This document shows positions 1 through 64,000 of a stretch of DNA of 64,000 nucleotides, piece by piece. Within the stretch, counting starts at the first letter, position 1. Each line of letters begins with the position of its first letter. Under the pieces are notes generated by a model. It was given only the letters and a program-made list of their open reading frames with translations. It searched no databases and was not told the origin of the DNA. A program made the position numbers and the translations under genes. The DNA comes from Selenomonas sp. TAMA-11512 (GTDB lineage: Bacteria; Bacillota; Negativicutes; Selenomonadales; Selenomonadaceae), in contig NZ_AP029018.1 in NCBI RefSeq assembly GCF_037076525.1, forward strand, positions 186,001 through 250,000, in the 5' to 3' direction.

Positions 1-288
1 TTGGGGAATCATGCGTCTCGTGCCGTATATGCATTTATTTATAGTACAACATTATATCACAAATGCCAAGTGACGTTGTGTGCAATATGCACACCGCTTC
101 TTTCTGTTTTATGAATAGTTGCACTTCAAAAAATGATTCATATTTATTACTATCAATATAGACAATTCTAACAACATGGGAATTTTTGCTTCAGGCGGCT
201 CGGAAGGTTCGTCAAAAGAGATGTGTCGGGCCGTTGAGGATATAGGAAAGGCCGTAATCGTAATATTTTATTTGGAGGGATAATCACC
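1..288 (+). promoter_or_regulatory. Leader of the allantoin operon with candidate operator and promoter
   Basis: No gene is visible in this AT-rich stretch. Positions 78-94 form a perfect inverted repeat, GTGTGCA-ATA-TGCACAC, which looks like a dimeric repressor or activator site. A weak sigma-A-like pair, TTGCAC at 119-124 and ATTTAT at 142-147 (17-bp spacing), lies just downstream. The ribosome-binding site of the first gene (GGAGGG, about 273-278) is strong. The leader is about 140 bases long from that promoter. No regulator gene of the operon lies in the window, so the binding protein is unknown; an IclR, GntR or PucR type regulator would be usual for such loci. Confidence 0.45.
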
Positions 289-1521
289 ATGGAAAATTTT
301 GACTATGGCATGGAGACTGAACGCCTTTTGCAGTGGCTGGGTCAGTTCGGTCCGGATCCTGAGGGCGGAATGAGCCGCCTGCTCTACAAGAAGAGCTGGG
401 TCGCCGCGCAGCAGGCGCTTGCGCAGCACATGCGCGACAACGGTTTTTCGGTCAAGTATGATGCCGTCGGCAATCTATTCGGCCGCATCGAGGGTACGGA
501 ACATCCTGAAGAAACGATCCTTACGGGATCGCATGTCGATACGGTCAAAAAAGGCGGCCTGTACGACGGTGCGCTCGGCATCATCGGCGGGCTCGTCGCG
601 CTGGAGACGCTTGTCAAGGAGTACGGCAAGCCGAAGAAGAGCCTTGAACTCGTCTCGTTCGCCGAGGAAGAGGGAAGCCGTTTTCCTTACGTATTTTGGG
701 GATCGAAAAATCTTTTCGGCCTTGCAAAACCGAGCGAGGTGGAGAATATCACCGACTTTGACGGCATTCCTTTTGTCGAGGCGATGTCCAAGGCAGGATT
801 CTCATTCCTTGCGGCGGATTTCAAGCCGCGTACGGATCTCAAGGCATTTCTTGAACTCCACATCGAGCAGGGCGGCGTCCTGGAACGTGAAAAGCTCCCC
901 ATCGGTCTCGTCGAGGCGATCGTCGGACAGCGCCGCTTCACGATCAAGCTGAAGGGCGAGGCGAATCATGCCGGCACGACGCCGATGAGCTATCGCCGCG
1001 ATGCGGTGTACATCTTCTCGAAGATCGAGTGCATGATCATGGAGCATGCCTTTGCGTATGGCGATCCGCTCGTGGCGACCGTCGGCAAGGTCGAGGTCAC
1101 GCCGAACATCGTCAACGTCGTCCCGGCAGAGGTGCTCTTCACACTCGATGTGCGTCATACACAGAAGGACAAGATTGTCTCCTTCACGGATGAAGTGCGT
1201 GAGAAGATGCAGCAGATCGCCAAGGAGGCCAATGCGGAGATTGAGATTGATATGTGGATGGATGAGGATCCCGTGCCGCTTGATCCGAAGATTGTTGATG
1301 TACTCGAAGAAGCCTGCAAGGAGAACGGTCTTTCCTATCGCCGCATGCACTCGGGTGCCGGACATGATTCGCAGATCATCGCTCCGCGCGTCCCGACGGC
1401 GATGCTTTTCGTGCCGAGCCGAGCCGGCATTAGTCACAACCCGGCGGAGTACACGCATCCGGCGGATCTCGGCGAGGGTGTAAAGGCGCTCCGTGCGGCG
1501 CTCCACGCATTGGCGTACTAA
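289..1521 (+). CDS. allC: Allantoate amidohydrolase
   Basis: A 410-residue M20-family metal amidohydrolase. The family hydrolyses allantoate to ureidoglycine with release of CO2 and ammonia in the cytoplasm. Metal ligands of the family are visible: GSHVDT with H82, D93 in LYDG, the EEEGSRF glutamates at 127-128, H191 in LHIEQG, and a late histidine in the SHNPAEYTHP stretch. The length matches the family. The ATG at 289 has a good ribosome site 10 bases upstream. It is the first gene of a plus-strand operon that carries every later step of allantoin breakdown, which supports allantoate rather than another N-carbamoyl amino acid as substrate. N-carbamoyl-amino acid hydrolases are close relatives and cannot be excluded from sequence alone. 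Confidence 0.88.
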   Translation: MENFDYGMETERLLQWLGQFGPDPEGGMSRLLYKKSWVAAQQALAQHMRDNGFSVKYDAVGNLFGRIEGTEHPEETILTGSHVDTVKKGGLYDGALGIIGGLVALETLVKEYGKPKKSLELVSFAEEEGSRFPYVFWGSKNLFGLAKPSEVENITDFDGIPFVEAMSKAGFSFLAADFKPRTDLKAFLELHIEQGGVLEREKLPIGLVEAIVGQRRFTIKLKGEANHAGTTPMSYRRDAVYIFSKIECMIMEHAFAYGDPLVATVGKVEVTPNIVNVVPAEVLFTLDVRHTQKDKIVSFTDEVREKMQQIAKEANAEIEIDMWMDEDPVPLDPKIVDVLEEACKENGLSYRRMHSGAGHDSQIIAPRVPTAMLFVPSRAGISHNPAEYTHPADLGEGVKALRAALHALAY

Positions 1522-1609
1522 AGGGCTGCTGTGCAGGCTATCGTGTCGTACGGCAGTCTGTACAGAAGTATTACATCGGTTTATGGATTTGAAAGGAAGA
1601 TGTGAAGTC

Positions 1610-2662
1610 ATGAGATTAACAAAAGAGAAACTGCACCAGCTCATGTCCGATAAGCTCACGAAGGCAGGCCTCAAGAGAGAGCACGCCGACATCATGTCCG
1701 ACGTCCTCGTCCACGCGGACCTGCGCGGCATCCACTCCCACGGCGCGATGCGCGTCGAGTATTACAGCGAGCGCATTTCCAAGGGCGGTACGAACACGAA
1801 TCCGAATTTCACCTATAAGGAAACGGGTCCGTGCAGCGGTGTATTCGACGGTGACAACGGCTCCGGTCACGTCGCGGCGAAGCTCGCGATGGACAAGGGC
1901 ATCGAGCAGGCGAAGAAGAACGGAATCTCCGTCATCGGTGTCCGCCGTGTCGGTCACACGGGTGCGCTTTCCTATTTCGTCCAGCAGGCGGCGGAGGAAG
2001 GCCTGATCGGCATCGCACTCTGCCAGTCCGATCCGATGTCCGCACCGTATGGCGGCACGGAGCCTTACTACGGTACGAATCCGATCGCTATGGCGACGAA
2101 GGGCGCGGACGGCCGCATCATGATGATGGATCTCGCGACGACGGTGCAGGCTTGGGGCAAGATTCTCGACGCGCGCTCCCGTCACGCGGAGATTCCCGAT
2201 ACATGGGCGCTGGACAAGGACGGCAACCCGACGACGGATCCGAACAAGGTCGCGTCGCTCGTTCCGATCGCCGGCCCGAAGGGCTACGCGCTCCAGATGA
2301 CGGTCGATGTCCTCTCCGGCATCCTCCTCGGCGTCCCCTTCGGCGGACACGTCACGAGCATGTACCATGACCTCACGGAGGACCGCAACCTCGGTCAGCT
2401 CCATATCGTCATCGATCCGTCCCGCTTCCGCAACGCCGCGGACTACATGAAGGACATCAATACGTCGATGGACGAGCTGAGCAATATGCGTCCGGCAGGC
2501 GGCAACGACCGCGTCTACTATCCGGGCGAGCGCAGCATGATTCGCACGAAGAGATCGGAAGAAGAGGGTGTGGATATTGTTGATGAGATCTACGAGTATC
2601 TGATTTCGGACGTCATCCACAACAATCGCTATGACCATAAGGATGCTTTTGCGGAAGGCTAA
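1610..2662 (+). CDS. allD: Ureidoglycolate dehydrogenase (NAD-dependent)
   Basis: A 350-residue member of the malate/L-lactate dehydrogenase-2 fold (LDH_2) family. In the allantoin pathway the enzyme oxidises (S)-ureidoglycolate to oxalurate with NAD+. The ATG at 1610 is chosen because GGAAG lies 8-10 bases before it and the resulting N-terminus MRLTKEKL fits the family; an in-frame start at 1493 would add 39 residues overlapping allC. The HSHG motif near residue 44 and the GTNPIA segment are typical. It follows allC by 88 bases. The assignment as ureidoglycolate rather than malate dehydrogenase rests largely on context and on length, which is close to that of the E. coli enzyme. Confidence 0.87.
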   Translation: MRLTKEKLHQLMSDKLTKAGLKREHADIMSDVLVHADLRGIHSHGAMRVEYYSERISKGGTNTNPNFTYKETGPCSGVFDGDNGSGHVAAKLAMDKGIEQAKKNGISVIGVRRVGHTGALSYFVQQAAEEGLIGIALCQSDPMSAPYGGTEPYYGTNPIAMATKGADGRIMMMDLATTVQAWGKILDARSRHAEIPDTWALDKDGNPTTDPNKVASLVPIAGPKGYALQMTVDVLSGILLGVPFGGHVTSMYHDLTEDRNLGQLHIVIDPSRFRNAADYMKDINTSMDELSNMRPAGGNDRVYYPGERSMIRTKRSEEEGVDIVDEIYEYLISDVIHNNRYDHKDAFAEG

Positions 2663-2676
2663 GGGAGGTGAATGTC

Positions 2677-4038
2677 GTGTTTGATCTCGTTGTGTTTGGT
2701 GGAGATCTTGTCTTAGAAGATAAAGTGATCAAGGGCAGTGTCGGTATCAAGGATGGCAGGATTGCGGCCATTCTCGATCCGGATGTACCCTTTGAAGCAG
2801 CACAGAAAGTAGATGCGACGGGTAAGCTTGTTTTCCCGGGAGCCATTGACAGTCATGCACACCTCAACGATCCGGGCTATAACTGGCGCGAAGACTACGC
2901 GCACGGTACGGCCGCAGCGATCCTCGGGGGGTATACGACGATTGTGGATATGCCGCTGCAGAATGAGCCGGCGCTGACGACCGGCAAGATCATGGACACG
3001 AAGCTGGCCCATGTGCAGCCGAATGCGTTTTGTGACTACGCGTTCTGGGGCGGTTTGGTAGATGATAACTTTGACCATTTGAGAGAGCTTGCGGACAAGG
3101 GCTGCGTCGCCTTCAAGTCCTTTCTGGGTCCCGTGTCGCCGGACTATCAGACGCTTACCATCGGGCGTGCCCGTGAGGCGCTGAAGATCCTCGCCGACGC
3201 GGATGTGCGCGCAGGCTTCCACGCGGAGGACTACTCCATCATCAAGGCGGCCGAGGCGTTTGAAAAGGAGAACGGCAACGAGACGTGGCGGGGCTTCCTC
3301 GACTCGCGTCCGCTCATCGCCGAACTCATCGCCACACAGAACATCATTGAGTGCGCGAAGGAGACGGGGGCAAGGATTCATATCTGCCACGTCAGTCATC
3401 CGGAGGTCGCGGAGGTCATCCGCCAGGCGCAGATCGACGGCTATGATGTGACCGGTGAGACGTGCGGACACTATCTGACATTTACGGAAGACGATGTCAT
3501 CAAGAACGGCAGTCTCTTCAAGTGCGCGCCCCCGCTTCGCACGCAGGCGGATTTGGAGCAGCTCTGGTCGTACGTTGAAGACGGCACGCTCTCCTGCATC
3601 GGCTCCGATCACTCGCCGTGCGCGTGGGAGGAAAAGGATGAGGCGAAGCACGGTGTCTTCGGCGCATGGGGCGGTATCTCCAGCATCCAGAACACGGTGC
3701 AGGCAGCCTTCTCCGAGGGCGTCGTGAAGCGCGGCGTGTCGCCGGTCGCCTTCGGGCAGGCCATCGCGACGGGCGCGGCGAAGGTCTTCGACATCTACGG
3801 ACAGAAGGGCGCGATACAGGTCGGCTTCGACGCGGACCTCATCATCATCGATCCGGACAAGGAGTGGGAGATCACGGCGGAGTCACTGCTCTACGTGAAT
3901 CAGATTTCCGCCTTTGTCGGACTCAAGGGACAGGGACTGCCTGTCGTATCCATCCTCCGCGGCAAGATCATGGCGCAGGACGGCAAAATTGTAGGTCAAG
4001 GCGGCGACGGCAAGTTTGTCGCACGCGGTGAAAGATAA
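2677..4038 (+). CDS. allB: Allantoinase / dihydropyrimidinase-type cyclic amidohydrolase, paralogue 1
   Basis: A 453-residue amidohydrolase that would open the hydantoin ring of allantoin to give allantoate. Visible ligands are H60 and H62 in DSHAHLNDPG, the carbamylated lysine K147 in CVAFKSFLG, H182, H238 or H241 in CHVSHPE, and D311 in GSDHSPC. The GTG at 2677 is preferred because GGGAGG sits 8 bases upstream; a GTG at 2668 lies within that ribosome site. The gene starts 14 bases after allD. A second allantoinase-like gene follows directly, so the two may differ in stereospecificity or substrate; which one is the true allantoinase cannot be told here. Confidence 0.85.
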   Translation: MFDLVVFGGDLVLEDKVIKGSVGIKDGRIAAILDPDVPFEAAQKVDATGKLVFPGAIDSHAHLNDPGYNWREDYAHGTAAAILGGYTTIVDMPLQNEPALTTGKIMDTKLAHVQPNAFCDYAFWGGLVDDNFDHLRELADKGCVAFKSFLGPVSPDYQTLTIGRAREALKILADADVRAGFHAEDYSIIKAAEAFEKENGNETWRGFLDSRPLIAELIATQNIIECAKETGARIHICHVSHPEVAEVIRQAQIDGYDVTGETCGHYLTFTEDDVIKNGSLFKCAPPLRTQADLEQLWSYVEDGTLSCIGSDHSPCAWEEKDEAKHGVFGAWGGISSIQNTVQAAFSEGVVKRGVSPVAFGQAIATGAAKVFDIYGQKGAIQVGFDADLIIIDPDKEWEITAESLLYVNQISAFVGLKGQGLPVVSILRGKIMAQDGKIVGQGGDGKFVARGER

Positions 4039-4050
4039 GGAGGACTACAC

Positions 4051-5415
4051 ATGGCTGCACAGTACAGTCTCCTCCTCCGCGGTGGCCGCGTTCTTCTCCC
4101 CGAAGGAGAAAAGGTGGTCGATATTGCGGTCGAGGGAGAGAAAATCGCTGCGATCGGTGAAGAGCTCACCGGTACGGCAGCGCGGGAAATCGATGCCAAG
4201 GGCAAGGTCATCTTCCCGGGTACGTTCGACGCACACGTCCACTTCAATGATCCCGGACGGCGCGAGTGGGAGACGATCGCGACCGGTACGGCGGCGCTTG
4301 CCGCCGGCGGCGGCACGGCGTTTGTCGATATGCCGCTGAACTCCAATCCCTGCACGCTCCACGCAAAGGAGCTCAACGATAAGATCGCCATCGCAGAGAA
4401 AGACTCTGTCACGGACTTTGCATTCTGGGGAGGTCTGACACCGCAGAATCTCGACTCGCTGGAAGAGCTCGCGGAAGGCGGCTGCATGGGCTTCAAATCC
4501 TTTGCCTGCTACAGCGGCATTCCGGAGTTCGAGGGCATCGATGACTACACGGCGCTCAAGGGCATGGAGAAGATCAAGAAGCTCGGACTCCCGCTGATGG
4601 TGCACTGCGAGAGCCCGCTGCTCGTGCAGAAGCTCGGCGAAGAGATGCAGGCGGAGGGCAAGGAAGATGTCTGGGCATACTTCCACGCGCACGCGCGCAT
4701 CACGGAGCTCGAGAGCGTCCAGCGCATGATCTCCATCGCGGAAGAGACGGGCGTCCAGCTCATCATTGCGCACGTCTCGCTCGCGGAAAGCCTCGATATC
4801 ATCCGCGCGGCGAAGCTCCGCGGTGTGGACGTCACGGCGGAGACGATCGGACAGTACTTGATTCTGACGGATGAAGAGGTCGCGGCGATCGGCACGGCGG
4901 CAAAGTGCTCGCCTCCGGTACGCGACGCGGCGAACCAGCTGCAGATGTGGGCACGACTCATGAAAGGCGACATCGACTTCGTCGACTCCGATCACTCGCC
5001 GTCCGATCCGTCCTTGAAGGAGGGGGTATCCTTTGTCAAGGCATGGGGCGGCATCGCTTCCGTCGAACATACATTGACGGGGCTCCTGACGCATGGGTAT
5101 CATGCACGTCGGATTCCGCTGTCGCTCATCGCGAAGCTCACGAGTGAGAATGCGGCGCGTACGCTTCACGTGCCGAACAAGGGAAAGATCGCCGTCGGAT
5201 ACGACGCGGACTTTGCCATCGTCGATCTCGACGAGACATGGACGCTGACAAAGGAAAGCATCCACTATCTGCATCCGGTCAGTCCGTATATGGGGACGAC
5301 CTTCAAGGGACAGGTGAAAGAGACCATCCTGCGCGGTGAAAGCATCCAGCAGAATGGAAAGGTAGCAATGGGAGGGCGCGGCAAGCTCGTTCGCCCGGAA
5401 AGAGTGGTGAAGTAA
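4051..5415 (+). CDS. Allantoinase-type cyclic amidohydrolase, paralogue 2
   Basis: A 454-residue paralogue of the preceding gene with the same metal site: H62 and H64 in DAHVHFNDPG, carbamylated lysine K149 in GFKSFACY, AHVSLAE, and DSDHSPSD. The histidine pair of CHVSH in paralogue 1 is AHVSL here, so one ligand neighbourhood differs. The two proteins share many blocks (FPG-D-H-H--NDPG, VDMPL, FWGGL) but are far from identical, so the duplication is old or one copy was acquired. The start has AAGGAGG 8 bases before ATG. The stop codon TAA is followed immediately by the ATG of the permease gene. Function in the same pathway is inferred from position. Confidence 0.85.
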   Translation: MAAQYSLLLRGGRVLLPEGEKVVDIAVEGEKIAAIGEELTGTAAREIDAKGKVIFPGTFDAHVHFNDPGRREWETIATGTAALAAGGGTAFVDMPLNSNPCTLHAKELNDKIAIAEKDSVTDFAFWGGLTPQNLDSLEELAEGGCMGFKSFACYSGIPEFEGIDDYTALKGMEKIKKLGLPLMVHCESPLLVQKLGEEMQAEGKEDVWAYFHAHARITELESVQRMISIAEETGVQLIIAHVSLAESLDIIRAAKLRGVDVTAETIGQYLILTDEEVAAIGTAAKCSPPVRDAANQLQMWARLMKGDIDFVDSDHSPSDPSLKEGVSFVKAWGGIASVEHTLTGLLTHGYHARRIPLSLIAKLTSENAARTLHVPNKGKIAVGYDADFAIVDLDETWTLTKESIHYLHPVSPYMGTTFKGQVKETILRGESIQQNGKVAMGGRGKLVRPERVVK

Positions 5416-6780
5416 ATGGCGGAAATGGAACACGAAAGCGGTCTTGATACATCTCTGCTTCCGAAAAAGGAATCGGAGCGAAAACTCGGCAAGCTTGCTT
5501 ATATGTCGCTGTGGCTCGGCGACGGCGTCAACCTCGGGAACATGACCCTGGGGTCGTCGCTTGTCGTCGCCGGCGTGGCAATGATGAACATCTATCAGAC
5601 GTTTGTGGCGGCGGCGATCGCAATCTCGATCATCTCCATCATCTTCTCTCTGAATGACCGCCTCGGCTATAAGAGCGGTATTCCTTACGTCGTGCATCTG
5701 CGCATGTCGTTCGGCGTCAAGGGCAGTATCGTCTCGTCGCTGCTCCGCGGCATACCGGCGCTCGTCTGGTACGGCTTCCAGAGCTGGATCGGGGCGACAG
5801 CGCTCAATGAGATTTCAAAGATCGTTTTGGGGATAGATCAGCCGTTTGTGATGTTCGTGATTCTGCAGGTCGTGCAGATCGGCCTTTCCCTCTACGGCTT
5901 CCACGCGATCAAATGGGTTGAATCCGTCATCTCGACGGTCATCATGCTCGCTCTCGTCTATGTGCTGTTCCTGCTCATCACCGAGCACAGCGCGCAGATC
6001 TCGACGACGTGGGTACATGCGGAAGGCACATGGGGTATTGAATTCTGGGGCTTCATCATGGCGTTCATGGGCAACTATGCCGCCATCTTCCTATCGGCTG
6101 CGGACTACTCCCGTGAGCTTCGTCCCGGCATCGGCAACGGCGAGCGCAGCATGCTCTACTTCTTCCCCATCATCCTCGCCTACGGCACGGTGCTCTGCAT
6201 CGGCGCTATGCTCGCTTCCGTCACGGGCGTCTCGAACCCCGCGAAAGCGATCCCGATCCTCGTCAACAACCCGGCCATCAGCGTCTTTATCTCGGCGTTC
6301 ATCGTCATGGGCGCGATTGCGGTCAACATGGTTGCGAATATCGTCCCGCCGACGTATGTCATCACGCTTCTGACGAAGATGAACTACAAGGCGGCAGTCA
6401 CACTCTCCGGCATTCTGGCGGCCTGCACGTTCCCTTGGGTGCTCGTGCAGGATTCCTCGGCGGTGGGACTCACCTACTTCATCTTGATCTACTCCGCATT
6501 CTTAGGGCCGATCGTGGCGATTCTGCTGATCGAATACTACATATTGCGTCAGCAGAAGGTGGATATCGATGAGCTCTATCGTCCGGACGGCGAGTTTGCG
6601 GGGTACAACAAGGCGGCCATTGTGGCTATGCTCATCGGCGCCGCGGCAGCCTTCGTCAAAGTCGAGCTTGCATGGGTGATCGGCCTCGTCGTAGCGGGTA
6701 TCGCCTACTATATCCTGATGGGACAGACGGAGATGGGCGCTGTCTTTAGAAAAGGCACGATTTTTGAGAAGAAAGAATAG
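5416..6780 (+). CDS. NCS1-family purine/allantoin permease
   Basis: A 454-residue integral membrane protein with about 12 hydrophobic segments and the sequence style of nucleobase:cation symporter-1 proteins (N-terminal SLWLGDGVN, then GIPALVWYGFQSW, and a central MGNYAAIFLSAADYSR block). In this operon it is the likely importer of allantoin. Its ATG directly abuts the stop of the preceding allantoinase, which implies translational coupling. Members also carry cytosine, uracil, hydantoins or thiamine precursors, so the substrate is inferred from context. Confidence 0.83.
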   Translation: MAEMEHESGLDTSLLPKKESERKLGKLAYMSLWLGDGVNLGNMTLGSSLVVAGVAMMNIYQTFVAAAIAISIISIIFSLNDRLGYKSGIPYVVHLRMSFGVKGSIVSSLLRGIPALVWYGFQSWIGATALNEISKIVLGIDQPFVMFVILQVVQIGLSLYGFHAIKWVESVISTVIMLALVYVLFLLITEHSAQISTTWVHAEGTWGIEFWGFIMAFMGNYAAIFLSAADYSRELRPGIGNGERSMLYFFPIILAYGTVLCIGAMLASVTGVSNPAKAIPILVNNPAISVFISAFIVMGAIAVNMVANIVPPTYVITLLTKMNYKAAVTLSGILAACTFPWVLVQDSSAVGLTYFILIYSAFLGPIVAILLIEYYILRQQKVDIDELYRPDGEFAGYNKAAIVAMLIGAAAAFVKVELAWVIGLVVAGIAYYILMGQTEMGAVFRKGTIFEKKE

Positions 6781-6859
6781 TCTTTGCAAAGAGCCTGTCA
6801 TGTGAGACGGGAGCTCCTTTCGAAGGGGCTGGCCGCAGAGATGCAAGGGAGGGGCGGAT

Positions 6860-7744
6860 GTGCTGAAGATTTCGGCGGCGACACGGAGTGAGGCAGCCGC
6901 CCTCCCGACAGAGGAAGGTGAGCTCGTCTATCGGAATGAGAGCTTCCTGCACCTCGTTACCGATGGGGAGCTCCTCGCCGTTGCCAAGGCGGGAACAGGG
7001 CTCCCCTTCGGCATTGAGGTGCCGTATCAGACCGATTGGCGGGCGCTGCCGCTCTCCGTGGGCGATCCCGTCCGATGGACGGCGGATACCGTTCGTATCG
7101 GGTCGGCGCTTGAGGTCACGGCTCTGTCATCCTGCAGAACGTATGCGCATCGTGTCGAGGCGCAGGAGACGGGGCTGTCTCCCGCCGTGCTGCAAGAGCT
7201 GCATGCACTGACACGGGAAGAAGAGCCGCGCGGCATCGCCGTCGAGCTTGCCGCTCTTTTCGACGAGAGCGGGAGAGAGCTGATTTTCGAGGAGACAGAG
7301 GAAATGTCTCCCGCAGCGCGCGCGGTCCTTCGACTCGTACGGGGCGGAGGAGGCCGCGCAAGCCTTGCCGAGACGGCGGATGCGCTCATCGGCCGGGGGC
7401 GCGGCTCCACACCTGCGGGGGACGATTTTCTGTCGGGTCTCTACGGCGCGATTCTCTTCGGAGGCGCGGCTTGGGAGGGCGCGCGGAATATGCTGCGCGA
7501 GGAGATACGAGCGCGACTTTCGCGCACGACGCGGCTTTCGGCGACGTACATGTCGTACCTTCTGGACGGCGTCTGGCACAAGGGTGTGGCGGATTTTCTC
7601 CGCGCGGCGCGAGATGCGTCGCCTCTTCTGCCAAGGCGGGCGAGGATGTTGCTCTCCTATGGGCACAGCTCAGGCTCTGATTTTTTACAAGGATTTTTGA
7701 TTGGCGGTCACTGGATGACGAAAGCGGCCGCGAACCGGACATAA
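6860..7744 (+). CDS. allH: DUF2877 subunit of oxamic transcarbamylase
   Basis: A 294-residue DUF2877 protein (E. coli YlbF/AllH family). The hallmark GRGSTPAGDDFLSG block is at about residues 176-190. AllF, AllG and AllH together were reported as oxamic transcarbamylase, which splits oxalurate with phosphate into oxamate and carbamoyl phosphate. A GTG at 6860 with AAGGGAGGGG just upstream is the best start. Here the gene order is allH-allF-allG, whereas E. coli has fdrA-ylbE-ylbF. The gene is 79 bases after the permease gene and 16 bases before allF. Confidence 0.82.
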   Translation: MLKISAATRSEAAALPTEEGELVYRNESFLHLVTDGELLAVAKAGTGLPFGIEVPYQTDWRALPLSVGDPVRWTADTVRIGSALEVTALSSCRTYAHRVEAQETGLSPAVLQELHALTREEEPRGIAVELAALFDESGRELIFEETEEMSPAARAVLRLVRGGGGRASLAETADALIGRGRGSTPAGDDFLSGLYGAILFGGAAWEGARNMLREEIRARLSRTTRLSATYMSYLLDGVWHKGVADFLRAARDASPLLPRRARMLLSYGHSSGSDFLQGFLIGGHWMTKAAANRT

Positions 7745-7760
7745 GGAAGGATGAACGCGG

Positions 7761-9308
7761 ATGAAGATCTTTAATGTCGTAAGAAAAAACGACTATCATG
7801 ATTCAGTAACGCTGCTTCTCATCTCGAAGCGTCTTCGAAGCCTCGTTGAAGGCATTGACGACGTTTCCGTCATGATGGGCACGCCGGCAAACCACGGTAT
7901 TTTGAAAGAGGCCGGACTCCTCGGCCCCGAGGGGGAAGCAGCCGGTCCGAACGATCTCATCATGGCGTTTCGTGCCGATGAGAGTACAGATCAGGATGAT
8001 ATCATCGCACAGATTGACGCGGAGCTCAAGAAGAAGGCGGCCGCCGGAGAGGAAGAGAAGCGTGAGATTCACTCGGCGCTCGTTGCTTACGAGGAGGATC
8101 CCGATACGAACCTCGCGCTCATCTCTGTCCCCGGCGAGTATGCCGCGCTCGAGGCGGAGCGCGCTCTCAACCACGGCAAGCACGTCATGATCTTCAGTGA
8201 CAATGTTCCCCTTGAGGACGAAGTCAGAGTCAAGACTCTTGCCAAGGAGAAGGGGTTCCTCGTCATGGGGCCGGACTGCGGTACGGCGATTATCAACGGC
8301 AAGGGACTTGCGTTTGCAAACGCTGTCAAGGACGGTGAAGTCGGACTCATTGCGGCGTCAGGTACGGGACTGCAGGAGGTCACCTGCCTTCTCGATCGCC
8401 TCGGCATCGGTGTCCGCCAGGCCGTCGGTACGGGCGGACGTGATCTCAAAGAAGCCGTCGGCGCATCTACCATGCTCGCCGCCCTCGACCTCCTCAATGA
8501 AGACGAGAAGACAAGCACGATCGTCCTCATTTCCAAGCCGCCGGCAGCTTCCGTCGTCGATAAGATCCTTGGGGCGCTGAAGCGCGTGAAGAAGTCGGTC
8601 GTCATCTGCTTCATCGGTGCAAAGATCGATACGGCATCACTTCCGTCGAACATCCATGTGGCCTCCTCTCTCGAGGATGCGGCGCTGCAGACGGCGAAGA
8701 TCCTCAACAAGCCGAATACGCTCCTCGACGGTGCGGAAAAGCGCATGGAAGCGGCAAAGGCGGCAAAGGCGACACTCACACCGCAGCAGAAATACGTCCG
8801 TGCGCTCTATACGGGCGGCACACTCTGCTACGAGGCCATGCTCAAGATGGAAGAGACATTCGGCGAGCTCTACTCGAACCTCGCACACGACGATCACAGG
8901 ACGCTCGAGGTCGTTACTGCCGGTCACCACTCGGCGATGGATCTGGGCGACGATGACTTCACGCTCGGCCGTCCGCATCCGATGATTGACGGCAGCGTTC
9001 GTGACGAGCATATCCTGCGCGTCGCCGGCGACAAAGAGACTGCCGTTCTCCTGCTTGACTTCGTTCTCGGCTATGGTGCGGCGGAGGATCCGGCAGGGGC
9101 TGTCCTGCCCGTCCTCGATGAGGCGAAGGAGCTTGCGAAGAAGGCGGGCAACCCGCTCGTCTGGATTGCCTATGTCATGGGTACGGAGGATGATCCGCAG
9201 AAGCGCGAGGAGCAGGAAGAGAAGCTTCGCGCGAAGGGCGCTATCATCGCCCGCACAAATGCGGAGGCGGTACGCATGGCTACCATGATTGCGGAAGGAC
9301 GGGAGTGA
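7761..9308 (+). CDS. allF: FdrA-family subunit of oxamic transcarbamylase
   Basis: A 515-residue FdrA homologue, built like the succinyl-CoA synthetase alpha subunit fold. Typical blocks are GPDCGTAIINGKGLAFAN near residue 170 and AASGTGLQEV near 198, which resemble CoA-ligase phosphohistidine-loop surroundings, and a C-terminal second domain. In E. coli FdrA (AllF) acts with AllG and AllH on oxalurate. The ATG at 7761 has AAGGA some 10 bases upstream. It ends 4 bases before the next start, which suggests coupled translation and a stable complex of the products. Confidence 0.86.
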   Translation: MKIFNVVRKNDYHDSVTLLLISKRLRSLVEGIDDVSVMMGTPANHGILKEAGLLGPEGEAAGPNDLIMAFRADESTDQDDIIAQIDAELKKKAAAGEEEKREIHSALVAYEEDPDTNLALISVPGEYAALEAERALNHGKHVMIFSDNVPLEDEVRVKTLAKEKGFLVMGPDCGTAIINGKGLAFANAVKDGEVGLIAASGTGLQEVTCLLDRLGIGVRQAVGTGGRDLKEAVGASTMLAALDLLNEDEKTSTIVLISKPPAASVVDKILGALKRVKKSVVICFIGAKIDTASLPSNIHVASSLEDAALQTAKILNKPNTLLDGAEKRMEAAKAAKATLTPQQKYVRALYTGGTLCYEAMLKMEETFGELYSNLAHDDHRTLEVVTAGHHSAMDLGDDDFTLGRPHPMIDGSVRDEHILRVAGDKETAVLLLDFVLGYGAAEDPAGAVLPVLDEAKELAKKAGNPLVWIAYVMGTEDDPQKREEQEEKLRAKGAIIARTNAEAVRMATMIAEGRE

Positions 9309-9312
9309 GAAT

Positions 9313-10731
9313 ATGGCACAGAATACATTGTTCAGTAAAGAACTGAACGTCGTCAACATCGGTTTGAAGATTTTCAACGATACGCTCGAAGAGCAGGGCG
9401 CAAAGGTGTGCCACGTTTCGTGGAGACCGCCTGCAGGCGGAAATCAGGAAGCGGCGCGTCTCCTCGACAAGTACGAGGATCGCATCAATGCGGCGAATGA
9501 AAAGGTGCTCTCCATCTACAATGACGGACAGCCCGTGCTTCTCGCCTGCAAGCAGGCGCATGAAATCTTTGACGATGTGAAGGAAAATACGATTTTCCAC
9601 GCGGGTCCTCCCATCACGTGGGAGCGCATGTGCGGACCCATGAAGGGCGCGATTCTCGGAGCCATCCGATTCGAGGGTCTCGCAAAGACGGAAGCGGAGG
9701 CGGAGGAACTTGTCAAGGCCGGCAAGATAGACCTCCGTCCGAACCATCCGCACGGACACGTCGGCCCCATGACGGGCATGATTACGTATCACATGCCGAT
9801 CTTCGTCGTTAAGAATGAGGCGTTCGGCAACTTTGCCTACTCGTCTATCAACGAAGGGCTCGGCAAGGTTATGCGCTTCGGTGCAAACGATGATGAGGTC
9901 CTGGAGCGTCTCGCATTCTTCCGTGACAGCCTCGCGCCGATTCTCGATGCGGCGATCAAGGCGAGAGGAGAAGAGGGCATCAACCTCCGCGTCATCATCT
10001 CGCAGGCGCTGACGATGGGTGACGAGCTCCATCAGAGAAATATTGCCGCATCCTCGCTCTTCACGCGTATCATTTGCCCCCTGATCGCAGCGCTCGACGG
10101 CTTCACCGAGGAGGAGAAGTCGCGTGCGATCGCCTTCATCTGCGGCAACGACCAGTTCTTCCTAAACCTTGCCATGGCATCGGCAAAGGCCATCACGGAC
10201 CCGGCGCACGGCGTCAAGGACAGCTCCATCGTCACGGTCATGTGCCGCAACGGCACGGATTTCGGCGTTAAGGTCGCCGCGACGGGCGAGGAGTGGTTCG
10301 TCGCGCAGGCAAATATGCCGGAAGGGCTCTACTTCCCGGGCTTTACGGCGGATGATGCCGGTCGCGATATGGGCGACAGCGCGATTCTTGAGGTCATCGG
10401 TCTCGGCGGTATCGCGATGGCGGCTTCTCCGGCCGTTGTTCGCTTCGTCGGCGCGGGCTCGCAGGCGGATGCCGTCCGTTACACGATGGATATGGGCACG
10501 ATTTCGGCAGGACGAAGCACGCAGTTCCAGATTTCCACGATGAACTTCGACGGGACGCCGCTCGGACTTGACATCCGCAAGATCGTCGAGAACGGCATCG
10601 TTCCCGTCATCAATACGGGCATCGCCCATAAAGAGGCGGGCATCGGACAGATCGGCGCAGGCGTCGTCAAAGCGCCGATGGATTGCTTCACGCAGGCGCT
10701 CGATGCCTTCGTTAAGACATTGGAGGGATAA
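9313..10731 (+). CDS. allG: DUF1116 subunit of oxamic transcarbamylase
   Basis: A 472-residue DUF1116 protein (E. coli YlbE/AllG family), with the conserved HAGPPITWERMCGPM and PNHPHGHVGPM blocks. It is longer than the roughly 420 residues of the E. coli protein. The ATG at 9313 is preferred to an in-frame start at 9289 because the latter overlaps allF and lacks a ribosome site; GGGAG lies 8 bases before 9313. The family is found nearly always beside FdrA genes, as here. Confidence 0.85.
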   Translation: MAQNTLFSKELNVVNIGLKIFNDTLEEQGAKVCHVSWRPPAGGNQEAARLLDKYEDRINAANEKVLSIYNDGQPVLLACKQAHEIFDDVKENTIFHAGPPITWERMCGPMKGAILGAIRFEGLAKTEAEAEELVKAGKIDLRPNHPHGHVGPMTGMITYHMPIFVVKNEAFGNFAYSSINEGLGKVMRFGANDDEVLERLAFFRDSLAPILDAAIKARGEEGINLRVIISQALTMGDELHQRNIAASSLFTRIICPLIAALDGFTEEEKSRAIAFICGNDQFFLNLAMASAKAITDPAHGVKDSSIVTVMCRNGTDFGVKVAATGEEWFVAQANMPEGLYFPGFTADDAGRDMGDSAILEVIGLGGIAMAASPAVVRFVGAGSQADAVRYTMDMGTISAGRSTQFQISTMNFDGTPLGLDIRKIVENGIVPVINTGIAHKEAGIGQIGAGVVKAPMDCFTQALDAFVKTLEG

Positions 10732-10736
10732 AAGGC

Positions 10737-12332
10737 TTGGATATCACGGCATGGCTTACAGCCTTTGCTCCGATTTTAACGCTCCTGGTGCTATTGCTCT
10801 TTCTCCGCTGGGGCGGGGACGAGGCGGCGGTTGCTTCGCTCCTCGTCGCCCTCCTGGGCGGAGCCTTTGTCTTCGGTGCGGCAGCGGATCATCTTGCCGT
10901 TGCCGCCGCAAAGGGCATGTGGACCTCGGTTTCCATCATCTATGTCATCTTTCCGGCACTTTTAATCTATGAACTGTCCGCGGCGGCGGGCGCGTTCTCC
11001 GTCATACGGCGCGGGATGCAATCCTTCACGCCCGATGCGGTTCTGCAGGTCATTGCCATCGGCTGGATCTTCGCGGATTTCCTGCAGGGCATCACCGGCT
11101 TCGGCGTGCCTGTCGTCGTCTGCGCGCCGCTTCTCATCGGCATGGGCGTAAAGCCTGTGACCGCCGTCGTCATCTCTCTCTTCGGGCAGGCGTGGGGCAA
11201 TACGTTCGGCACGCTCGGGCTTGCTTGGGACGGACTGGCGGGACAGGCGGCGTTTGCCGCCGGCGAGGAAGAGGCGACGCTCCTCTGGTCGTCGAATCTC
11301 CTCGTGTTCTTAAATGTCGCCACGGGCTTCTCCATCGTCTACCTGGCTGGAGGTATGAAGGGGCTTGTGCGCAATGTGCCGCTCGTCTTCATCCTCTCCG
11401 TGCTGCAAGGCATCGGGCAGACGGCGGTGGCGCTCTTCAGCCCGATGCTCTCGAACTTCATCGTGGCGACGGTCTCTATGGGGCTCATATTCTTCATCGG
11501 CAAGCTGCCGATGTATCGCGCGCCGCAGCCGCTTCACGATGCGGAAGAGGTCAAAGAGACAGCGGAAGATGCGTCCGGAGGCGCGCAGAGCGGCATGACG
11601 CTTGGCGGAGCTTTCCTGCCCTACATCATACTCGTCATTCTTGCCGTCGGCATCCTGATGAACGACGCGGCCAAGGAGGCGCTCGGCGCACTCAAGTTCT
11701 CCCTCGCCTTCCCGGAGAAGGTGACGGCGGCAGGCTTCGTCGCGAAGGGATCTGATGCGTACGCGCCGCTGACGGTGCTGCTGCATTCGGGCACATTCCT
11801 GCTGACATCCGCCGTCATTGGCTATCTGCGCTATGTGCAGAAGGGATATCTGAAGAGTTCGGCAATGTCCGGCATCGTCTCGAAGGCGCTGCAGAAGACG
11901 CTGCCCGCCGGTATTGCCGTCATCGGCCTCATCGCGATGTCTAAGGTCATGGACGATACGGGACAGACAATGGTACTCGCCCGCGGCGCGGCCGATCTCG
12001 CAGCGAGCGGCTATCCTTTGCTCTCACCCTTCATCGGGCTCCTGGGCACGTTCATGACGGGAAGCAACCTGTCGTCGAACATCCTCTTCGCCGGATTCCA
12101 GCAGCAGGTCGCCGGCATGCTCGGTATATCGAAGGTGCAGCTTCTCGCGGCGCAGACAGCCGGCGGCGCGACCGGCAGCATTCTGTCGCCGGCGAAGGTG
12201 CTCCTCGGTACGACGGCGGCAGGCGTGCTCGGCAGTGAAGGTCTTGTTCTTCGCAAGGTCATGCCGCTCGCGCTCGGCGTCAGCGCAGTCTACGGCGTCA
12301 TCGTCTATTTGAGCTATGCGATGGGAGGGTAG
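10737..12332 (+). CDS. LctP-family permease (lactate/glycolate permease fold), possible oxamate transporter
   Basis: A 531-residue membrane protein with about 13 hydrophobic segments and LctP-family blocks such as QGITGFGVPVVVCAPLLIG and GQAWGNTFGTLG, and a C-terminal LGTFMTGSNLSSNILF. The start is a TTG at 10737 with GGAGGG 9 bases upstream, inside the end of allG. LctP relatives move lactate, glycolate and similar 2-carbon to 3-carbon acids. Oxamate, the expected end product of the preceding enzymes, is a close isostere of pyruvate and lactate, so oxamate export is an attractive inference. Glyoxylate, glycolate or oxalurate are alternatives. Confidence 0.8.
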   Translation: MDITAWLTAFAPILTLLVLLLFLRWGGDEAAVASLLVALLGGAFVFGAAADHLAVAAAKGMWTSVSIIYVIFPALLIYELSAAAGAFSVIRRGMQSFTPDAVLQVIAIGWIFADFLQGITGFGVPVVVCAPLLIGMGVKPVTAVVISLFGQAWGNTFGTLGLAWDGLAGQAAFAAGEEEATLLWSSNLLVFLNVATGFSIVYLAGGMKGLVRNVPLVFILSVLQGIGQTAVALFSPMLSNFIVATVSMGLIFFIGKLPMYRAPQPLHDAEEVKETAEDASGGAQSGMTLGGAFLPYIILVILAVGILMNDAAKEALGALKFSLAFPEKVTAAGFVAKGSDAYAPLTVLLHSGTFLLTSAVIGYLRYVQKGYLKSSAMSGIVSKALQKTLPAGIAVIGLIAMSKVMDDTGQTMVLARGAADLAASGYPLLSPFIGLLGTFMTGSNLSSNILFAGFQQQVAGMLGISKVQLLAAQTAGGATGSILSPAKVLLGTTAAGVLGSEGLVLRKVMPLALGVSAVYGVIVYLSYAMGG

Positions 12333-12336
12333 TCGG

Positions 12337-12498
12337 ATGAAGATGCTTTTACCGATCCTCATAATCGTGTCTTTTTTCGTCCTTCACTTTGCCGGAAAGA
12401 GCGGCGACAGCACGACGGCGATTGCCGGACTCGCTCTCCTGCTCCTCGGCATGAGCGGTTCTCTCATCACTCGGTTTTTCCAGAAAGGAAGTAAGTAA
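12337..12498 (+). CDS. Small two-helix membrane protein of the allantoin operon
   Basis: A 53-residue protein beginning MKMLLPILIIVSFFVLHFAG, with one hydrophobic helix at about 2-18, a short polar turn (GKSGDSTT) and a second helix at about 26-44, ending in RFFQKGSK. The ATG at 12337 follows GGGAGG by 8 bases and the LctP-family stop by 4 bases; the next gene starts 3 bases after its stop. This tight packing argues for a real gene. I do not recognise the family. It may be an accessory subunit of the neighbouring permease, but nothing in the sequence proves this. Confidence 0.68.
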   Translation: MKMLLPILIIVSFFVLHFAGKSGDSTTAIAGLALLLLGMSGSLITRFFQKGSK

Positions 12499-12501
12499 AC
12501 A

Positions 12502-13290
12502 ATGAGTTATTTAAACGGTGTTACGGGCTATCGCCCCGACCTCCTTACCAATCGATCCATTATCAAGAAGGGAAACTTCGCCGTCATCGAGCCGGACGGC
12601 ATCGTCAAGAACGTCATCCCGGGCTTTGAGAACACGGATATCACGATCCTTGGATCAAAGCGTCTCGGCGCGACGTTCAACGATTATCTCGTCAACGTCC
12701 ATCCGGGCGGAAAGAACGAGCTCGGCTTCGGCAAGGGACAGGAAGAGGTGCTCTTTTATATCATCGAGGGCAGCCTCACTGTCACAGCCGACAAGGACTA
12801 CGACCTGACATCGGGCGGCTACGTCTACTGCCCGCCGGGCACGTCCCTGAAGTTCGTCAACAAGTCCTCGAGTGACGCGAAGTGCTTCCTCTACAAGCGC
12901 ATTTACGAGCCGGTCGAGGGGCACAAGCCGTACGTCGTCACGGGCAACATGGAAGAGAAGGAATGGGCCGAGTACGAGGGCATGAAGGATGTGCTCGTGA
13001 AGGATTTCCTGCCCTCGGGAACGGATCTCGCCTTTGACTGCAACCTCCACATTCTCTCCTTCAAGCCGGGCGCCTGCCACGGCTACGTTGAAACGCATTA
13101 CCAGGAGCACGGTGCGCTCTGCCTCACGGGTGAGGGAATGTATGTGCTCGATGACATGTGGGTGCCTGTCAAGAAGGGGGACTACATCTTCATGGGTGCA
13201 TATTGCCCGCAGGCCTGCTATGCTATCGGCAGAGACGAGCCGTTCTCCTATGTGTACTCGAAGGATTGCAACCGCGATCCGGAGCTGTAA
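12502..13290 (+). CDS. allE: (S)-Ureidoglycine aminohydrolase, bicupin
   Basis: A 262-residue double-cupin protein matching the AllE/UGHY family, with the early block LTNRSIIKKGNFAVIEPDG. It converts ureidoglycine to ureidoglycolate with release of ammonia, using a bound metal. The C-terminal cupin holds the usual metal-binding set (HGYVETHYQEHGALCL at about 193-208, with a late glutamine). Length equals the E. coli protein within one residue. AAGGAAG lies 8 bases before the ATG. It provides the substrate of allD, although it is encoded near the far end of the operon. Confidence 0.9.
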   Translation: MSYLNGVTGYRPDLLTNRSIIKKGNFAVIEPDGIVKNVIPGFENTDITILGSKRLGATFNDYLVNVHPGGKNELGFGKGQEEVLFYIIEGSLTVTADKDYDLTSGGYVYCPPGTSLKFVNKSSSDAKCFLYKRIYEPVEGHKPYVVTGNMEEKEWAEYEGMKDVLVKDFLPSGTDLAFDCNLHILSFKPGACHGYVETHYQEHGALCLTGEGMYVLDDMWVPVKKGDYIFMGAYCPQACYAIGRDEPFSYVYSKDCNRDPEL

Positions 13291-13328
13291 GAAAGAGCTC
13301 TGTCATTAATTCGTCCAGGAGGGGAACT

Positions 13329-14270
13329 ATGGGAAGACAAATTGTTATCGCCTTGGGCGGCAATGCTCTCGGTGCGACCCCCGAGGAGCAGCAGAAGGCC
13401 GTCATCGCCGCCGGCAATCACATCGTTGATCTCGTCAAGGACGGTGCGTCCATCGTCATCGTGCACGGCAATGGTCCGCAGGTCGGCGCGATCAACCTGG
13501 CCTTCGAGCTCGGCTGCAAAGTGGACAGGAAGCTCCCAGCGATGCCTTTTGCCGAGTGCTCTGCCATGAGTCAGGGATACATCGGCTATCACCTGCAGAA
13601 TGCGCTGCAGAACATCTTCGTGCAGAACGGCATGGAGAACCATGTATCCACAGCCATTACGCAGACCATCGTCGATCGCAGGGATCCTGCCTTCCAAAAC
13701 CCGACGAAGCCCGTCGGTCCCTTCTACACGAAGGAAGAGGCAGATGCAATCGCGGCGGAGCGCGGCTATACGTTCGTCGAGGACTCGGGACGCGGCTATC
13801 GCCGTGTCGTGCCGTCGCCGGAGCCTGTCGACATCAAGGAGAAGGGCACGATCCGCTGCCTGATTGAGAACGGCGATGTCGTCATCGCCTGCGGCGGAGG
13901 CGGTATTCCCGTCATTCGGGAAAACGGGCTGATGCACGGCATTGACGCCGTCATCGATAAGGACAAGGGAGCGGCGACGCTCGCGGAAGTCATCGATGCC
14001 GACGACTTCATCGTCTTGACGGCTGTTCCCGCCATCGCGATCAACTTCGGCAAGCCCGATCAGAAGTGGTTGGGTGAGATTACGATCAGTGAAGCCGAGC
14101 AGTACATCAAAGAGGGGCACTTCGCTCCCGGCTCCATGCTCCCCAAGGTCGAGGCGGCCATTCGCTTCGTCCGTGCAAAGAAGGGGCATCGGGCGATCAT
14201 CACCTCGCTGGAGAACGCGTACGATGCCGTCACCCACGGCAAGGGCACGATCATCGTAGCAGATCCCTGA
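13329..14270 (+). CDS. arcC: Carbamate kinase
   Basis: A 313-residue amino acid kinase family protein beginning MGRQIVIALGGNALG. It transfers the phosphate of carbamoyl phosphate to ADP, so it is the ATP-yielding last step of this pathway. The VVPSPEPVDI segment and ACGGGGIPVI are characteristic of carbamate kinases. The ATG at 13329 is preceded by GGAGGGG at a spacing of 5-8; longer in-frame starts would overlap allE. Last gene of the operon, followed directly by a strong terminator. In E. coli the equivalent gene of the allantoin cluster is ybcF/allK. Confidence 0.92.
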   Translation: MGRQIVIALGGNALGATPEEQQKAVIAAGNHIVDLVKDGASIVIVHGNGPQVGAINLAFELGCKVDRKLPAMPFAECSAMSQGYIGYHLQNALQNIFVQNGMENHVSTAITQTIVDRRDPAFQNPTKPVGPFYTKEEADAIAAERGYTFVEDSGRGYRRVVPSPEPVDIKEKGTIRCLIENGDVVIACGGGGIPVIRENGLMHGIDAVIDKDKGAATLAEVIDADDFIVLTAVPAIAINFGKPDQKWLGEITISEAEQYIKEGHFAPGSMLPKVEAAIRFVRAKKGHRAIITSLENAYDAVTHGKGTIIVADP

Positions 14271-14279
14271 GACAATAGG

Positions 14280-14337
14280 ACAAGGGCTGCTGTACGATCA
14301 CCGACATATGTCGGCTCGTACAGCAGCCCTTGTTTTT
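14280..14337 (+). terminator. Very long rho-independent terminator of the allantoin operon
   Basis: Positions 14280-14297 are perfectly complementary to 14316-14333 (18 bp), followed by a T run. The loop itself contains a perfect 14-base palindrome, CCGACATATGTCGG (14301-14314), so the RNA can form one nearly continuous 25-bp rod. The same GGGCTG-TAC motif at the stem base recurs in the terminator after lon. Confidence 0.9.
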
Positions 14338-14389
14338 GCGATGTATTCGAAGAGGTTGAGACTGACAAGGCGGAGATGAAAGGATCGTC

Positions 14390-14542
14390 TCATATGCGGG
14401 ACGGCGCGTACTCTCGGCTTGTGCCCTCGGCGATGATCGCACATCGCTTCGGATCGCCGGGCAGGATAACGTACCTGCCGACGTCTCCCGGGCGGATTTG
14501 AAGATGGTATTGGAGTCCGGCTTCACCGGAATAATTCTGCAT
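14390..14542 (-). pseudogene. Truncated nucleoside (uridine) phosphorylase remnant
   Basis: A 50-codon minus-strand frame that starts [20 protein letters not shown] and continues with [18 protein letters not shown], then reaches REYAPSRI and a stop. This is the N-terminus of uridine phosphorylase family proteins, whose phosphate-binding GDPxR motif is intact, but family members have about 250 residues. About 200 residues are missing. AAAGGAG precedes the ATG, so it may still be translated. It lies 3 bases beyond the stop of hepT and would have been the third gene of that operon. The rest of the gene is not found in the window. Confidence 0.7.
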
Positions 14543-14545
14543 GGA

Positions 14546-14959
14546 TCAGTCTCCTTTGCCATATATAGTAATGTCCGTTTCCACATCGGTCAATGTCGGA
14601 ACTGGCTGATTGTTTCTCTGCAGGATATTGACTGCAAATTGAGAGAGCATGGGGATATCCTCTATCGCCGTATTCCAGCAGATGTCCCAATCGATGGCGT
14701 TGTATTCATGTGCAAACCGGTTGCGCATACTTCCAATCAATTGCCATGGGATTTCGTCGTATGTATCTCTAAACTCCTTTGACAGGTGCTTTGCTAACTC
14801 CGTGATGGCAAAAATCGGCATGGAGAGTGCATTGCGGAACAGAAAGTCCCGATTGAATGCCGCACGGTCGCGTCCAAATCGCTGCAATGTCAGCTCTACT
14901 TGGAGTGCATGCTCGACCATGTGCTGCAGGATGGCCGTATCCTTATCCCCGAGCGTCAT
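14546..14959 (-). CDS. hepT: HepT-like HEPN ribonuclease toxin
   Basis: A 137-residue HEPN-domain protein. The catalytic RX4HXY motif is intact as R79, H84 and Y86 within SMRNRFAHEY. In MNT-HEPN toxin-antitoxin systems this protein cleaves RNA, and the partner nucleotidyltransferase silences it by adding AMP groups to the tyrosine of the motif. It overlaps the partner gene by 17 bases, the arrangement expected for a co-translated pair. Strong identification from motif and neighbour. Confidence 0.85.
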   Translation of the reverse strand: MTLGDKDTAILQHMVEHALQVELTLQRFGRDRAAFNRDFLFRNALSMPIFAITELAKHLSKEFRDTYDEIPWQLIGSMRNRFAHEYNAIDWDICWNTAIEDIPMLSQFAVNILQRNNQPVPTLTDVETDITIYGKGD

Positions 14960-15263
14960 AGAGCGGCACCTCGCTTTGCTTCAAGTCGTTTTGGAAGATC
15001 ATGTTGGCAGTCGATCCGGGGACGTAGGTGACGACATCGACTTCCGTGCGGAGTGCATCACGAAGCTCCTGCTCGAAGGAGGCGAGGGAGAACAGTCCTG
15101 TCAGCTTGCTGTGCGCCCCCTTGACCACGCGGATATCCACGTCGCTCGCAGATGTAGCGCCGCCCTTTGCGTACGAGCCGAAGAGATATGCACGCTCTAT
15201 ATTGTATTTTTTGAAGATATGTGCCGTTGCACGCCGAATATCCTCTATCTGCATCAGCTGCAT
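14943..15263 (-). CDS. mntA: MntA-like minimal nucleotidyltransferase antitoxin
   Basis: A 106-residue nucleotidyltransferase with the GSX10DXD signature: G29-S30 in YLFGSYAKGG and D41-V-D43. It is the antitoxin expected upstream of hepT, inactivating it by AMPylation. AGGAGGATCAT precedes the ATG at 15263. It is the first gene of a two-gene minus-strand module; a third, broken gene follows. Confidence 0.85.
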   Translation of the reverse strand: MQLMQIEDIRRATAHIFKKYNIERAYLFGSYAKGGATSASDVDIRVVKGAHSKLTGLFSLASFEQELRDALRTEVDVVTYVPGSTANMIFQNDLKQSEVPLYDARG

Positions 15264-15291
15264 TATGATCCTCCTTTCCGCCGTGTGCCGG

Positions 15292-15789
<498 letters not shown>

Positions 15790-15803
15790 TCAAACGGGGA
15801 ATG

Positions 15804-16976
15804 TCATTTCCCGCGAAAGGCTGCGGTAAGCCGTTTCAAGCCCTCTTGGAGTGTCGCCCGGGGGCACGCGATGTTGATGCGCTGGAAGCCCTCGCCGTCC
15901 TTGCCGAAGATGCCGCCGGCGTCGAGCCAAAGTCCGGCATCCTCGATGATGATGCGGTTGATTTCGGCGTCGGAGAGATCAAAGGCTGAAAAATCGAGCC
16001 AGATGAGGTACGTGCCTTCCGGTTCGACGAGCTTGACTTTTGGGAGTTCCTCGGCGAGGAAGGTTTTCGCAATTTCAAGGTTCTGCTCGAGGTAGGCGGA
16101 GAGCTCGAGCAGCCACGGCTCCCCCTTGTCATAGGCGGCCTTCGCGGCAAAGAGTCCGAGCATGTTGGGCTCGTCGTAGCCCGTAGCGGCGAGCTCTTTC
16201 TTGAACGTGCGGCGCAGCTCCTCATTCTCGATGAAGATGTTGGAGATTTGCAGCGCGGCGAGATTGAATGTCTTGGAGGGGGCGGTGCAGGTGACGGTGA
16301 TGTCGGCAAGTGCGGGCGAAAGGGAGGCGAAGGGGATGTGCTTGTGTCCGCTGCGGACAAACTCTGCGTGGATTTCGTCGGAGACGACGAGGACGCCGTG
16401 CTTTCGGCAGATGTCGCCGAGACGCGTGAGCTCCTCGCGTGTAAAGACGCGCCCGACCGGGTTGTGCGGGTTGCAGAGGAGGAAGAGGCGGACATCGTTC
16501 ACCGCGATCTTCTTCTCAAAGTCGTTGAAGTCAATCTCATATCGTCCGTTTCTGTAGACGAGGGGGCTGTTGATGATGTGCCGATCGTTGTTCCGAATGA
16601 TGTTGGAGAAGGGATAGTAAACAGGCTGCTGAATGAGGATGGCGTCGCCTTGCTTCGTGAAGGCGCGCGCGGCGGTGGCGAGCGCGAAGACGACGCCGGG
16701 CGTGATGACGAGGCTCTCGGGCGACGGATGGAAGCCGTGGCGGCGGGCCTGCCAGCGGAGGACGCTCTCACGGTAGTCGGGCTTGATGTTCGTATAGCCG
16801 AAGATGCCGAAGTCCGCCCATTTCTTCAGCTCCTCGCGGATGACGGGTGCGGTGCGGAAGTCCATATCGGCGACCCAGAAGGGGAGGATATCGGCCTTGT
16901 AGCCGCGCTCGACGGCGAAGTCGTACTTGAGACAGCTCGTGCCTTTGCGGTCGATGATTTCATCAAATTGGCTCAT
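15804..16976 (-). CDS. PatB/MalY-type cystathionine beta-lyase (PLP aminotransferase fold)
   Basis: A 390-residue fold-type I PLP enzyme. PatB/MalY proteins cleave cystathionine to homocysteine, pyruvate and ammonia. Evidence: N-terminal MSQFDEIIDRKGTSCLKYD, the WVADMDFRTAP segment, NPHNPVGRVF, and the PLP lysine in CTAPSKTFNLAAL. The ATG at 16976 has AAAGGAG 6 bases upstream. It is downstream of and co-oriented with a cystathionine gamma-synthase-like gene (60-base gap), so the two should form a methionine transsulfuration operon. Confidence 0.85.
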   Translation of the reverse strand: MSQFDEIIDRKGTSCLKYDFAVERGYKADILPFWVADMDFRTAPVIREELKKWADFGIFGYTNIKPDYRESVLRWQARRHGFHPSPESLVITPGVVFALATAARAFTKQGDAILIQQPVYYPFSNIIRNNDRHIINSPLVYRNGRYEIDFNDFEKKIAVNDVRLFLLCNPHNPVGRVFTREELTRLGDICRKHGVLVVSDEIHAEFVRSGHKHIPFASLSPALADITVTCTAPSKTFNLAALQISNIFIENEELRRTFKKELAATGYDEPNMLGLFAAKAAYDKGEPWLLELSAYLEQNLEIAKTFLAEELPKVKLVEPEGTYLIWLDFSAFDLSDAEINRIIIEDAGLWLDAGGIFGKDGEGFQRINIACPRATLQEGLKRLTAAFRGK

Positions 16977-17036
16977 GCGGTTCTCCTTTTCACTGTCAAT
17001 GGACAGGCTCATGCAAACAGTCACCGGCAAGCGGAT

Positions 17037-18182
17037 TTACTTCGCCGCGGAGGCAAGCGCCTGCTGCAAATCCTGCTCGATGTCTTCCGCGTCTTCGATG
17101 CCGACGGAGAGCCGGAGGAGGTAATCGTCGAGTCCGGTCCGCTCGATGAGCTCCTTGGGCATCTCGGCGTGCGTCTGAACGAGAGGATACGTGAGCAGTG
17201 TCTCGATGCCGCCGAGGCTCTCGGCGTAGATGATGAACTTCAAGTGCTCGAGGACATTGCGGGCAATCGCGGGCGTCCTGACCTTGAAGGAGATCATGCC
17301 GCCGAAGCCCGCCGCCTGCGACTTGTGGAGCTCGTGCCCGGGGTGCTCGGGCAGGCCGACGTAGTAGACGTCCGTAACCTCCGGCAGCGTCTTCAGGAAG
17401 TGCGCGATATGAAGCGCGCTTTCAGACTGCCGCTCGACGCGAATGCCGAGTGTCTTAATGCTGCGGAGCATGAGCCAGGCATCGAGCGCGGAGAGCGTGG
17501 GGCCCGCGGACTTCGCGAGGAGCTCGACCTGCGATTCGATGTCCGTGAGGCCGCCCTTCGTGATGAGGAATCCGCAGATGACATCGTTGTGTCCGCAGAG
17601 ATACTTCGTGCCGCTGTGGATGATGATGTCGGCCCCGAGGTCAAGGGGGCGTTGGAAATGCGGGGAGAGAAACGTGTTGTCCACGATGAAGAGCGCATTG
17701 TTCGCGTGAGCGAGCTTCGCGATGCCCCGAATGTCGGAGACGAACATCATCGGGTTCGACGGCGTCTCGATGAAGATGCCGCGCGTCTCGGGACGGATCC
17801 TGCTCTCGATGACGGCGAGGTCGCGCGTATCGACGTACTCGAAATACACGCCGTATCTCTCGTAGATGGAGGCAAGACGCACGATGCCGCCGTAGAGGTC
17901 TTCGCTGAGGAGGACGTGATCGCCCGGCTTGAAGAGCTGGAGGACGAGCTGGATGGCCGCCATGCCGGACGAGACGGCCCACGCGCGGCTGCCGTGCTCG
18001 AGCGCGGCTATGGTCTCCTCGAGCACCTGACGGGTCGGATTCGCCACGCGTCCGTAGTCGAAGCCCGTCGACTGCCGGAAGGCGGGGTGGCGATACGTTG
18101 CCGACAGGTAGATGGGCTCGCTGATGGCTCCCGTCGCGTCAAATTTATGGCATCCTCGAACTTCCAGAGAAAAGTCTTTCAT
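17037..18182 (-). CDS. metB: Cystathionine gamma-synthase / gamma-lyase family PLP enzyme
   Basis: A 381-residue Cys/Met metabolism PLP enzyme. The PLP lysine lies in HSGTKYLCGHND and the fold motifs SSGMAAIQLVL, ETPSNPMM and VDNTFLSP are present. With the PatB-type lyase it would make homocysteine from an activated homoserine and cysteine. Distinguishing gamma-synthase from lyase or from O-acetylhomoserine sulfhydrylase needs alignment; the gene symbol is a best guess. ATG at 18182 has AGGAG 8 bases upstream. A fully consensus promoter lies just upstream. Confidence 0.82.
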   Translation of the reverse strand: MKDFSLEVRGCHKFDATGAISEPIYLSATYRHPAFRQSTGFDYGRVANPTRQVLEETIAALEHGSRAWAVSSGMAAIQLVLQLFKPGDHVLLSEDLYGGIVRLASIYERYGVYFEYVDTRDLAVIESRIRPETRGIFIETPSNPMMFVSDIRGIAKLAHANNALFIVDNTFLSPHFQRPLDLGADIIIHSGTKYLCGHNDVICGFLITKGGLTDIESQVELLAKSAGPTLSALDAWLMLRSIKTLGIRVERQSESALHIAHFLKTLPEVTDVYYVGLPEHPGHELHKSQAAGFGGMISFKVRTPAIARNVLEHLKFIIYAESLGGIETLLTYPLVQTHAEMPKELIERTGLDDYLLRLSVGIEDAEDIEQDLQQALASAAK

Positions 18183-18237
18183 TGCATGTTCTCCTATATA
18201 CATATTGAATAACTATGTTTTGTATGCTTTATGGTTC

Positions 18238-18266
18238 ATTATAACGATGAGAACGGATCCTGTCAA
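18238..18266 (-). promoter_or_regulatory. Consensus sigma-A promoter of the metB-patB operon
   Basis: On the minus strand TTGACA (18266-18261) and TATAAT (18243-18238) are both perfect and separated by 17 bases. Such a strong promoter usually implies control by a leader or repressor, yet the leader is only about 45 bases long and shows no SAM riboswitch or T-box. Confidence 0.85.
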
Positions 18267-18302
18267 TAGACAATGAGTTTTTTCCTGCACGCGTGAAAAA
18301 TG

Positions 18303-18311
18303 TGGTATAAT
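18303..18311 (+). promoter_or_regulatory. Extended -10 promoter of trkH
   Basis: TGGTATAAT gives an extended -10 element (TG-N-TATAAT). No good -35 is seen at the right distance, as is common for such promoters. It lies 70 bases before the gene and diverges from the metB promoter. Confidence 0.6.
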
Positions 18312-18380
18312 AACTCCCGAAGTGAGAGGCGGACGATGCTTGGGCAGGCACGTCCGAACGGATGAGAAAGGAGGCTCTCT

Positions 18381-19832
18381 GTGGACTATCGTGTCGTGTC
18401 GTTTTTTCTGGGGCGCATGGCGTATGCCATGGCCATTGTCTTTTACCTGCCGCTCTCGATGGCGGCGGCAATGAGAGAGTCGGTGTTTTTCTCCTTTCTG
18501 GCCTCTCTCGTGATCGCTGTCCTCTTCGGCACGGGCTTCCGCCGCTTCGGCAAGCGCGACATGGAGAGACTCTCCATCCGGGAAGGGATCGCCATCACGG
18601 GGCTCGGGTGGATCCTCGCCTCGCTCCTCGGCATGCTGCCCTTCTTTTTGGGCGGCTATCTCCCGCCGTTCGACGCGTTCTTCGAGAGTCTGTCGGGCTT
18701 GACGGGGACGGGAGCGACGGTCTTTTCGGACGTCGAATCGCTGCCGCGCAGCATCCTCTTCTGGCGCAGCCTCACGCACTGGCTGGGCGGGCTTGGCATC
18801 ATCGTCATCTTCATCGCGCTCCTGCCGCAGACGGGGCAGAGCACAATGCAGATGTACAACGCGGAGGCGAATGCTCCTACGGAGATGCGCGTCCTGCCGA
18901 AGCTCAAGGACACGACAAGCGCGCTCTTCCGCCTCTATCTGGCACTGACCCTCTTCGCGACGGCGGTGCTCTTCCTCGCGGGGCTGTCGCCGTTTGACGC
19001 GGTCAATCACGCGATGAGCGCCATCGGCTCCGGGGGCTTTTCCACATACAATGACAGCGCGGCGCACTTCCACAGTGCGCCCGTCGAGCTCTGGCTTTCG
19101 TTCTTCATGTTTCTCTCGGGCGGCAGCTTCGCGCTCTACTATCAGGCGTATCGAAAAGGGCTGCGCGTCTTTGCGCGGAACAATGAGTTCCGTGTCTACG
19201 CGCTGCTGATCGCGGCGGCCATCCTCATCATTACCGTCGATCTCGTGCGGGCGACGGGAGAGGAGCCGCTCCTCGCTCTGCGGCATGCGATCTTTCAGGC
19301 GACGTCGCTCTCGACGACGGGGTTTGTCTCGACGGATTTCGACGTTTGGCCCGGGCTATCGCAGGGCGTGCTCCTCCTGCTGATGATCATTGGCGGGTCG
19401 TCGGGCTCGACGGCGGCGGGGCTGAAAATCTCCCGTGTCGTGCTGCTCTTCCTCATGCTGCGGGCGGTCGTCTGGGAGAAGATGCACCCGCGCATCGCGC
19501 TCACGGTGGAGGTGAACGGAAGAGCGGTCGCCGGCAATATCCTGCATCGGACGGCGGTCTTCTTCTTCATATACATATTTTCCATTTGCGTGATAGCGCT
19601 GTTCCTGACGTTTGACGGCATCTCGTCCTTCGACGCGCTCGGCATCAGCATCACGACGCTTGGCTGCATCGGGCCCGCGTTCGGTGTGGCGGGAGCGACG
19701 GAGACGTACGCGGATCTCTCGACATACGTCAAGGCGGTGCTCTGCTTTTCCATGCTGCTCGGGCGCCTTGAGATCTTCACCGTGCTCGCGATGCTCTCTC
19801 CGTCGTTCTGGCGCGGCAGGACGAATTGGTGA
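18381..19832 (+). CDS. trkH: TrkH-family potassium uptake channel subunit
   Basis: A 483-residue membrane protein of the TrkH/KtrB superfamily. The four selectivity-filter loops can be picked out: SGLTGTGATVF, MSAIGSGGFSTYN, TSLSTTGFVSTD and ITTLGCIGPAFG. It is the translocating subunit of a potassium uptake system. The GTG at 18381 follows AAAGGAGG by about 7 bases. No TrkA/KtrA regulatory subunit gene is adjacent. Confidence 0.9.
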   Translation: MDYRVVSFFLGRMAYAMAIVFYLPLSMAAAMRESVFFSFLASLVIAVLFGTGFRRFGKRDMERLSIREGIAITGLGWILASLLGMLPFFLGGYLPPFDAFFESLSGLTGTGATVFSDVESLPRSILFWRSLTHWLGGLGIIVIFIALLPQTGQSTMQMYNAEANAPTEMRVLPKLKDTTSALFRLYLALTLFATAVLFLAGLSPFDAVNHAMSAIGSGGFSTYNDSAAHFHSAPVELWLSFFMFLSGGSFALYYQAYRKGLRVFARNNEFRVYALLIAAAILIITVDLVRATGEEPLLALRHAIFQATSLSTTGFVSTDFDVWPGLSQGVLLLLMIIGGSSGSTAAGLKISRVVLLFLMLRAVVWEKMHPRIALTVEVNGRAVAGNILHRTAVFFFIYIFSICVIALFLTFDGISSFDALGISITTLGCIGPAFGVAGATETYADLSTYVKAVLCFSMLLGRLEIFTVLAMLSPSFWRGRTNW

Positions 19833-19921
19833 GCCCGTGTGATTTCGCCGCAGGTACCTGCGGATAAAGGCGGGTATGGCGGGTCAAGGCGGTATATGCT
19901 CTGAGGACGGAGGTGAACGGC

Positions 19922-21310
19922 ATGCCGGACAATCGAAAAATATACTTCATTGTCTTGATGACGAATCTCATGGGGCCCTTTATGGGAAGCTCTGTCAACA
20001 TCGCCATTCCTACGATGGCGGTGGATTTCGGTATCAGCCCCGAAAAGCTCAGCTGGATCCTGACGGCGTATCTTCTCGGCTCCGTCATGCTGCTCCTCCC
20101 CGCCGGACGCCTTGCCGATATGTTCGGCAGGCGAAAGCTCTATACGCTCGGCTCGTTTTCCGTGGCGGCCGCAACGGGACTCTGCGCGGTCGCGCCGGAC
20201 GCGGGGAGTCTGACGTTCTTCCGCCTCCTGCAGGGACTGTCATTCTCCATGGTCGCATCGACGGGAATGGCGATGCTCGTCGCCTCCTTCGGGAAAGCGG
20301 AACGCGGACGCGTGCTCGGTGCGGCGGCAGCGGCGACCTACATCGGGCTCTCTCTGGGGCCGGTCCTGGGCGGCGTGATTGTCGAGGTCTTCAGCTGGCG
20401 TATCCTGTTTCTCGGCACGTCCCTGTTCAACCTCGCGGCGGCGCTTCTTATTTCGACCGTGCGTCAGGAGTGGCGGGGAGAGGCGGGCGACGGCTTTGAC
20501 TTCCTCGGCGCGGTGCTGTACAGCGCGGCGAGCGGCAGCCTCCTCTACGGGGTCTCCGCATTTCATGACGTGCCCCACGCGCCGGCTATGGTTGTCGCGG
20601 GCGTCGTGCTCTTATCGGCGTTTTTCCTGCGCGAACGGCGCGTACTGCAGCGATGTAAGGCGGGCGCGGAACGGCTGCCGATCCTCGACCTGTCGCTTTT
20701 TTCCTCGCGCATATTCCTCTTTTCCAACCTCGCGGCCTTCATGAACTATGCGGCGACGTATGCGTCCGCGTTCATGATGTCGCTGTGCCTGCAGATCGTC
20801 TACGGGTTTGACGCGAAAACGGCGGGCTTCGTGCTCCTATCCCAGCCGATTCTGATGGCGGCGTTTTCACCGATCGCGGGCAGACTGTCGGACAAGTATC
20901 CGCCGCGATGGATCGCGTCCGCTGGCATGGGGGTGACGACCGTCGGGCTCTTCTGCATGGCGCAGCCCGCTGCGATGGAGAGCCTCGCGCATCTTGTCGT
21001 CTCGCTGTTTCTGATGGGATTGGGGTTCGCATTCTTCGCCTCGCCGAATACGAACGCAATCATGAGTGCCGCGCCGCAGACACAGTACGGCACGGCGTCG
21101 TCCCTGACCGCCGTCATGCGGCAGGCGGGACAGGCAATGAGCATGGCTATCACGACTGCGCTCCTCTCCCTCTTCATCGCGCCCGGGACAGATTATGCGT
21201 CGAGCCTTGCCGCGGCAAACGGGAAAATCTTCCTCGCGCTCACGGGTGCGGGCATAGCGGCGGTCATATTCTCCGTCGTGCGCGGGAGGACGGAAGACGC
21301 CGGAAAATAA
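19922..21310 (+). CDS. MFS transporter, DHA2 (14-helix) drug-exporter type
   Basis: A 462-residue major facilitator with about 14 hydrophobic segments. The N-terminal VNIAIPTMAVDFG and TAYLLGSVMLLLPAGRLAD stretches with GRRKLYTLG (motif A) are typical of EmrB/QacA-like exporters. Substrate unknown. The ATG at 19922 is preferred to the GTG at 19913 because CGGAGG ends at 19913. It ends before a terminator. Confidence 0.85.
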   Translation: MPDNRKIYFIVLMTNLMGPFMGSSVNIAIPTMAVDFGISPEKLSWILTAYLLGSVMLLLPAGRLADMFGRRKLYTLGSFSVAAATGLCAVAPDAGSLTFFRLLQGLSFSMVASTGMAMLVASFGKAERGRVLGAAAAATYIGLSLGPVLGGVIVEVFSWRILFLGTSLFNLAAALLISTVRQEWRGEAGDGFDFLGAVLYSAASGSLLYGVSAFHDVPHAPAMVVAGVVLLSAFFLRERRVLQRCKAGAERLPILDLSLFSSRIFLFSNLAAFMNYAATYASAFMMSLCLQIVYGFDAKTAGFVLLSQPILMAAFSPIAGRLSDKYPPRWIASAGMGVTTVGLFCMAQPAAMESLAHLVVSLFLMGLGFAFFASPNTNAIMSAAPQTQYGTASSLTAVMRQAGQAMSMAITTALLSLFIAPGTDYASSLAAANGKIFLALTGAGIAAVIFSVVRGRTEDAGK

Positions 21311-21330
21311 AAGCGAAGAGCATCGGATGT

Positions 21331-21378
21331 GCCCCCAAAGGCAGGATTGTTAAGTTCGCCTTTTGGGGCATTCTCATT
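21331..21378 (+). terminator. Rho-independent terminator after the MFS gene
   Basis: GCCCCCAAAGGC (21331-21342) pairs with GCCTTTTGGGGC (21358-21369), followed by a T-rich run. Confidence 0.75.
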
Positions 21379-21384
21379 TTTCGG

Positions 21385-21430
21385 TTGACAGTTTAATCAC
21401 TATATTGTAATATTCAAATATATAAATATA
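21385..21430 (+). promoter_or_regulatory. Promoter and likely ArsR operator
   Basis: TTGACA (21385-21390), 17 bases, TAATAT (21408-21413). From the -10 element to the ribosome site there is an AT-rich imperfect inverted repeat (TAATATTC and GATATTTATA-like arms, about 21407-21430) where an ArsR-family repressor could sit and block transcription. The operator is inferred from its place and symmetry. Confidence 0.6.
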
Positions 21431-21444
21431 AGGGAGAAATGAAT

Positions 21445-21804
21445 ATGAAGGACTCCAAATTTATTGAAGAACAAGCTGTGCTTGCGCCCGAGGACAATCT
21501 GCCGCAAGTCGCCGAGATTCTGAAGGCAATCGCGCATCCCGTTCGGCTCTGTATCGTGCGCGGACTATGGCAGCGCGGCGGCTGTAACGTTGCGCATATG
21601 CAGCATTGCCTGAAGGAGCCGCAGTCCACAATCTCCCAGCATCTTGCCCGTCTTCGTGCGGCCGGCATCATCGAAGGAGAGCGAAGCGGAACGGAAATTA
21701 CCTACCGGCTTAAAAGTCCCGTTGTACGTCATCTGCTTGAAAGCGTATTTGAAAAGGAACGAGACTATCACGATATGGAAAATGCGGAAGAAAACGTGCC
21801 ATAA
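21445..21804 (+). CDS. ArsR/SmtB-family transcriptional repressor
   Basis: A 119-residue winged-helix regulator with the recognition region KEPQSTISQHLARLRAAGII and the beta-wing GERSGTEITYRL. Three cysteines (RLCIV, GGCNV, QHCLK) lie in or near the DNA-reading helices; similar cysteines sense sulfane sulfur or metals in other ArsR proteins. Start at 21445 chosen since AGGGAG lies 8 bases upstream; an ATG at 21439 is too close. It is 19 bases upstream of the sulfur oxidoreductase gene, so it probably senses a sulfur species and controls that gene and itself. That sensing role is inference. Confidence 0.85.
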   Translation: MKDSKFIEEQAVLAPEDNLPQVAEILKAIAHPVRLCIVRGLWQRGGCNVAHMQHCLKEPQSTISQHLARLRAAGIIEGERSGTEITYRLKSPVVRHLLESVFEKERDYHDMENAEENVP

Positions 21805-21823
21805 GGCGAATAGGAAGGGCGGA

Positions 21824-24331
21824 ATGAGCATGCATTCGAAGAGCACGAATGAAAAGACATATATCATCGTCGGCGGTGTAGCGGGCGGAGCGACCGCGGC
21901 AGCACGTCTGCGCCGCCTTGACGGCAATGCGCACATCATACTCGTTGAGCGGGGAGAGCACATTTCCTTTGCGAACTGCGGCCTTCCTTATTACGTCGGG
22001 GATGTGATAAAGGAACGTGAGCGGCTGCTGCTGATGACGCCTGAGCGATTCCGCGCGCGCTTTGCCGTCGATGTCCGCACAAAAAGCGAGGCGGTTTCCA
22101 TCGACGCCGAAAATCAACTCCTGCACATCGAGGCGGCAGACGGACGCCGCTATGCCGAGCACTACGACGCGCTCCTCCTGTCGCCCGGCGCAAAGCCGCT
22201 GCGCCCGCCGATTCCGGGTATCGACAGCAGGCGAATCCTCGCCCTGCGGAATGTGCCGGATGCCGACGCGCTGCGTGAAATGGCGGATCGCTATGCGGGG
22301 AGCGGGCGCGCTGTCGTCGTCGGCGGCGGATTCATCGGCGTCGAGACGGCGGAGAATTTGCGTGAGCGCGGTATCTCCGTCACGCTTGCCGAAGCTGCGC
22401 CGCACATCCTCGCGCCCTTTGACAGCGATATGGCGAAAATCGCGGAGAAAGAGATGAACGACGGAGGCGTCGGTCTTGTGCTCGGCGACGGAGTCAAGGA
22501 ATTTCGAGAGGAGGGGGAGGAGATTCACGTTGCGCTCGCAAGCGGACGTATACTCACGGCCGATTTTGTCGTGCTCGCGATCGGCGTTGCCCCGGATACG
22601 GCATTTCTATCGGAAAGCAACATTGCGCTCGGACCGCGCGGACATATTCTCGTAGACGCGCATTTCCGGACGAACGTGCCTTCCGTCTATGCAATCGGTG
22701 ACGCCGCAATGACGCGCGACCTGCAGACGGGCAATCCGGGATCGCTCCCCCTTGCCGGGCCCGCGAACCGTCAAGGACGGCTCGCCGCAGACAATATTGC
22801 GGGCAGGCCGCATGCCTACGGAGGATTTGTCGGAACGTCCATTTTGAAGGTGTTTTCTCTCACGGCGGCGTCCGTCGGGAGGAATGAGCGCGCCCTGCAA
22901 GGTGCGGGGCTCGTGCGCGGCAGGGACTACGAGGCGGTGGTGCTCCATCCGCTCGATCATGTCGGCTACTATCCCGGCTCGACGACGCTGACGATGAAGC
23001 TCCTCTACGGGACGGACGGGCACGTACTCGGCGCGCAGATCGTCGGGGCAAAGGGCGTGAAGGCTCGTATCGACACGATTGCGGCGGCAATTGCATGCAA
23101 TGCGACGACCGGGCAGCTTGCAGCGCTTGAACTTGCCTATGCGCCGCCCTTCGGAGCGGCGAAAGATCCCGTGAACATGGCCGGCTACATGGCGGAAAAC
23201 GCACGCGAGGGACGCGTCCGATTTCTCCCTGCCGACGATCTCGCGGCGGCGCGTGAGAAAGGACTTCAGGTCCTCGACGTCCGCGCCCCGATCGAACGAC
23301 GGGCAGCGCCCTTTCCCGCCGATGCGCAGATTCCTCTTGAAGAACTGTCCGCACGCGCAGGAGAGCTTGATTCATCCCGCGAATGGGCGATTCTCTGCAA
23401 GGTCGGACAGAGCGCCTACTTTGCTGCCTGCATGCTCGCGCCGCGCGGCTTTCGCGTGCAGGTCATCGCAGGCGGCTATACCTCCATCCGTCAAGCCGCC
23501 TTTTCACCCTCTTTCGAGGCTGCGCCTCCGGATGGGGATGGAAACGCGGCAAAGACAAGCGCATCCGCTCCGACTGCGGATGCACCGGCGGAGGAGCTTG
23601 ACCTCACGGGGATGAGCTGCCCCGGACCTTTGATGGAGCTCCAAAAGCGCATGCAGAGTCTGCCTGCCGGCACATGCCTCCGCGCCGTCGCCTCGGATCC
23701 GGGCTTCTATGCAGACAGTGCGGCTTGGGCGCAGGCGGCAGGCCATCACATCATCGAGCGGCGCCGCACAGACGGACTCGTCTCCGTCCTGCTCCAAAAA
23801 GCGGGCGGCACAGCGACATTCCCTCCAACCGACAAAATGCAGCGCACGATGTCCGCTGCAGAAAAGCATAAGACAATCGTCGTTTTCAGCGGCGATCTCG
23901 ACAAGGTTCTCGCGGCATTCGTCATAGCAAACGGGGCTCTCGCCATGGGCGGCAAGGTCACGATGTTCTTTACCTTCTGGGGGCTGAATGCCCTGCGGCG
24001 ACCGGAAGGCGGCGCAGGGAAAAAACCGCTCCTCGACCGGCTGTTCGGGTGGATGATGCCGCGCGGCAGCCGTGCACTCAAGCTGTCCAATATGAACATG
24101 GGCGGCATCGGGACGCACCTCATGCGCCGCATTATGCGGGAAAAGGGCGTCGTTTCCCTCGAATCGCTCATGCAGTCCGCCATAGAGGGAGGGGTGAAGC
24201 TCATCGCGTGCCAAATGTCTATGGACGTCATGGGAATCCGCCATGAGGAGCTCATTGCCGGCGTGGAAGCGGGCGGAGTCGCGACCTATCTCGCTGCTGC
24301 TGAACAGGCGGATACGAATCTCTTTATTTGA
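21824..24331 (+). CDS. Four-domain CoA-disulfide reductase - rhodanese - TusA - DsrE fusion
   Basis: An 835-residue fusion. Residues about 10-450 are a FAD/NADH disulfide reductase with GGVAGGATAAARLRR, the active cysteine C52 in ISFANCGLPYYVG, a second nucleotide site GGGFIGVETAENL, and a dimerisation domain. About 465-560 is a rhodanese domain with its cysteine in AILCKVGQSAY. About 588-665 is TusA-like with the GMSCPGPLME motif. From about 680 a DsrE/DsrF-like (peroxiredoxin-like) domain follows. All parts handle persulfide sulfur, so the protein probably reduces or relays per- and polysulfides in the cytoplasm. An ATG at 21830 is an alternative start. Confidence 0.88.
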   Translation: MSMHSKSTNEKTYIIVGGVAGGATAAARLRRLDGNAHIILVERGEHISFANCGLPYYVGDVIKERERLLLMTPERFRARFAVDVRTKSEAVSIDAENQLLHIEAADGRRYAEHYDALLLSPGAKPLRPPIPGIDSRRILALRNVPDADALREMADRYAGSGRAVVVGGGFIGVETAENLRERGISVTLAEAAPHILAPFDSDMAKIAEKEMNDGGVGLVLGDGVKEFREEGEEIHVALASGRILTADFVVLAIGVAPDTAFLSESNIALGPRGHILVDAHFRTNVPSVYAIGDAAMTRDLQTGNPGSLPLAGPANRQGRLAADNIAGRPHAYGGFVGTSILKVFSLTAASVGRNERALQGAGLVRGRDYEAVVLHPLDHVGYYPGSTTLTMKLLYGTDGHVLGAQIVGAKGVKARIDTIAAAIACNATTGQLAALELAYAPPFGAAKDPVNMAGYMAENAREGRVRFLPADDLAAAREKGLQVLDVRAPIERRAAPFPADAQIPLEELSARAGELDSSREWAILCKVGQSAYFAACMLAPRGFRVQVIAGGYTSIRQAAFSPSFEAAPPDGDGNAAKTSASAPTADAPAEELDLTGMSCPGPLMELQKRMQSLPAGTCLRAVASDPGFYADSAAWAQAAGHHIIERRRTDGLVSVLLQKAGGTATFPPTDKMQRTMSAAEKHKTIVVFSGDLDKVLAAFVIANGALAMGGKVTMFFTFWGLNALRRPEGGAGKKPLLDRLFGWMMPRGSRALKLSNMNMGGIGTHLMRRIMREKGVVSLESLMQSAIEGGVKLIACQMSMDVMGIRHEELIAGVEAGGVATYLAAAEQADTNLFI

Positions 24332-24333
24332 AG

Positions 24334-24375
24334 AAATGCTGATAAAATGAAGTCTGCCAGATCGGCGCAGATTTT
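24334..24375 (+). repeat. Dispersed short repeat, copy A
   Basis: The 23 bases 24334-24356 (core TGATAAAATGAA) are identical to 51115-51137 and close to 55438-55460. The following segment also matches the third copy with transitions only. No coding frame runs through it. Confidence 0.6.
24352..24375 (+). terminator. Short hairpin terminator after the sulfur oxidoreductase
   Basis: TCTGCC and GGCGCAGA form a short stem followed by five T. This hairpin is part of a dispersed repeat that begins at 24334. Confidence 0.4.
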
Positions 24376-24423
24376 TCGTCCAAACAAGGCGGCAAAAACA
24401 AATCATCATGCATGACAACAACA

Positions 24424-24505
24424 TGTGTCCGCATTTGGCGCATGCTGAAATGCGGACACAAAAGGAGCGTCACCTGCTCGTCTGAGGAGGTGACGCTCCT
24501 TTTTT
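24424..24505. terminator. Double bidirectional hairpin between convergent genes
   Basis: TGTGTCCGCATTT (24424-24436) pairs with AAATGCGGACACA at about 24448-24460, and directly after it AAAAGGAGCGTCACCT (24460-24475) pairs with AGGTGACGCTCCTTTT (24488-24503) followed by T. The second hairpin terminates in both directions and serves the molbindin gene on the minus strand. Confidence 0.85.
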
Positions 24506-24551
24506 ATGGGTGCTTTAGGTTCCGTCTCACGGGAACTCTTACACAGCGGAA

Positions 24552-24761
24552 TCAATCGACGCCGACCATGACGGAAGTTGCTTTGATGACGGCATAGGCT
24601 TCCTTGCCGACGGACAGTCCGAGGTTTTTGACGGACTCCATGCTGATCGTCGCCGTGATGACTTCGCCGCCTGTGATCCTGATGCCGACAATGGCATTGA
24701 CCGCGCCTTCCTTGATGGATACGACTTCGCCCTTGAGCTGGTTGCGCGCACTGAGTTTCAT
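24552..24761 (-). CDS. mop: Molbindin (TOBE/Mop-domain molybdate-binding protein)
   Basis: A 69-residue single Mop domain beginning MKLSARNQLKGEVVSIKEGA and containing NAIVGIRITGG and ITATISMESVKNLGL. Such proteins form hexamers that bind and store molybdate or tungstate. TAGGAGGTG precedes the ATG. The gene stands alone, but the formate dehydrogenase genes at the right edge of the window show that the organism uses the metal. Confidence 0.9.
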   Translation of the reverse strand: MKLSARNQLKGEVVSIKEGAVNAIVGIRITGGEVITATISMESVKNLGLSVGKEAYAVIKATSVMVGVD

Positions 24762-24791
24762 GATAACACCTCCTAAAATTCGGATAACAGT

Positions 24792-24819
24792 ATTATAGCA
24801 GATACGTCGAACGTTGCAA
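24792..24819 (-). promoter_or_regulatory. Promoter of the molbindin gene
   Basis: On the minus strand TTGCAA (24819-24814) and a perfect TATAAT (24797-24792), 16-base spacing. Confidence 0.65.
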
Positions 24820-24827
24820 GTGACAAA

Positions 24828-26129
24828 TTACCGCTCCAGGGAAGCCGCGTCAATCTGCGTGCCGTCGGGAAGGAATGCGCGAAGTGTGAGGCGGCGGTCG
24901 TCCGCTTCCAGTGTCATGTAGTTATCCATTTCGGGCTGGGGCGCGACGGCAACGTCCAAGGCATGGTCAACCCATATTCCCACATAGCGCACGTCGCCCG
25001 CGACGCCTGTGAGGACGTAGAGCGGGCCGTTTTCGCTGCGCGCGAAGCCCTTGATGTGTCCGCGGCGGCGATAGGTGTGGAGGTGCGCCGAGAGAACGAG
25101 GTCGATGTCGAGCGCATCAAAGACGGGCATCCACTGTTGCCCGATATCGGAGAAGCCTTCCTTGCGGTCGGCGAAGCGCGTCGTGTCCTTCAGACGATAT
25201 TGGAGGACATCTTTGTGCAGGAGGACGACCTTCCAAGGCTTCTTCGTCGCCGCCATATCGCGGGGCAGCCATTCGAGCTGCTCTTCCAGGAGTCCCGCTT
25301 GGAAATCTTCCGTTTCCCTCCACTGGGTATTGAGGACGGCGAAGTGGACGGGCCCGTAGTCGAAGGAGTAATAGTAGCGGGGGAATGCGCTGCCTGCGAC
25401 CTCGGGCGTGGCGAACTCGGCGAGGTAGGCGGCGGGGAGGCGGACGTTCCAATCGCGGTCGTAGGTTTCATGATTGCCCATGATAGGGGCGAAGGGGATG
25501 CTCTCAATCATGGGTGTGACACCGCGGAGCCAGTCGTCCCACTGGGAGCGGGCTTCGCCGTTGTCAACGAGGTCGCCCATGTTGATGAAGAAGTCGGCGT
25601 TCATGCTGCGCTCTCGAGCGGCATGAGCGAGCTCGGACCAGCCGGAGTAGTCGGCGGACTGGGAGTCGGGGAAGATGATGACCTTACAGGGCTGATTGAC
25701 TTCGGGCGTGCGGAGGGACTTCCACTCGGTGAGCATTTCTCCGTCCCGGACGCGCCACTCGAAGCTCGTGCCCGGACGCAGGGTATCGATGCGGGCCGTG
25801 TGCATGAAGCCGGTCCGGTTGTCGTCGGTAAAAGGCTCGCTCACGGCCTCGACGACCGTGACGGAGTCGGTGCCCGTCTCGCGGAGTTCGACCAGCTGTG
25901 CCGGACGCTCGTCGTCGGACTGCCACATAAAGGTGCGGCTCTTCTCCGGATGGACGGTTATGATCTGGCGGAAGAACTCGGCGTCGGGCATTGCCGGCTT
26001 TGCCAGACGCTCGATGCTCTTAGCCGTTTTGCTGAAGATGTTGAAATGAGCGGCGAACGAGCCGATGCCGCCGAAGAAGGCAAGCATGCCGAGAAGTTTG
26101 AGAAAGCTGCGACGCGTGAAGAATTTCAT
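24828..26129 (-). CDS. Tat-exported metallophosphoesterase, purple acid phosphatase-like
   Basis: A 433-residue calcineurin-like phosphoesterase. The N-terminus has a twin-arginine motif, TRRSFLKLL (residues 5-13), followed by a hydrophobic segment, so it is exported folded. A fibronectin-like N-terminal domain is followed by the metal-binding blocks FPDSQ, NMGDLVDNG, MGNHETYDRDW and LSAHLHTYRR. The ATG at 26129 is chosen as it starts directly before the Tat signal and has AAGGA 8 bases upstream. Substrate unknown. A paralogue lies at 32735-34156. Confidence 0.87.
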   Translation of the reverse strand: MKFFTRRSFLKLLGMLAFFGGIGSFAAHFNIFSKTAKSIERLAKPAMPDAEFFRQIITVHPEKSRTFMWQSDDERPAQLVELRETGTDSVTVVEAVSEPFTDDNRTGFMHTARIDTLRPGTSFEWRVRDGEMLTEWKSLRTPEVNQPCKVIIFPDSQSADYSGWSELAHAARERSMNADFFINMGDLVDNGEARSQWDDWLRGVTPMIESIPFAPIMGNHETYDRDWNVRLPAAYLAEFATPEVAGSAFPRYYYSFDYGPVHFAVLNTQWRETEDFQAGLLEEQLEWLPRDMAATKKPWKVVLLHKDVLQYRLKDTTRFADRKEGFSDIGQQWMPVFDALDIDLVLSAHLHTYRRRGHIKGFARSENGPLYVLTGVAGDVRYVGIWVDHALDVAVAPQPEMDNYMTLEADDRRLTLRAFLPDGTQIDAASLER

Positions 26130-26235
26130 CGGGGTATCCTTTCTATGCGTAAAAGCGTACCGAAATGCCGGCAAACAATTTCCCAACAGGAGAAAATCCG
26201 CTGCATGCGAAGTATGCCCGGTATTCGTATAGTCT

Positions 26236-26261
26236 TAAGTATACTTATTGGAGTAAACTCC
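26236..26261. promoter_or_regulatory. Two adjacent palindromes upstream of a secreted protein gene
   Basis: TAAGTATACTTA (26236-26247) and GGAGTAAACTCC (26250-26261) are perfect palindromes three bases apart in the divergent intergenic region. They look like operator half-site pairs; the binding protein is unknown. Confidence 0.35.
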
Positions 26262-26386
26262 GGGCAAGTTAAAAATTTCATATGCGTACGAAGTGTTTCT
26301 AAAAAGAAAGTCTATACACAAAGAAGGAAAAATGGAAGGCTGAGGAGAATTTCATGTCTTGGAGTAATTTCAGAGGAGGAAATGAC

Positions 26387-26953
26387 ATGAAAAAAATGCT
26401 GAGGACTGTCTGCATGACGACTGTGCTGCTTGCCATGATGAGCGCTCTCGCGATGGCGGCGCCGAAGATCGCCGTGATCGAGTATCTCAATACGACTGAG
26501 GAGGATCGTGATTTCATTCAGGAGGTCGTGGCGGAAAAGTACACGAACTATTTCCAAACGCTCGGCTATGAGGTGGTGCCGAAAGCCGACGTGGACGCGG
26601 CGCTGACGAAGTCAGGCTACAGCCGCACGTATGAGGAACTTCCCGAGAAGGAGAATCTGGCCGCTGTCGCCGAGGCGACGGGCGCGGATTTCGTCGTCGG
26701 CATGGAGATTTCCGATATCGATGCGACTCGCCACATGTCGATGTTTCAGGCAAAGGTGACGGTCAAGACGAAGCTCGCCTATCGCGTGTATGCGGCGAAG
26801 GCGGATCGCGTCTATTCCTTCAAGACGGCATCGAGAGATGACAACAAGACGATGTTCGGCGATGTCGGCTATAAAGCACCTATCGTCAAAGCTCTGTCGA
26901 TAGGCATGGACGAGTCGAACGACAAGATCCGCACGTTCATCGCGGAGCAGTAA
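26387..26953 (+). CDS. Secreted protein of unknown function, CsgG/TolB-like N-terminal fold
   Basis: A 188-residue protein with a clear Sec signal peptide (MKKMLRTVCMTTVLLAMMSA, cleavage after ALAMAA). The mature part starts PKIAVIEYLN and continues with a pattern (GYEVVPKADVDAALTKSGY, then ATGADFVVGMEI) that resembles the curli-assembly CsgG and TolB N-terminal fold, which is often used in envelope proteins. No catalytic motif is recognised. GAGGAGGA lies 8 bases before the ATG. Its neighbour across a divergent region is a Tat phosphoesterase. Confidence 0.75.
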   Translation: MKKMLRTVCMTTVLLAMMSALAMAAPKIAVIEYLNTTEEDRDFIQEVVAEKYTNYFQTLGYEVVPKADVDAALTKSGYSRTYEELPEKENLAAVAEATGADFVVGMEISDIDATRHMSMFQAKVTVKTKLAYRVYAAKADRVYSFKTASRDDNKTMFGDVGYKAPIVKALSIGMDESNDKIRTFIAEQ

Positions 26954-26980
26954 TTTTATATTCCCTGTAAGCTCCTGAAA

Positions 26981-27018
26981 AAGCGGGTGTAAGGACGGAT
27001 GTCTTTACACCCGCTTCG
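26981..27018. terminator. Bidirectional terminator
   Basis: AAGCGGGTGTAA (26981-26992) pairs with TTACACCCGCTT (27005-27016). On the minus strand the stem is followed by a T run, so it mainly ends the small gene at 27034-27105. Confidence 0.75.
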
Positions 27019-27033
27019 TCTTAACGGATGACT

Positions 27034-27105
27034 TCAAGCAGCTTTCTGCCCGCCGTGCGGAGCGCTTCGGCGGTATTTCTTGCCGCGTATGCGTATTTCG
27101 TTCAT
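27034..27105 (-). CDS. Possible small protein gene, 23 codons
   Basis: The frame reads MNEIRIRGKKYRRSAPHGGQ then KAA and a stop; it is basic. CGGAGGT lies 6 bases before the ATG, an extended -10 box (TGCTATACT, minus strand, about 27143-27135) lies 30 bases upstream, and a T-tailed terminator lies just downstream. In another frame the second half reads NTAEALRTAGRKLLEVIR, which looks more protein-like, so a frameshift is possible. I do not recognise either version. Confidence 0.35.
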   Translation of the reverse strand: MNEIRIRGKKYRRSAPHGGQKAA

Positions 27106-27181
27106 GTCGTACCTCCGATCATAAGATGAGAAAAAGTATAGCATATATGCGGGTATGCGGGAAAATTGCTACTGCCGTACC

Positions 27182-27211
27182 TTGCACAAAAAGCGGGAGA
27201 GATGCTATATT
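27182..27211 (+). promoter_or_regulatory. Promoter of the small alarmone synthetase gene
   Basis: TTGCAC (27182-27187) and TATATT (27206-27211) with 18-base spacing. Confidence 0.5.
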
Positions 27212-27258
27212 GAAAAATAAGAGGAACATATGATGCGGCGGAAAGCGGGCGGAAGCGA

Positions 27259-27879
27259 ATGCATATATATGGAGAGTACAAAAACGAGCTGGAGAAGACA
27301 CTCGATCATCTGATGGCGACAATCAAGGCGTTCCGGAAGGAGGAAAAGGCGCGGGGGAACTCCGTCTATGAGCATCTCAGTGCTCGTATCAAGGACGAGG
27401 AGAGCATGCGTGAAAAACTTCGACGAAAGGGGCTGCCCATGCGTCCGGAAGCGGCGCTCTTTGATGTCCGGGACGCCATCGGCATCCGCGTCATCTGTCA
27501 CTTTATCGATGATGTCTATCGGATGCGGGATATGCTGACAGAGAAAATGGGGCTGACGCTTGTCGAAGAGAAGGACTACATCAAGAATGTCAAGCCGAAC
27601 GGCTATCGGAGCCTGCACCTGATTTACGCGGTGCCGCGCGAGAAAAAGGAGGGAGAGCGGCTCGGCGAGGGTGAGGAGAATTTCTATGCGGAGGTGCAGA
27701 TCCGCACAATCGCGATGGATACGTGGGCGAGCCTTGAGCATGAGATGATGTATAAGCACATCGTGAAGAACAGAGAGCTCCTGACTACGGAACTTAAACG
27801 GTGCGCAGATGAGCTTGCCGCAGCCGAGCTCTCCATGCAGACGATACGGCGCCTGATCGCGTCATCAAGCGCGGACTAG
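27259..27879 (+). CDS. Small alarmone synthetase (RelQ/YjbM type)
   Basis: A 206-residue single-domain (p)ppGpp synthetase with the RelA/SpoT synthetase blocks: DVRDAIGIRVIC around residue 70, KPNGYRSLHL near 113 and EVQIRTIAMDTWASLEHEM near 147. It has no hydrolase or TGS/ACT regulatory domain and is the size of a small alarmone synthetase. Makes pppGpp or ppGpp from ATP and GTP/GDP in stress. The ribosome site (GGAAG) is weak. Confidence 0.9.
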   Translation: MHIYGEYKNELEKTLDHLMATIKAFRKEEKARGNSVYEHLSARIKDEESMREKLRRKGLPMRPEAALFDVRDAIGIRVICHFIDDVYRMRDMLTEKMGLTLVEEKDYIKNVKPNGYRSLHLIYAVPREKKEGERLGEGEENFYAEVQIRTIAMDTWASLEHEMMYKHIVKNRELLTTELKRCADELAAAELSMQTIRRLIASSSAD

Positions 27880-27890
27880 CCGGCGAGTCA

Positions 27891-27920
27891 CACCGCCCTC
27901 CGAGGGGGAGGCGGTTTTTT
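27891..27920 (+). terminator. Terminator after the alarmone synthetase gene
   Basis: ACCGCCCTCC pairs with GGGGAGGCGGT, followed by six T. Confidence 0.85.
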
Positions 27921-27957
27921 GTAAAACGAGAGTCTGCGGAGGAGAGGAATAAAGGAT

Positions 27958-28632
27958 ATGAAATTGTTGCTGGCAGAAGATGAGAAGGAGCTCAGCCGCG
28001 CGGTGGAGACCATCCTGACACATACAGGCTATGAAGTCGATGTCGCCTTCGACGGGGAGGAGGCACTCGCCCTTTTTTATGAAAGGGCATACGATGTGAT
28101 CATTTCGGATATCATGATGCCCAAACTCGACGGCATCGAGCTCTTGGAAAATATCCGCAGGCAGGGGGATGCGACGCCTGTCCTGCTCCTGACGGCGAAG
28201 GCGGAGATCGATGACCGCGTTGTGGGACTGGAAGCGGGTGCGGATGACTACCTGCCGAAGCCCTTCGCGATGAAGGAGCTTCTCGCCCGCGTGCAGGCGC
28301 TTGCACGGCGCGTACAGGGCTACAGCCAGCCGGAGCTCAAGTGCGGCAATGTCATATTGCAGATGGATGAGCTTCGTCTCACGGCGAGGAACGACGTGCA
28401 GCTCAGCCTGCAGGAAGCCGCGCTGATGCGTCTTTTGCTGCTCTCTTCGGAGCGTCCGATCAAAGGGCGCAGCATCGTCGAGAAGCTTTGGGCGGATGAG
28501 ACGGAAGAAGACAAGGTCGAACTGTACATCGCCTATCTTCGAGACAAGCTCGACTCCATCGGCGCCGACATCGTCATCGCTGAGGAGCGGGATGAGGACG
28601 GGACGGCGTTTCGTCTCGTCAAAGAGGAATAA
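27958..28632 (+). CDS. OmpR-family response regulator
   Basis: A 224-residue regulator. Receiver domain: acidic pocket E7-D8, phospho-acceptor D51 in IISDIMMPKLDG, and the KPF lysine near 101. A winged-helix DNA-binding domain fills about 125-224. Its stop is 3 bases before the start of the kinase gene, so the two form a pair. The signal and target genes are unknown. Confidence 0.9.
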   Translation: MKLLLAEDEKELSRAVETILTHTGYEVDVAFDGEEALALFYERAYDVIISDIMMPKLDGIELLENIRRQGDATPVLLLTAKAEIDDRVVGLEAGADDYLPKPFAMKELLARVQALARRVQGYSQPELKCGNVILQMDELRLTARNDVQLSLQEAALMRLLLLSSERPIKGRSIVEKLWADETEEDKVELYIAYLRDKLDSIGADIVIAEERDEDGTAFRLVKEE

Positions 28633-28635
28633 TGT

Positions 28636-29922
28636 ATGGAGATGCTCAAAAAACTGCACGCAAAAGTCTTCCTCGCGGGCACGGCGGCGCTCATTCTTGC
28701 CGTTGCCGTTGTGCTCGGTGTGCTGAACCTCATCGTCTACAACGATATGCTGGAACAAATCTATCGGGAAGCCGGCTACATCGCTTACTACGGCGGCAAG
28801 CTTCCGGAGGAAAACGAGGAAGAGGAGGCGAGCGCGCACGCGCAGGGAATAGATTATCCGCCGGAGTACCATGAGCGGATGCGGTTTTTTCTCGCCTACA
28901 CAGATGCGTCGGGGCGGCTTACCAATATGAATCTGTCGCGCATTGCCTCCATTACGCCGGAGGCCGCGGCGGAGATGTCCGAGCGCATTCTGGCGAGCGG
29001 AGAGACACGGGGACGCGGTGCCTACGCGAAGAATCGAGGTTATTACGCCTATCGGCTTTCGCCTCTCGCCGACGGAGGACAGCTCCTCGTCGTCATGGAC
29101 TGCACGCGCGAGTGGCAGATCATGCGGGAATTCATGTACTTTTCTCTGATTGTCGGCGCCGTGGCGATCGCTCTCTACATACTGCTCTTTGCCTTTTTCT
29201 CGAAGCGCATCATGGCTCCCTTTCAGCGCAATATGAAGAGTCAGCGGCAGTTCATTACAAACGCGGGGCATGAGCTTCGCACGCCGATTGCCATCATTTC
29301 GGCAAACAGCGAGGTGCTCGAGATGATGAACGGCAAAAACGAGTGGACGACGACGATTCTCCGCCAGACGAAAAGGCTCTCCGACCTCGTGGACGGGCTT
29401 CTGTCCATTGCCAAGATCGAAGAGCGCTCCGATGAGTTCAGGATTGTCGATGTGGACGGCAGCAAGCTGGTCAATGACGCCGCGGCCTCCTTCAGGGAGA
29501 TTGCCAAAGAGGGGGCGAAGAGCCTCACCGCGGCGGTGGAGGAAGGGCTGATTGTCAAAGCGGACGAGCGGCTTTTCTACACACTCGTCAATATTCTCGT
29601 CGACAATGCCATCAAATACTGCGATGACGGAGGAATGGTACACGTCGTATTCGAGCGGAAGGCAAAGAGTGTTCAGCTCCTCGTGTCAAACGACTACAAA
29701 GACGGTGCCGGCGTTGACTACACGAGGTTTTTCGACCGCTTCTATCGGGAGGATGCTTCGCACAGCAGCGAGAAGAAGGGCTTCGGCATCGGACTGTCGA
29801 TGGCGTCCGAGATTGTCGGCTATTGCGGAGGCTCCATCGATGTCCGGTACGAGGAGTCGCGCATTGCATTCGCTGTCCGCCTCAAAGCCGGAGAGGCAAG
29901 CGTATCGAACAGGCAGATGTGA
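28636..29922 (+). CDS. Sensor histidine kinase
   Basis: A 428-residue membrane kinase. One helix near the N-terminus (about 11-34), an extracytoplasmic sensor region rich in glutamate (about 35-165), a second helix (about 168-192), then the H box AGHELRTPIAII near residue 212 and an ATPase domain with NILVDNAIKYC and GFGIGLSMA. No HAMP domain is obvious between helix 2 and the H box. AAAGAGGA precedes ATG 28636. Partner of the OmpR-type regulator just upstream. Confidence 0.9.
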   Translation: MEMLKKLHAKVFLAGTAALILAVAVVLGVLNLIVYNDMLEQIYREAGYIAYYGGKLPEENEEEEASAHAQGIDYPPEYHERMRFFLAYTDASGRLTNMNLSRIASITPEAAAEMSERILASGETRGRGAYAKNRGYYAYRLSPLADGGQLLVVMDCTREWQIMREFMYFSLIVGAVAIALYILLFAFFSKRIMAPFQRNMKSQRQFITNAGHELRTPIAIISANSEVLEMMNGKNEWTTTILRQTKRLSDLVDGLLSIAKIEERSDEFRIVDVDGSKLVNDAAASFREIAKEGAKSLTAAVEEGLIVKADERLFYTLVNILVDNAIKYCDDGGMVHVVFERKAKSVQLLVSNDYKDGAGVDYTRFFDRFYREDASHSSEKKGFGIGLSMASEIVGYCGGSIDVRYEESRIAFAVRLKAGEASVSNRQM

Positions 29923-30010
29923 TACGGCACGCCCGGTTGGCGCTTGCCGTGCGGTTTTCGGAAGTGACGGAAGGGCATACGTGAGAAGAGCCGTGCAAAG
30001 GAGGATATCC

Positions 30011-30423
30011 ATGTTTATCGAAGATGCCGGCCGCATGCAGCCGCCTGCTCATACAAAGGAGAAGGCGGGCGCAAACACAAATACAAAGGAGCATAGCAAA
30101 GCGTCGGCGGTGAAAGCAGATGCGAACGGCGACACATTCGACGCCCTCTTTGAGAATTTCCGCAAAGAACAGGAAGCGTTTGACAGCCTCCTGAACGAGG
30201 TCGATATGGCACGATATAAGCTGGCTCTGGCGGATCACTTTTGGTCCGGGAAAAACAATGCGATGAAGCATCTCGAGAGCTGTATGAGACGTATGCAGAA
30301 GCGGCAGGCGCAGGAGAGGCTGACAACTTTGCTCTTGCATTGGAGTCATCTCCATATGTTACGATGAAGGACAGCGCAGAAGAGTTATGGAGGAAGCACG
30401 ATGACGATATCGGATATCAGTGA
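30011..30423 (+). pseudogene. Hypothetical gene with an apparent frameshift
   Basis: From ATG 30011 (AAAGGAGGA upstream) the frame reads natural sequence to about residue 78 (KLALADHFWSG), then becomes unnatural (ESCMRRMQKRQAQ) and stops at 30367. From about 30250 the -1 frame gives coherent sequence (DEASRELYETYAEAAGAGE and VTMKDSAEELWRKHDDDIG) to a stop at 30423, overlapping the next start at 30401. A single-base change near the GGGAAAAAC run (about 30247-30256), or a programmed -1 shift there, would join them into about 137 residues. The family is not recognised. Confidence 0.5.
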
Positions 30424-30718
30424 GAAGTACGGGCTCACGAAAGATACGCTTCGCTACTATGAAAAAGAGGGAATCATCCCGCTCGTACCGAGGGATGAAA
30501 ACGGTTTTCGCGTATACGATGAAGAGGCGGAGGGCTGGGTGGAGTTCGCTGTCTGTATGCGGGATGCGGGGGTGTCGATTGCGTCCCTTGCCCGCTATGT
30601 GCGGCTCTCACAGGAAGGAGATGCGACCGTGGAGGAGCGCCGCAATATTCTCATCGAGGAGAGAATATTGCTCGAAGGCCGCATGAAGCGTCTCGACTAT
30701 AATACTAATCTCAATTAA
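30401..30718 (+). pseudogene. MerR-family regulator disrupted near its 3' end by an insertion element
   Basis: The N-terminal MTISDISEKYGLTKDTLRYY and EKEGIIPLVPRDENGFRVY are a clear MerR helix-turn-helix and wing. The frame reads into the insertion element at 30702 and stops at 30718 with a foreign tail. Beyond the element, 31833-31870 continues the gene (KIENYDRLLGKM, stop at 31868-31870). Joining the halves at a TA restores about 113 residues. Only the final 13 residues of the dimerisation helix are replaced, so some function may remain. Confidence 0.8.
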
Positions 30719-31830
30719 AAATATTACATATCCATTCTCTAGATGTTATACTACATACAGTATTTCTGGTAAGCTTTTGGATTGTTGCGCATAGACGGTC
30801 GATGACTGCATCCAGTGTCTGAAAGACTTCGTTGCAAAACCCCTGCGTTCTTAATTCACGCCAAATCTGCTCGATTGGATTCATTTCCGGCGTGTATGGG
30901 GGAATATAGGTGATTGTCACATTGCTTGGTATTTGCAGTGCGTTCGATTTATGCCACGCCGCTCCATCGCAAACAAGTACAATGTGGTCATCTTTATATT
31001 CCTCAGAAAGTTCTTTTAAGAAGACATTCATGCACGCTGTATTGCAGTATGGCATGACAAGAAAGAAGTTTTCTCCTGTCAACGGTTCTACCGCACCGTA
31101 AGCGTAGCGGTATTCCCGTATATGATGACATGGTACTTGCGGACGAATCCCTTTAGCACACCAGCAATGTTTCGGTTTGTTGATGCGTCCAAAGCCGGCT
31201 TCGTCTTGAAACAGGAGGCGGATCCTTTTTCTTGGATATTGTATACAAAGCCCGTCTACGACTCCCTTAATTTTTTTGAGGCCTCGATCGCCTCTTCGTT
31301 TGCTTTTTTCGAGTGCTTGGAGCGCGGCATTATCTTACGCCAGCCATGTCTTTTGAGTAACATATAGATATAGCCGCGTCCCGTATCTCTGCCCAGCTTT
31401 TCGTCAAAGGTTGCCTTAATGTCTTTTACAACAACCACTTGACCTGCCTCCGCCTTCTTACGAAAACGTTCCAATATTTCCAGTTCTTCGGCTTCCGTCA
31501 TGTTGCGATTGTTTCCCTTGTATTTATTCTCGAGAAAGGAGGCAAGGCCGTTTTTCTTGTATTCGCTCACCAGTTGGCTGACTCTCACTCGGCCAAGGCC
31601 AAGCCTATTTGCTGCTTCTATGTTACTCAAGCCTTCATAGCGAAGCATGAGTGCTCTTAATTTCCGTGATGTTTTCTTGTCCTGTGTTGCCTTCTCCGCC
31701 GCTACGATCTTTTCATATTCTTCCGGTTCTATGGTGAATTTGCGCATATGAGTTCTCCTATTCATTTTGATTACGCTTTTAGCATTATACCACAATAGAA
31801 CAGACGAATCAATTTAGCTTGAGATTAGTA
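30702..31830 (-). mobile_element. IS630-family insertion element inserted in a merR gene
   Basis: About 1.13 kb. Its ends carry the inverted repeat TACTAATCTCAA / TTGAGATTAGTA, and it is flanked by TA on both sides (30700-30701 and 31831-31832), the target preferred by IS630/Tc1-type elements. It encodes one transposase in two frames on the minus strand. The restored target reads straight through the merR gene, so the insertion is recent. Confidence 0.88.
30711..31747 (-). CDS. IS630-family transposase, two frames joined by -1 frameshift
   Basis: The first frame starts at ATG 31747 (AGGAGA upstream): MRKFTIEPEEYEKIVAAEK, with a helix-turn-helix (LSNIEAANRLGLGRVRVSQL), and ends at 31256. The second frame carries the catalytic domain: LLFQDEAGFGR (first Asp), then VLVCDGAAWHKS, and PPYTPEMNPIEQIWRELR (last acidic residue), ending at 30711. 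A perfect slippery heptamer, A-AAA-AAA in the zero frame (31277-31271), precedes the zero-frame stop by a few codons, as expected for programmed -1 frameshifting in this family. Confidence 0.88.
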
Positions 31831-31918
31831 TAAGATTGAGAACTATGACAGACTGCTGGGGAAGATGTAGAGGCATCGGCGAATGCGCTCCGATGGGAGT
31901 TCATGTTCCGAGAACGCG

Positions 31919-31968
31919 AAAGCGCCATCCGGACCGACCGTGAAGACGGAGCCGGATGGCGCTTTGCT
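31919..31968. terminator. Bidirectional terminator
   Basis: AAAGCGCCATCCGG (31919-31932) and CCGGATGGCGCTTT (31952-31965) form a 14-bp stem between the merR remnant and the convergent PilZ gene. Confidence 0.8.
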
Positions 31969-31988
31969 GTATAAGAAGAACAATGGCT

Positions 31989-32669
31989 CTATACACCGAG
32001 GCCTCTTTGCAGGAATTCCCGCTGGAGCTTGAACAGAGCCTTGATGAGTTTATCCTCCTGACCGCGCGCGAGATGCTCATCGAGCGTGCAGCCGATGCGG
32101 TAGACGGTGCGGGTCGCCGTGGCGAATTCCTTGCACCGCTGTACGGTGGCAATGGCGCGCAGTGTGCCGACGAGCGGGAGATCATCGACCTCGACGGTGA
32201 CCTTCGTGCCTTTGTCGACTTCTCCTTCGGAGACGAAGCAGATGCCGGAGCCGCTGAGATCGACGAGATTGGTCTCCTTGGGGTTTTTCCAGTTGCCGTA
32301 GCCGCTCTGATACTTGACGCGCATGGGAAGAGGCATGGGAATGCGCACGTGATGGCGAGCCTGCTGCCGCGTGACGTACATCGGCATTTCGACGTACCAT
32401 ACCTTTATCGGGAGCGGTGTCGAGGCGATGAAGGATGTCTCAAAGCGATAGGTACATCGGGGCTCGGTGACGGCAGCGAGGAATACCGTACCCGCGTCGG
32501 GACTGCTGACATAGAGCTCGTCGGGCATCCGCATGTAGATGACGAGGCGCTCGCCAATCTCATCGATAAATCCCGTAAAGGTTTTGCCCTCTTCATTCGT
32601 GAGGACGATGGGCTGGTCGATCTTCAATATGTCGCAGGCATTTGCTCTTGCCGAGGTTTCTTCTGCCAT
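31989..32669 (-). CDS. YcgR-like PilZ domain protein, c-di-GMP receptor
   Basis: A 226-residue protein with an N-terminal YcgR-like barrel (about 15-100) and a C-terminal PilZ domain. The c-di-GMP motif is complete: RHHVR (arginine pair) after QQA at about 105 and VDLSGSGICF (DxSxxG) about 35 residues later. Proteins of this architecture brake flagella or control adhesion on binding c-di-GMP. The two chemoreceptors in the window are consistent with a motile cell. Confidence 0.88.
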   Translation of the reverse strand: MAEETSARANACDILKIDQPIVLTNEEGKTFTGFIDEIGERLVIYMRMPDELYVSSPDAGTVFLAAVTEPRCTYRFETSFIASTPLPIKVWYVEMPMYVTRQQARHHVRIPMPLPMRVKYQSGYGNWKNPKETNLVDLSGSGICFVSEGEVDKGTKVTVEVDDLPLVGTLRAIATVQRCKEFATATRTVYRIGCTLDEHLARGQEDKLIKALFKLQREFLQRGLGV

Positions 32670-32734
32670 GGGAGACCCTTCTTTCGTTCAGATTACAGCG
32701 TATTCAATGTCGTGTTACTATGGGTATCGTCATT

Positions 32735-34156
32735 TCAGCCGTTCTTATAAAGGTCGCATGCATCTGCCGGCGATCCGTCGGCGAGGTAACAGCGAATCGT
32801 GAGGCGCTCCCGCGCCGCTTCCAGGGTCAGATAATTGCCGCGCTCCGGTTGAGGCAGGCGCGCGATCTCCAGGCGGTCATTGAAGGGGACGTCGTAGTAG
32901 CAGTTTCCGCAGTTGCCCGTGTCGATGTAATAAGGGCCGGTCTCATCGCGGGCAAAGTCCTTGAGGTGCCCGAGACGGCGATAGGAGTGCTGGTGGGCGG
33001 TGAATACGAGATCGATGCGCAGGCGGTCGAAATGGGGCATGAAAAGACGGCCTGTCGGGGAGATGTCGCCCGTTTCGGTATCATGGACATCGGGATAATC
33101 GTATTCGACGATATCCTTGTGCATGAGCACGATGTTCCACGGGGCGGTGCTTTGCGCGATGTCGTCCTCGAGCCAGGCGAGCTGGGTCTCGGTGAGTGAG
33201 GGGACGAGACCCGTCGCCTCGAGCTCTTCCTGCTGCGTATTCAGAAGGATGAAATGGCAGCAGCCGCAGTCAAAGGAGGAAAAATAGCCTTCGAGTGACG
33301 TGCCGTTTGCAGGCAGGGGGAAATAAGCGAGATGGGCATGCGGGACGCGCATCTGCCAGCGGAGGGCATACGTCTCGTGGTTGCCCATGAGGACCGCGGC
33401 GGGAAGGTCGGCGATCAGGGGGGATACGGCTTCGTTCCACCCGCGCCAATGGGAGGGAGACTCTCCGTTATCCACCTGATCTCCCATGAAGATGGCGAGA
33501 CTTGCCTCGGGGTGATTCTTCCGAGCAAGCGATGTGATGTCATGAACGACGGTATAGTCTCCGTCGCATTGGGAATCGGGAAAGATAAGGGCGGTGAACG
33601 CGCCGGTATGTGCCGTATCGCCTTCCACGGCAGAGAGAACTGCCGAACCCGCGGACGCGGACAGGTCGGATGGCGGCGCACCTGAAAGAGCGGAGGCAGA
33701 GGATGTGTGGGCGACGGGACGAATCTCGTGCCAATCACTCCACGCATTTACACCGCTGCGGATCCGATATCGATAGCTCGCGTCCCTTTCTAGATCCGTG
33801 AGGAGGACTTCGTAGAGTCGGTTCGTCTCGCCGCCGTCCGAGAGCGTGCGCCGTCCTGCAGGATGGAGCGAGCCTTTGACGTGACCCGCCTCTATGAGCT
33901 CAACGTCCATCGGCGTGTCCATATCGCTTTGCCAGGCGATATAGCGAGAGACGGCGGGATCTTTTGTTACAAGCTGACGCAGGAAGCGAACGGGCGCAGC
34001 CGCTTCGCCGCGGGATGTCATGGAAGCGAGAAGCGGGTGCGGCAGCAGTTTCTTAACGGGCGGCACACAGGCGGCGAGCGGCAGCAGAGTGATGCCGATG
34101 AGGCTGTGGAAAAGCCGTCGCAAAAAGCGGCGTCGGGTGAGAAGTTTTGGAATCAT
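32735..34156 (-). CDS. Tat-exported lipoprotein metallophosphoesterase
   Basis: A 473-residue paralogue of the phosphoesterase at 24828-26129. The N-terminus has a twin-arginine motif (TRRRFLRRLF, residues 7-16) and then a lipobox LLPLAAC with C30, so it should be a Tat-exported lipoprotein. The purple-acid-phosphatase-like N-terminal domain has an insert rich in Ser, Ala and Gly at about 150-175. Metal-binding blocks are FPDSQCDGD, MGDQVDNGES, MGNHETYA and TAHQHSYRR. The ribosome site is weak. Confidence 0.87.
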   Translation of the reverse strand: MIPKLLTRRRFLRRLFHSLIGITLLPLAACVPPVKKLLPHPLLASMTSRGEAAAPVRFLRQLVTKDPAVSRYIAWQSDMDTPMDVELIEAGHVKGSLHPAGRRTLSDGGETNRLYEVLLTDLERDASYRYRIRSGVNAWSDWHEIRPVAHTSSASALSGAPPSDLSASAGSAVLSAVEGDTAHTGAFTALIFPDSQCDGDYTVVHDITSLARKNHPEASLAIFMGDQVDNGESPSHWRGWNEAVSPLIADLPAAVLMGNHETYALRWQMRVPHAHLAYFPLPANGTSLEGYFSSFDCGCCHFILLNTQQEELEATGLVPSLTETQLAWLEDDIAQSTAPWNIVLMHKDIVEYDYPDVHDTETGDISPTGRLFMPHFDRLRIDLVFTAHQHSYRRLGHLKDFARDETGPYYIDTGNCGNCYYDVPFNDRLEIARLPQPERGNYLTLEAARERLTIRCYLADGSPADACDLYKNG

Positions 34157-34267
34157 GATGTGTCGACCAACCCTTTTCTATGGAGATGATGAATTCTTTC
34201 CAGGGGAAGACGGACGATCGCGATGTGGGGAGAAAGGCACATTTCAGGTGCTCAAAGCGCATTCTTA

Positions 34268-34276
34268 TGCTATAAT
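34268..34276 (+). promoter_or_regulatory. Extended -10 promoter
   Basis: TGCTATAAT (TG-C-TATAAT) lies 117 bases upstream of the next gene. Confidence 0.5.
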
Positions 34277-34392
34277 GAACTGCACGCGCATTCGTCTGTG
34301 TACGGGACGTGTGCCGCGCCTCCGTGAAATCCGTCTGCCGGGTGTCTTGAAGGCGCATCATAAAAGAAGTTTGCCATAAGGAGATTACATAT

Positions 34393-34995
34393 ATGACGAC
34401 AGAAAATACCATGCGGGCGATTGCCCTCCGCCCCGGGAAAAAGCCGGAAATCATTGAGCTGCCTGTCGAGGATCCGTATCATGAGGACGCCATTCGGGAT
34501 GTTCTCGGCGGCAACTATGGCGCGATCGAGCTCTTCGCGCTGAGCGGAGAGATCTCGCTCTACCTCCTCGTCAACGATCTCGCGGCGACGCTCGGCCTGC
34601 CGCCGAATCGCCGCTTCCCATCACCGGATGATGCGACGATCATTTACGGCGCGGCGATGTTCATCGGCGCGTTTAACGGCGGGAATGAAGAAAAGCAGGG
34701 CACGATTACCCTGCCTCAGGAACTGTTGGAGGAACTCGTTCGTCAGATAGATGAGTCATTTATACCTTGCCGGGGCGATGAGCGTCCGGAGCCGCATGAG
34801 ACGATTTACTACGAGGACGATGATCAGGAAAAGGCGTATCGTTGGATCGAGATCGATCGGCCCGACGTGCTGGAGAGCCCGATTGCGGCGGGGCGAGTGA
34901 CGTTTTATGGGAAAGAGGAAAAGCATATCATGGAGGCGGAGGGAAGATTTTTCCGCAAGACGCCGGTCTATCTGCCGGGCGGAAGTCTGGATTGA
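34393..34995 (+). CDS. DUF3846-like domain protein
   Basis: A 200-residue acidic protein. Residues about 7-95 (RAIALRPGKKPEIIEL, then YGAIELFALSGEISLYLLVN and GLPPNR) match the pattern of DUF3846 proteins, which are found in phages and Firmicutes and have no known function. The C-terminal half is not recognised. AAGGAG lies about 10 bases before the ATG. Not part of an obvious operon. Confidence 0.7.
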   Translation: MTTENTMRAIALRPGKKPEIIELPVEDPYHEDAIRDVLGGNYGAIELFALSGEISLYLLVNDLAATLGLPPNRRFPSPDDATIIYGAAMFIGAFNGGNEEKQGTITLPQELLEELVRQIDESFIPCRGDERPEPHETIYYEDDDQEKAYRWIEIDRPDVLESPIAAGRVTFYGKEEKHIMEAEGRFFRKTPVYLPGGSLD

Positions 34996-35021
34996 CACAG
35001 ACAGCGAGCGCGGAAAGGTCG

Positions 35022-35477
35022 CTACTTTATCATGGCGACAAGCCGCAGGACAAAATACGTGACTCCGCCTGCGATGAGCGGGCCGACCGCCACGCCGCGG
35101 AAGAAGAATACTCCCACCATCGTGCCGATGATGAGCGCCGGCACGACACGCGGGTCTTCCCTCAGGAGCGTGACGCCTGAGCCGCCCGCCATGGCGGCGA
35201 GAACGCCGGCGATGATGGCGATGATGCCGATGGGAGAGCGAAACGACTCGATCATAGTTTGAATCGTGATCTCCCCGGTAGCAAGCGGGACGAGGATGGC
35301 GACTGTTAGGAGGATGATGCCCCAGTCGAGACCGTCTGTTCCCAGTACATGGAGGACGCTTGTCAGACCGAGGATTTTCAGGACGAGAACGATGATGGCG
35401 GCATAGGCGACGGACGTATTGTGTCCGATGACGGATAAGAGAAGCACGACGCCGATAGCGAGATATTCTGTGAGCAT
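35022..35477 (-). CDS. DUF441 family membrane protein (YeaL-like)
   Basis: A 151-residue protein with four to five hydrophobic helices, matching DUF441 proteins by length and the blocks GIILLTVAILVPLATGEI and GVTYFVLRLVAMIK. Function unknown. The ATG at 35477 (MLTEYLAIGVVLLL) follows AAAGAGG; an in-frame start at 35504 lacks a ribosome site. Confidence 0.82.
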   Translation of the reverse strand: MLTEYLAIGVVLLLSVIGHNTSVAYAAIIVLVLKILGLTSVLHVLGTDGLDWGIILLTVAILVPLATGEITIQTMIESFRSPIGIIAIIAGVLAAMAGGSGVTLLREDPRVVPALIIGTMVGVFFFRGVAVGPLIAGGVTYFVLRLVAMIK

Positions 35478-35545
35478 AGTTTCGCCTCTTTCAAAAAAAT
35501 TCACTTTTTATTATAACAAGTAGAGACAAAAGGGGCAAGATTGCT

Positions 35546-35551
35546 TATAAT
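35546..35551 (+). promoter_or_regulatory. -10 box upstream of the small conserved gene
   Basis: A perfect TATAAT, 45 bases before the start. The -35 region is not convincing. Confidence 0.4.
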
Positions 35552-35595
35552 ATAACGGAACTATATTTTCACAAACAGCAAGGAGATATGGATAC

Positions 35596-35910
35596 ATGGC
35601 AAATTTTCGCGTGGCAATACAATACGAAGATAAGCTGGGATACCTCGAATACGATGAGGACACGAAAGCGATAGGGATCGTCCTCGACGATGAGAAGGCA
35701 AAGGCGGCAGCGAAAGAATTTCTGGCGCAGGAGCATGAAGTCATGCTCCCGTTTGACAGTCTCAAGGATTTTCGAAAGGTGAAGATTCTCGCGAAAGACA
35801 GTCTGAAGAGCTTCCAGACAGCGATCACTCGCCTGTGGGAAGCGACGGGCGTCCATGTGGATTGGAGCCGGCCGGTTGACTACGTCATTGAGCATCCGCG
35901 GTATGAGTAA
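35596..35910 (+). CDS. Conserved hypothetical cytoplasmic protein
   Basis: A 104-residue soluble protein starting MANFRVAIQYEDKLGYLEYD. AAGGAGAT precedes the ATG, it has its own promoter-like -10 box and a strong terminator, and base composition at third positions fits a real gene. The family is not recognised and no catalytic motif is seen. Confidence 0.75.
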   Translation: MANFRVAIQYEDKLGYLEYDEDTKAIGIVLDDEKAKAAAKEFLAQEHEVMLPFDSLKDFRKVKILAKDSLKSFQTAITRLWEATGVHVDWSRPVDYVIEHPRYE

Positions 35911-35920
35911 ACGGTAAAAT

Positions 35921-35956
35921 AGAAGAGAGCCTCTGCCGGCGCGGAGGCTCTCTTCT
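35921..35956. terminator. Bidirectional terminator
   Basis: AGAAGAGAGCCTC (35921-35933) pairs with GAGGCTCTCTTCT (35944-35956) between convergent genes. Confidence 0.8.
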
Positions 35957-37277
35957 ATTTGCGGTGATCTTCCTTCCACTTCTTGATGGCGGAGAGGCGT
36001 TCTTTGAAGCGGCTCTCAAGTCCCTCGTCGCTTGGCCGGTAATAGCTCTTGCCCTCCAAGTCATCAGGGAGACACTGCATGGCGGTGATGTGCCCCGCGT
36101 AGTCGTGGGCGTACTGATAGCCCTTGCCGTATCCCTCTTCCTTCATCAGCTTCGTGGGCGCGTTGCGGATGTGGAGGGGAACGGGCTCGGCAATCCGCTC
36201 AAGCGCGTCTTTCCGGGCGGACAGATAGGCGGCCTCCATCGCGTTGGACTTCGGCGCGAGGGAGAGATAGACGACCGCCTGGGTGAGATGGACATTGCAC
36301 TCGGGCATGCCGATAAAGTGCGCGGCTTGATAGGCGGCGACGGAGATCTCCAGCGCGCGCGGATCGGCGAGGCCGACGTCCTCACTTGCGAAGCGGACGA
36401 TGCGGCGCGCGACGTAGAGCGGATCCTCGCCCGCTTCGAGCATGCGGGCGAGCCAGTAGACGGCGGCATCGGGGTCGGAATTGCGCATGGATTTATGAAG
36501 CGCGGAGATGATGTTGTAGTGCTCCTCGCCTTGGCAGTCGTAGAGGAGCGATTTTCGCGACGTGCACTGCTCGACCGTGTCGGACGTGACGCGGATCGTG
36601 CCGTCCTCATCGATATCGCCGTTCATCACGACCATTTCGAGCGTCGAGAGAGCCGCTCTGGCGTCACCGTTGGCAAACCTCGCGAGAGCGCCGATGAGCT
36701 CGTCCGCGATCTCGACCTTTTCCGAGCCGAAGCCCTTCGGCGAGGTCAGCGCGTGGCGGAGCAGGGCGGTGATGTCGTCTTCGGTCAGCGCGTGGAGGAC
36801 GAAGACGCGGCAGCGCGATAGAAGCGCGTTGTTGATTTCAAAGGAAGGGTTTTCCGTCGTCGCGCCGATCAGAATGATGCTGCCTTTTTCGACAAAGGGG
36901 AGAAAGGCGTCCTGCTGGGCCTTGTTGAAGCGATGGATTTCATCGACGAAGAGGATGGTGCGCTCGCCGTATTGACGGTTTCTCTCCGCGTCCGCCATGA
37001 CGGCGCGGATTTCTTTGATGCCGCTCGTCACGGCTGAGAAATCGATGAAGGCGGCTTTCGTATGCTTGGCGATGATGCGGGCGAGCGTCGTCTTGCCGAC
37101 GCCTGGCGGTCCCCAGAAAATCATGGAGTACGGCTTGTCGCTTTCGATGATGCGGCTGAGCATCTTGCCCTTGCCGACCAAGTGCTGCTGACCCGCGTAT
37201 TCGTCAAGCGTCTCGGGACGCATACGCGTGGCGAGAGGCTCTTCGAACGGCTCCAGAAAGAGAGAGTCTTCGTTCAT
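35955..37277 (-). CDS. rarA: Replication-associated recombination protein A
   Basis: A 440-residue AAA+ ATPase of the RarA/MgsA/WRNIP1 family, acting at stalled replication forks. Visible: ATRMRPETLDEYAGQQHL N-terminus, Walker A GPPGVGKTTLA near residue 57, Walker B ILFVDEIHRFNKAQQDA, sensor ATTENPSFE, and the C-terminal tetramerisation part ending in RPSDEGLESRFKERL. Full length. The gene ends inside the terminator stem shared with its convergent neighbour. Confidence 0.93.
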   Translation of the reverse strand: MNEDSLFLEPFEEPLATRMRPETLDEYAGQQHLVGKGKMLSRIIESDKPYSMIFWGPPGVGKTTLARIIAKHTKAAFIDFSAVTSGIKEIRAVMADAERNRQYGERTILFVDEIHRFNKAQQDAFLPFVEKGSIILIGATTENPSFEINNALLSRCRVFVLHALTEDDITALLRHALTSPKGFGSEKVEIADELIGALARFANGDARAALSTLEMVVMNGDIDEDGTIRVTSDTVEQCTSRKSLLYDCQGEEHYNIISALHKSMRNSDPDAAVYWLARMLEAGEDPLYVARRIVRFASEDVGLADPRALEISVAAYQAAHFIGMPECNVHLTQAVVYLSLAPKSNAMEAAYLSARKDALERIAEPVPLHIRNAPTKLMKEEGYGKGYQYAHDYAGHITAMQCLPDDLEGKSYYRPSDEGLESRFKERLSAIKKWKEDHRK

Positions 37278-37308
37278 AATACACTTCCTAAGTCATGCGC
37301 AAAAAGAC

Positions 37309-37953
37309 TCATGCTTCCACAAGCTTCACACCGGCACTCGTGCCGAGACGGTCGGCGCCCGCTTCGATCATGGCGAGCGCCGTCTCCTTATCCCGAATGC
37401 CGCCGGCGGCTTTGACCCGGATCGCATCGCCGGCTGTCCGGCGCAGGAGATGCACATCGTCGAGCGTTGCCCCGCCCGTGCTGAAGCCCGTCGAGGTCTT
37501 GACGAAGTCCGCGCCGCTGGCAATGACGCATTTCGTTGCGCGCACTTTTTCGTCGTCCGTCAAAAGACACGCCTCAATGATGACCTTGACGAGCGCCTTT
37601 CCTTTAGCGGCAGCTGCGACCGCTGCAATGTCGGCGGTGACGTAGTCGTCGTCGCCCTCCTTCAGCCTGCCGACGGCGATGACCATGTCGACCTCCGTCG
37701 CACCGTCACGGATGGCCTGCTCCGTCTCGTATACTTTGACAGACGTGGGCGTTGCGCCCTGCGGAAATCCGATGACGGTACAGACGGCGACGTTCGTGGC
37801 GGCAAGATAGTCCGCCGCGGTTTTGACCCAAAGGGGAGAGATGCAGACAGAGGCGAAGTTGTGCGCCGCCGCCTCGGCGAGGAGCTTTTCAACATCGGCT
37901 TTCGTGGCATCGGTTTTGAGGAGAGTGTGGTCGATATACGTGTTCAGCTTCAT
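37309..37953 (-). CDS. deoC: Deoxyribose-phosphate aldolase
   Basis: A 214-residue class I aldolase that splits 2-deoxyribose 5-phosphate to glyceraldehyde 3-phosphate and acetaldehyde. The Schiff-base lysine lies in [12 protein letters not shown] (near residue 150) and the [18 protein letters not shown] block is diagnostic. GAAGGAG lies 6 bases before the ATG. It is 31 bases upstream of rarA on the same strand. Fits with cytidine deaminase in nucleoside salvage. Confidence 0.93.
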
Positions 37954-38020
37954 GAGGACTCCTTCCTGCGCATATTATGTTGTCCTTATTATATTTTTCC
38001 GGAGGGCCTTTGTCAAAGGC

Positions 38021-38049
38021 TTGCATATACACTCCATCTGTGCTATAAT
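38021..38049 (+). promoter_or_regulatory. Promoter of tRNA-Pro
   Basis: TTGCAT (38021-38026), 17 bases, TATAAT (38044-38049), 12 bases before the mature tRNA. Confidence 0.75.
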
Positions 38050-38061
38050 GCTCCTTGCAGT

Positions 38062-38138
38062 CGGGGCGTGGCTCAGCTTGGTAGAGCGCTTCCTTGGGGT
38101 GGAAGAGGTCGTGGGTTCAAATCCCGTCGCTCCGACCA
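38062..38138 (+). tRNA. tRNA-Pro, anticodon GGG, with encoded CCA
   Basis: 77 bases. The acceptor stem is CGGGGCG / CGCTCCG with one G-U pair; the anticodon stem CTTCC / GGAAG encloses the loop TTGGGGT with anticodon GGG. The T arm has GTTCAAATC and the gene ends with discriminator A and CCA. Confidence 0.95.
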
Positions 38139-38161
38139 TTGCTTAGTGCCATAAGGCTTTC

Positions 38162-38202
38162 GGGGTATTCAGTGTGCTAGACTGGATACCTCGTTTTTGT
38201 TT
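38162..38202 (+). terminator. Terminator after tRNA-Pro
   Basis: GGTATTCAGT pairs with ACTGGATACC (one mismatch), followed by a T-rich run. Confidence 0.75.
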
Positions 38203-38278
38203 TTGTCCCTCGGCTTTTCTACAGCAGGCGCATATATATCCGCTCAGAAATATTTTATAAAAATCAACCCCTTAAAAC

Positions 38279-38307
38279 TTGCACAGACTGTCCATATCTG
38301 CTATGAT
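38279..38307 (+). promoter_or_regulatory. Antitoxin RNA promoter, unit 1
   Basis: TTGCAC (38279-38284), 17 bases, TATGAT (38302-38307). The same pair with the same spacer length precedes the small RNA in every unit of the array. Confidence 0.7.
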
Positions 38308-38313
38308 GAAAAC

Positions 38314-38409
38314 AAGAAGAGAACCACCTTGAAGGGTTACCTCTTCCGAAAAGAAAACTGTTAAGATTTAACCGCCACGTGTAGGAAGCAGGGCGGTTAT
38401 TTCTTTTTT
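38314..38409 (+). ncRNA. Putative type I antitoxin RNA, unit 1 (class 1)
   Basis: About 96 bases from the expected start after the promoter to the T run of a terminator (AACCGCC 38370-38376 with GGCGGTT 38392-38398, then TTTCTTTTTT). Its 3' part is antisense to the end of the toxin gene on the other strand. The 5' part holds a hairpin, GAAGAG-AACCACC to GGGTTACCTCTTC, whose motif also occurs, in the same sense, in the 5' leader of the cognate toxin mRNA. No SD-preceded frame is seen. Ends are inferred. Confidence 0.6.
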
Positions 38410-38568
38410 ATGCACAAGATGTACCCCGTTGCGAGTATCAAAACTGCACTAGTCAACAAAAACTGGACACAAAAACCTAAAAATTAGTCATTAGAATTGA
38501 GATACTGTACATATTCATCGAAGATGTGATACACAGAATATCCATGACCTCCATTCAAAGGACACGTA

Positions 38569-39438
38569 TCAAGGAGCCGCACCTTCGTGCTTTGGCGCGA
38601 ACTGCTCCCGATACTGCTTCGGCGTAAGGTATCCAAGGGCATATGCAGGGCGCTCCTCGTTGAAGAAGCGGATGTAGTCGGATACCTGAGCGGGGACATT
38701 CTCCGGCGAAGTAATATGGAAATCTGTAAAGAGTTCGGCCTTGATCCAACCATTAATCGCCTCCATCGCGGCATTGTCTGTCGGTGTGCCGGCTCTGGAC
38801 ATTGACCTGACAATGTTGTACATGGGCAGGAGTTCGTTGTAGCTCTTGGATGCGTAAACAGAGCCTTGATCGCTGTGCAGGATGAGCTTCTGATTCGGAT
38901 ACTGCTTCTTGAACGCAAGCACGTCCTGCAAGCCGTCGAGGTAGGTCATACGATCGCCGCGCTTGGATGAGAGCGCGTGGGCAATGAGCTCGTCATTCCA
39001 CAAATCCATATATAGTGTGAGCTCGTAGTATGTGCGCTCCACATAAAAGGCGGTCATATCACTCACCACACATTCCATGGGGCCGGTGATGTTGATTCCT
39101 GCAAGCAACAAGTTCGGATAGGTTCTGGACGGATCGCCCTCCTTCTTGTAGCTGTAATGTTTGCAAAGGCTCTTGATCCCTGCGATCTTACAGCATTTAT
39201 GGGCATAGGGATCGGAAAATACGATTCCTTTGTCCAATCGGATTTTGGCATTCAGCCAGCGGTAGCCATGGGAGGGAAAGCGCCCATGGTATTCCTGAAA
39301 CAATCCGATGCTCTGCACAAGCCGTTTCTTCTGTTCGGGTGGATGTTCCACGCTCTTCTTCCAGTTGTAGAAGCTGCTGCGTGGGATTCCGGTCTTTGTA
39401 CAGAGCAGCCGGATGGGGAACTGTCCGGAAAGCTCCAT
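38569..39438 (-). CDS. IS3-family transposase OrfB
   Basis: A 289-residue rve-type integrase core. The N-terminal GIPRSSFYNWKKS helix-turn-helix-like segment and HGYRWLNAKIRL (HTH_21) precede the DDE motifs CVVSDMTAFY, ILHSDQGSVYASKSY, and the late glutamate in TDNAAMEAINGWIKAEL. C-terminal EERPAYALGYLTPKQYRE is typical. Its ATG lies 2 bases after the OrfA stop. Confidence 0.9.
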   Translation of the reverse strand: MELSGQFPIRLLCTKTGIPRSSFYNWKKSVEHPPEQKKRLVQSIGLFQEYHGRFPSHGYRWLNAKIRLDKGIVFSDPYAHKCCKIAGIKSLCKHYSYKKEGDPSRTYPNLLLAGINITGPMECVVSDMTAFYVERTYYELTLYMDLWNDELIAHALSSKRGDRMTYLDGLQDVLAFKKQYPNQKLILHSDQGSVYASKSYNELLPMYNIVRSMSRAGTPTDNAAMEAINGWIKAELFTDFHITSPENVPAQVSDYIRFFNEERPAYALGYLTPKQYREQFAPKHEGAAP

Positions 39439-39440
39439 GA

Positions 39441-39809
39441 CTACTTGGTATTCTTCCTGCCGATAGGAATGAACGTCTTTTCCGCACCAACTCCTTCCAC
39501 CAGATAACCTTTTTTTAAGCGTGCCTCTGTGATCCTTGCCATAACGAGGGCATCGATTAGTTCTTTTTTCGTCATGGACTGGAGATCTTCCAGGCCGGTG
39601 GGAACTGGTATGGATTTGGTCTTGGCAAGACCCAAGCAGCTGCGCACCCCCCTTTTCGGCGGGAGCTGGTTGGCATCCCGGTAGTGGCGCATGTAATCCC
39701 GTGCGGTCTGCTCGCTGATCCCGTATTCTTCTGCTGCTTCATATCTCGTGAGCTCGCCGTCGTAGATCCGACGGCCTATGTCCAAACGTTGCTCCTTGGT
39801 GTACTTCAC
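39441..39809 (-). CDS. IS3-family transposase OrfA
   Basis: A 122-residue DNA-binding protein with a helix-turn-helix (DGELTRYEAAEEYGISEQTA). GTG at 39809 is preferred because AGGAGG lies 7 bases upstream; the ATG at 39830 lies before that ribosome site. OrfA and OrfB make the transposase together in this family. Confidence 0.8.
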   Translation of the reverse strand: MKYTKEQRLDIGRRIYDGELTRYEAAEEYGISEQTARDYMRHYRDANQLPPKRGVRSCLGLAKTKSIPVPTGLEDLQSMTKKELIDALVMARITEARLKKGYLVEGVGAEKTFIPIGRKNTK

Positions 39810-40032
39810 GTGGCAACCTCCTGTCTGCATCGGGAGATAGGCTGTCCGCTGCCTGTCATCCTGTGTACAGGATACTGCAAACAGTGTCCATTTTCTACCC
39901 CCTCTGTGTCCAGTTTTAGTTTACCACTTCAAAACAAGCATCAACTCGAAAGAAGTCATACGCGCCACCCCCTTTCTTTTCAGAATAAGGGTGGAAGAAG
40001 TAACCGATTAACCTTGGTGGTTCTCTGTCCGC

Positions 40033-40061
40033 ATTATACAGAGGGTTGGCGAAAAAGGCAA
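40033..40061 (-). promoter_or_regulatory. Toxin promoter, unit 1
   Basis: On the minus strand TTGCCT (40061-40056), 17 bases, TATAAT (40038-40033). A TGAGCGTTGCTCA palindrome lies just upstream (about 40069-40081) and is kept in every unit. Confidence 0.7.
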
Positions 40062-40091
40062 GAGAGAATGAGCAACGCTCACAAGACACGT

Positions 40092-41249
40092 TGTAGGATT
40101 ACAATAGATGTGAGACTGGAACAGGATATACAAAAGCGATGAAATCCTTTAGAATGTGTTTAGCACCAACAACATGACCAAAGGAGGTTTCATCGCCATG
40201 TCCAGTATAACACAAATCAAACGCTATCTGCCACATGAACTTAAGACACGCATCTATGCCGTCCAGCTTTATCGCCATGAAGAGGATATATCCTTTGTCT
40301 GCCGTCGTTACAAAATCTCCAAAGCCTCACTTATGCGTTGGAACAAAAAATATGACGGCACGCCGGAATCCTTGATGGACAAATCCCATCGACCACACAC
40401 ACAACACCCGAAAGCACATACCGAAGAGGAACAAACTTGGATTTGCAACCTCCATAGGCGCAACCCGCATATTTCCGTCGGAGAAATGTATGGTAAACTC
40501 AAAATGCACAAAGGCTATCAACGCCACCCGGGCTCGCTCTACCGCGTACTTATCCGTCTTGGCTTGCGTCCGTCACGCACCGACACCAAAACAGCATCCA
40601 GGAAACCGCAACCCTATCATACCCCGCAACAACCCGGCGTAAAATGGCAGATGGATGTCAAATATGTTCCCTCTGCCTGTTATGTCGGAAGTACGCCACA
40701 AGCATTTTTTCAGTACACCGTTATAGACGAGGCCTCCCGCGAGCGTTACATCCATCCCTATGAAGAGGTTAGCAGTGCCTCCACTTGCGATTTCCTGCTC
40801 CGTGCAATCACCTTTTTCGGCTACCAGCCGCAGACCCTCCAGACTGACAATGGTCCGGAGTTTGCCCACACGTGCAAGACAGAACGAGTCCACCCGCTTG
40901 ATGCTCTCTGCGAGAAACTCGGTATCCGGCACAAACGCATCCGACCTCGAACACCACGGCATAATGGGAAGGTGGAACGCAGCCACAGGAACGATCAGGA
41001 GCGATTTTACAACAAACTGAAATTCTTCTCCCTCGATGATTTGAAAGAGCAAATGCGCCGTTATCTCCATCGATCTAATCGCATTCCCACCAAGGTTCTC
41101 GGATGGAAGTCTCCTTTCGAGAAACGCAAGGAACTGCTGCAAGAATATCCGGTAGTCAAAGCTAAGAGAATTACAGTGGATGCTATGACATTTATTTATG
41201 GGTCTCCCGCTTCTTAAATTTTCGGTCTCACATCATTGACATTCCTACA
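40092..41249 (+). mobile_element. IS481-family insertion element
   Basis: About 1.16 kb with terminal repeats TGTAGGATTACAATAGATGT... and its imperfect complement ending in CCTACA; both share GATGTGAGAC. No short target duplication is seen. Instead, the same 25-base unit boundary sequence (GAATGAGCAAYGCTCACAAG and on) occurs on both sides, with one difference, which suggests loss of DNA by recombination. Confidence 0.8.
40198..41217 (+). CDS. IS481-family transposase
   Basis: A 339-residue transposase: an N-terminal helix-turn-helix (AVQLYRHEEDISFVCRRYKI), a linker with a KWQMDVKYV first Asp, LQTDNGPEFAH second Asp, and PRTPRHNGKVERSHRND with the catalytic glutamate. AGGAGG lies 10 bases before ATG 40198. 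The frame is intact, so the element may be active. Confidence 0.88.
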   Translation: MSSITQIKRYLPHELKTRIYAVQLYRHEEDISFVCRRYKISKASLMRWNKKYDGTPESLMDKSHRPHTQHPKAHTEEEQTWICNLHRRNPHISVGEMYGKLKMHKGYQRHPGSLYRVLIRLGLRPSRTDTKTASRKPQPYHTPQQPGVKWQMDVKYVPSACYVGSTPQAFFQYTVIDEASRERYIHPYEEVSSASTCDFLLRAITFFGYQPQTLQTDNGPEFAHTCKTERVHPLDALCEKLGIRHKRIRPRTPRHNGKVERSHRNDQERFYNKLKFFSLDDLKEQMRRYLHRSNRIPTKVLGWKSPFEKRKELLQEYPVVKAKRITVDAMTFIYGSPAS

Positions 41250-41335
41250 GAATGAGCAATGCTCACAAGACACGTAAAGATTAATGGACAAAGATCAAAG
41301 TTAAAATAAGGGACAAAGATCAAAGTTGTAACCTC

Positions 41336-41364
41336 TTGCGCAGACCGCCCATATCTGCTATGAT
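41336..41364 (+). promoter_or_regulatory. Antitoxin RNA promoter, unit 3
   Basis: TTGCGC (41336-41341), 17 bases, TATGAT (41359-41364). Confidence 0.65.
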
Positions 41365-41370
41365 AAAGAT

Positions 41371-41464
41371 GAAAAAAGAAGAACCCCCATAGGGCGGCTA
41401 CTTCTTCACAGAAAGATGGGAATAACCGCTTACCGTGTCAGAGTAGGGCGGTTATTTCTTTTTT
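41371..41464 (+). ncRNA. Putative type I antitoxin RNA, unit 3 (class 2)
   Basis: About 94 bases, ending at a terminator (AATAACCGC with GCGGTTATT, then TTTCTTTTTT). The 5' hairpin motif GAAGAACCCCCATAGGG with GGCTACTTCTTC recurs, in the same sense, in the leader of the unit 3 toxin mRNA. Read on the other strand the same hairpin followed by six T is a terminator for the toxin mRNA, so the two RNAs overlap at their 3' ends. Confidence 0.62.
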
Positions 41465-41523
41465 ATGCAAACGATGTAACCCGTTGCGAGAATTAGTAAC
41501 AAGACTATTTCGTAAAAGGTCAT
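41452..41523 (-). CDS. Putative type I toxin peptide, unit 3
   Basis: 23 codons: MTFYEIVLLLILATGY, then IVCIKKK and stop. One hydrophobic helix (about residues 4-20) with a triple-lysine tail, the usual form of membrane-acting type I toxins. GGGAGGTGA lies 8 bases before the ATG, but an upstream TCACCTCTC can pair with it fully, so translation should be repressed in the folded leader. Promoter at 41597-41625. Not close to a toxin family I can name. Confidence 0.68.
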   Translation of the reverse strand: MTFYEIVLLLILATGYIVCIKKK

Positions 41524-41596
41524 ATCGCATCACCTCCCTTGTTTTGGGTTAGAGAGGTGAAGAAATAGCCGCCTATGCCTATAGGGGTTCGCCTGC

Positions 41597-41625
41597 ATTA
41601 TACAGAGGGTTGGCGAAAAAGGCAA
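41597..41625 (-). promoter_or_regulatory. Toxin promoter, unit 3
   Basis: On the minus strand TTGCCT (41625-41620), 17 bases, TATAAT (41602-41597). Confidence 0.75.
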
Positions 41626-41690
41626 GAGAGAATGAGCAACGCTCACAAGACACATAAAGATTAAGGGACAAAGATCAAAGTTAAAACCTC

Positions 41691-41719
41691 TTGCACAGAT
41701 TGCCCATATCTGCTATGAT
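41691..41719 (+). promoter_or_regulatory. Antitoxin RNA promoter, unit 4
   Basis: TTGCAC (41691-41696), 17 bases, TATGAT (41714-41719). Confidence 0.65.
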
Positions 41720-41725
41720 AAAGAC

Positions 41726-41816
41726 GAAAAAAGAAGAACCCCCATAGGGCGGCTACTTCTTCATATTAGGGGATTTAACCGCCACGTGTAGGAAGCAGGG
41801 CGGTTATTTCTTTTTT
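41726..41816 (+). ncRNA. Putative type I antitoxin RNA, unit 4 (class 2)
   Basis: About 91 bases. The 5' hairpin motif matches unit 3, while the terminator stem (AACCGCC 41777-41783 with GGCGGTT 41799-41805) and its loop match unit 1. The unit is therefore a mosaic, as expected from recombination within the array. Confidence 0.62.
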
Positions 41817-41875
41817 ATGCAAACTATGTAACCTGTTGCGAGGATTAGTAACAAGACTACTTCGTAAAAGGTCAT
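41804..41875 (-). CDS. Putative type I toxin peptide, unit 4
   Basis: 23 codons, differing from the unit 3 peptide only at residue 6 (Val for Ile): MTFYEVVLLLILATGY, IVCIKKK. Several synonymous third-base differences between the two genes (for example GGT TAC ATA against GGT TAC ATC) indicate selection on the peptide. GGGAGGTGA precedes the ATG and is again matched by an upstream TCACCTCTC. Confidence 0.68.
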   Translation of the reverse strand: MTFYEVVLLLILATGYIVCIKKK

Positions 41876-41949
41876 ATAGCATCACCTCCCTCTGATTGGA
41901 GTAGGAGAGGTGAAGAAATAGCCGCCTATGCCTATAGGGGTTCGCCTGC

Positions 41950-41978
41950 ATTATACAGGGGATTGACTAAAAAGGCAA
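41950..41978 (-). promoter_or_regulatory. Toxin promoter, unit 4
   Basis: On the minus strand TTGCCT (41978-41973), 17 bases, TATAAT (41955-41950). The spacer sequence differs from that of unit 3, but both boxes and the length are kept. Confidence 0.75.
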
Positions 41979-42030
41979 GAGAGAATGAGCAACGCTCACA
42001 AGACACGAAAAGATTAAGGGTATAAACCTC

Positions 42031-42059
42031 TTGCACAGACTGTCTATATCTGCTATGAT
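42031..42059 (+). promoter_or_regulatory. Antitoxin RNA promoter, unit 5
   Basis: TTGCAC (42031-42036), 17 bases, TATGAT (42054-42059). Confidence 0.65.
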
Positions 42060-42065
42060 GAAAAC

Positions 42066-42159
42066 AAGAAGAAAACCACCTTGAAGGGTTACCTCTTCCG
42101 GTAGAAAAGTGTTAAGATTTAACCGCTATCCTTGTCCGAGGGGCGGTTATTTCTTTTTT
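42066..42159 (+). ncRNA. Orphan antitoxin-like RNA, unit 5 (class 1)
   Basis: Same plan as the other antitoxins, with the class 1 motif AACCACCTTGAAGGGTTACC shared with unit 1 and a terminator (AACCGCT with GGCGGTT, T run). Only the last few toxin codons remain on the other strand; then the MATE gene leader begins. It has no toxin of its own but could act on unit 1-type toxin mRNA. Confidence 0.58.
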
Positions 42160-42193
42160 ATGCGTCTTTTATTTTTGTCGAAAGGAGATCTGC

Positions 42194-43558
42194 ATGGAGA
42201 CTGCAGCACATAACCCGCTCGCTCGCCGCTATCGTCTATGGTCGCTCTTTCGCTATACGCTGCCGCCCATCGGGATGATGATCGTCGTGTCGCTCTATAC
42301 GGTTATCGATGGTATTTTTGTCGGTCACTATGTCGGCAGCAACGGGCTCGCCGCCATCAACATTGTCTTTCCGACGCTCAATGTCATGTACGGCCTGGCC
42401 ATCATGCTGTCCTCGGGCGGGTCGGCGCTTGTGGCGAAGGCGATGGGCGAGGGCGATATGAAGAACGCTTCGCGGCGGTTTACATTTTTGACGGTAGCGG
42501 GCATCAGCATCGGCATTCTATTGGCGGGGATGGTATTCCTTTTTTATGAGCCGATCCTGCGCTTCCTCGGGACGACGGAGCTCCTGTGGGATATGGGCAC
42601 GGATTATCTCCTCTCCTGCATTGCCTTTGCGCCGTGTGTTATCATGATGATTTTTTTCAACGCGTTTTACATCGCGGACGGCAGACCCATACAGGGCTTT
42701 TTCGTCTCGATTGCCTCAGGGGTAACGAATGTCGTCTTTGACTATATCTTCATTGCAAAGCTGGGAATGGGCGTGCTCGGAGCCGGGCTCGCGACGGGAC
42801 TCTCGGATGTCGTGGCGCTGCTGGCGGGAGTCTGGTATTTCATGTATTACAGCCGGCTGCTGCATTTTCGCCGGTTCCGCTTCGAGGCATCCGTCTTGCT
42901 GCGCTCGGCATCCAACGGCAGTTCGGAGATGGTCACACAGCTTTCGGCGGGTGTGACGACGTTTCTCTTCAACATGCTGCTGCTGGAGTATGCGGGCGAG
43001 ATGGGGGTTGCGGCAATTACGGTCATCCTCTATTCGGAGATGATACTGAACGCGTTCTTCATGGGCTTCGGGCTGGGGGTTGCGCCGATCTTTTCGTATC
43101 AGTTCGGAGCGCAAAACTTTCGAGAGCTGCGGCGCCTCCTGCAGCTGTCGCTCACGAATATCGGTCTGTTCAGCATCCTGTCTTTCGCGGCGGCAAATCT
43201 CTTCCGTGTGCCGCTGACGGAGCTCTTTCTCCCCGAGGGCGGAGAGGTGTTCGATATCACGGTGCACGGATTTCAGCTGTTTGCTTACAGCTTTCTGATC
43301 ACGGGCTGCAATCTCTTCGCGTCGAATTTCTATACGGCGCTTTCAGACGGCAAGACATCGGCATTTCTGTCGTTTTTGCGCAATCTTTTCGGCATCGTGC
43401 TGTTTCTCCTGACGCTGCCGCGCGTCTTCGGGCTTGACGGGATATGGCTCGCCGTTCCCGCCGCCGATGTGTTGGCAATCGGCGTGGGTGCGGCTCTTCT
43501 GTGGAGGACGGCGGGGAAGATGAAGAGCAATGAACCCGCCCCACATGGAGGTGCCTGA
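42194..43558 (+). CDS. MATE-family efflux protein
   Basis: A 454-residue membrane protein with 12 hydrophobic segments in two homologous halves (YTVIDGIFVGHYVGSNGLAA in the first, FMGFGLGVAPIFSYQFGAQN in the second). Probably a sodium- or proton-driven multidrug exporter. AAAGGAG lies 9 bases before ATG. It lies directly downstream of the orphan antitoxin, whose terminator should separate the two. Confidence 0.88.
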   Translation: METAAHNPLARRYRLWSLFRYTLPPIGMMIVVSLYTVIDGIFVGHYVGSNGLAAINIVFPTLNVMYGLAIMLSSGGSALVAKAMGEGDMKNASRRFTFLTVAGISIGILLAGMVFLFYEPILRFLGTTELLWDMGTDYLLSCIAFAPCVIMMIFFNAFYIADGRPIQGFFVSIASGVTNVVFDYIFIAKLGMGVLGAGLATGLSDVVALLAGVWYFMYYSRLLHFRRFRFEASVLLRSASNGSSEMVTQLSAGVTTFLFNMLLLEYAGEMGVAAITVILYSEMILNAFFMGFGLGVAPIFSYQFGAQNFRELRRLLQLSLTNIGLFSILSFAAANLFRVPLTELFLPEGGEVFDITVHGFQLFAYSFLITGCNLFASNFYTALSDGKTSAFLSFLRNLFGIVLFLLTLPRVFGLDGIWLAVPAADVLAIGVGAALLWRTAGKMKSNEPAPHGGA

Positions 43559-43615
43559 GGGAGGGAAGGTGAGGAGCCCTGCGATTTGCGGACGTGATGA
43601 ATGCCGAGACGCGCC

Positions 43616-43644
43616 TTGCAAACGCGTTCCCTTCATGCTATAAT
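43616..43644 (+). promoter_or_regulatory. Promoter of tRNA-Arg
   Basis: TTGCAA (43616-43621), 17 bases, TATAAT (43639-43644). Confidence 0.7.
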
Positions 43645-43687
43645 ATCCCATGTTCTCGTCCGCATCTGCCGACGAGTGTGAATGTCC

Positions 43688-43764
43688 GCGGTCGTAGCTC
43701 AGCCGGATAGAGCATCTGCCTCCTAAGCAGGGGGTCGCGCGTTCGAATCGCGCCGATCGCACCA
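43688..43764 (+). tRNA. tRNA-Arg, anticodon CCT, with encoded CCA
   Basis: 77 bases. Acceptor stem GCGGTCG / CGATCGC (one G-U); the anticodon loop CTCCTAA has anticodon CCT; the T arm has GTTCGAATC; CCA is encoded. Confidence 0.94.
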
Positions 43765-43770
43765 GTAAGG

Positions 43771-43812
43771 TAAGCCGTCTGTGCATAGCTTTGTACGGGC
43801 GGTTTTTTATGC
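43771..43812 (+). terminator. Terminator after tRNA-Arg
   Basis: CCGTCTGTGCA pairs with TTGTACGGGCGG allowing G-U pairs, followed by six T. The 230 bases from here to the next gene show no supported gene. Confidence 0.65.
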
Positions 43813-44042
43813 CTGTTCAATCGATTTCACCCATCTGCCGGGCGCTCAAACGGCTTATCGAAAGATAGCTGCCGGCAAAAATGAACTGCTTTACTATGGA
43901 AGGAACTCACAAAACATCGGACTTGCGCGAGCCCTGGGCGGGCAATACTTTCTTCGACAAAATTCGTAAAGCAGGGAAATCGCCTTATCTGTCGAAATAT
44001 CTTCATAAGATTTTAATATATCATTCGTAAGGGGGAATTCAC

Positions 44043-44459
44043 ATGGAGGATCAGAAGGATCCGCTGGTAACGAGCAATGACGGTTTGGGATCGGTGCGCA
44101 TCGCGGATGAGGTCGTCAGTGTCATTGCGGGCCTTGCCGCGATGGATGTCGAGGGTGTCGCCGGCATGAGCGGCGGGCTCATCGGCGGCATTGCGGATCT
44201 TCTCGGGCGCAAGAACTTCTCGAAGGGTGTCAAGGTCGAGGTCGGTGAGAGGGAAGCCGCTGTGGATCTTTCCATCGTCATCACTTACGGTGCGGACATC
44301 CGCGAGGTCGCCACGAACGTCCAGAAGAACGTGCGTCAGGCCATCGAGTCGATGTCGGGCCTCAAGGTCGTTGAGACGAATGTTACGGTGCAGGGGGTCG
44401 CGTTCCCGAATGAATCCTCGGACGATGCATCGGACGAAGATCATGTGAGAGTACATTGA
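44043..44459 (+). CDS. Asp23/Gls24 family envelope stress protein
   Basis: A 138-residue Asp23 (DUF322) protein. Family features: ADEVVSVIAGLAAMDVEGVA near the start, VKVEVGEREAAVDLSIVI in the middle, and ATNVQKNVRQAIESMSGL followed by VNVxV-like VVETNVTVQGV. Such proteins are abundant, often membrane-associated, and linked to envelope or alkaline stress. AAGGGGG lies before the ATG. Single gene. Confidence 0.9.
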   Translation: MEDQKDPLVTSNDGLGSVRIADEVVSVIAGLAAMDVEGVAGMSGGLIGGIADLLGRKNFSKGVKVEVGEREAAVDLSIVITYGADIREVATNVQKNVRQAIESMSGLKVVETNVTVQGVAFPNESSDDASDEDHVRVH

Positions 44460-44471
44460 AAACACGCGTTC

Positions 44472-44523
44472 CGAGAGAGCTCCTCGTATCTGCCGAAAGC
44501 ACGGCGGATACGGGGAGCTCTCC
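44472..44523 (+). terminator. Terminator after the Asp23 gene
   Basis: GAGAGCTCC-CGTATC-GCCG pairs with CGGC-GATACG-GGAGCTCTC over about 20 bp with small bulges. The T run is short. Confidence 0.7.
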
Positions 44524-44551
44524 GTTTGCATACAGGTTCAAAGATTCGTGC

Positions 44552-44580
44552 TTGACAATAAGTGAATGAACGTTTATTAT
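44552..44580 (+). promoter_or_regulatory. Promoter with likely TetR operator
   Basis: TTGACA (44552-44557), 17 bases, TATTAT (44575-44580). The spacer carries an imperfect palindrome, AATAAGTG and CGTTTATT, centred near 44567, the right size for a TetR dimer. Autoregulation is inferred. Confidence 0.65.
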
Positions 44581-44617
44581 TGTATTTGTAAAAGGGGAAA
44601 TCCGTGGAGGTGATGAT

Positions 44618-45181
44618 GTGCGTCCGAGAGACGATGAAAAGGAGCGGCGCATCCGTCGCGCGGTTGTCGAGATGGCACTTCGCGAAGGCTTTGGCGGGAC
44701 ATCCATTGCCAAGATAGCGAGAGCGGCATCGGTCTCGCCGGCGACGGTCTACATCTATTACGAAAACAAGGACCGCATGATGGAGGATATCTATCTCGAG
44801 GAGAGCGATGCACTCTATCGCCTGCTTCGCGGGAGCATCCGTCCCGGCATGACGGGCGCGGAGAGCCTGTCGGCGCTGATGCGGAGCTACTATCGGTATC
44901 TCACCGAAGAGCCGGAATCGGCAAGCTTTATCGAGCAGTACGCAGGCGCGCCCTGTGCGTCAAAGTGCCAGGAGAGAAAAGGGATCTGTCAGATGTACGG
45001 TATCATCCGGGCAATGAAGACGGGCGGACTCCTGCCCGACTACAGCGACGCGAATCTTGCCGCGCTCATCCTATACCCCATCAAGGCGATTGCCTGTGAC
45101 CGGCACCTTTCCGAAGAGGGAAAGGCGGAGAGGTTTGAAGAGCTGGTCTATATGGTGAATCGATTGTTATTGAAGCAATAA
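44618..45181 (+). CDS. TetR-family transcriptional regulator
   Basis: A 187-residue regulator. Residues about 8-55 are the DNA-binding domain (RRAVVEMALREGFGGTSIAK, then VSPATVYIYYENKDRMM). The C-terminal ligand domain is not assigned to a subfamily. GTG start at 44618 with GGAGG 7 bases upstream. It lies 61 bases before lon in the same direction; whether it controls lon is not known. Confidence 0.88.
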   Translation: MRPRDDEKERRIRRAVVEMALREGFGGTSIAKIARAASVSPATVYIYYENKDRMMEDIYLEESDALYRLLRGSIRPGMTGAESLSALMRSYYRYLTEEPESASFIEQYAGAPCASKCQERKGICQMYGIIRAMKTGGLLPDYSDANLAALILYPIKAIACDRHLSEEGKAERFEELVYMVNRLLLKQ

Positions 45182-45242
45182 TATACATATCGGGGTAATA
45201 ATATACATAGAAAGGCTGCATCACAGCACAGAGGTGAAATAT

Positions 45243-47627
45243 ATGTTGGAAAAACGAGAAAATGTCTTTGTATTGCCGATTCAGGACGCCACGCTCCTGC
45301 CCGGCATCAAAATCCATATCATGCTCGGGCACAGAGACCGGGTATGGCGTGATACACTGGAGTGTGGGCAGCCCATCTGCATCGCTCTCCCCATGAGGAG
45401 CTCCAAGCACGCCGACGAGGGCTGGACGCCCGAGGATTTCCACACCTACGGGGTGGCTTTCCGCGATTTTGAGCTCACCGAGACGGATCGGGGGACGCTC
45501 CTCTCCTTCCGCGCCGGCGAACGCGTCAAGGCGAGCGACCTTGTGATTGACGGGCGCATCGTCTACGCGACGCTGACTCCGGCGCCCGAGGCGCACGACC
45601 TCGACGGCAGGATGCAGGATCAGATGCTCGGCTACATCCGCGACATCGTCCACTCCATCAGCGCACGATTCCACGGCGGCGAGGAGTTCAACAAGATCGT
45701 CGACGAGATTCCGACCGTCAACCAGATGATCGCATGGCTTTCCCGCTACATGCCGCTGCTCACAGCAGACGATCGCTATGAGCTGCTGAAAACCGACTCC
45801 ATACGCGAGCGGAGTCTCCTCTTTCTGGACGCGCTTCTCAAGCAGCGGGAATCCGTTGATTGGAACATCCAGCTCAATGAGCGCGTCAACGAGAAAAACA
45901 ATAAATTCTATCGGGAGCAGGTTCTCAAAGAGCAGCTCAAGGCGATCAAGGAAGAGCTGGGAGACGCCAAGCCCGACCGCCACAGTGAGGAAAGCTATCG
46001 CAAACGCGTTGAAGAGGCGGATCTTCCCGACTACGTCAGAGAAGCCGCCGAAGAAGAGATTGAAAAACTTGCCATGCAGCAGCAGGGCGGCTCGGAGAAA
46101 GCCGTCATTCAAAACTACCTCGACTTTCTCCTGGCACTTCCATGGAAAAAGGAAGAGCATTTGCCATTTTCCCTCGATCAGGCACGAAAAACCCTCGAGT
46201 CGCGTCACTACGGGCTCGATAAGATTAAGAAGCGCGTCATCCAGCAGCTCGCCGTGCTGCAGCTCAAAAAGGACAACAAGGGCAGTATCCTGCTCTTTGC
46301 CGGGCCTCCGGGGACGGGCAAGACGAGCCTCGGAAAGAGCATTGCCGAAGCTCTCGGCAGAAAGTACATCCGTATGAGCCTTGGCGGCGTGCGCGATGAG
46401 TCCGAGATCCGCGGGCATCGCCGCACCTACGTCGGAGCGATGGCGGGGCGCATCCTCACGACCATCAAAAAGGCGGGCGTGACGAACCCCGTGCTCGTTC
46501 TTGACGAGGTCGATAAGCTTCAGGTCGGCGGCTATTCCGGAGATCCCGCCGCGGCGCTGCTCGAAGTCCTCGACCCCGAACAGAACGACACCTTTACGGA
46601 CCACTATCTCGACCTTCCTTACGATCTGTCCGATGTATTCTTCATAGCGACGGCGAACAGCATCGAGACTGTGCCGAAGCCTCTCCTTGACCGCATGGAA
46701 ATCATCGAAGTCTCCGGCTACACACCCGATGAGAAGTTCCACATCGCGAAGGAGCATCTCCTCGCCGAGACATTGGAAGAGCACGGGCTGGACGAGACGC
46801 AGCTCATCGTCGAGGACGCGCTCATCGAGAAGATCATCCGCGACTATACGCGCGAGGCGGGGGTGCGCGGACTGAAAAAGCGGCTGGCCGCTATTGCCCG
46901 CACTGCGAGTGAAAAAGTCGTCGAGGGCAAGGAGAGTCTCCCGTGGAAGCCTCGGGAAGACGAGCTCGGCGATGCGCTTGGCAGAAAGGTGTCCCGCCAC
47001 GAGATGGCCGGCGATGTAAATCCGCCGGGCGTCGTCACGGGCCTCGCGTGGACCCCTGTCGGCGGCGAAATCCTCTTCATCGAAGCGACGAATATGCCGG
47101 GTTCCGGGGAGACCATCCTGACGGGACAGCTCGGCGATGTCATGAAGGAATCCGCGCGCATCTCGCTTTCCCTCCTTCGCTCGCGGCTTCCGCTTGGCGC
47201 CGTTGACTTCAAGAAGAGCGACCTGCATATCCACGTCCCCGCGGGATCGACGCCGAAAGACGGCCCCTCGGCGGGCATTGCCCTCTTTACGGCGCTCGCA
47301 TCGCTCATGACGGGGCGCAGCGTCGATTCGAGGCTTGCCATGACGGGCGAGATCACGCTCCGCGGACAGGTCATGCCGATCGGCGGCGTGAAGGAGAAGC
47401 TTCTCGGCGCGCAGCGCGCGGGCATCAAGAGGGTGCTGCTGCCGTTGGAGAACAAAGACGATATGAAAGACGTTCCCGCCGAAGTCAAAGAGACGATCGA
47501 AGTCGTCTTCGTCGAGACGATTGAAGATGTACTGCGCGAGGCGCTGGGGATCAACATCCCCAAGCTCGAGCAGATGGTGGCGCTCCACGCGTCGCAGATG
47601 CAGCCGACGGCGCTGCTGACAGAATAA
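45243..47627 (+). CDS. lon: ATP-dependent protease Lon
   Basis: A 794-residue LonA-type protease that degrades damaged and regulatory proteins. N-terminal domain about 8-205, AAA+ module with Walker A FAGPPGTGKTSLGKS near 351 and Walker B VLVLDEVDKL, sensor ATANSIETVPKPLLDR, and the C-terminal Ser/Lys protease domain with catalytic serine in [12 protein letters not shown] (about 675) and lysine in [12 protein letters not shown] (about 717). ATG 45243 is preferred to the GTG at 45234, which lies in the ribosome site GAGGTG. The last 0.73 kb is repeated almost exactly at 50206-50936. Confidence 0.94.
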   Translation: MLEKRENVFVLPIQDATLLPGIKIHIMLGHRDRVWRDTLECGQPICIALPMRSSKHADEGWTPEDFHTYGVAFRDFELTETDRGTLLSFRAGERVKASDLVIDGRIVYATLTPAPEAHDLDGRMQDQMLGYIRDIVHSISARFHGGEEFNKIVDEIPTVNQMIAWLSRYMPLLTADDRYELLKTDSIRERSLLFLDALLKQRESVDWNIQLNERVNEKNNKFYREQVLKEQLKAIKEELGDAKPDRHSEESYRKRVEEADLPDYVREAAEEEIEKLAMQQQGGSEKAVIQNYLDFLLALPWKKEEHLPFSLDQARKTLESRHYGLDKIKKRVIQQLAVLQLKKDNKGSILLFAGPPGTGKTSLGKSIAEALGRKYIRMSLGGVRDESEIRGHRRTYVGAMAGRILTTIKKAGVTNPVLVLDEVDKLQVGGYSGDPAAALLEVLDPEQNDTFTDHYLDLPYDLSDVFFIATANSIETVPKPLLDRMEIIEVSGYTPDEKFHIAKEHLLAETLEEHGLDETQLIVEDALIEKIIRDYTREAGVRGLKKRLAAIARTASEKVVEGKESLPWKPREDELGDALGRKVSRHEMAGDVNPPGVVTGLAWTPVGGEILFIEATNMPGSGETILTGQLGDVMKESARISLSLLRSRLPLGAVDFKKSDLHIHVPAGSTPKDGPSAGIALFTALASLMTGRSVDSRLAMTGEITLRGQVMPIGGVKEKLLGAQRAGIKRVLLPLENKDDMKDVPAEVKETIEVVFVETIEDVLREALGINIPKLEQMVALHASQMQPTALLTE

Positions 47628-47639
47628 GAAGCATAGAAG

Positions 47640-47690
47640 AAGGGGCTGTACATAAGTCGAATTCGACTTATGTACAGCCCCTTTCCAGTG
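47640..47690. terminator. Perfect 44-base palindromic terminator between lon and a chemoreceptor gene
   Basis: 47640-47683 is a perfect palindrome (22-base arms, AAGGGGCTGTAC at the base and TCGAATTCGA at the tip), followed by T on the plus strand. It can serve lon and the convergent chemoreceptor gene. Confidence 0.88.
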
Positions 47691-47754
47691 TTATGAGACG
47701 ACATGTATCAGATTGCCGCTCAGACTCGCCATCTCGATACCGCCGTGTGTGAGC

Positions 47755-49800
47755 TCAAATCTGGAACTTGCCGATTTCGCCGTTGAGTTCCATAGCAACG
47801 TTTGCCAGACCTTCACTCGCTTCGGCGATGTTCTGCAGGGAGTGCGTCTGCGTTTCGACGGCGGCGTTTCCTTCTTCGCTCGTCGCGGCGTTTTCTTCCG
47901 CGAGCGCCGAAAGTCCCTGCACGACTTTCGCGATGGAATGGTTCTTTGCGGTGATTTCTTCCGTAGACTTGTTCATCGTCTCCATGACCTTTGTGGTCAT
48001 ATCGACGGCTTCGGTGATTTTCTGGAATTTCCCCTGCGTCTCTTCCAGACTCTCCTGCGTTTCGGCGAAGAGGCGCTTGGAAATCGCCATAGTGTTGACG
48101 GCTTCCTGCGACTTCGCCTTGAGTCCGACGATAATCGCGCTGATGTCGTCGGTGAAGCTCTTCGACTGCTCCGCGAGCGTGCGGATCTCCTCCGCCACGA
48201 CGGCGAAGCCGCGTCCCGCATCGCCCGCACGAGCCGCCTCAATCGCGGCGTTCAGCGCGAGGAGGTTCGTCTGCGCAGAGATCGACTGGATCATCTCACT
48301 TGCCTTCTCGATGTCCTCGGCGCTCTTGTTCGTTTCTTCGACGACGCGCGCGACATCTTCCGTAGCCTGCGCAGTCTCTCCAGATTTCTTCACAAGATGG
48401 ATGAGAATTTCCGCGCCCTCGTCCTTTTCTCGTCGGATATTGTCAGTTGCGTTGTTGATCTGGTCCAGGATCTCCTTGTTTTTGTCCATGAGCGTCATGA
48501 TTTCGTCGATATGGGTTGACGCACTTTGCGTATCCTGCGCTTGGCTCGTCGCGCCGTCAGCGATGTTGTGGATGGCCGATGCCACATCGCGCGCGGAATC
48601 CGCCGTGGACTGCGCCGTCGCGGTGAGCTCCTCGCTCGTCGCTGCAACAGACTGGGAGGAATTGCCGATCTTGTCGATGATGCCGCGAAGATTATTGCGC
48701 AGCATGGAGATGTTGCGGGCCATGGCGCCGATCTCATCGCCGCGTTCACGCAGGTAGGCGCGCGAATCATCCGCGCGTACGTCGAGATGGGCGAATTTTT
48801 CGATGATGCCTGTAATCTCGCCTAAAGGAACAGTGATGCGCTTACGAACGAAAAAGCTCATGAAGAGGAGCAAAAGGATGCAGCAGACGACAGCAATGGC
48901 GACGGCGGACCAGACCATTTTTTTGGCTGCTGCCGTGAACACGTCGCGCTCCGTCGAAGAAAACACCATCCATTCGGAATCCACTCCATCGAGGTGCATG
49001 GGATAAAAGCCGAAGACGGAATCAACGTCTGTACTTGACGATTTATGATCTATGGTCGTGATGGAATTCTCATCAAAGGCGTCGGCGATTTCTGCATCAG
49101 TCATGGGGAAGAAATCGTAGAATCGTTTGAGGATGAAATCCGTGTTCAGTCCGTGCGCAATATTGGTGCCTTGACGAGTGAAGGCGCCGTAGTAATTCTC
49201 TTTACTGCTGATTTTCTCGACATACTTCTGGATCTCCTGCAGATCGATGTTCGCGCAAACAACACCGATGCTCTGCCCGTTCACTTCGACGGGCATGACG
49301 TAGCGTGCCACCAGATGACCGTTCTGCGTAGCAGACGGCTCTGCGAGGAACGGTTTGCCCGTATTCTTTACGATCTTATACCAATCGCTTTGAACAGCAC
49401 CTTGCACCTCTCCCGTCTTGCCCTCATTGTCGGCATAGACATTCAACGACTCCGAGGGGGATTCGAGAATGACGCCAACTGATGTGATGCCGGCGCTTTC
49501 GGACATCTCGTCGAGCAGCATGGCTCGGATGGCATCGAGGCTGCCCTCGATCGGCATGGCGGCGAGCTGCTTCTGTACGCCTCTCTCCACGCGGCTGCTG
49601 ATGCGCACGGCGCGATTATAGCGCTGCTCGATCTGGTAGGCAATCTGCTTGTTTTCAAGCATCGTTTCGCGATTGCCAGCATCAATTAGCGCATCGAAGC
49701 TCATATAGGCGATAAAAGCTGTAACGATGATGAGCATGACGGTTATACCGACGGTATTCACCGCATTGATTTGAAAACCTATACCCCCACCTGAAAACAT
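47755..49800 (-). CDS. Methyl-accepting chemotaxis protein with dCache-type sensor
   Basis: A 681-residue chemoreceptor. An N-terminal helix (about 13-38), a periplasmic dCache-like sensor (about 40-285, with [12 protein letters not shown] and [19 protein letters not shown]), a second helix (about 292-315), HAMP, and a long cytoplasmic signalling domain with the hairpin tip [20 protein letters not shown]. Ligand unknown. Unusually the N-terminus [16 protein letters not shown] lacks positive charge before the first helix. Confidence 0.9.
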
Positions 49801-50205
49801 TGATCCTTTCTTTTTTCAGTCATGTCCCAGTCCTCCTTCTGACGCGTTTGCGCCTGACGATGGTTTTTACGGTTCATGAAAGTCGGAGATGCCGCCTGCC
49901 TGTCAGGCGTTCCTCTTCGCCGAATATCGTAAAACATGAATCATGTAGAGTATCCACGGTGCATGTCTCGTATCGCTTCGGCTTTCATGGAAAGGTACTT
50001 AATCAAATACCGATATTTCCCTTCGTTAAAAATTAAAAAAATCCTGCTGAATTTTAATTATTTTATAAAGAAAAAATTATATGAAAAATTGAAGGAATTG
50101 ATAAATGAAGCTGTTCGGATTGGCGGCAGATTTTTTGCGCTGTCAATAAGACAAAACGGACGCGCGAAACAGCGTCTCATTCCATGCCGGCTGCATCCGC
50201 TGACT
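49801..50205. other. AT-rich spacer between chemoreceptor gene and lon copy
   Basis: No recognisable gene. The part 50020-50110 is very AT-rich, with AAAATTAAA and TTTAATTATTTT arms that could form a hairpin. A frame running through it (with [16 protein letters not shown]) continues in phase into the lon copy. Positions 50160-50174 (ACGCGCGAAACAGCG) recur at 52433-52447. Confidence 0.5.
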
Positions 50206-50936
50206 CGCACTGCGAGTGAAAAAGTCGTCGAGGGCAAGGAGAGTCTCCCGTGGAAGCCTCGGGAAGACGAGCTCGGCGATGCGCTTGGCAGAAAGGTGTC
50301 CCGCCACGAGATGGCCGGCGATGTAAATCCGCCGGGCGTCGTCACGGGCCTCGCGTGGACCCCTGTCGGCGGCGAAATCCTCTTCATCGAAGCGACGAAT
50401 ATGCCGGGTTCCGGGGAGACCATCCTGACGGGACAGCTCGGCGATGTCATGAAGGAATCCGCGCGCATCTCGCTTTCCCTCCTTCGCTCGCGGCTTCCGC
50501 TTGGCGCCGTTGACTTCAAGAAGAGCGACCTGCATATCCACGTCCCCGCGGGATCGACGCCGAAAGACGGCCCCTCGGCGGGCATTGCCCTCTTTACGGC
50601 GCTCGCATCGCTCATGACGGGGCGCAGCGTCGATTCGAGGCTTGCCATGACGGGCGAGATCACGCTCCGCGGACAGGTCATGCCGATCGGCGGCGTGAAG
50701 GAGAAGCTTCTCGGCGCGCAGCGCGCGGGCATCAAGAGGGTGCTGCTGCCGTTGGAGAACAAAGACGATATGAAAGACGTTCCCGCCGAAGTCAAAGAGA
50801 CGATCGAAGTCGTCTTCGTCGAGACGATTGAAGATGTACTGCGCGAGGCGCTGGGGATCAACATCCCCAAGCTCGAGCAGATGGTGGCGCTCCACGCGTC
50901 GCAGATGCAGCCGATGGCGCTGCTGACAGAATAAGA
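50206..50936 (+). pseudogene. Duplicated 3' segment of lon (protease domain only)
   Basis: 50206-50936 matches 46899-47629 with a constant offset of 3307 and one difference that I could find (ATG for ACG, Met for Thr, 6 codons from the end). It encodes the last 242 or so residues of Lon: the protease domain with its Ser and Lys but no ATPase. An open frame starts upstream at ATG 49936 (or 49987) and joins it in phase, so a 333-residue chimera could be made. It has its own terminator. Recent partial duplication. Confidence 0.85.
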
Positions 50937-50945
50937 GATGAAAAG

Positions 50946-50980
50946 AGAAGGGTCTCCCACGACGGAGCCCCTTCTTTTTT
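50946..50980 (+). terminator. Terminator after the lon copy
   Basis: AGAAGGGTCTCC pairs with GGAGCCCCTTCT (one mismatch), followed by T. It is unlike the terminator of the full lon gene. Confidence 0.8.
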
Positions 50981-51057
50981 GATGCCTTCGACATGATATG
51001 CCAAAAACGGAATAAAAAACAAAATATATAAAATAAATTCCGAAATGGGAATAAAAT

Positions 51058-51086
51058 TTGCGATTTTCCCATATTCATGCTACAAT
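51058..51086 (+). promoter_or_regulatory. Promoter upstream of the DUF4143 ATPase gene
   Basis: TTGCGA (51058-51063), 17 bases, TACAAT (51081-51086) with a TG one base before the -10. An ATTCC-GGAAT palindrome lies just upstream (about 51037-51052). Confidence 0.6.
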
Positions 51087-51114
51087 TGGAGCAAGATGTG
51101 TGCAGCGAAACAGG

Positions 51115-51171
51115 AAATGCTGATAAAATGAAGTCTGTGCCGAGATGATCGGGCTGAATTTATCAGTGCCT
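51115..51171 (+). repeat. Dispersed short repeat, copy B
   Basis: Identical to copy A for the first 23 bases. Its CTGATAAA (51120-51127) can pair with TTTATCAG (51159-51166), giving a hairpin in the leader of the next gene. Confidence 0.6.
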
Positions 51172-51201
51172 CCTAGAATGTGTGTGACAAGGAGATGCCT
51201 T

Positions 51202-52416
51202 ATGATTCAGCGTAAAAACTATATCGAGAAGCTTTTCTCCTGGCGAGATTCGCGTGTCATCAAGGTTGTTACAGGAATACGGCGCTGCGGCAAGTCTACG
51301 CTTCTGCTGCAGTATCAAGAGGAGCTGAAGCGAGTCGGTGTGACGGAAGAGCAGATTGTGGCAATCAACTTCGAGGAGTTGGAAAACGAATATCTATTGG
51401 ATTACAGACGTCTGCATCAGTACATCATGGAGCGAAAAGCGGCGGATAAGATGACGTATGTGTTCCTTGACGAGATACAGAAGGTACAAGACTTTGAAAA
51501 GGCTGTGGACAGCTTATATGTAAAGGAGAATATGGATATTTATATTACCGGCTCCAATGCCTATCTCCTGTCGAGTGACATTGCCACCCTGTTGTCGGGG
51601 CGCTATGTCGAAATCAAGATGCTGCCCTTGTCTTTTGCGGAGTACAGGTCGCTGATGTCTTTGGAAAAGGGTGAAGCGTTTGCGCGGTATCTTCGTACGG
51701 GAGGCATGCCTTACGCAGTGCAGCTGGGTACGGATGAATCCAAGATCGGCACGTATCTGGAGGGGATCTACAGTACAGTCATCATTCGGGATATCGAGGA
51801 GCGTCAGATGCGGGGAAGTACGAAAAAAGACGCGCGCAGGGTGACGGATATATTGCTCCTGAAGCGTATAGCGACGTATTTGGCGAGTGTAATAGGGAGT
51901 CCCGTATCTGTGCGGAGCATTACCGACTACCTCGTGTCGAGCGGACGAAAGGTCTCGCCGAATACGGTGAGCGACTATGTGGACACATTGCTGCAGGCAT
52001 TCGTGTTTTATGCTGCGGAGCGATTTGACATCGTCGGAAAGGAGCTCCTGCGTACGAATCAAAAGCTGTACATGGTGGATTTGGGACTCAGAAATTATAT
52101 CTTGCCGAGGCGAACATACGATTTCGGTTTCTCCTTGGAAAATGTCGTCTACTTTGAGCTGCTGCGACGGGGGTATAAAGTGTATGTGGGCAAGCAGGGA
52201 AAGGTGGAAATAGATTTTGTTGCCGAAAAGAACGCCACCTATACCTATATACAGGTCACGGCGGACATGACGGCGGAGGAGACATTTCAAAGAGAGATGC
52301 GTCCGCTGGAAAGCATACGGGATAACTACGAAAAGTACATTTTCACGATGGACTATAATACGCCGGGGGATTATGGCGGCATCCGGGTAAAGCATCTGCT
52401 CGACTGGCTGGGGTGA
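51202..52416 (+). CDS. AAA_14 / DUF4143 ATPase
   Basis: A 404-residue protein: N-terminal AAA domain with Walker A GIRRCGKSTLL (about 24-34), Walker B VFLDEIQKV and ITGSNAYLLS, then a winged-helix region and a C-terminal DUF4143 nuclease-like domain with ENVVYFELLRRGYKVYVG and EIDFVAEK (Glu-Asp... like PD-(D/E)XK folds). This family is widespread and variable in copy number in anaerobes, with no firmly known role. AAGGAG lies 8 bases before ATG 51202. Confidence 0.85.
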   Translation: MIQRKNYIEKLFSWRDSRVIKVVTGIRRCGKSTLLLQYQEELKRVGVTEEQIVAINFEELENEYLLDYRRLHQYIMERKAADKMTYVFLDEIQKVQDFEKAVDSLYVKENMDIYITGSNAYLLSSDIATLLSGRYVEIKMLPLSFAEYRSLMSLEKGEAFARYLRTGGMPYAVQLGTDESKIGTYLEGIYSTVIIRDIEERQMRGSTKKDARRVTDILLLKRIATYLASVIGSPVSVRSITDYLVSSGRKVSPNTVSDYVDTLLQAFVFYAAERFDIVGKELLRTNQKLYMVDLGLRNYILPRRTYDFGFSLENVVYFELLRRGYKVYVGKQGKVEIDFVAEKNATYTYIQVTADMTAEETFQREMRPLESIRDNYEKYIFTMDYNTPGDYGGIRVKHLLDWLG

Positions 52417-52482
52417 ATATCATCGGAGCCAAACGCGCGAAACAGCGGTTCATATCATGCATGCCTGCGCCGTCCGAGTGCG

Positions 52483-52506
52483 TCATTTAAAAAATGACAT
52501 TTGTCA
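52483..52506. promoter_or_regulatory. Overlapping palindromes upstream of the PTS operon
   Basis: TCATTTAAAAAATGA (52483-52497) and TGACATTTGTCA (52495-52506) are both perfect inverted repeats and share three bases. They lie about 105 bases upstream of the first PTS gene, where the product of the downstream response regulator gene could bind. That link is inference. Confidence 0.45.
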
Positions 52507-52610
52507 TGCGCCGCGGGGTCATCTTGTGACATATAGCAGATGAAAGCGAGAGGTCTCTTTTGATAGAATACAGGCAAAGATAAGTTGTGTACTCTATTAA
52601 GGAGGCAGCT

Positions 52611-53591
52611 ATGTTTGCAATTATTGTGGGTACTCACGGAAAGCTCGCGGAAGAGCTGGTCGAGACCGCCAAGATGATTGGCGGCGAGGCGCCGAATCTT
52701 CGCGCGGTCACGCTTCTTCCGGGAGAAGGACCGGACGATGTCATCGCCAAGTACAGGAAAGCTCTGGAGGAGCTGGATACGTCGGGCGGCGTCATCTTCC
52801 TCAACGACCTCTTCGGAGGCAGCCCGTACAACGCGGCCATCCGCATCATCCCGGAGAACGACACCTATGTCGCAGTCACCGGCGTCAACCTCCCCATGCT
52901 CCTGGAGCTCATCACGACGCAGGCGTTCATGCCGGATACGACGCTCGAAGAAGCGCTGGAGAAAGCCTTCAAGTCCGGAAAGACCGGCGTGCAGGTATTC
53001 CCGGAGGAGAAATCCCCCGTCGCGAAGAAAAAAGCGTCGGCTGCGAAGACCGCCGGCGGCGCAAAGAGTGCGAGCCCCGCTTCGACGGACGGCAAGCTCA
53101 TGGACATCGCTTTCTGCCGCATCGACGACCGCCTCATCCACGGACAGGTCAAGACGGTCTGGACAAAGGTGACGAACTGCAACCGCATCATGTGCGTTTC
53201 CGACGACGTCGCGCAGGATACGATGCGCAAGCAGCTGCTCCTGCAGGTCGCCCCTCCGGGCATCAAGGCGTATGTCGTCCCTGTGGATACGGCTGTCAAG
53301 GCTTACAAGGATCCGAAGTACGGGCTTTTCAACACGTTCTTCCTCTTCACGAACCCGACGGATGTCCTCCGCGCGATCGAAGGCGGCATTCCCTTCAAGT
53401 CGGTCAACCTCGGCGGCATGACGTACAAGGACGGCACGACCCTCATCAGCCAGGCGGTTGCCGTTTCGAAGAAGGACGCCGAGTCGCTCGTCAAAATCCA
53501 CGAGAAGGGCGTCGAAGTCGAAATCCGCATGCTGGCGTCAGACGTCAAGGGCGATATGATGGCAGCGCTCAAAGCGAAAGGGTTAGCGTAA
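52611..53591 (+). CDS. manX: PTS mannose-family EIIAB component
   Basis: A 326-residue fusion. EIIA domain about 1-125, with phospho-acceptor H9 in FAIIVGTHGKLAEEL and FLNDLFGGSP; an Ala/Lys/Ser-rich linker (about 140-160); EIIB domain with H176 in RIDDRLIHGQV. It passes phosphate from HPr to an incoming hexose or amino sugar. AAGGAGG lies 6 bases before ATG 52611. First of four-gene-type man operon (AB-C-D here). Confidence 0.92.
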   Translation: MFAIIVGTHGKLAEELVETAKMIGGEAPNLRAVTLLPGEGPDDVIAKYRKALEELDTSGGVIFLNDLFGGSPYNAAIRIIPENDTYVAVTGVNLPMLLELITTQAFMPDTTLEEALEKAFKSGKTGVQVFPEEKSPVAKKKASAAKTAGGAKSASPASTDGKLMDIAFCRIDDRLIHGQVKTVWTKVTNCNRIMCVSDDVAQDTMRKQLLLQVAPPGIKAYVVPVDTAVKAYKDPKYGLFNTFFLFTNPTDVLRAIEGGIPFKSVNLGGMTYKDGTTLISQAVAVSKKDAESLVKIHEKGVEVEIRMLASDVKGDMMAALKAKGLA

Positions 53592-53657
53592 ACAGCGCGT
53601 GTGCGTAAGCCTCCCCTTTTGCGGGAAGGCGATTACTACCTTATAGGAGGTACGAAA

Positions 53658-54470
53658 ATGGAAGTAACTACAATGCAGCTCGTCGCCCTCTTTTTCGTCG
53701 CCGGCCTGATCGGCGTCGGAAGTGTTGTCGATGAGTCGATGATCTATCGTCCGATTATTTCTTGCCCGCTTACGGGTCTTATCCTCGGCGATCTCACGAC
53801 GGGCGTCATCCTCGGCGGCACGCTTGAGATGCTCGCCCTCGGCTGGATGAACGTCGGCGCCGCCATGGCTCCGGACGGAGCGCTCGCCGGTGTCGTCTCG
53901 ACGATCCTCGTCGTCGTCGGACATCAGGATATCGGTACGGGCATTGCCCTTGCCGTGCCGCTCGCGGCTGCCGGTCAGGTGCTCACGATCTTCGTCCGCA
54001 CGATCACCGTCTTTTTCCAGCATTTAGCGGATAAGTTCGCGGCCAGCGGCAGCACCTTCGGCATAGAGATGTGCCACATTGCCGGCATGGGGCTGCAGTT
54101 CATCCGCGTCGCCGTCCCGGCTGTCGCCATCGCGGCTGTCGCCGGCACGGATGTCGTCAACGGTGCGCTCAACGCGATTCCCGAGGTCATCACACGCGGC
54201 CTGCAGGTCTCCGGCGGCTTCATCGTCGTCGTCGGATACGCGATGGTCATCAACATGATGAACGCCAAGTCGCTCATGCCCTTCTTCTTCCTCGGCTTCC
54301 TCATCGCCGTTTTCACCGATTTCAACCTCGTCGCATTCGGTGCGCTCGGACTCATCCTGGCTTTCTTCCACATCAAGAGCATCGAGCGTGAGGCAAATGC
54401 GTCCGCTGCCGGCGGCTCCGCTCCGACGGGCAACCCGCTCGATGATATCGACGACTCTGAGCTCATGTAA
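53658..54470 (+). CDS. manY: PTS mannose-family EIIC component
   Basis: A 270-residue membrane protein of the EIIC-Man family, with VDESMIYRPIISCPLTGLIL and GGTLEMLALGWMNVGAAMAPD near the start. Forms the sugar channel with EIID. ATG 53658 follows TAGGAGG by 8 bases. Confidence 0.92.
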   Translation: MEVTTMQLVALFFVAGLIGVGSVVDESMIYRPIISCPLTGLILGDLTTGVILGGTLEMLALGWMNVGAAMAPDGALAGVVSTILVVVGHQDIGTGIALAVPLAAAGQVLTIFVRTITVFFQHLADKFAASGSTFGIEMCHIAGMGLQFIRVAVPAVAIAAVAGTDVVNGALNAIPEVITRGLQVSGGFIVVVGYAMVINMMNAKSLMPFFFLGFLIAVFTDFNLVAFGALGLILAFFHIKSIEREANASAAGGSAPTGNPLDDIDDSELM

Positions 54471-54484
54471 GGGAGGGGCATAAA

Positions 54485-55306
54485 ATGGAAAAGAAGAACA
54501 TCACGAAAACCGATCTCATCAAGGTCTTTATTCGCTCCAACTTCCTCCTCGGCTCCTTCAACTTCGAGCGTATGCAGTCCATGGGATTCTGCGTCGCACT
54601 CATTCCCGCGCTCAAGAAGCTCTACTCGGGCGAGGCTCTCTCCGCCGCCCTTCGGCGACACCTCGAATTCTTCAACACGCATCCCTTCCTCGCCAAGGCG
54701 ATCATGGGCATCATCATCGCCATGGAGGAGAAAAAGGCAAACGGCGCGGACATTCCGGAGGCTACCATCTCCGGTGTCAAGGTCGGTCTCATCGGGCCTC
54801 TCGCGGGCGTCGGCGACCCGATTTTCTGGGGAACGCTCCGCCCGATGCTGGCGGCGCTCGGTGCAGGTATCGCCGTGTCCGGCTCCGTTGCGGGTCCGAT
54901 CCTCTTCTTTATCGCATTCAACGCGATTCGCCTCTTCGTGAACTACTACGGCGTCATGTACGGCTATGAAAAGGGTACGGAGCTCGTCACGGAAATCGGC
55001 GGCGCGAAGATCCGCTATCTCACGGAGGGCGCTTCCGTCCTCGGTCTCTTCGTCATGGGAGCGCTCGTCGCGAAGTGGACGAGCGTCAACATGCCGCTCG
55101 TGCTCTCCGAGTATGTTGCGCAGGACGGCACGCTCGTTGTCACGACACTCCAGTCCGTCCTCGACTCGCTCATGCCGTCCATGGTACCGCTCATCATGAC
55201 GTTCGCCTGCATGGCTGCGCTCAAGAAGGGTGTCAACGCGCTCGTCGTCATCGTCGCCCTCTTCGCGATCGGCATCGTCGGCTATGCGCTGGGGATCCTC
55301 GCGTAA
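54485..55306 (+). CDS. manZ: PTS mannose-family EIID component
   Basis: A 273-residue EIID-Man protein (SNFLLGSFNFERMQSMGFC near the start, GPLAGVGDPIFWGTLRPML in the middle). It works with EIIC in sugar transport. GGGAGGGG lies before the ATG, 14 bases after manY. Confidence 0.92.
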   Translation: MEKKNITKTDLIKVFIRSNFLLGSFNFERMQSMGFCVALIPALKKLYSGEALSAALRRHLEFFNTHPFLAKAIMGIIIAMEEKKANGADIPEATISGVKVGLIGPLAGVGDPIFWGTLRPMLAALGAGIAVSGSVAGPILFFIAFNAIRLFVNYYGVMYGYEKGTELVTEIGGAKIRYLTEGASVLGLFVMGALVAKWTSVNMPLVLSEYVAQDGTLVVTTLQSVLDSLMPSMVPLIMTFACMAALKKGVNALVVIVALFAIGIVGYALGILA

Positions 55307-55355
55307 GGCGAGTGTCCATTCGGCACATGCGTCGTAAATACATACTCGTCTGTTC

Positions 55356-55382
55356 GCCCCCTCGTTTGAGGGGGCTTTTTTC
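55356..55382 (+). terminator. Terminator of the PTS operon
   Basis: GCCCCCTC (55356-55363) with GAGGGGGC (55368-55375), then six T. Confidence 0.9.
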
Positions 55383-55437
55383 TGTGCAAAAGCTATGGCG
55401 GAATGCGTGAAAATGATATAGAATGAAAGCATATAGG

Positions 55438-55486
55438 AAGCGATGATAAAATGAAATCTGTCAGATTGGTGTAGAATCAGTGCTTC
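55438..55486 (+). repeat. Dispersed short repeat, copy C
   Basis: Matches copies A and B around TGATAAAATGAA. The bases after it differ from copy A almost only by transitions. GGAAGC (55436-55441) and GCTTCC (55481-55486) bracket the copy as a possible hairpin. Confidence 0.55.
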
Positions 55487-55519
55487 CATAACACAGAACC
55501 GTGAAGGGAGGGCATCTTC

Positions 55520-56503
55520 GTGTGGCAAAAGCGGTTCCTCGCTGCCTTTGTGCTCGCCGCGACCCTTCTCACAGTGCTCCTGGCGGGATTCTATGTCCGC
55601 GACTACTCCGCGGGGCGCAAGGAGGGCAAGAAGAAATTCGGCGCCATCTACATGACGATGAACAATCCCTTCTACCGGACGATGGACCTTGCGCTTCGGC
55701 AGAGCATCGAGGCAAAGGACGACATTCTCCTGTGCCGGGACGCGGCACTTTCTCCCGAGAGACAGCGCGAGGAGGCGGAAGCGCTCATCGAGGAGGGCTG
55801 CGCTGTTCTCTTTTTGAATGCGGTTGACGAAAGGGCGGCGGCGGACATCGTCCGGATTGCCGAGCGCAAGGGCGTCCTCGTCATTGCCGTCGATACGCGC
55901 ATCGAGGGTGCGGCACCTCCCGTGACGGTCACGTCAAGCAACTACGAGACGGGAAAAAGCCTTGCCACGCATCTGCTCTCCGTGCGCACATCGGCGAATA
56001 TCGTGCTCTTGGAGCACGATGAGGCGGCCTCGGCAAGAGAGCGCATACAGGGCTTCCTCGACGGGATTGCGGGACGCGACGGCTTCCTTGTCGTCGGCCG
56101 CCGCCCCTGCTATGGTCAGCTCGAGAAGGCGATGCCGCAGATGGAGGTGCTGCTCCGGGAGCATCCGGAGCTCGATGTCGTCGTGGCGCTCAATGATCCT
56201 GCGGCAATGGGAGCGATTGCGGCACTGGAGCACGCACAGCGTCTCGAGAACACGCTTGTCTACGGCGTGGACGGCGTGCCTGAAGCGCGTGAGCTCGTTC
56301 GCTCGGGACGTCTGACGGCGACCGCCGAGCAGGATCCGAGAGAGATGGCACGCCTTGCCGCGCAGGAGGCGTATCGTCTGCTCGAAAAGGCCGGACAGCA
56401 AGCGACGCTCCCCTCGGTCGGAGCACCGGCCCTGCATGAGCTGCCGACACGTCTGTTGACGTTGGAGACGGTCGAGAGAGGCGGTGCGGACAGATGGGAA
56501 TGA
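55520..56503 (+). CDS. Membrane-anchored sugar-binding protein, RbsB/XylF type
   Basis: A 327-residue periplasmic-binding-protein-like domain (Peripla_BP_4 style: FGAIYMTMNNPFYRTMDLAL, then VLFLNAVDERAA and VVALNDPAAMGAIAAL, and VYGVDGVPEA). A single N-terminal helix (about 6-26) without a clear cleavage site suggests it stays anchored. No ABC permease genes lie nearby; instead a sensor kinase gene overlaps its 3' end by 10 bases. It is likely the sugar sensor of that two-component system. GTG start with GGGAGGG upstream. Confidence 0.85.
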   Translation: MWQKRFLAAFVLAATLLTVLLAGFYVRDYSAGRKEGKKKFGAIYMTMNNPFYRTMDLALRQSIEAKDDILLCRDAALSPERQREEAEALIEEGCAVLFLNAVDERAAADIVRIAERKGVLVIAVDTRIEGAAPPVTVTSSNYETGKSLATHLLSVRTSANIVLLEHDEAASARERIQGFLDGIAGRDGFLVVGRRPCYGQLEKAMPQMEVLLREHPELDVVVALNDPAAMGAIAALEHAQRLENTLVYGVDGVPEARELVRSGRLTATAEQDPREMARLAAQEAYRLLEKAGQQATLPSVGAPALHELPTRLLTLETVERGGADRWE

Positions 56504-57789
56504 AAGCGGCGACGAAGAGCTATGCCGTCCTCTACGGGTTTAACGTGCTCGTCGTGCTGGCGATGGCGAGTTTTTTCTTCATCACGAGCGAGAAGATTGT
56601 CCGGACGTATCAGGCGCGGGACTTTTTGGAGCGAGTCCCTGTTCTTCCGATGGCGGCAAGCGAGGAACTGTTTTTGCTGCTGCTTCTTTTTGCGGCGCTC
56701 ATCTTCTGCAGTCTTTTCTTCCGGCGTCTGCAGCCGTCCTATTGGAGTTACGTTTTTCTCGCGCTTGAGGTCACTCTCACGCTCTGCATCCTGCGACTTT
56801 TGCACCTCGCTTACGACGGGATCCTGCTGCTCGTCGTTGTCGACCTGATGGCGGCGTATCGGGGCAGGCACCCCGAGCTCGTGCTCATCGTGACGCTCTT
56901 TCTCATTTATACGATCGGAAACGCGGAGCTCATGCGGCAGGCGTTCGTTGTCGTGCCGTTTGAGGCGTATCTATCCTACTATGACAGCGCCGCGCAGGGC
57001 ATGATTCGAGCTCTGTTTGGCTTCTTCCGGGCAGTAAATCTGATCCTCTTCGTTCACTCGATCTATCGTCTTTTGCGGGAGCAGTCGGAGGAAAAGGAAG
57101 AGATCCTGCGGCTCAACGAAGAGCTCGAGGATGCGAACTTCCGCCTGCGGGCATACGCGCTGGAAGCGGAAGAGGCGGCGGAGACGCGTGAGCGCAATCG
57201 CCTCGCACGGGAGATCCACGATACGATCGGACACGTCCTGACAGGCCTGGCGGCGAGTCTCGACGCGTGCATAGCGACATTCCGCGTCGCGCCGGAGTTC
57301 ACGGAAAAGGAGCTGCCAAAGCTCCGTGAGACGACGCAGAAGGGGATCCGGGATATACGCCGATCCGTCAAGAAGCTTCGTCCCGAGACATTGGAGGACC
57401 TGCCGTTCGAGGCGGCGATTCGGGAAACCGTCGCCCGCTACGCGGAGCAGACGGGGATGGAGGTGGAGCTCTCGATGGTCAACATCCCGCCGCTTCGCGC
57501 GGATATGGAGGATTCCGTCTACCGCATCGTGCAGGAGGGCATGACGAACGCGCATCGCCACGGCAAGGCGACGCGGGTCGATCTGACGATTGCGCGCGTG
57601 GGCGAAAAGCTGCACGTCGGCGTGCATGACAACGGCATGGGATCGCCGGTGATTGTGCCCGATTTCGGGCTTCGCCACATGGAGGAACGCGTCGCTCTTC
57701 TCGGAGGGACGATCAAGTTTTCGGGCATGAACGGGTTCCTGATTGAGGCGATGCTGCCGATCGCGGAAAAGAGCGAAGGAGGGATATGA
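56494..57789 (+). CDS. Sensor histidine kinase, NarL/DesK (HisKA_3) type
   Basis: A 431-residue kinase with six or so N-terminal hydrophobic segments (about 12-195) and little periplasmic sequence, a coiled-coil (about 200-230), the HisKA_3 phospho-site RLAREIHDTIGHVLTG with the histidine at about 241, and an ATPase domain with QEGMTNAHRHGKATRV and GLRHMEERVALLGG. Because it has no own extracellular sensor, it probably reads the sugar-binding proteins encoded on both sides. Confidence 0.9.
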   Translation: MGMKAATKSYAVLYGFNVLVVLAMASFFFITSEKIVRTYQARDFLERVPVLPMAASEELFLLLLLFAALIFCSLFFRRLQPSYWSYVFLALEVTLTLCILRLLHLAYDGILLLVVVDLMAAYRGRHPELVLIVTLFLIYTIGNAELMRQAFVVVPFEAYLSYYDSAAQGMIRALFGFFRAVNLILFVHSIYRLLREQSEEKEEILRLNEELEDANFRLRAYALEAEEAAETRERNRLAREIHDTIGHVLTGLAASLDACIATFRVAPEFTEKELPKLRETTQKGIRDIRRSVKKLRPETLEDLPFEAAIRETVARYAEQTGMEVELSMVNIPPLRADMEDSVYRIVQEGMTNAHRHGKATRVDLTIARVGEKLHVGVHDNGMGSPVIVPDFGLRHMEERVALLGGTIKFSGMNGFLIEAMLPIAEKSEGGI

Positions 57790-57790
57790 G

Positions 57791-58486
57791 ATGAAGATCA
57801 TGCTGGCGGACGATCAGGAGCTCATACGCGAGAGCCTGAAGGTCATCCTCTCCATGCAGGAGGACATGGAGGTGCTTGGCGTCTGCCCCGACGGACAGGC
57901 GCTCTTGGACAGGCTGGCGGATCTGGCTGCGCGCGGTGAGGCGCTGCCCGATTGTCTCCTCCTCGATATCCGCATGCCGGGGATTGACGGCGTCGAGGTG
58001 ACGAGACGCGTCAAGGCGCTCTATCCCGAAGTGCGCATCTTGATGCTGACAACATTTGACGACGATGAATACGTCTACAAGGCGCTCCAGTTCGGCGCGA
58101 GCGGCTATCTTCTGAAAGGGGTCTCGGTTGAGGAACTGACAAGCGCCGTTCGGCGTGTCGTCGAGGGAGGCACCATCGTCAACCCCGAACTTCTCGACAA
58201 GGTCATGCGCCTCTTCCGACAGATGACGCGAGGATCGGCGAGAGAGGAGCTTCTCATCCCGGTCAATGCGGCAGGCGGGAACGCCTTGACGAAGACGGAG
58301 AGGCAGATTGCGCAGCTCGTGGGGCGCGGGCTGTCGAATAAGGAGATCGCGGCAAAACTCCACTTCTCCGAGGGGACGATACGCAACGGGCTTTCCGCCG
58401 CGCTCGCCAAGCTTGAGCTGCGCGACCGCACACAGCTTGCCATCTGGGCAGTGCAGACGGGCCTCGCGAAAGAGACGCTGCCATGA
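57791..58486 (+). CDS. NarL/LuxR-family response regulator
   Basis: A 231-residue regulator. Receiver with D7-D8, phospho-acceptor D59 in LLLDIRMPGIDG, and ASGYLLKGVS; C-terminal LuxR-type HTH (LTKTERQIAQLVGRGLSNKE). Its start lies 1 base after the kinase stop and its own stop overlaps the next start (ATGA). The adjacent PTS operon is a plausible target. Confidence 0.92.
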   Translation: MKIMLADDQELIRESLKVILSMQEDMEVLGVCPDGQALLDRLADLAARGEALPDCLLLDIRMPGIDGVEVTRRVKALYPEVRILMLTTFDDDEYVYKALQFGASGYLLKGVSVEELTSAVRRVVEGGTIVNPELLDKVMRLFRQMTRGSAREELLIPVNAAGGNALTKTERQIAQLVGRGLSNKEIAAKLHFSEGTIRNGLSAALAKLELRDRTQLAIWAVQTGLAKETLP

Positions 58487-59796
58487 GACGGGAGAATATA
58501 TACAGAAGGCTTATCTCGGCCGCCGTATGCTTGCTTCTCGTGCTGCTCGCGGGCTATTGTGCCCATGCGCTGACGCGGCCGACGGAGCTGCGTGTCGCGG
58601 TCTTCGCGGGCAGTCACTGGGAAGTGCCGGAGAACGCGCCGTACCACGTGCTGGACGCGGCGATCGAGCGGTTCCGCGCGTCGCATCCGGACGTGGAAGT
58701 CACCTACGCGAGCGGGATTCGCAAGGAGGACTATCGCGAGTTCGTCGCGGGAGAGCTCGTCAAGGGCAGGGCGCCGGACGTGTTCCTCGTGCTTCGCGAG
58801 GACTTCGACCGATATGCGGAGATGGGCGTCTTGGAGCCGCTGGACGCCTATATAAAAGAGGACGCGGAGCTCGATGCGGCGCTGTACTATCCGGCGCTTT
58901 TGGCGGCGGGACAGGTAGGCGGCAGACAGTACGCGCTCCCTCTCGAGTGCTCGCCGCAGATGATGTTCGTCAACACGTCGCTTCTCGCGGAGGAGGGAAT
59001 CCCGCTCCCGAAGAGCGACTGGACGTGGCAGGAGCTTCTCTCCGTTACCTCGCGCGTCACGCGGGATACGGACGGCGACGGCCGGATTGACCGGTTCGGC
59101 ATCTACGATTACGGCTGGATGGACGCGGCGCGGACGAACGGCGTCAACTTGTCCGAGAGGGAGGCGTGGCTGCATGCCTTTGACGAGGTTCCCATGCAGG
59201 AGGCGATTCTCTTTGCGGCAAATCTCACGCGGGAAGGCGAAATGCAGCGGGCGAGAAGCGTTGACTTCGATGCGGGCAGGGTCGCGTTCCGCCCGTTTAC
59301 ATTCGCCGCATATCGCGCGTACAAACCGTACCCGTGGAGCGTCAAGAAGTACACGACATTTTCCTGGGAGATTCTGCCGATGCCGCGGGGCGGGCGCGGG
59401 GAGAACCGATCGAGCGTCGATGTGCTGCTCGTCGGCATGTCCGCGGAGAGCGCGCATAAGGAGCTCGCTTATGCCTTTTTGAAGGAGCTTGCCTATAGCC
59501 GGGAGGGACAGCGGGAGATCCTCGTCTACGCGATGGGGCTTCCCACGAGGCGGGACATCATCCGCTCCGAGACAATGAATGAGGTGCTCTACACGGAGAG
59601 CGGAGAACGCCGCCTTTCGTCCGAGTCTGTCCACGAGGTCTTGGAGCGGGCCGTGCATCTGCCGCACTTCGCTCGCGCGGAAGAGGCGGAGCGGCTGGCG
59701 ACAAAAACGATACAGCCGCTTCTGAGCGATCCGCAGGATGTATCGGAGATACTGATTCGACTGGGTCGAAAAGTGAGAATACTATTAGAGATATAG
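58483..59796 (+). CDS. Family 1 extracellular solute-binding protein, likely sensory
   Basis: A 437-residue solute-binding protein with an N-terminal helix (ISAAVCLLLVLLAGYCAHAL, about 12-31; GYC could be a lipobox-like cysteine) and UgpB/MalE-like blocks (VTYASGIRKEDYREF, LPLECSPQMMFVNTSLLAEE, DTDGDGRIDRFGIYDYG). Overlaps the regulator gene by 4 bases. No permease or ATPase gene is linked, so it likely serves the two-component system as a second ligand sensor. Confidence 0.85.
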   Translation: MRRENIYRRLISAAVCLLLVLLAGYCAHALTRPTELRVAVFAGSHWEVPENAPYHVLDAAIERFRASHPDVEVTYASGIRKEDYREFVAGELVKGRAPDVFLVLREDFDRYAEMGVLEPLDAYIKEDAELDAALYYPALLAAGQVGGRQYALPLECSPQMMFVNTSLLAEEGIPLPKSDWTWQELLSVTSRVTRDTDGDGRIDRFGIYDYGWMDAARTNGVNLSEREAWLHAFDEVPMQEAILFAANLTREGEMQRARSVDFDAGRVAFRPFTFAAYRAYKPYPWSVKKYTTFSWEILPMPRGGRGENRSSVDVLLVGMSAESAHKELAYAFLKELAYSREGQREILVYAMGLPTRRDIIRSETMNEVLYTESGERRLSSESVHEVLERAVHLPHFARAEEAERLATKTIQPLLSDPQDVSEILIRLGRKVRILLEI

Positions 59797-59831
59797 TCTA
59801 TAATCCCATGAAAATAGAGAATATAGATATA

Positions 59832-59860
59832 ATGACGATTTCGTGAAATAGGTATATAAT
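59832..59860 (+). promoter_or_regulatory. Promoter of the second chemoreceptor gene
   Basis: ATGACG (59832-59837), 17 bases, TATAAT (59855-59860). The leader of about 115 bases contains a small hairpin, CGAAG and CTTCG, near 59900-59918. Confidence 0.55.
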
Positions 59861-59983
59861 GGAAGAGTTTGACCATTGTCGATATGTCCATATATATACC
59901 GAAGGTGAAATACTTCGCACCGCGGGCGAACGGACAGCAGATGGACGGGTAAAGATTTCATACGATTAAGGAGATGCAAGATT

Positions 59984-61951
59984 ATGAAGTTAAAGCCGAG
60001 GCTGATGCTGAGCATAGGAGTTCCGCTGCTCATCACATTCCTGATCATGGGCGGCGTCATCTATTCGATGGCTTCGAGCGCCCTGTCCGAAGCGACGAGG
60101 ACGTCGCTCGAAAACATGTCCGCCCGCTACGGAGAGTCGATTGAGGCGATTTCGCAGCGCAACGCGGCGATCGTCAATACGCTCGCGGGTTCTTGGAACG
60201 ACGGACTCCCCGAGGATGAGATGATTCAGAGCGAAGTAAAGCGTCTCGTCCATGAGAATCCGGCGATCAGCCTGGCCGCTTTCGGCCTGCCGGACGGCAG
60301 ATACATCACGTCGGGCACGGCAAGCGCCGACTACGATCCGCGCGTTCGTTCCTGGTACAAGGAGGCAATCGCTTCCAACGACTACGTTGTTTCCGATCCG
60401 TATACGTCCGCGTCGACAGGGAAGACGGTCATTTCGCTTTCGAAGGCGGTTCGCGTGGACGGCGAGATCGTGGGCGTCCTCCTCGTCAACGTTGATTTGG
60501 CATCGATTCACGATGCGCTCGCGGATGTCAAGGTGGGCAAGAACGGCTACCTCTTCGTCATGGACCGCAACTCGGCGTATGTCTATCATCCGAAGTATTC
60601 GCTTGAAGAGAAGCTCACAGACATCGACGGCGGCGCTTATAAGGATTTTGCAGAGAAGCTGCTTCAGGGCGGAGCACATATCGTCGAGTACAACTTCCAG
60701 GGGGAGGATCGATTCTACGCGACATATCCGATCAATTCCGTAAACTGGACGCTCGTCCTCGGCATTGAGGAATCGGAGGCATTTGAGGCTGTCACCGCGA
60801 TGTCCGTTGCGATTGCCGTGATCTGTGCCGTTGCGTTTGCCGTTCTCGGCGCCATCGTATTCTTTGTGTTGAATACCGTTACGAATCCCGTCGCATTCCT
60901 CGCCGAGACGGCGAACCATATCGCCAACGGCGACCTTTCGCATAAGATTCCGCAGTCGGATCGCACGGATGAGGTCGGAGCCCTGCAGAACAGCTTCATG
61001 AAGATGGTTACCTTCCTGCGGGAGATCGTCTCTTCGATGGCAAAGGCTGCCGAGCAGGTCTCCGCGTCGAGCCAGGAGCTCACGGCGAACGCCAACCAGA
61101 CGGCGACCGCTTCGCAGACGGCGGCGGAAGCCGTCGTCATGATTGCCGAGCAGTCCGCGGAGCAGAACAATTTGGTGGAGATTGCCTCCGACAAGGCGGA
61201 CGGCATGAATCGGCAGATGGAGGTCATATCGAAGGTGGTCGCCGACGTTACCGGCTCCGCCGACTCCACGCAGACAGCCACGAAGGAGGGCATTGTTGTC
61301 CTCGAAAAGGTCATTGCGGGTGTTGAAAGCCTTTCCGCCGGTGCGGCGAAGGTCGGCGAAGCCGTCCAGAAGCTCTACGAGGGGTCCAAGTCGATCGCGG
61401 AGATCAACGAGACGGTCACCGACATTGCCGGTCAGACGAAGCTTCTTGCGCTCAATGCCGCCATTGAAGCGGCGCGCGCCGGCGAGCAGGGCAGAGGCTT
61501 TGCCGTCGTCGCCGACGAAGTCCGCAAGCTTGCCGAGCAGTCCGAGAGCGCGGCGTCCGAGATCAGCGGCGTCATCGGGCAGAACTCCGCACAGATTCAG
61601 TCCGCCTTTGACTTGACGAAGGAGCAGCAGTCGGAATTCAAGGAGAACGTCGAACAGGTCAAGGTTGCCGGTGACAAATTTGATGCTATCGCCACCCTGA
61701 TCGAGAGCCTCTCGACGGAGATTCAGAAAGTCGCGGAGGTCAGCGAACAGATCAAGAAGGATACGACCGAGACGGGCGACTCCGTCCGACAGATTGCCAC
61801 AATGGCACATGCCGTACAGGAGAAGGCGACCGACGTCTCCGCCGTCTCCGAAGAGCAGGCGGCATCCACCGAAGAGATTGCGGCATCCTCGCATACACTC
61901 TCCGATCTGGCGCAGGAGATGCAGGCAGACGTGCAGAAGTTCAAACTGTAA
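59984..61951 (+). CDS. Methyl-accepting chemotaxis protein with dCache_1 sensor
   Basis: A 655-residue chemoreceptor: helix 1 (about 8-30), a dCache_1 sensor (about 35-260, with [18 protein letters not shown] and [20 protein letters not shown], the pattern of amino-acid-type sensors), helix 2 (about 270-295), HAMP, and a signalling domain with [29 protein letters not shown] lies before the ATG. Ligand unknown, though the YxxDPRxRxWY style is common in amino acid receptors. Confidence 0.92.
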
Positions 61952-61966
61952 ACAATATGAGTCAAA

Positions 61967-61999
61967 AAGGCACTCGCGGATATGCGGGTGTCTTTTTGC
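61967..61999 (+). terminator. Terminator after the chemoreceptor gene
   Basis: AAAAAGGCACTCGC pairs with GCGGGTGTCTTTTT over about 13 bp and ends in T. Confidence 0.85.
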
Positions 62000-62167
62000 T
62001 GTATTCAATGCCAATATAGTTGAGAATGTGTTTTAATAGGAAAAAAGATGCATTATTTTTTTGAAGTGTGATAAATGTGCATGTACTTTATGGATGAAAT
62101 CGTGTACAATAATATATATTAAACAATTTTAATCAGGGTATTTCGAGCTGGGGAGGCAGACTCATTT

Positions 62168-62971
62168 ATGCAGGATCCGCGAGAAGAAGAAATTGTTTCT
62201 TGCCCCGTTATCCGGTTCAATGCCGCCGACAGACGATTTGTTCCCGATATCCGACAAACGTCCGTTGAGTGCGCGCTGGACATCTGCGTCAACGGCAAGT
62301 ACCACAGCACGTCGCTCTGCTCGCCCGGCCGGTATGAAGATCTCGTTGCGGGCATCCTTGCGCAGTGCGGTCTCGTGGCGGCAAAGAAGGACATCCTATC
62401 GATGAAGATCGACGAGGAAAAACACCGCGCGGATGTCATTGTTGTCGATGGGCAGTCGGCGTATGTCACGCAGAAGGGGCGCCATCTGACGCATGAGATC
62501 GTGGAGGAACTCCTGCACGCGGAGCCGCCGCTCTTCGCGTCGGAGGGAAGAGATCTCCGGATCCGCGGAACAAAGCTCCTTGCGGTCGTCGATCACCTCC
62601 TGTCGGAGCTCGCGGTGACGCATGAGGTCACGAACGGCGTCCACAGCGGGATCCTCTACGACCCGACGAAAGATGAGATTCTCACGTTTTGCGAGGACAT
62701 CGGGCGTCATAATGTCTTTGACAAGCTCTACGGCTGGGCGATTTTGAACGATATCAGCGTAGCGGACAAGATGATCGTGTTCTCCGGCCGGTGCTCGACA
62801 GAGATGATGATGAAGCTGGGCCGCATGGGGATCCCCGCGGTTGCGGCAAAATCGGTGCCGACGACGCTCTCCATCCGATTCGCCGAGAAGTTCGGCATCA
62901 CGCTCTGTGCCCGCATGCGGCCGGGAAGCGTCTGCGTTTACACGCATCCCTTCCGCGTTGTCGCGGACTGA
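62168..62971 (+). CDS. fdhD: Formate dehydrogenase accessory protein FdhD
   Basis: A 267-residue FdhD protein, which passes sulfur to the molybdenum or tungsten cofactor of formate dehydrogenase. C-terminal blocks are clear: VTNGVHSGILYD, EDIGRHNVFDKLYGWA, FSGRCSTEMMMKLGRMGIP and FGITLCARMRPGSV. The CxxC loop known from the E. coli protein is not seen in the expected middle region (about 105-135). The gene is 187 bases upstream of the dehydrogenase gene. The ribosome site GGGGAGG is rather far (11 bases) from the ATG. Confidence 0.9.
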   Translation: MQDPREEEIVSCPVIRFNAADRRFVPDIRQTSVECALDICVNGKYHSTSLCSPGRYEDLVAGILAQCGLVAAKKDILSMKIDEEKHRADVIVVDGQSAYVTQKGRHLTHEIVEELLHAEPPLFASEGRDLRIRGTKLLAVVDHLLSELAVTHEVTNGVHSGILYDPTKDEILTFCEDIGRHNVFDKLYGWAILNDISVADKMIVFSGRCSTEMMMKLGRMGIPAVAAKSVPTTLSIRFAEKFGITLCARMRPGSVCVYTHPFRVVAD

Positions 62972-62989
62972 CGACCGCATTTGAACGGA

Positions 62990-63110
62990 ATCGGCACGAA
63001 AGTCCCCTTGTCGGCTGCGCAGCCGTTCCCCGAGGTCGGGGAACGAGATCTCCTGCGGGGGCGCACATTACATTGAATAGAAGGCATCCCTGCCTTTCTA
63101 TATACATAGG
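62990..63110 (+). ncRNA. Structured leader upstream of the formate dehydrogenase gene
   Basis: Several strong helices follow each other: CGGCTGCGCAGCCG (63012-63025, perfect palindrome), GTTCCCCGA with TCGGGGAAC (63025-63044), GAGATCTC (63045-63052), possibly enclosed by CCCC (63004-63007) and GGGG (63057-63060), and then ATAGAAGGCA with TGCCTTTCTAT (about 63077-63101). No T run follows, so it is not a simple terminator. It may be a regulatory RNA; I cannot match it to a known molybdenum/tungsten cofactor riboswitch by eye. Confidence 0.4.
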
Positions 63111-63158
63111 GCGGGCAATTACCGCCATCCTTCTCTTTCTGTTAAAGGAGGAAATCTC

Positions 63159-64000
63159 ATGGATATGACGAGACGTGACTTTATCAAGGTCACAGGACTC
63201 GGCACGGTCGGCGCGGCTCTCGCAAGCTTCGGCGTCGATATGAAGCCTGCGAAGGCGGCTCTTCGCGAGTTCAAGCTGACGGGCGCGAAGGAGTTCACGA
63301 CGGTTTGTCATTTCTGCGCCTGCGGCTGCGGCCAGATCGGCTACGTTAAGAACGGTAAGCTCATCCAGCTGGAAGGCGCCGTCGACAACCCCGTCAACCG
63401 CGGCGGACTCTGTCCAAAGGGGCTCGGCTACGCGACGGTTCCGAATTCCGATCAGCGTCCGATGAAGCCACTCTATCGCGCTCCTTACTCCGACAAGTGG
63501 GAAGAAATCAGTTGGGAAGAGGCCATCGACAAGGCTGCCCGCGCTATGAAAAGAGCGCGCGACGAAGGCTGGAAGCAGACCGAGATGATCAACGGCGAGA
63601 CCGTCACTGTCAACCGCACCGACGCGCTCGGACTTCTCGGCGGTTCGCAGATCAACAACGAGGAGCTTTACCAGCTCGTCAAGATCGCTCGCGCCATGGG
63701 CATGTCCTACATCGACAACCAGACCCGTGTCTGTCATTCCTCGACGCCGCCGGCGCTCTCGGGGGCTTTCGGCCGCGGTGCCATGACGCACCATTTTGGC
63801 AGCTTCCACGACGCGAAGCTCATCTGGATTGAAGGCTCCAACATGGCGGAGTGTCATCCGCTCGGCATCAAGAATGTCATGGAGGCAAAGAAGAAGGGCG
63901 CCGTCATCGTCAACGTTGATATTCGCTTCACGCGCACGTCTAAGATTGCCGACCACTTTTTCCAGGTTCGTCCGGGCACGGATATCGCCTTCCTCGGCGG
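63159..64000 (+). CDS. fdhA: Formate dehydrogenase catalytic subunit, cysteine type (5' part, cut by window end)
   Basis: The first 280 residues of a molybdopterin oxidoreductase. A Tat signal (MDMTRRDFIKVTGLG) sends it across the membrane. A 4Fe-4S site follows with C50, C53, C57 and C85 (CHFCACGCG, then GGLCPKG). Residue 192, in NQTRVCHSSTP, is cysteine (codon TGT) where many formate dehydrogenases such as E. coli FdnG have selenocysteine at the equivalent place (RVUHGPT). AAAGGAGGA lies 6 bases before ATG 63159. Related enzymes with other substrates exist, but fdhD next door supports formate. Confidence 0.88.
   Translation, partial: MDMTRRDFIKVTGLGTVGAALASFGVDMKPAKAALREFKLTGAKEFTTVCHFCACGCGQIGYVKNGKLIQLEGAVDNPVNRGGLCPKGLGYATVPNSDQRPMKPLYRAPYSDKWEEISWEEAIDKAARAMKRARDEGWKQTEMINGETVTVNRTDALGLLGGSQINNEELYQLVKIARAMGMSYIDNQTRVCHSSTPPALSGAFGRGAMTHHFGSFHDAKLIWIEGSNMAECHPLGIKNVMEAKKKGAVIVNVDIRFTRTSKIADHFFQVRPGTDIAFLG

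Follow-up and report, generated by a model that had tools for sequence, protein, structure and literature searches.

The window (the whole 64,000-nucleotide stretch of Selenomonas sp. TAMA-11512 DNA analysed here) contains, at 52611-59796, seven genes: a mannose-family PTS operon (52611-55306, + strand) and, beyond a terminator, a four-gene unit encoding a solute-binding protein (SBP1), a histidine kinase, a response regulator and a second solute-binding protein (SBP2) (55520-59796, + strand). The first-pass annotation had described a mannose-family PTS linked to a two-component system flanked by two binding proteins, and all seven genes of this description were found. The genes and the associated signals are as follows.

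52482..52498, no strand: first palindrome, GTCATTT-N3-AAATGAC
52494..52507, no strand: primary operator ATGACATTTGTCAT (the second palindrome), predicted response regulator site
52527..52542, +: secondary operator element, TGACA-N5-CAGATG
52540..52569, +: putative sigma-70 promoter for the PTS genes, ATGAAA-18-TAGAAT with extended -10 (by consensus match alone)
52611..53591, +: EIIAB, mannose-family PTS IIA and IIB fused
53658..54470, +: EIIC, mannose family
54485..55306, +: EIID, mannose family
55356..55381, +: intrinsic terminator separating the PTS genes from the sensor genes
55423..55452, +: putative sensor-operon promoter (by consensus match alone)
55520..56503, +: SBP1, RbsB-like (Peripla_BP_4, 2.3e-38)
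56494..57789, +: histidine kinase, DesK-like (HisKA_3, 5e-17)
57791..58486, +: response regulator, NarL/VraR/DesR-type
58483..59796, +: SBP2, family-1 solute-binding protein (SBP_bac_1, 1.5e-21)

The encoded proteins

The sensor genes overlap or abut, as had been noted, with a 10 bp overlap between SBP1 and the kinase, a 1 bp spacing between the kinase and the regulator, and a 4 bp overlap between the regulator and SBP2; given the terminator that precedes them, the PTS genes and the sensor genes appear to form two separate transcription units. The PTS operon encodes the mannose/sorbose-family IIA, IIB, IIC and IID domains; the best NCBIfam models are mannose IIAB (below cut-off) and, for IIC and IID, NF011647 and NF008315 (above the subfamily cut-offs). 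The transporter family is the same as that of the LevR/ManR-controlled mannose PTS, but no LevR-type protein is encoded among the genes adjoining this PTS. Elsewhere in the genome, there is one long frame with an EIIA domain (877 aa, at 2503958). No ABC gene is present among the seven, and hence no ABC permease or ATPase accompanies the SBPs; in the 2.59 Mb genome searched, no PF00528 permease domain lies within 110 kb of the locus, in agreement with the earlier statement that an ABC permease is missing. The sole Rbs-type ABC operon of this genome comes with an SBP of its own and with a LacI-like regulator (gene calls by eye).

The SBP1 profile matches the ‘sensor protein’ 2x7x (7.7e-32), presumably BT1754, and 5xsj/5xss (about 3e-23), which we take to be XylFII; the pocket residues of ribose-binding protein are conserved. 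SBP2 contains an N-terminal helix (residues 2-31), taken as a TM anchor, and aromatic and acidic residues are invariant in it (W46, D99, W180, W212 and W295). A lipobox was detected in 5/69 sensor SBP1 and 2/81 SBP2 sequences, and in 13 of the 14 SBP1-type proteins encoded beside an ABC ATPase. SBP1 is probably membrane-anchored without a lipobox. The single ABC-side SBP1 that was scored negative (L118) looks like a lipoprotein missed by the search expression. The sensor SBP is distinct from any transport SBP, with no permease near it and a separate SBP1-type gene on the ABC side, and its gene forms one unit with those of the kinase and the regulator, as in three-component sensors.

The kinase had been described as devoid of a sensor domain of its own. 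This holds for an extracytoplasmic domain, which is absent from the structure model (of low confidence, pTM 0.46), but six N-terminal TM helices are predicted, and the two loops presumed to face outside have about 17 and 22 residues (about 38-54 and 143-164). A Pfam search of the N-terminus identified no family above the cut-off, and the C-terminal half matches UhpB, among others. Among solved structures, the kinase core and the regulator are closest by fold and sequence to DesK-DesR and VraS-VraR, with the HisKA_3 dimerisation domain in the former and the receiver and GerE HTH domains in the latter. The recognition helix of the regulator is conserved among the loci, mostly as SEGT[VI]RN.

Conservation of the cassette and comparison with known systems

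The four-gene cassette is widespread. We tallied 81 loci, namely the window and the best 80 of 348 hits (L031-L051, several of which repeat loci of this set, are outside it), a sample that, being made up of the best hits, leans to close relatives. Conservation of gene order had been suggested as a check, and the order SBP1-HK-RR-SBP2 is intact in 70 of these 81 loci. A PTS is located near 44 of them and an Rbs-type ABC transporter near 14, and the remaining 23 have neither within the searched span, several of them being contig ends. The cassette recurs on one side or the other of mannose-family PTS operons that differ in make-up; in some Firmicutes, it adjoins an ABC transporter that has its own lipoprotein-type SBP. 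The 14 ABC loci include genes for fructokinase-like proteins (10), aldolase (6) and lyxose/mannose isomerase (3), and these genes, like the pocket residues of SBP1, serve as leads to the ligand. SBP2 is present in every locus of the best-80 set by construction of the search; among the loci retrieved with the kinase, it is present at 19 of 22 (window included). A scan of the genome contigs with a single SBP2 sequence found no relatives and was repeated with alignment A1.

To our knowledge, characterised binding-protein-activated kinases work with SBPs of a single type, which dock on an extracytoplasmic domain. DesK-DesR and VraS-VraR, which likewise combine HisKA_3 kinases with NarL-type regulators, sense the state of the membrane or the cell wall and involve no sugar-binding proteins, unlike the present unit, which encodes two proteins of the sugar-binding type. 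The xylose system XylFII-LytS-YesN of Clostridium is similar in that a gene for an RbsB/XylF-fold SBP lies beside those of a kinase and a regulator and a transporter is controlled. However, LytS binds XylFII with its extracytoplasmic domain and works with an AraC-type regulator, whereas the DesK-like HisKA_3 kinase considered here lacks such a domain in the same low-confidence model and is paired with a GerE/LuxR-type regulator; moreover, a second SBP of another family is present, and a PTS is the commoner partner. CuaDSR, the cellobiose system of Ruminiclostridium cellulolyticum, also has a dedicated sensor SBP, not a transport SBP, beside the kinase and the regulator, but, according to the excerpt of PMC10384115, which also mentions a LytS-XylFII complex, its single SBP is a predicted lipoprotein, its target is an ABC transporter, and its kinase possesses an extracellular domain and two TM helices. 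BT1754, the fructose hybrid sensor of Bacteroides, has a periplasmic sensor domain that binds fructose (PMC3404733, in excerpt) and, as the profile match suggests, is related to SBP1, but there the domain is fused to the kinase, whereas here it is a separate protein. Excerpts of PMC9602780 and PMC11113362 put the number of characterised binding-protein-activated kinases at about ten or eleven, and none of the papers found by searches of open-licence PMC describes the SBP1-kinase-regulator-SBP2 arrangement, judging by title or abstract opening.

The predicted operator

Two overlapping palindromes upstream of the PTS genes had been proposed as the target of the regulator. Both exist, and the second is broadly conserved, but the first is only partly so: of 56 aligned operators (duplicates removed), 6 have the GTCA half-site at -12. 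Judging from the alignments, the second palindrome is the conserved operator and one half of a predicted bipartite operator, the other half being the secondary element, which starts 33 bp (~3 turns) 3' of the primary core start and overlaps the weak -35 of the predicted PTS promoter. A second element at +33, overlapping the predicted -35, is frequent among the operators of relatives, with an exact TGACA at +33 or +34 in only 21 of the same 56. The perfect ATGACANNTGTCAT occurs once in the genome, at the primary operator. The top palindrome of PTS upstreams is TGACA-N2-TGTCA (21/49, compared with 0/89 cassette upstreams, duplicates included). With duplicates removed, the operator is found at two or fewer mismatches in 43/45 PTS upstreams and 15/15 ABC upstreams, versus 9/735 for other genes of the same loci (21/747 before setting aside 12 that share an already counted operator), which supports the second palindrome as the predicted target. 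The operator was not found at loci L094 and L100, and no consistent direct-repeat motif emerged from the regions upstream of the transporters.

Autoregulation of the cassette through this operator was also considered. With one mismatch at most, it is found in 0/82 unique cassette upstreams, and with two mismatches in 12; the best match upstream of the sensor operon in the window has two mismatches. Autoregulation is not supported in general but is possible in a few species.

Genome-wide, we compared 18 cassette-positive genomes (of 22 with a kinase match; G001, G030, G032 and G023 left out) with 18 cassette-negative ones (of 20 from the same family without a kinase match; G034 and G036 left out). 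The exact bipartite pattern occurs in 8 of the cassette-positive genomes, at one site each and always before a PTS (8/8), and is absent from the other 10; the cassette-negative genomes contain none (0/18), and neither does the reversed-pattern control. In three of the eight (G016, G002 and G026), the cassette is located elsewhere, not beside the site. In G016 and G026, where no PTS lies within 8 kb of the cassette, all three perfect sites precede mannose-family PTS genes (G031 was not counted here because its cassette, L040, begins at a contig end and adjacency cannot be judged). Taken by itself, the 14-mer lacks full specificity, given that 7 of the 17 perfect palindromes in the cassette-positive genomes do not precede a PTS (two of these lie within RbsC-like frames) and that four occur in the cassette-negative genomes; the pattern with two mismatches is unspecific genome-wide (135 sites versus 68 for the control). 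Among 30 EIIA loci from a longer list for the cassette-positive genomes, 3 have a perfect operator, 2 have two mismatches, 24 have three or more, and in 1 the upstream region is too short. For the EIIA-family genes of the cassette-negative genomes, the operator at two or fewer mismatches is found in 0/21, of which 16 are real upstream tests since five LevR-sized matches have no true upstream.

Proposed mechanism and alternatives

The comparison of sequences reveals conservation of the gene order, the operator, the missing lipobox and the pocket residues. These observations are best compatible with a four-component hexose sensor that activates its cognate transporter, a reading to which we assign a probability of about 0.77. 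SBP1 (RbsB fold) and SBP2 (MalE/AbnE fold) would be anchored on the outside of the cytoplasmic membrane through N-terminal helices that remain uncleaved, and would signal extracellular sugar to the six-TM kinase with its two short outside loops. The kinase would phosphorylate the NarL/VraR-like regulator, which would bind the bipartite operator, ATGACATTTGTCAT and the element 33 bp downstream over the -35, and would activate, rather than repress, the mannose-family PTS operon; the sensor operon would have its own promoter, probably outside the control of the PTS operator. The signal is most likely a hexose, for instance mannose or fructose, perceived via SBP1, to which SBP2 possibly adds an oligosaccharide as a second signal. 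The comparative data favour the proposed signalling role of the SBPs; their contact with the kinase we only infer, because an excerpt of PMC11113362 reports neighbouring SBP and kinase genes whose products did not interact.

A more far-reaching version of the four-component sensor, which we put forward tentatively, giving it slightly less than even odds, is a portable receptor in which two unrelated anchored SBPs dock on the loops or the TM bundle of one kinase devoid of an extracytoplasmic domain, so that two sugars, one monosaccharide and one oligosaccharide, are read jointly, and the transporter partner is swapped between PTS subtypes and Rbs-type ABC while the operator is kept. The combination of two different SBPs with such a kinase raises a well-defined mechanistic question. 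In related bacteria of the gut and rumen, the four-gene set is retained together with the same DNA switch at the likely target importer; with this conservation the prediction is directly testable, and the operator can be tested in common gut and rumen Firmicutes.

That the sensor operon and the PTS are neighbours by chance is very improbable. The terminator between the two operons, the 23 loci without a nearby transporter and the reported case of misleading adjacency (PMC11113362, in excerpt) speak for it, but the recurrence of the cassette beside diverse mannose-family PTS operons and the operator results, both the bipartite sites and the unique-upstream counts, strongly disfavour it; the conserved gene order together with the conserved second palindrome indicates more than chance, and the initially suggested link between sensor operon and PTS is thereby strengthened. 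The operator might instead be the site of a different global regulator, such as a catabolite regulator, the link to the cassette being indirect. Its assignment is sequence-based and copies of the palindrome are also present at places other than PTS genes, but the absence of the bipartite form and of EIIA-associated operators from cassette-negative relatives, the presence of the operator before both PTS and ABC partners, and the conserved recognition helix render this explanation quite unlikely. Hardly more credible is the possibility that the SBPs serve a distant ABC transporter and are not signalling partners, with the kinase sensing the membrane or transporter state. UhpB, which senses with UhpC, provides a model for this, and both the resemblance of the kinase to UhpB and its lack of an extracytoplasmic domain, as well as the 14 loci near an Rbs-type ABC operon, are compatible with it; against it, the SBP1-type proteins beside the ABC ATPase are separate and mostly lipobox-bearing, the permease nearest to the locus is remote, and the Rbs-type operon of the window genome is self-sufficient in SBP and regulator. 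Furthermore, PTS transport requires no binding protein; the cassette suggests that here a PTS is governed by binding proteins that it does not need for transport.

A more serious competitor, although still doubtful, is that SBP1 alone senses, and SBP2 is a co-transcribed scaffold, chaperone or independent capture protein. The ligand pocket is clearer in SBP1, and the known systems XylFII-LytS and CuaDSR have one SBP type per kinase (PMC10384115, in excerpt). However, SBP2 also accompanies most kinase-retrieved loci, keeps its five invariant residues and lacks a lipobox in 79/81 loci.

Gene content of the locus

The locus consists of the following features:

52494-52507, palindromic operator ATGACANNTGTCAT, the predicted binding site of the response regulator
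52527-52542, secondary element TGACATATAGCAGATG, overlapping the predicted -35
52540-52569, predicted PTS promoter, weak
52611-55306, mannose-family PTS genes for a fused EIIAB, EIIC and EIID
55356-55381, terminator
55520-59796, four-gene unit (hereafter the cassette) encoding the binding protein SBP1, a histidine kinase, a response regulator and the binding protein SBP2, with neighbours abutting or overlapping

SBP1 is RbsB-like, and SBP2 belongs to family 1 (MalE/AbnE-like). The first-pass annotation had reported PTS genes next to a tight SBP1-kinase-regulator-SBP2 unit lacking an ABC permease, and this observation is confirmed: in this genome, a single contig of 2,593,422 bp of which the window is 186001-250000, the closest PF00528 permease domain lies more than 110 kb away. 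Elsewhere in the genome, SBP1 has two other matches, both weak, one of which adjoins an Rbs-type ABC operon; SBP2 has no further match (E<=0.001).

The cassette is followed, 187 bp after SBP2, by a gene for a dCache methyl-accepting chemotaxis protein (59984-61951), and a second MCP-like gene is located at 47755-49800 on the minus strand. The ORF at 49936-50934 looks like a Lon fragment, its C-terminal half resembling the Lon S16 protease domain and its N-terminus being unrelated by visual inspection. An ATPase of the AAA_14/DUF4143 family, which is frequently mobile, is encoded at 51145-52416, stopping 77 bp ahead of the operator.

Conservation of the cassette and its transporter partners

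A search of 60 genomes (that of the window and 59 relatives; E<=1e-30) identifies the kinase in 22. SBP2 adjoins the kinase and regulator in the window and in 18 of the 21 relatives' loci, inspected in wider DNA, the exceptions being L033, L046 and L051. A scan of named genomes with the SBP2 alignment yields 348 relatives, and the tallies of gene order and transporter partners are for 81 loci, namely the window and the best 80 of the 348. The gene order, whose conservation had been proposed as a check, is kept in full in 70 of these 81 loci, with kinase-regulator-SBP2 in six more and a partial arrangement in five. In the stretch searched around SBP2 (8.5 kb on its upstream side and 5.5 kb on its downstream side), 44 of the 81 loci have a mannose-family PTS and 14 have an Rbs-type ABC transporter; 23 have neither, several of them being at contig ends. 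The PTS partners are located on either side of the cassette and vary in type (some are like that of the window, some have IIA and IIB as separate proteins, and others are of a distant A-B-C-D type); in some loci with the window type, e.g., L081, the IIB half of EIIAB stands alone at that place. In a quick tree of kinase and SBP2 (75 rows), where the window forms a long branch, the partner label changes 10 times, compared to a minimum of 3 and a shuffled mean of 41.2, so that partners are mostly inherited, with several switches.

Several loci show individual peculiarities. In L081 of Centipeda periodontii (6385-11203), the cassette is in decay: the EIID match ends at residue 208, SBP1 has no match and the regulator is matched over residues 1-64 only, while the kinase and SBP2 persist. 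Multiple RbsA-RbsC pairs surround the cassette in L086, L092 and L113, a pattern resembling duplication of the ABC module. Standalone cassettes of S. ruminantium (L065, L069, L072, L105 and others) share a conserved neighbourhood, including a family whose tested member (L069, 686 aa) has an SBP_bac_3 match. In L073, L077, L084 and L122, one gene family (an iron-containing alcohol dehydrogenase in the tested member, L122) lies directly upstream of the cassette in reverse orientation, and in L073 and L122 it separates the PTS from the cassette.

The predicted operator and its second element

When gapped palindromes upstream of partner transporters were tallied without a prior motif, the top one was TGACA-N2-TGTCA, present in 21/49 PTS and 5/16 ABC upstreams and in none of 89 cassette upstreams (duplicates included). 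With duplicates removed, ATGACANNTGTCAT at <=2 mismatches precedes 43 of 45 PTS partners (18 perfectly; the exceptions are L094 and L100) and all 15 ABC partners; upstream of cassettes, it occurs with two mismatches in 12/82 and never closer. Among other genes of the same loci, 21 of 747 upstreams match at this threshold, 12 of these being an already counted operator common to a neighbouring gene, and order-1 Markov shuffles give about 1.75/49 for PTS upstreams. The site in the window is perfect, and its genome has no other perfect match.

Genome-wide, 18 of the 22 genomes with the kinase (cassette-positive) contain 17 perfect palindromes, 10 before mannose-family PTS genes and 7 elsewhere; 18 of 20 cassette-negative genomes of the same family contain four, and the 1.5 kb around each of these shows no recognised gene of a PTS or ABC transporter. 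In two genomes without a PTS within 8 kb of the cassette (G016 and G026), all three perfect sites precede PTS genes, one on the cassette's own contig at a distance of about 17 kb and the rest on other contigs. Both perfect sites of G031 are also ahead of PTS genes, but adjacency cannot be assessed there because the cassette begins at a contig end. None of 21 EIIA-family genes of the cassette-negative genomes has the operator at <=2 mismatches, although five are LevR-sized and lack a true upstream region, and several of the remaining 16 are DhaM-like.

In an alignment of 56 unique operators (41 PTS and 15 ABC), an exact TGACA recurs at +33 in 16 and at +34 in 5, often followed, by eye, by CAG-N-TG. 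The bipartite pattern (the palindrome plus the second element) occurs once in each of 8 of the 18 cassette-positive genomes, always ahead of a PTS, which in three of them (G016, G002 and G026) is apart from the cassette; it is found in none of the 18 cassette-negative genomes, and the reversed-pattern control has no match. The spacing of about three helical turns between the two sites and the contact of the second with the -35 form an arrangement that would be expected of an activator.

The proposed sensor and its candidate signal

The kinase model (pLDDT 78.5, pTM 0.46) contains six N-terminal helices and lacks an extracytoplasmic domain. With a cytoplasmic N-terminus, two loops would face outwards; these include the invariant or nearly invariant A41, F44, L45, P52, Y159 and Y163. 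The best solved-structure matches are DesK for the kinase, and VraR, then DesR, for the regulator, whose recognition helix is conserved over the aligned loci (mostly SEGT[VI]RN, with a few changes in the first residues).

In the window and the best 80 of 348 loci, a lipobox is missing from 64/69 sensor SBP1 and 79/81 SBP2 proteins, whereas 13/14 SBP1-type proteins encoded beside an ABC ATPase possess one, so that the sensor proteins look anchored by an uncleaved helix. The SBP2 model comprises a helix (2-31) followed by an SBP fold (mean pLDDT 91), with Lmo0181, AbnE and TMBP as the best fold matches.

Kinase-activating binding proteins have been described, e.g., XylFII-LytS and CuaDSR (PMC10384115, excerpt), with about ten cases mentioned in an excerpt of PMC9602780. 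Among the open-licence PMC articles listed in literature searches, no title or abstract opening describes a unit that combines a PTS target with two SBP families and a kinase devoid of an extracytoplasmic domain. Caution comes from an excerpt of PMC11113362, where neighbouring SBPs failed to bind the kinase.

SBP1 retains polar residues with which ribose-binding protein contacts its ligand, namely D125, R175, N225, D251 and Q271, all invariant across 19 sequences. Its profile matches the 'sensor protein' 2x7x, presumably the fructose sensor BT1754. BT1754 is described as binding fructose (PMC3404733, excerpt). The mannose family of the partner PTS offers another lead. Among the 14 ABC-linked loci, 10 encode a fructokinase-like PfkB, 6 a class II aldolase and 3 a D-lyxose/D-mannose isomerase; a single representative served to name each family, with the fructokinase and isomerase NCBIfam models below cut-offs. 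The best guess is that the signal would be a hexose, e.g., mannose or fructose.
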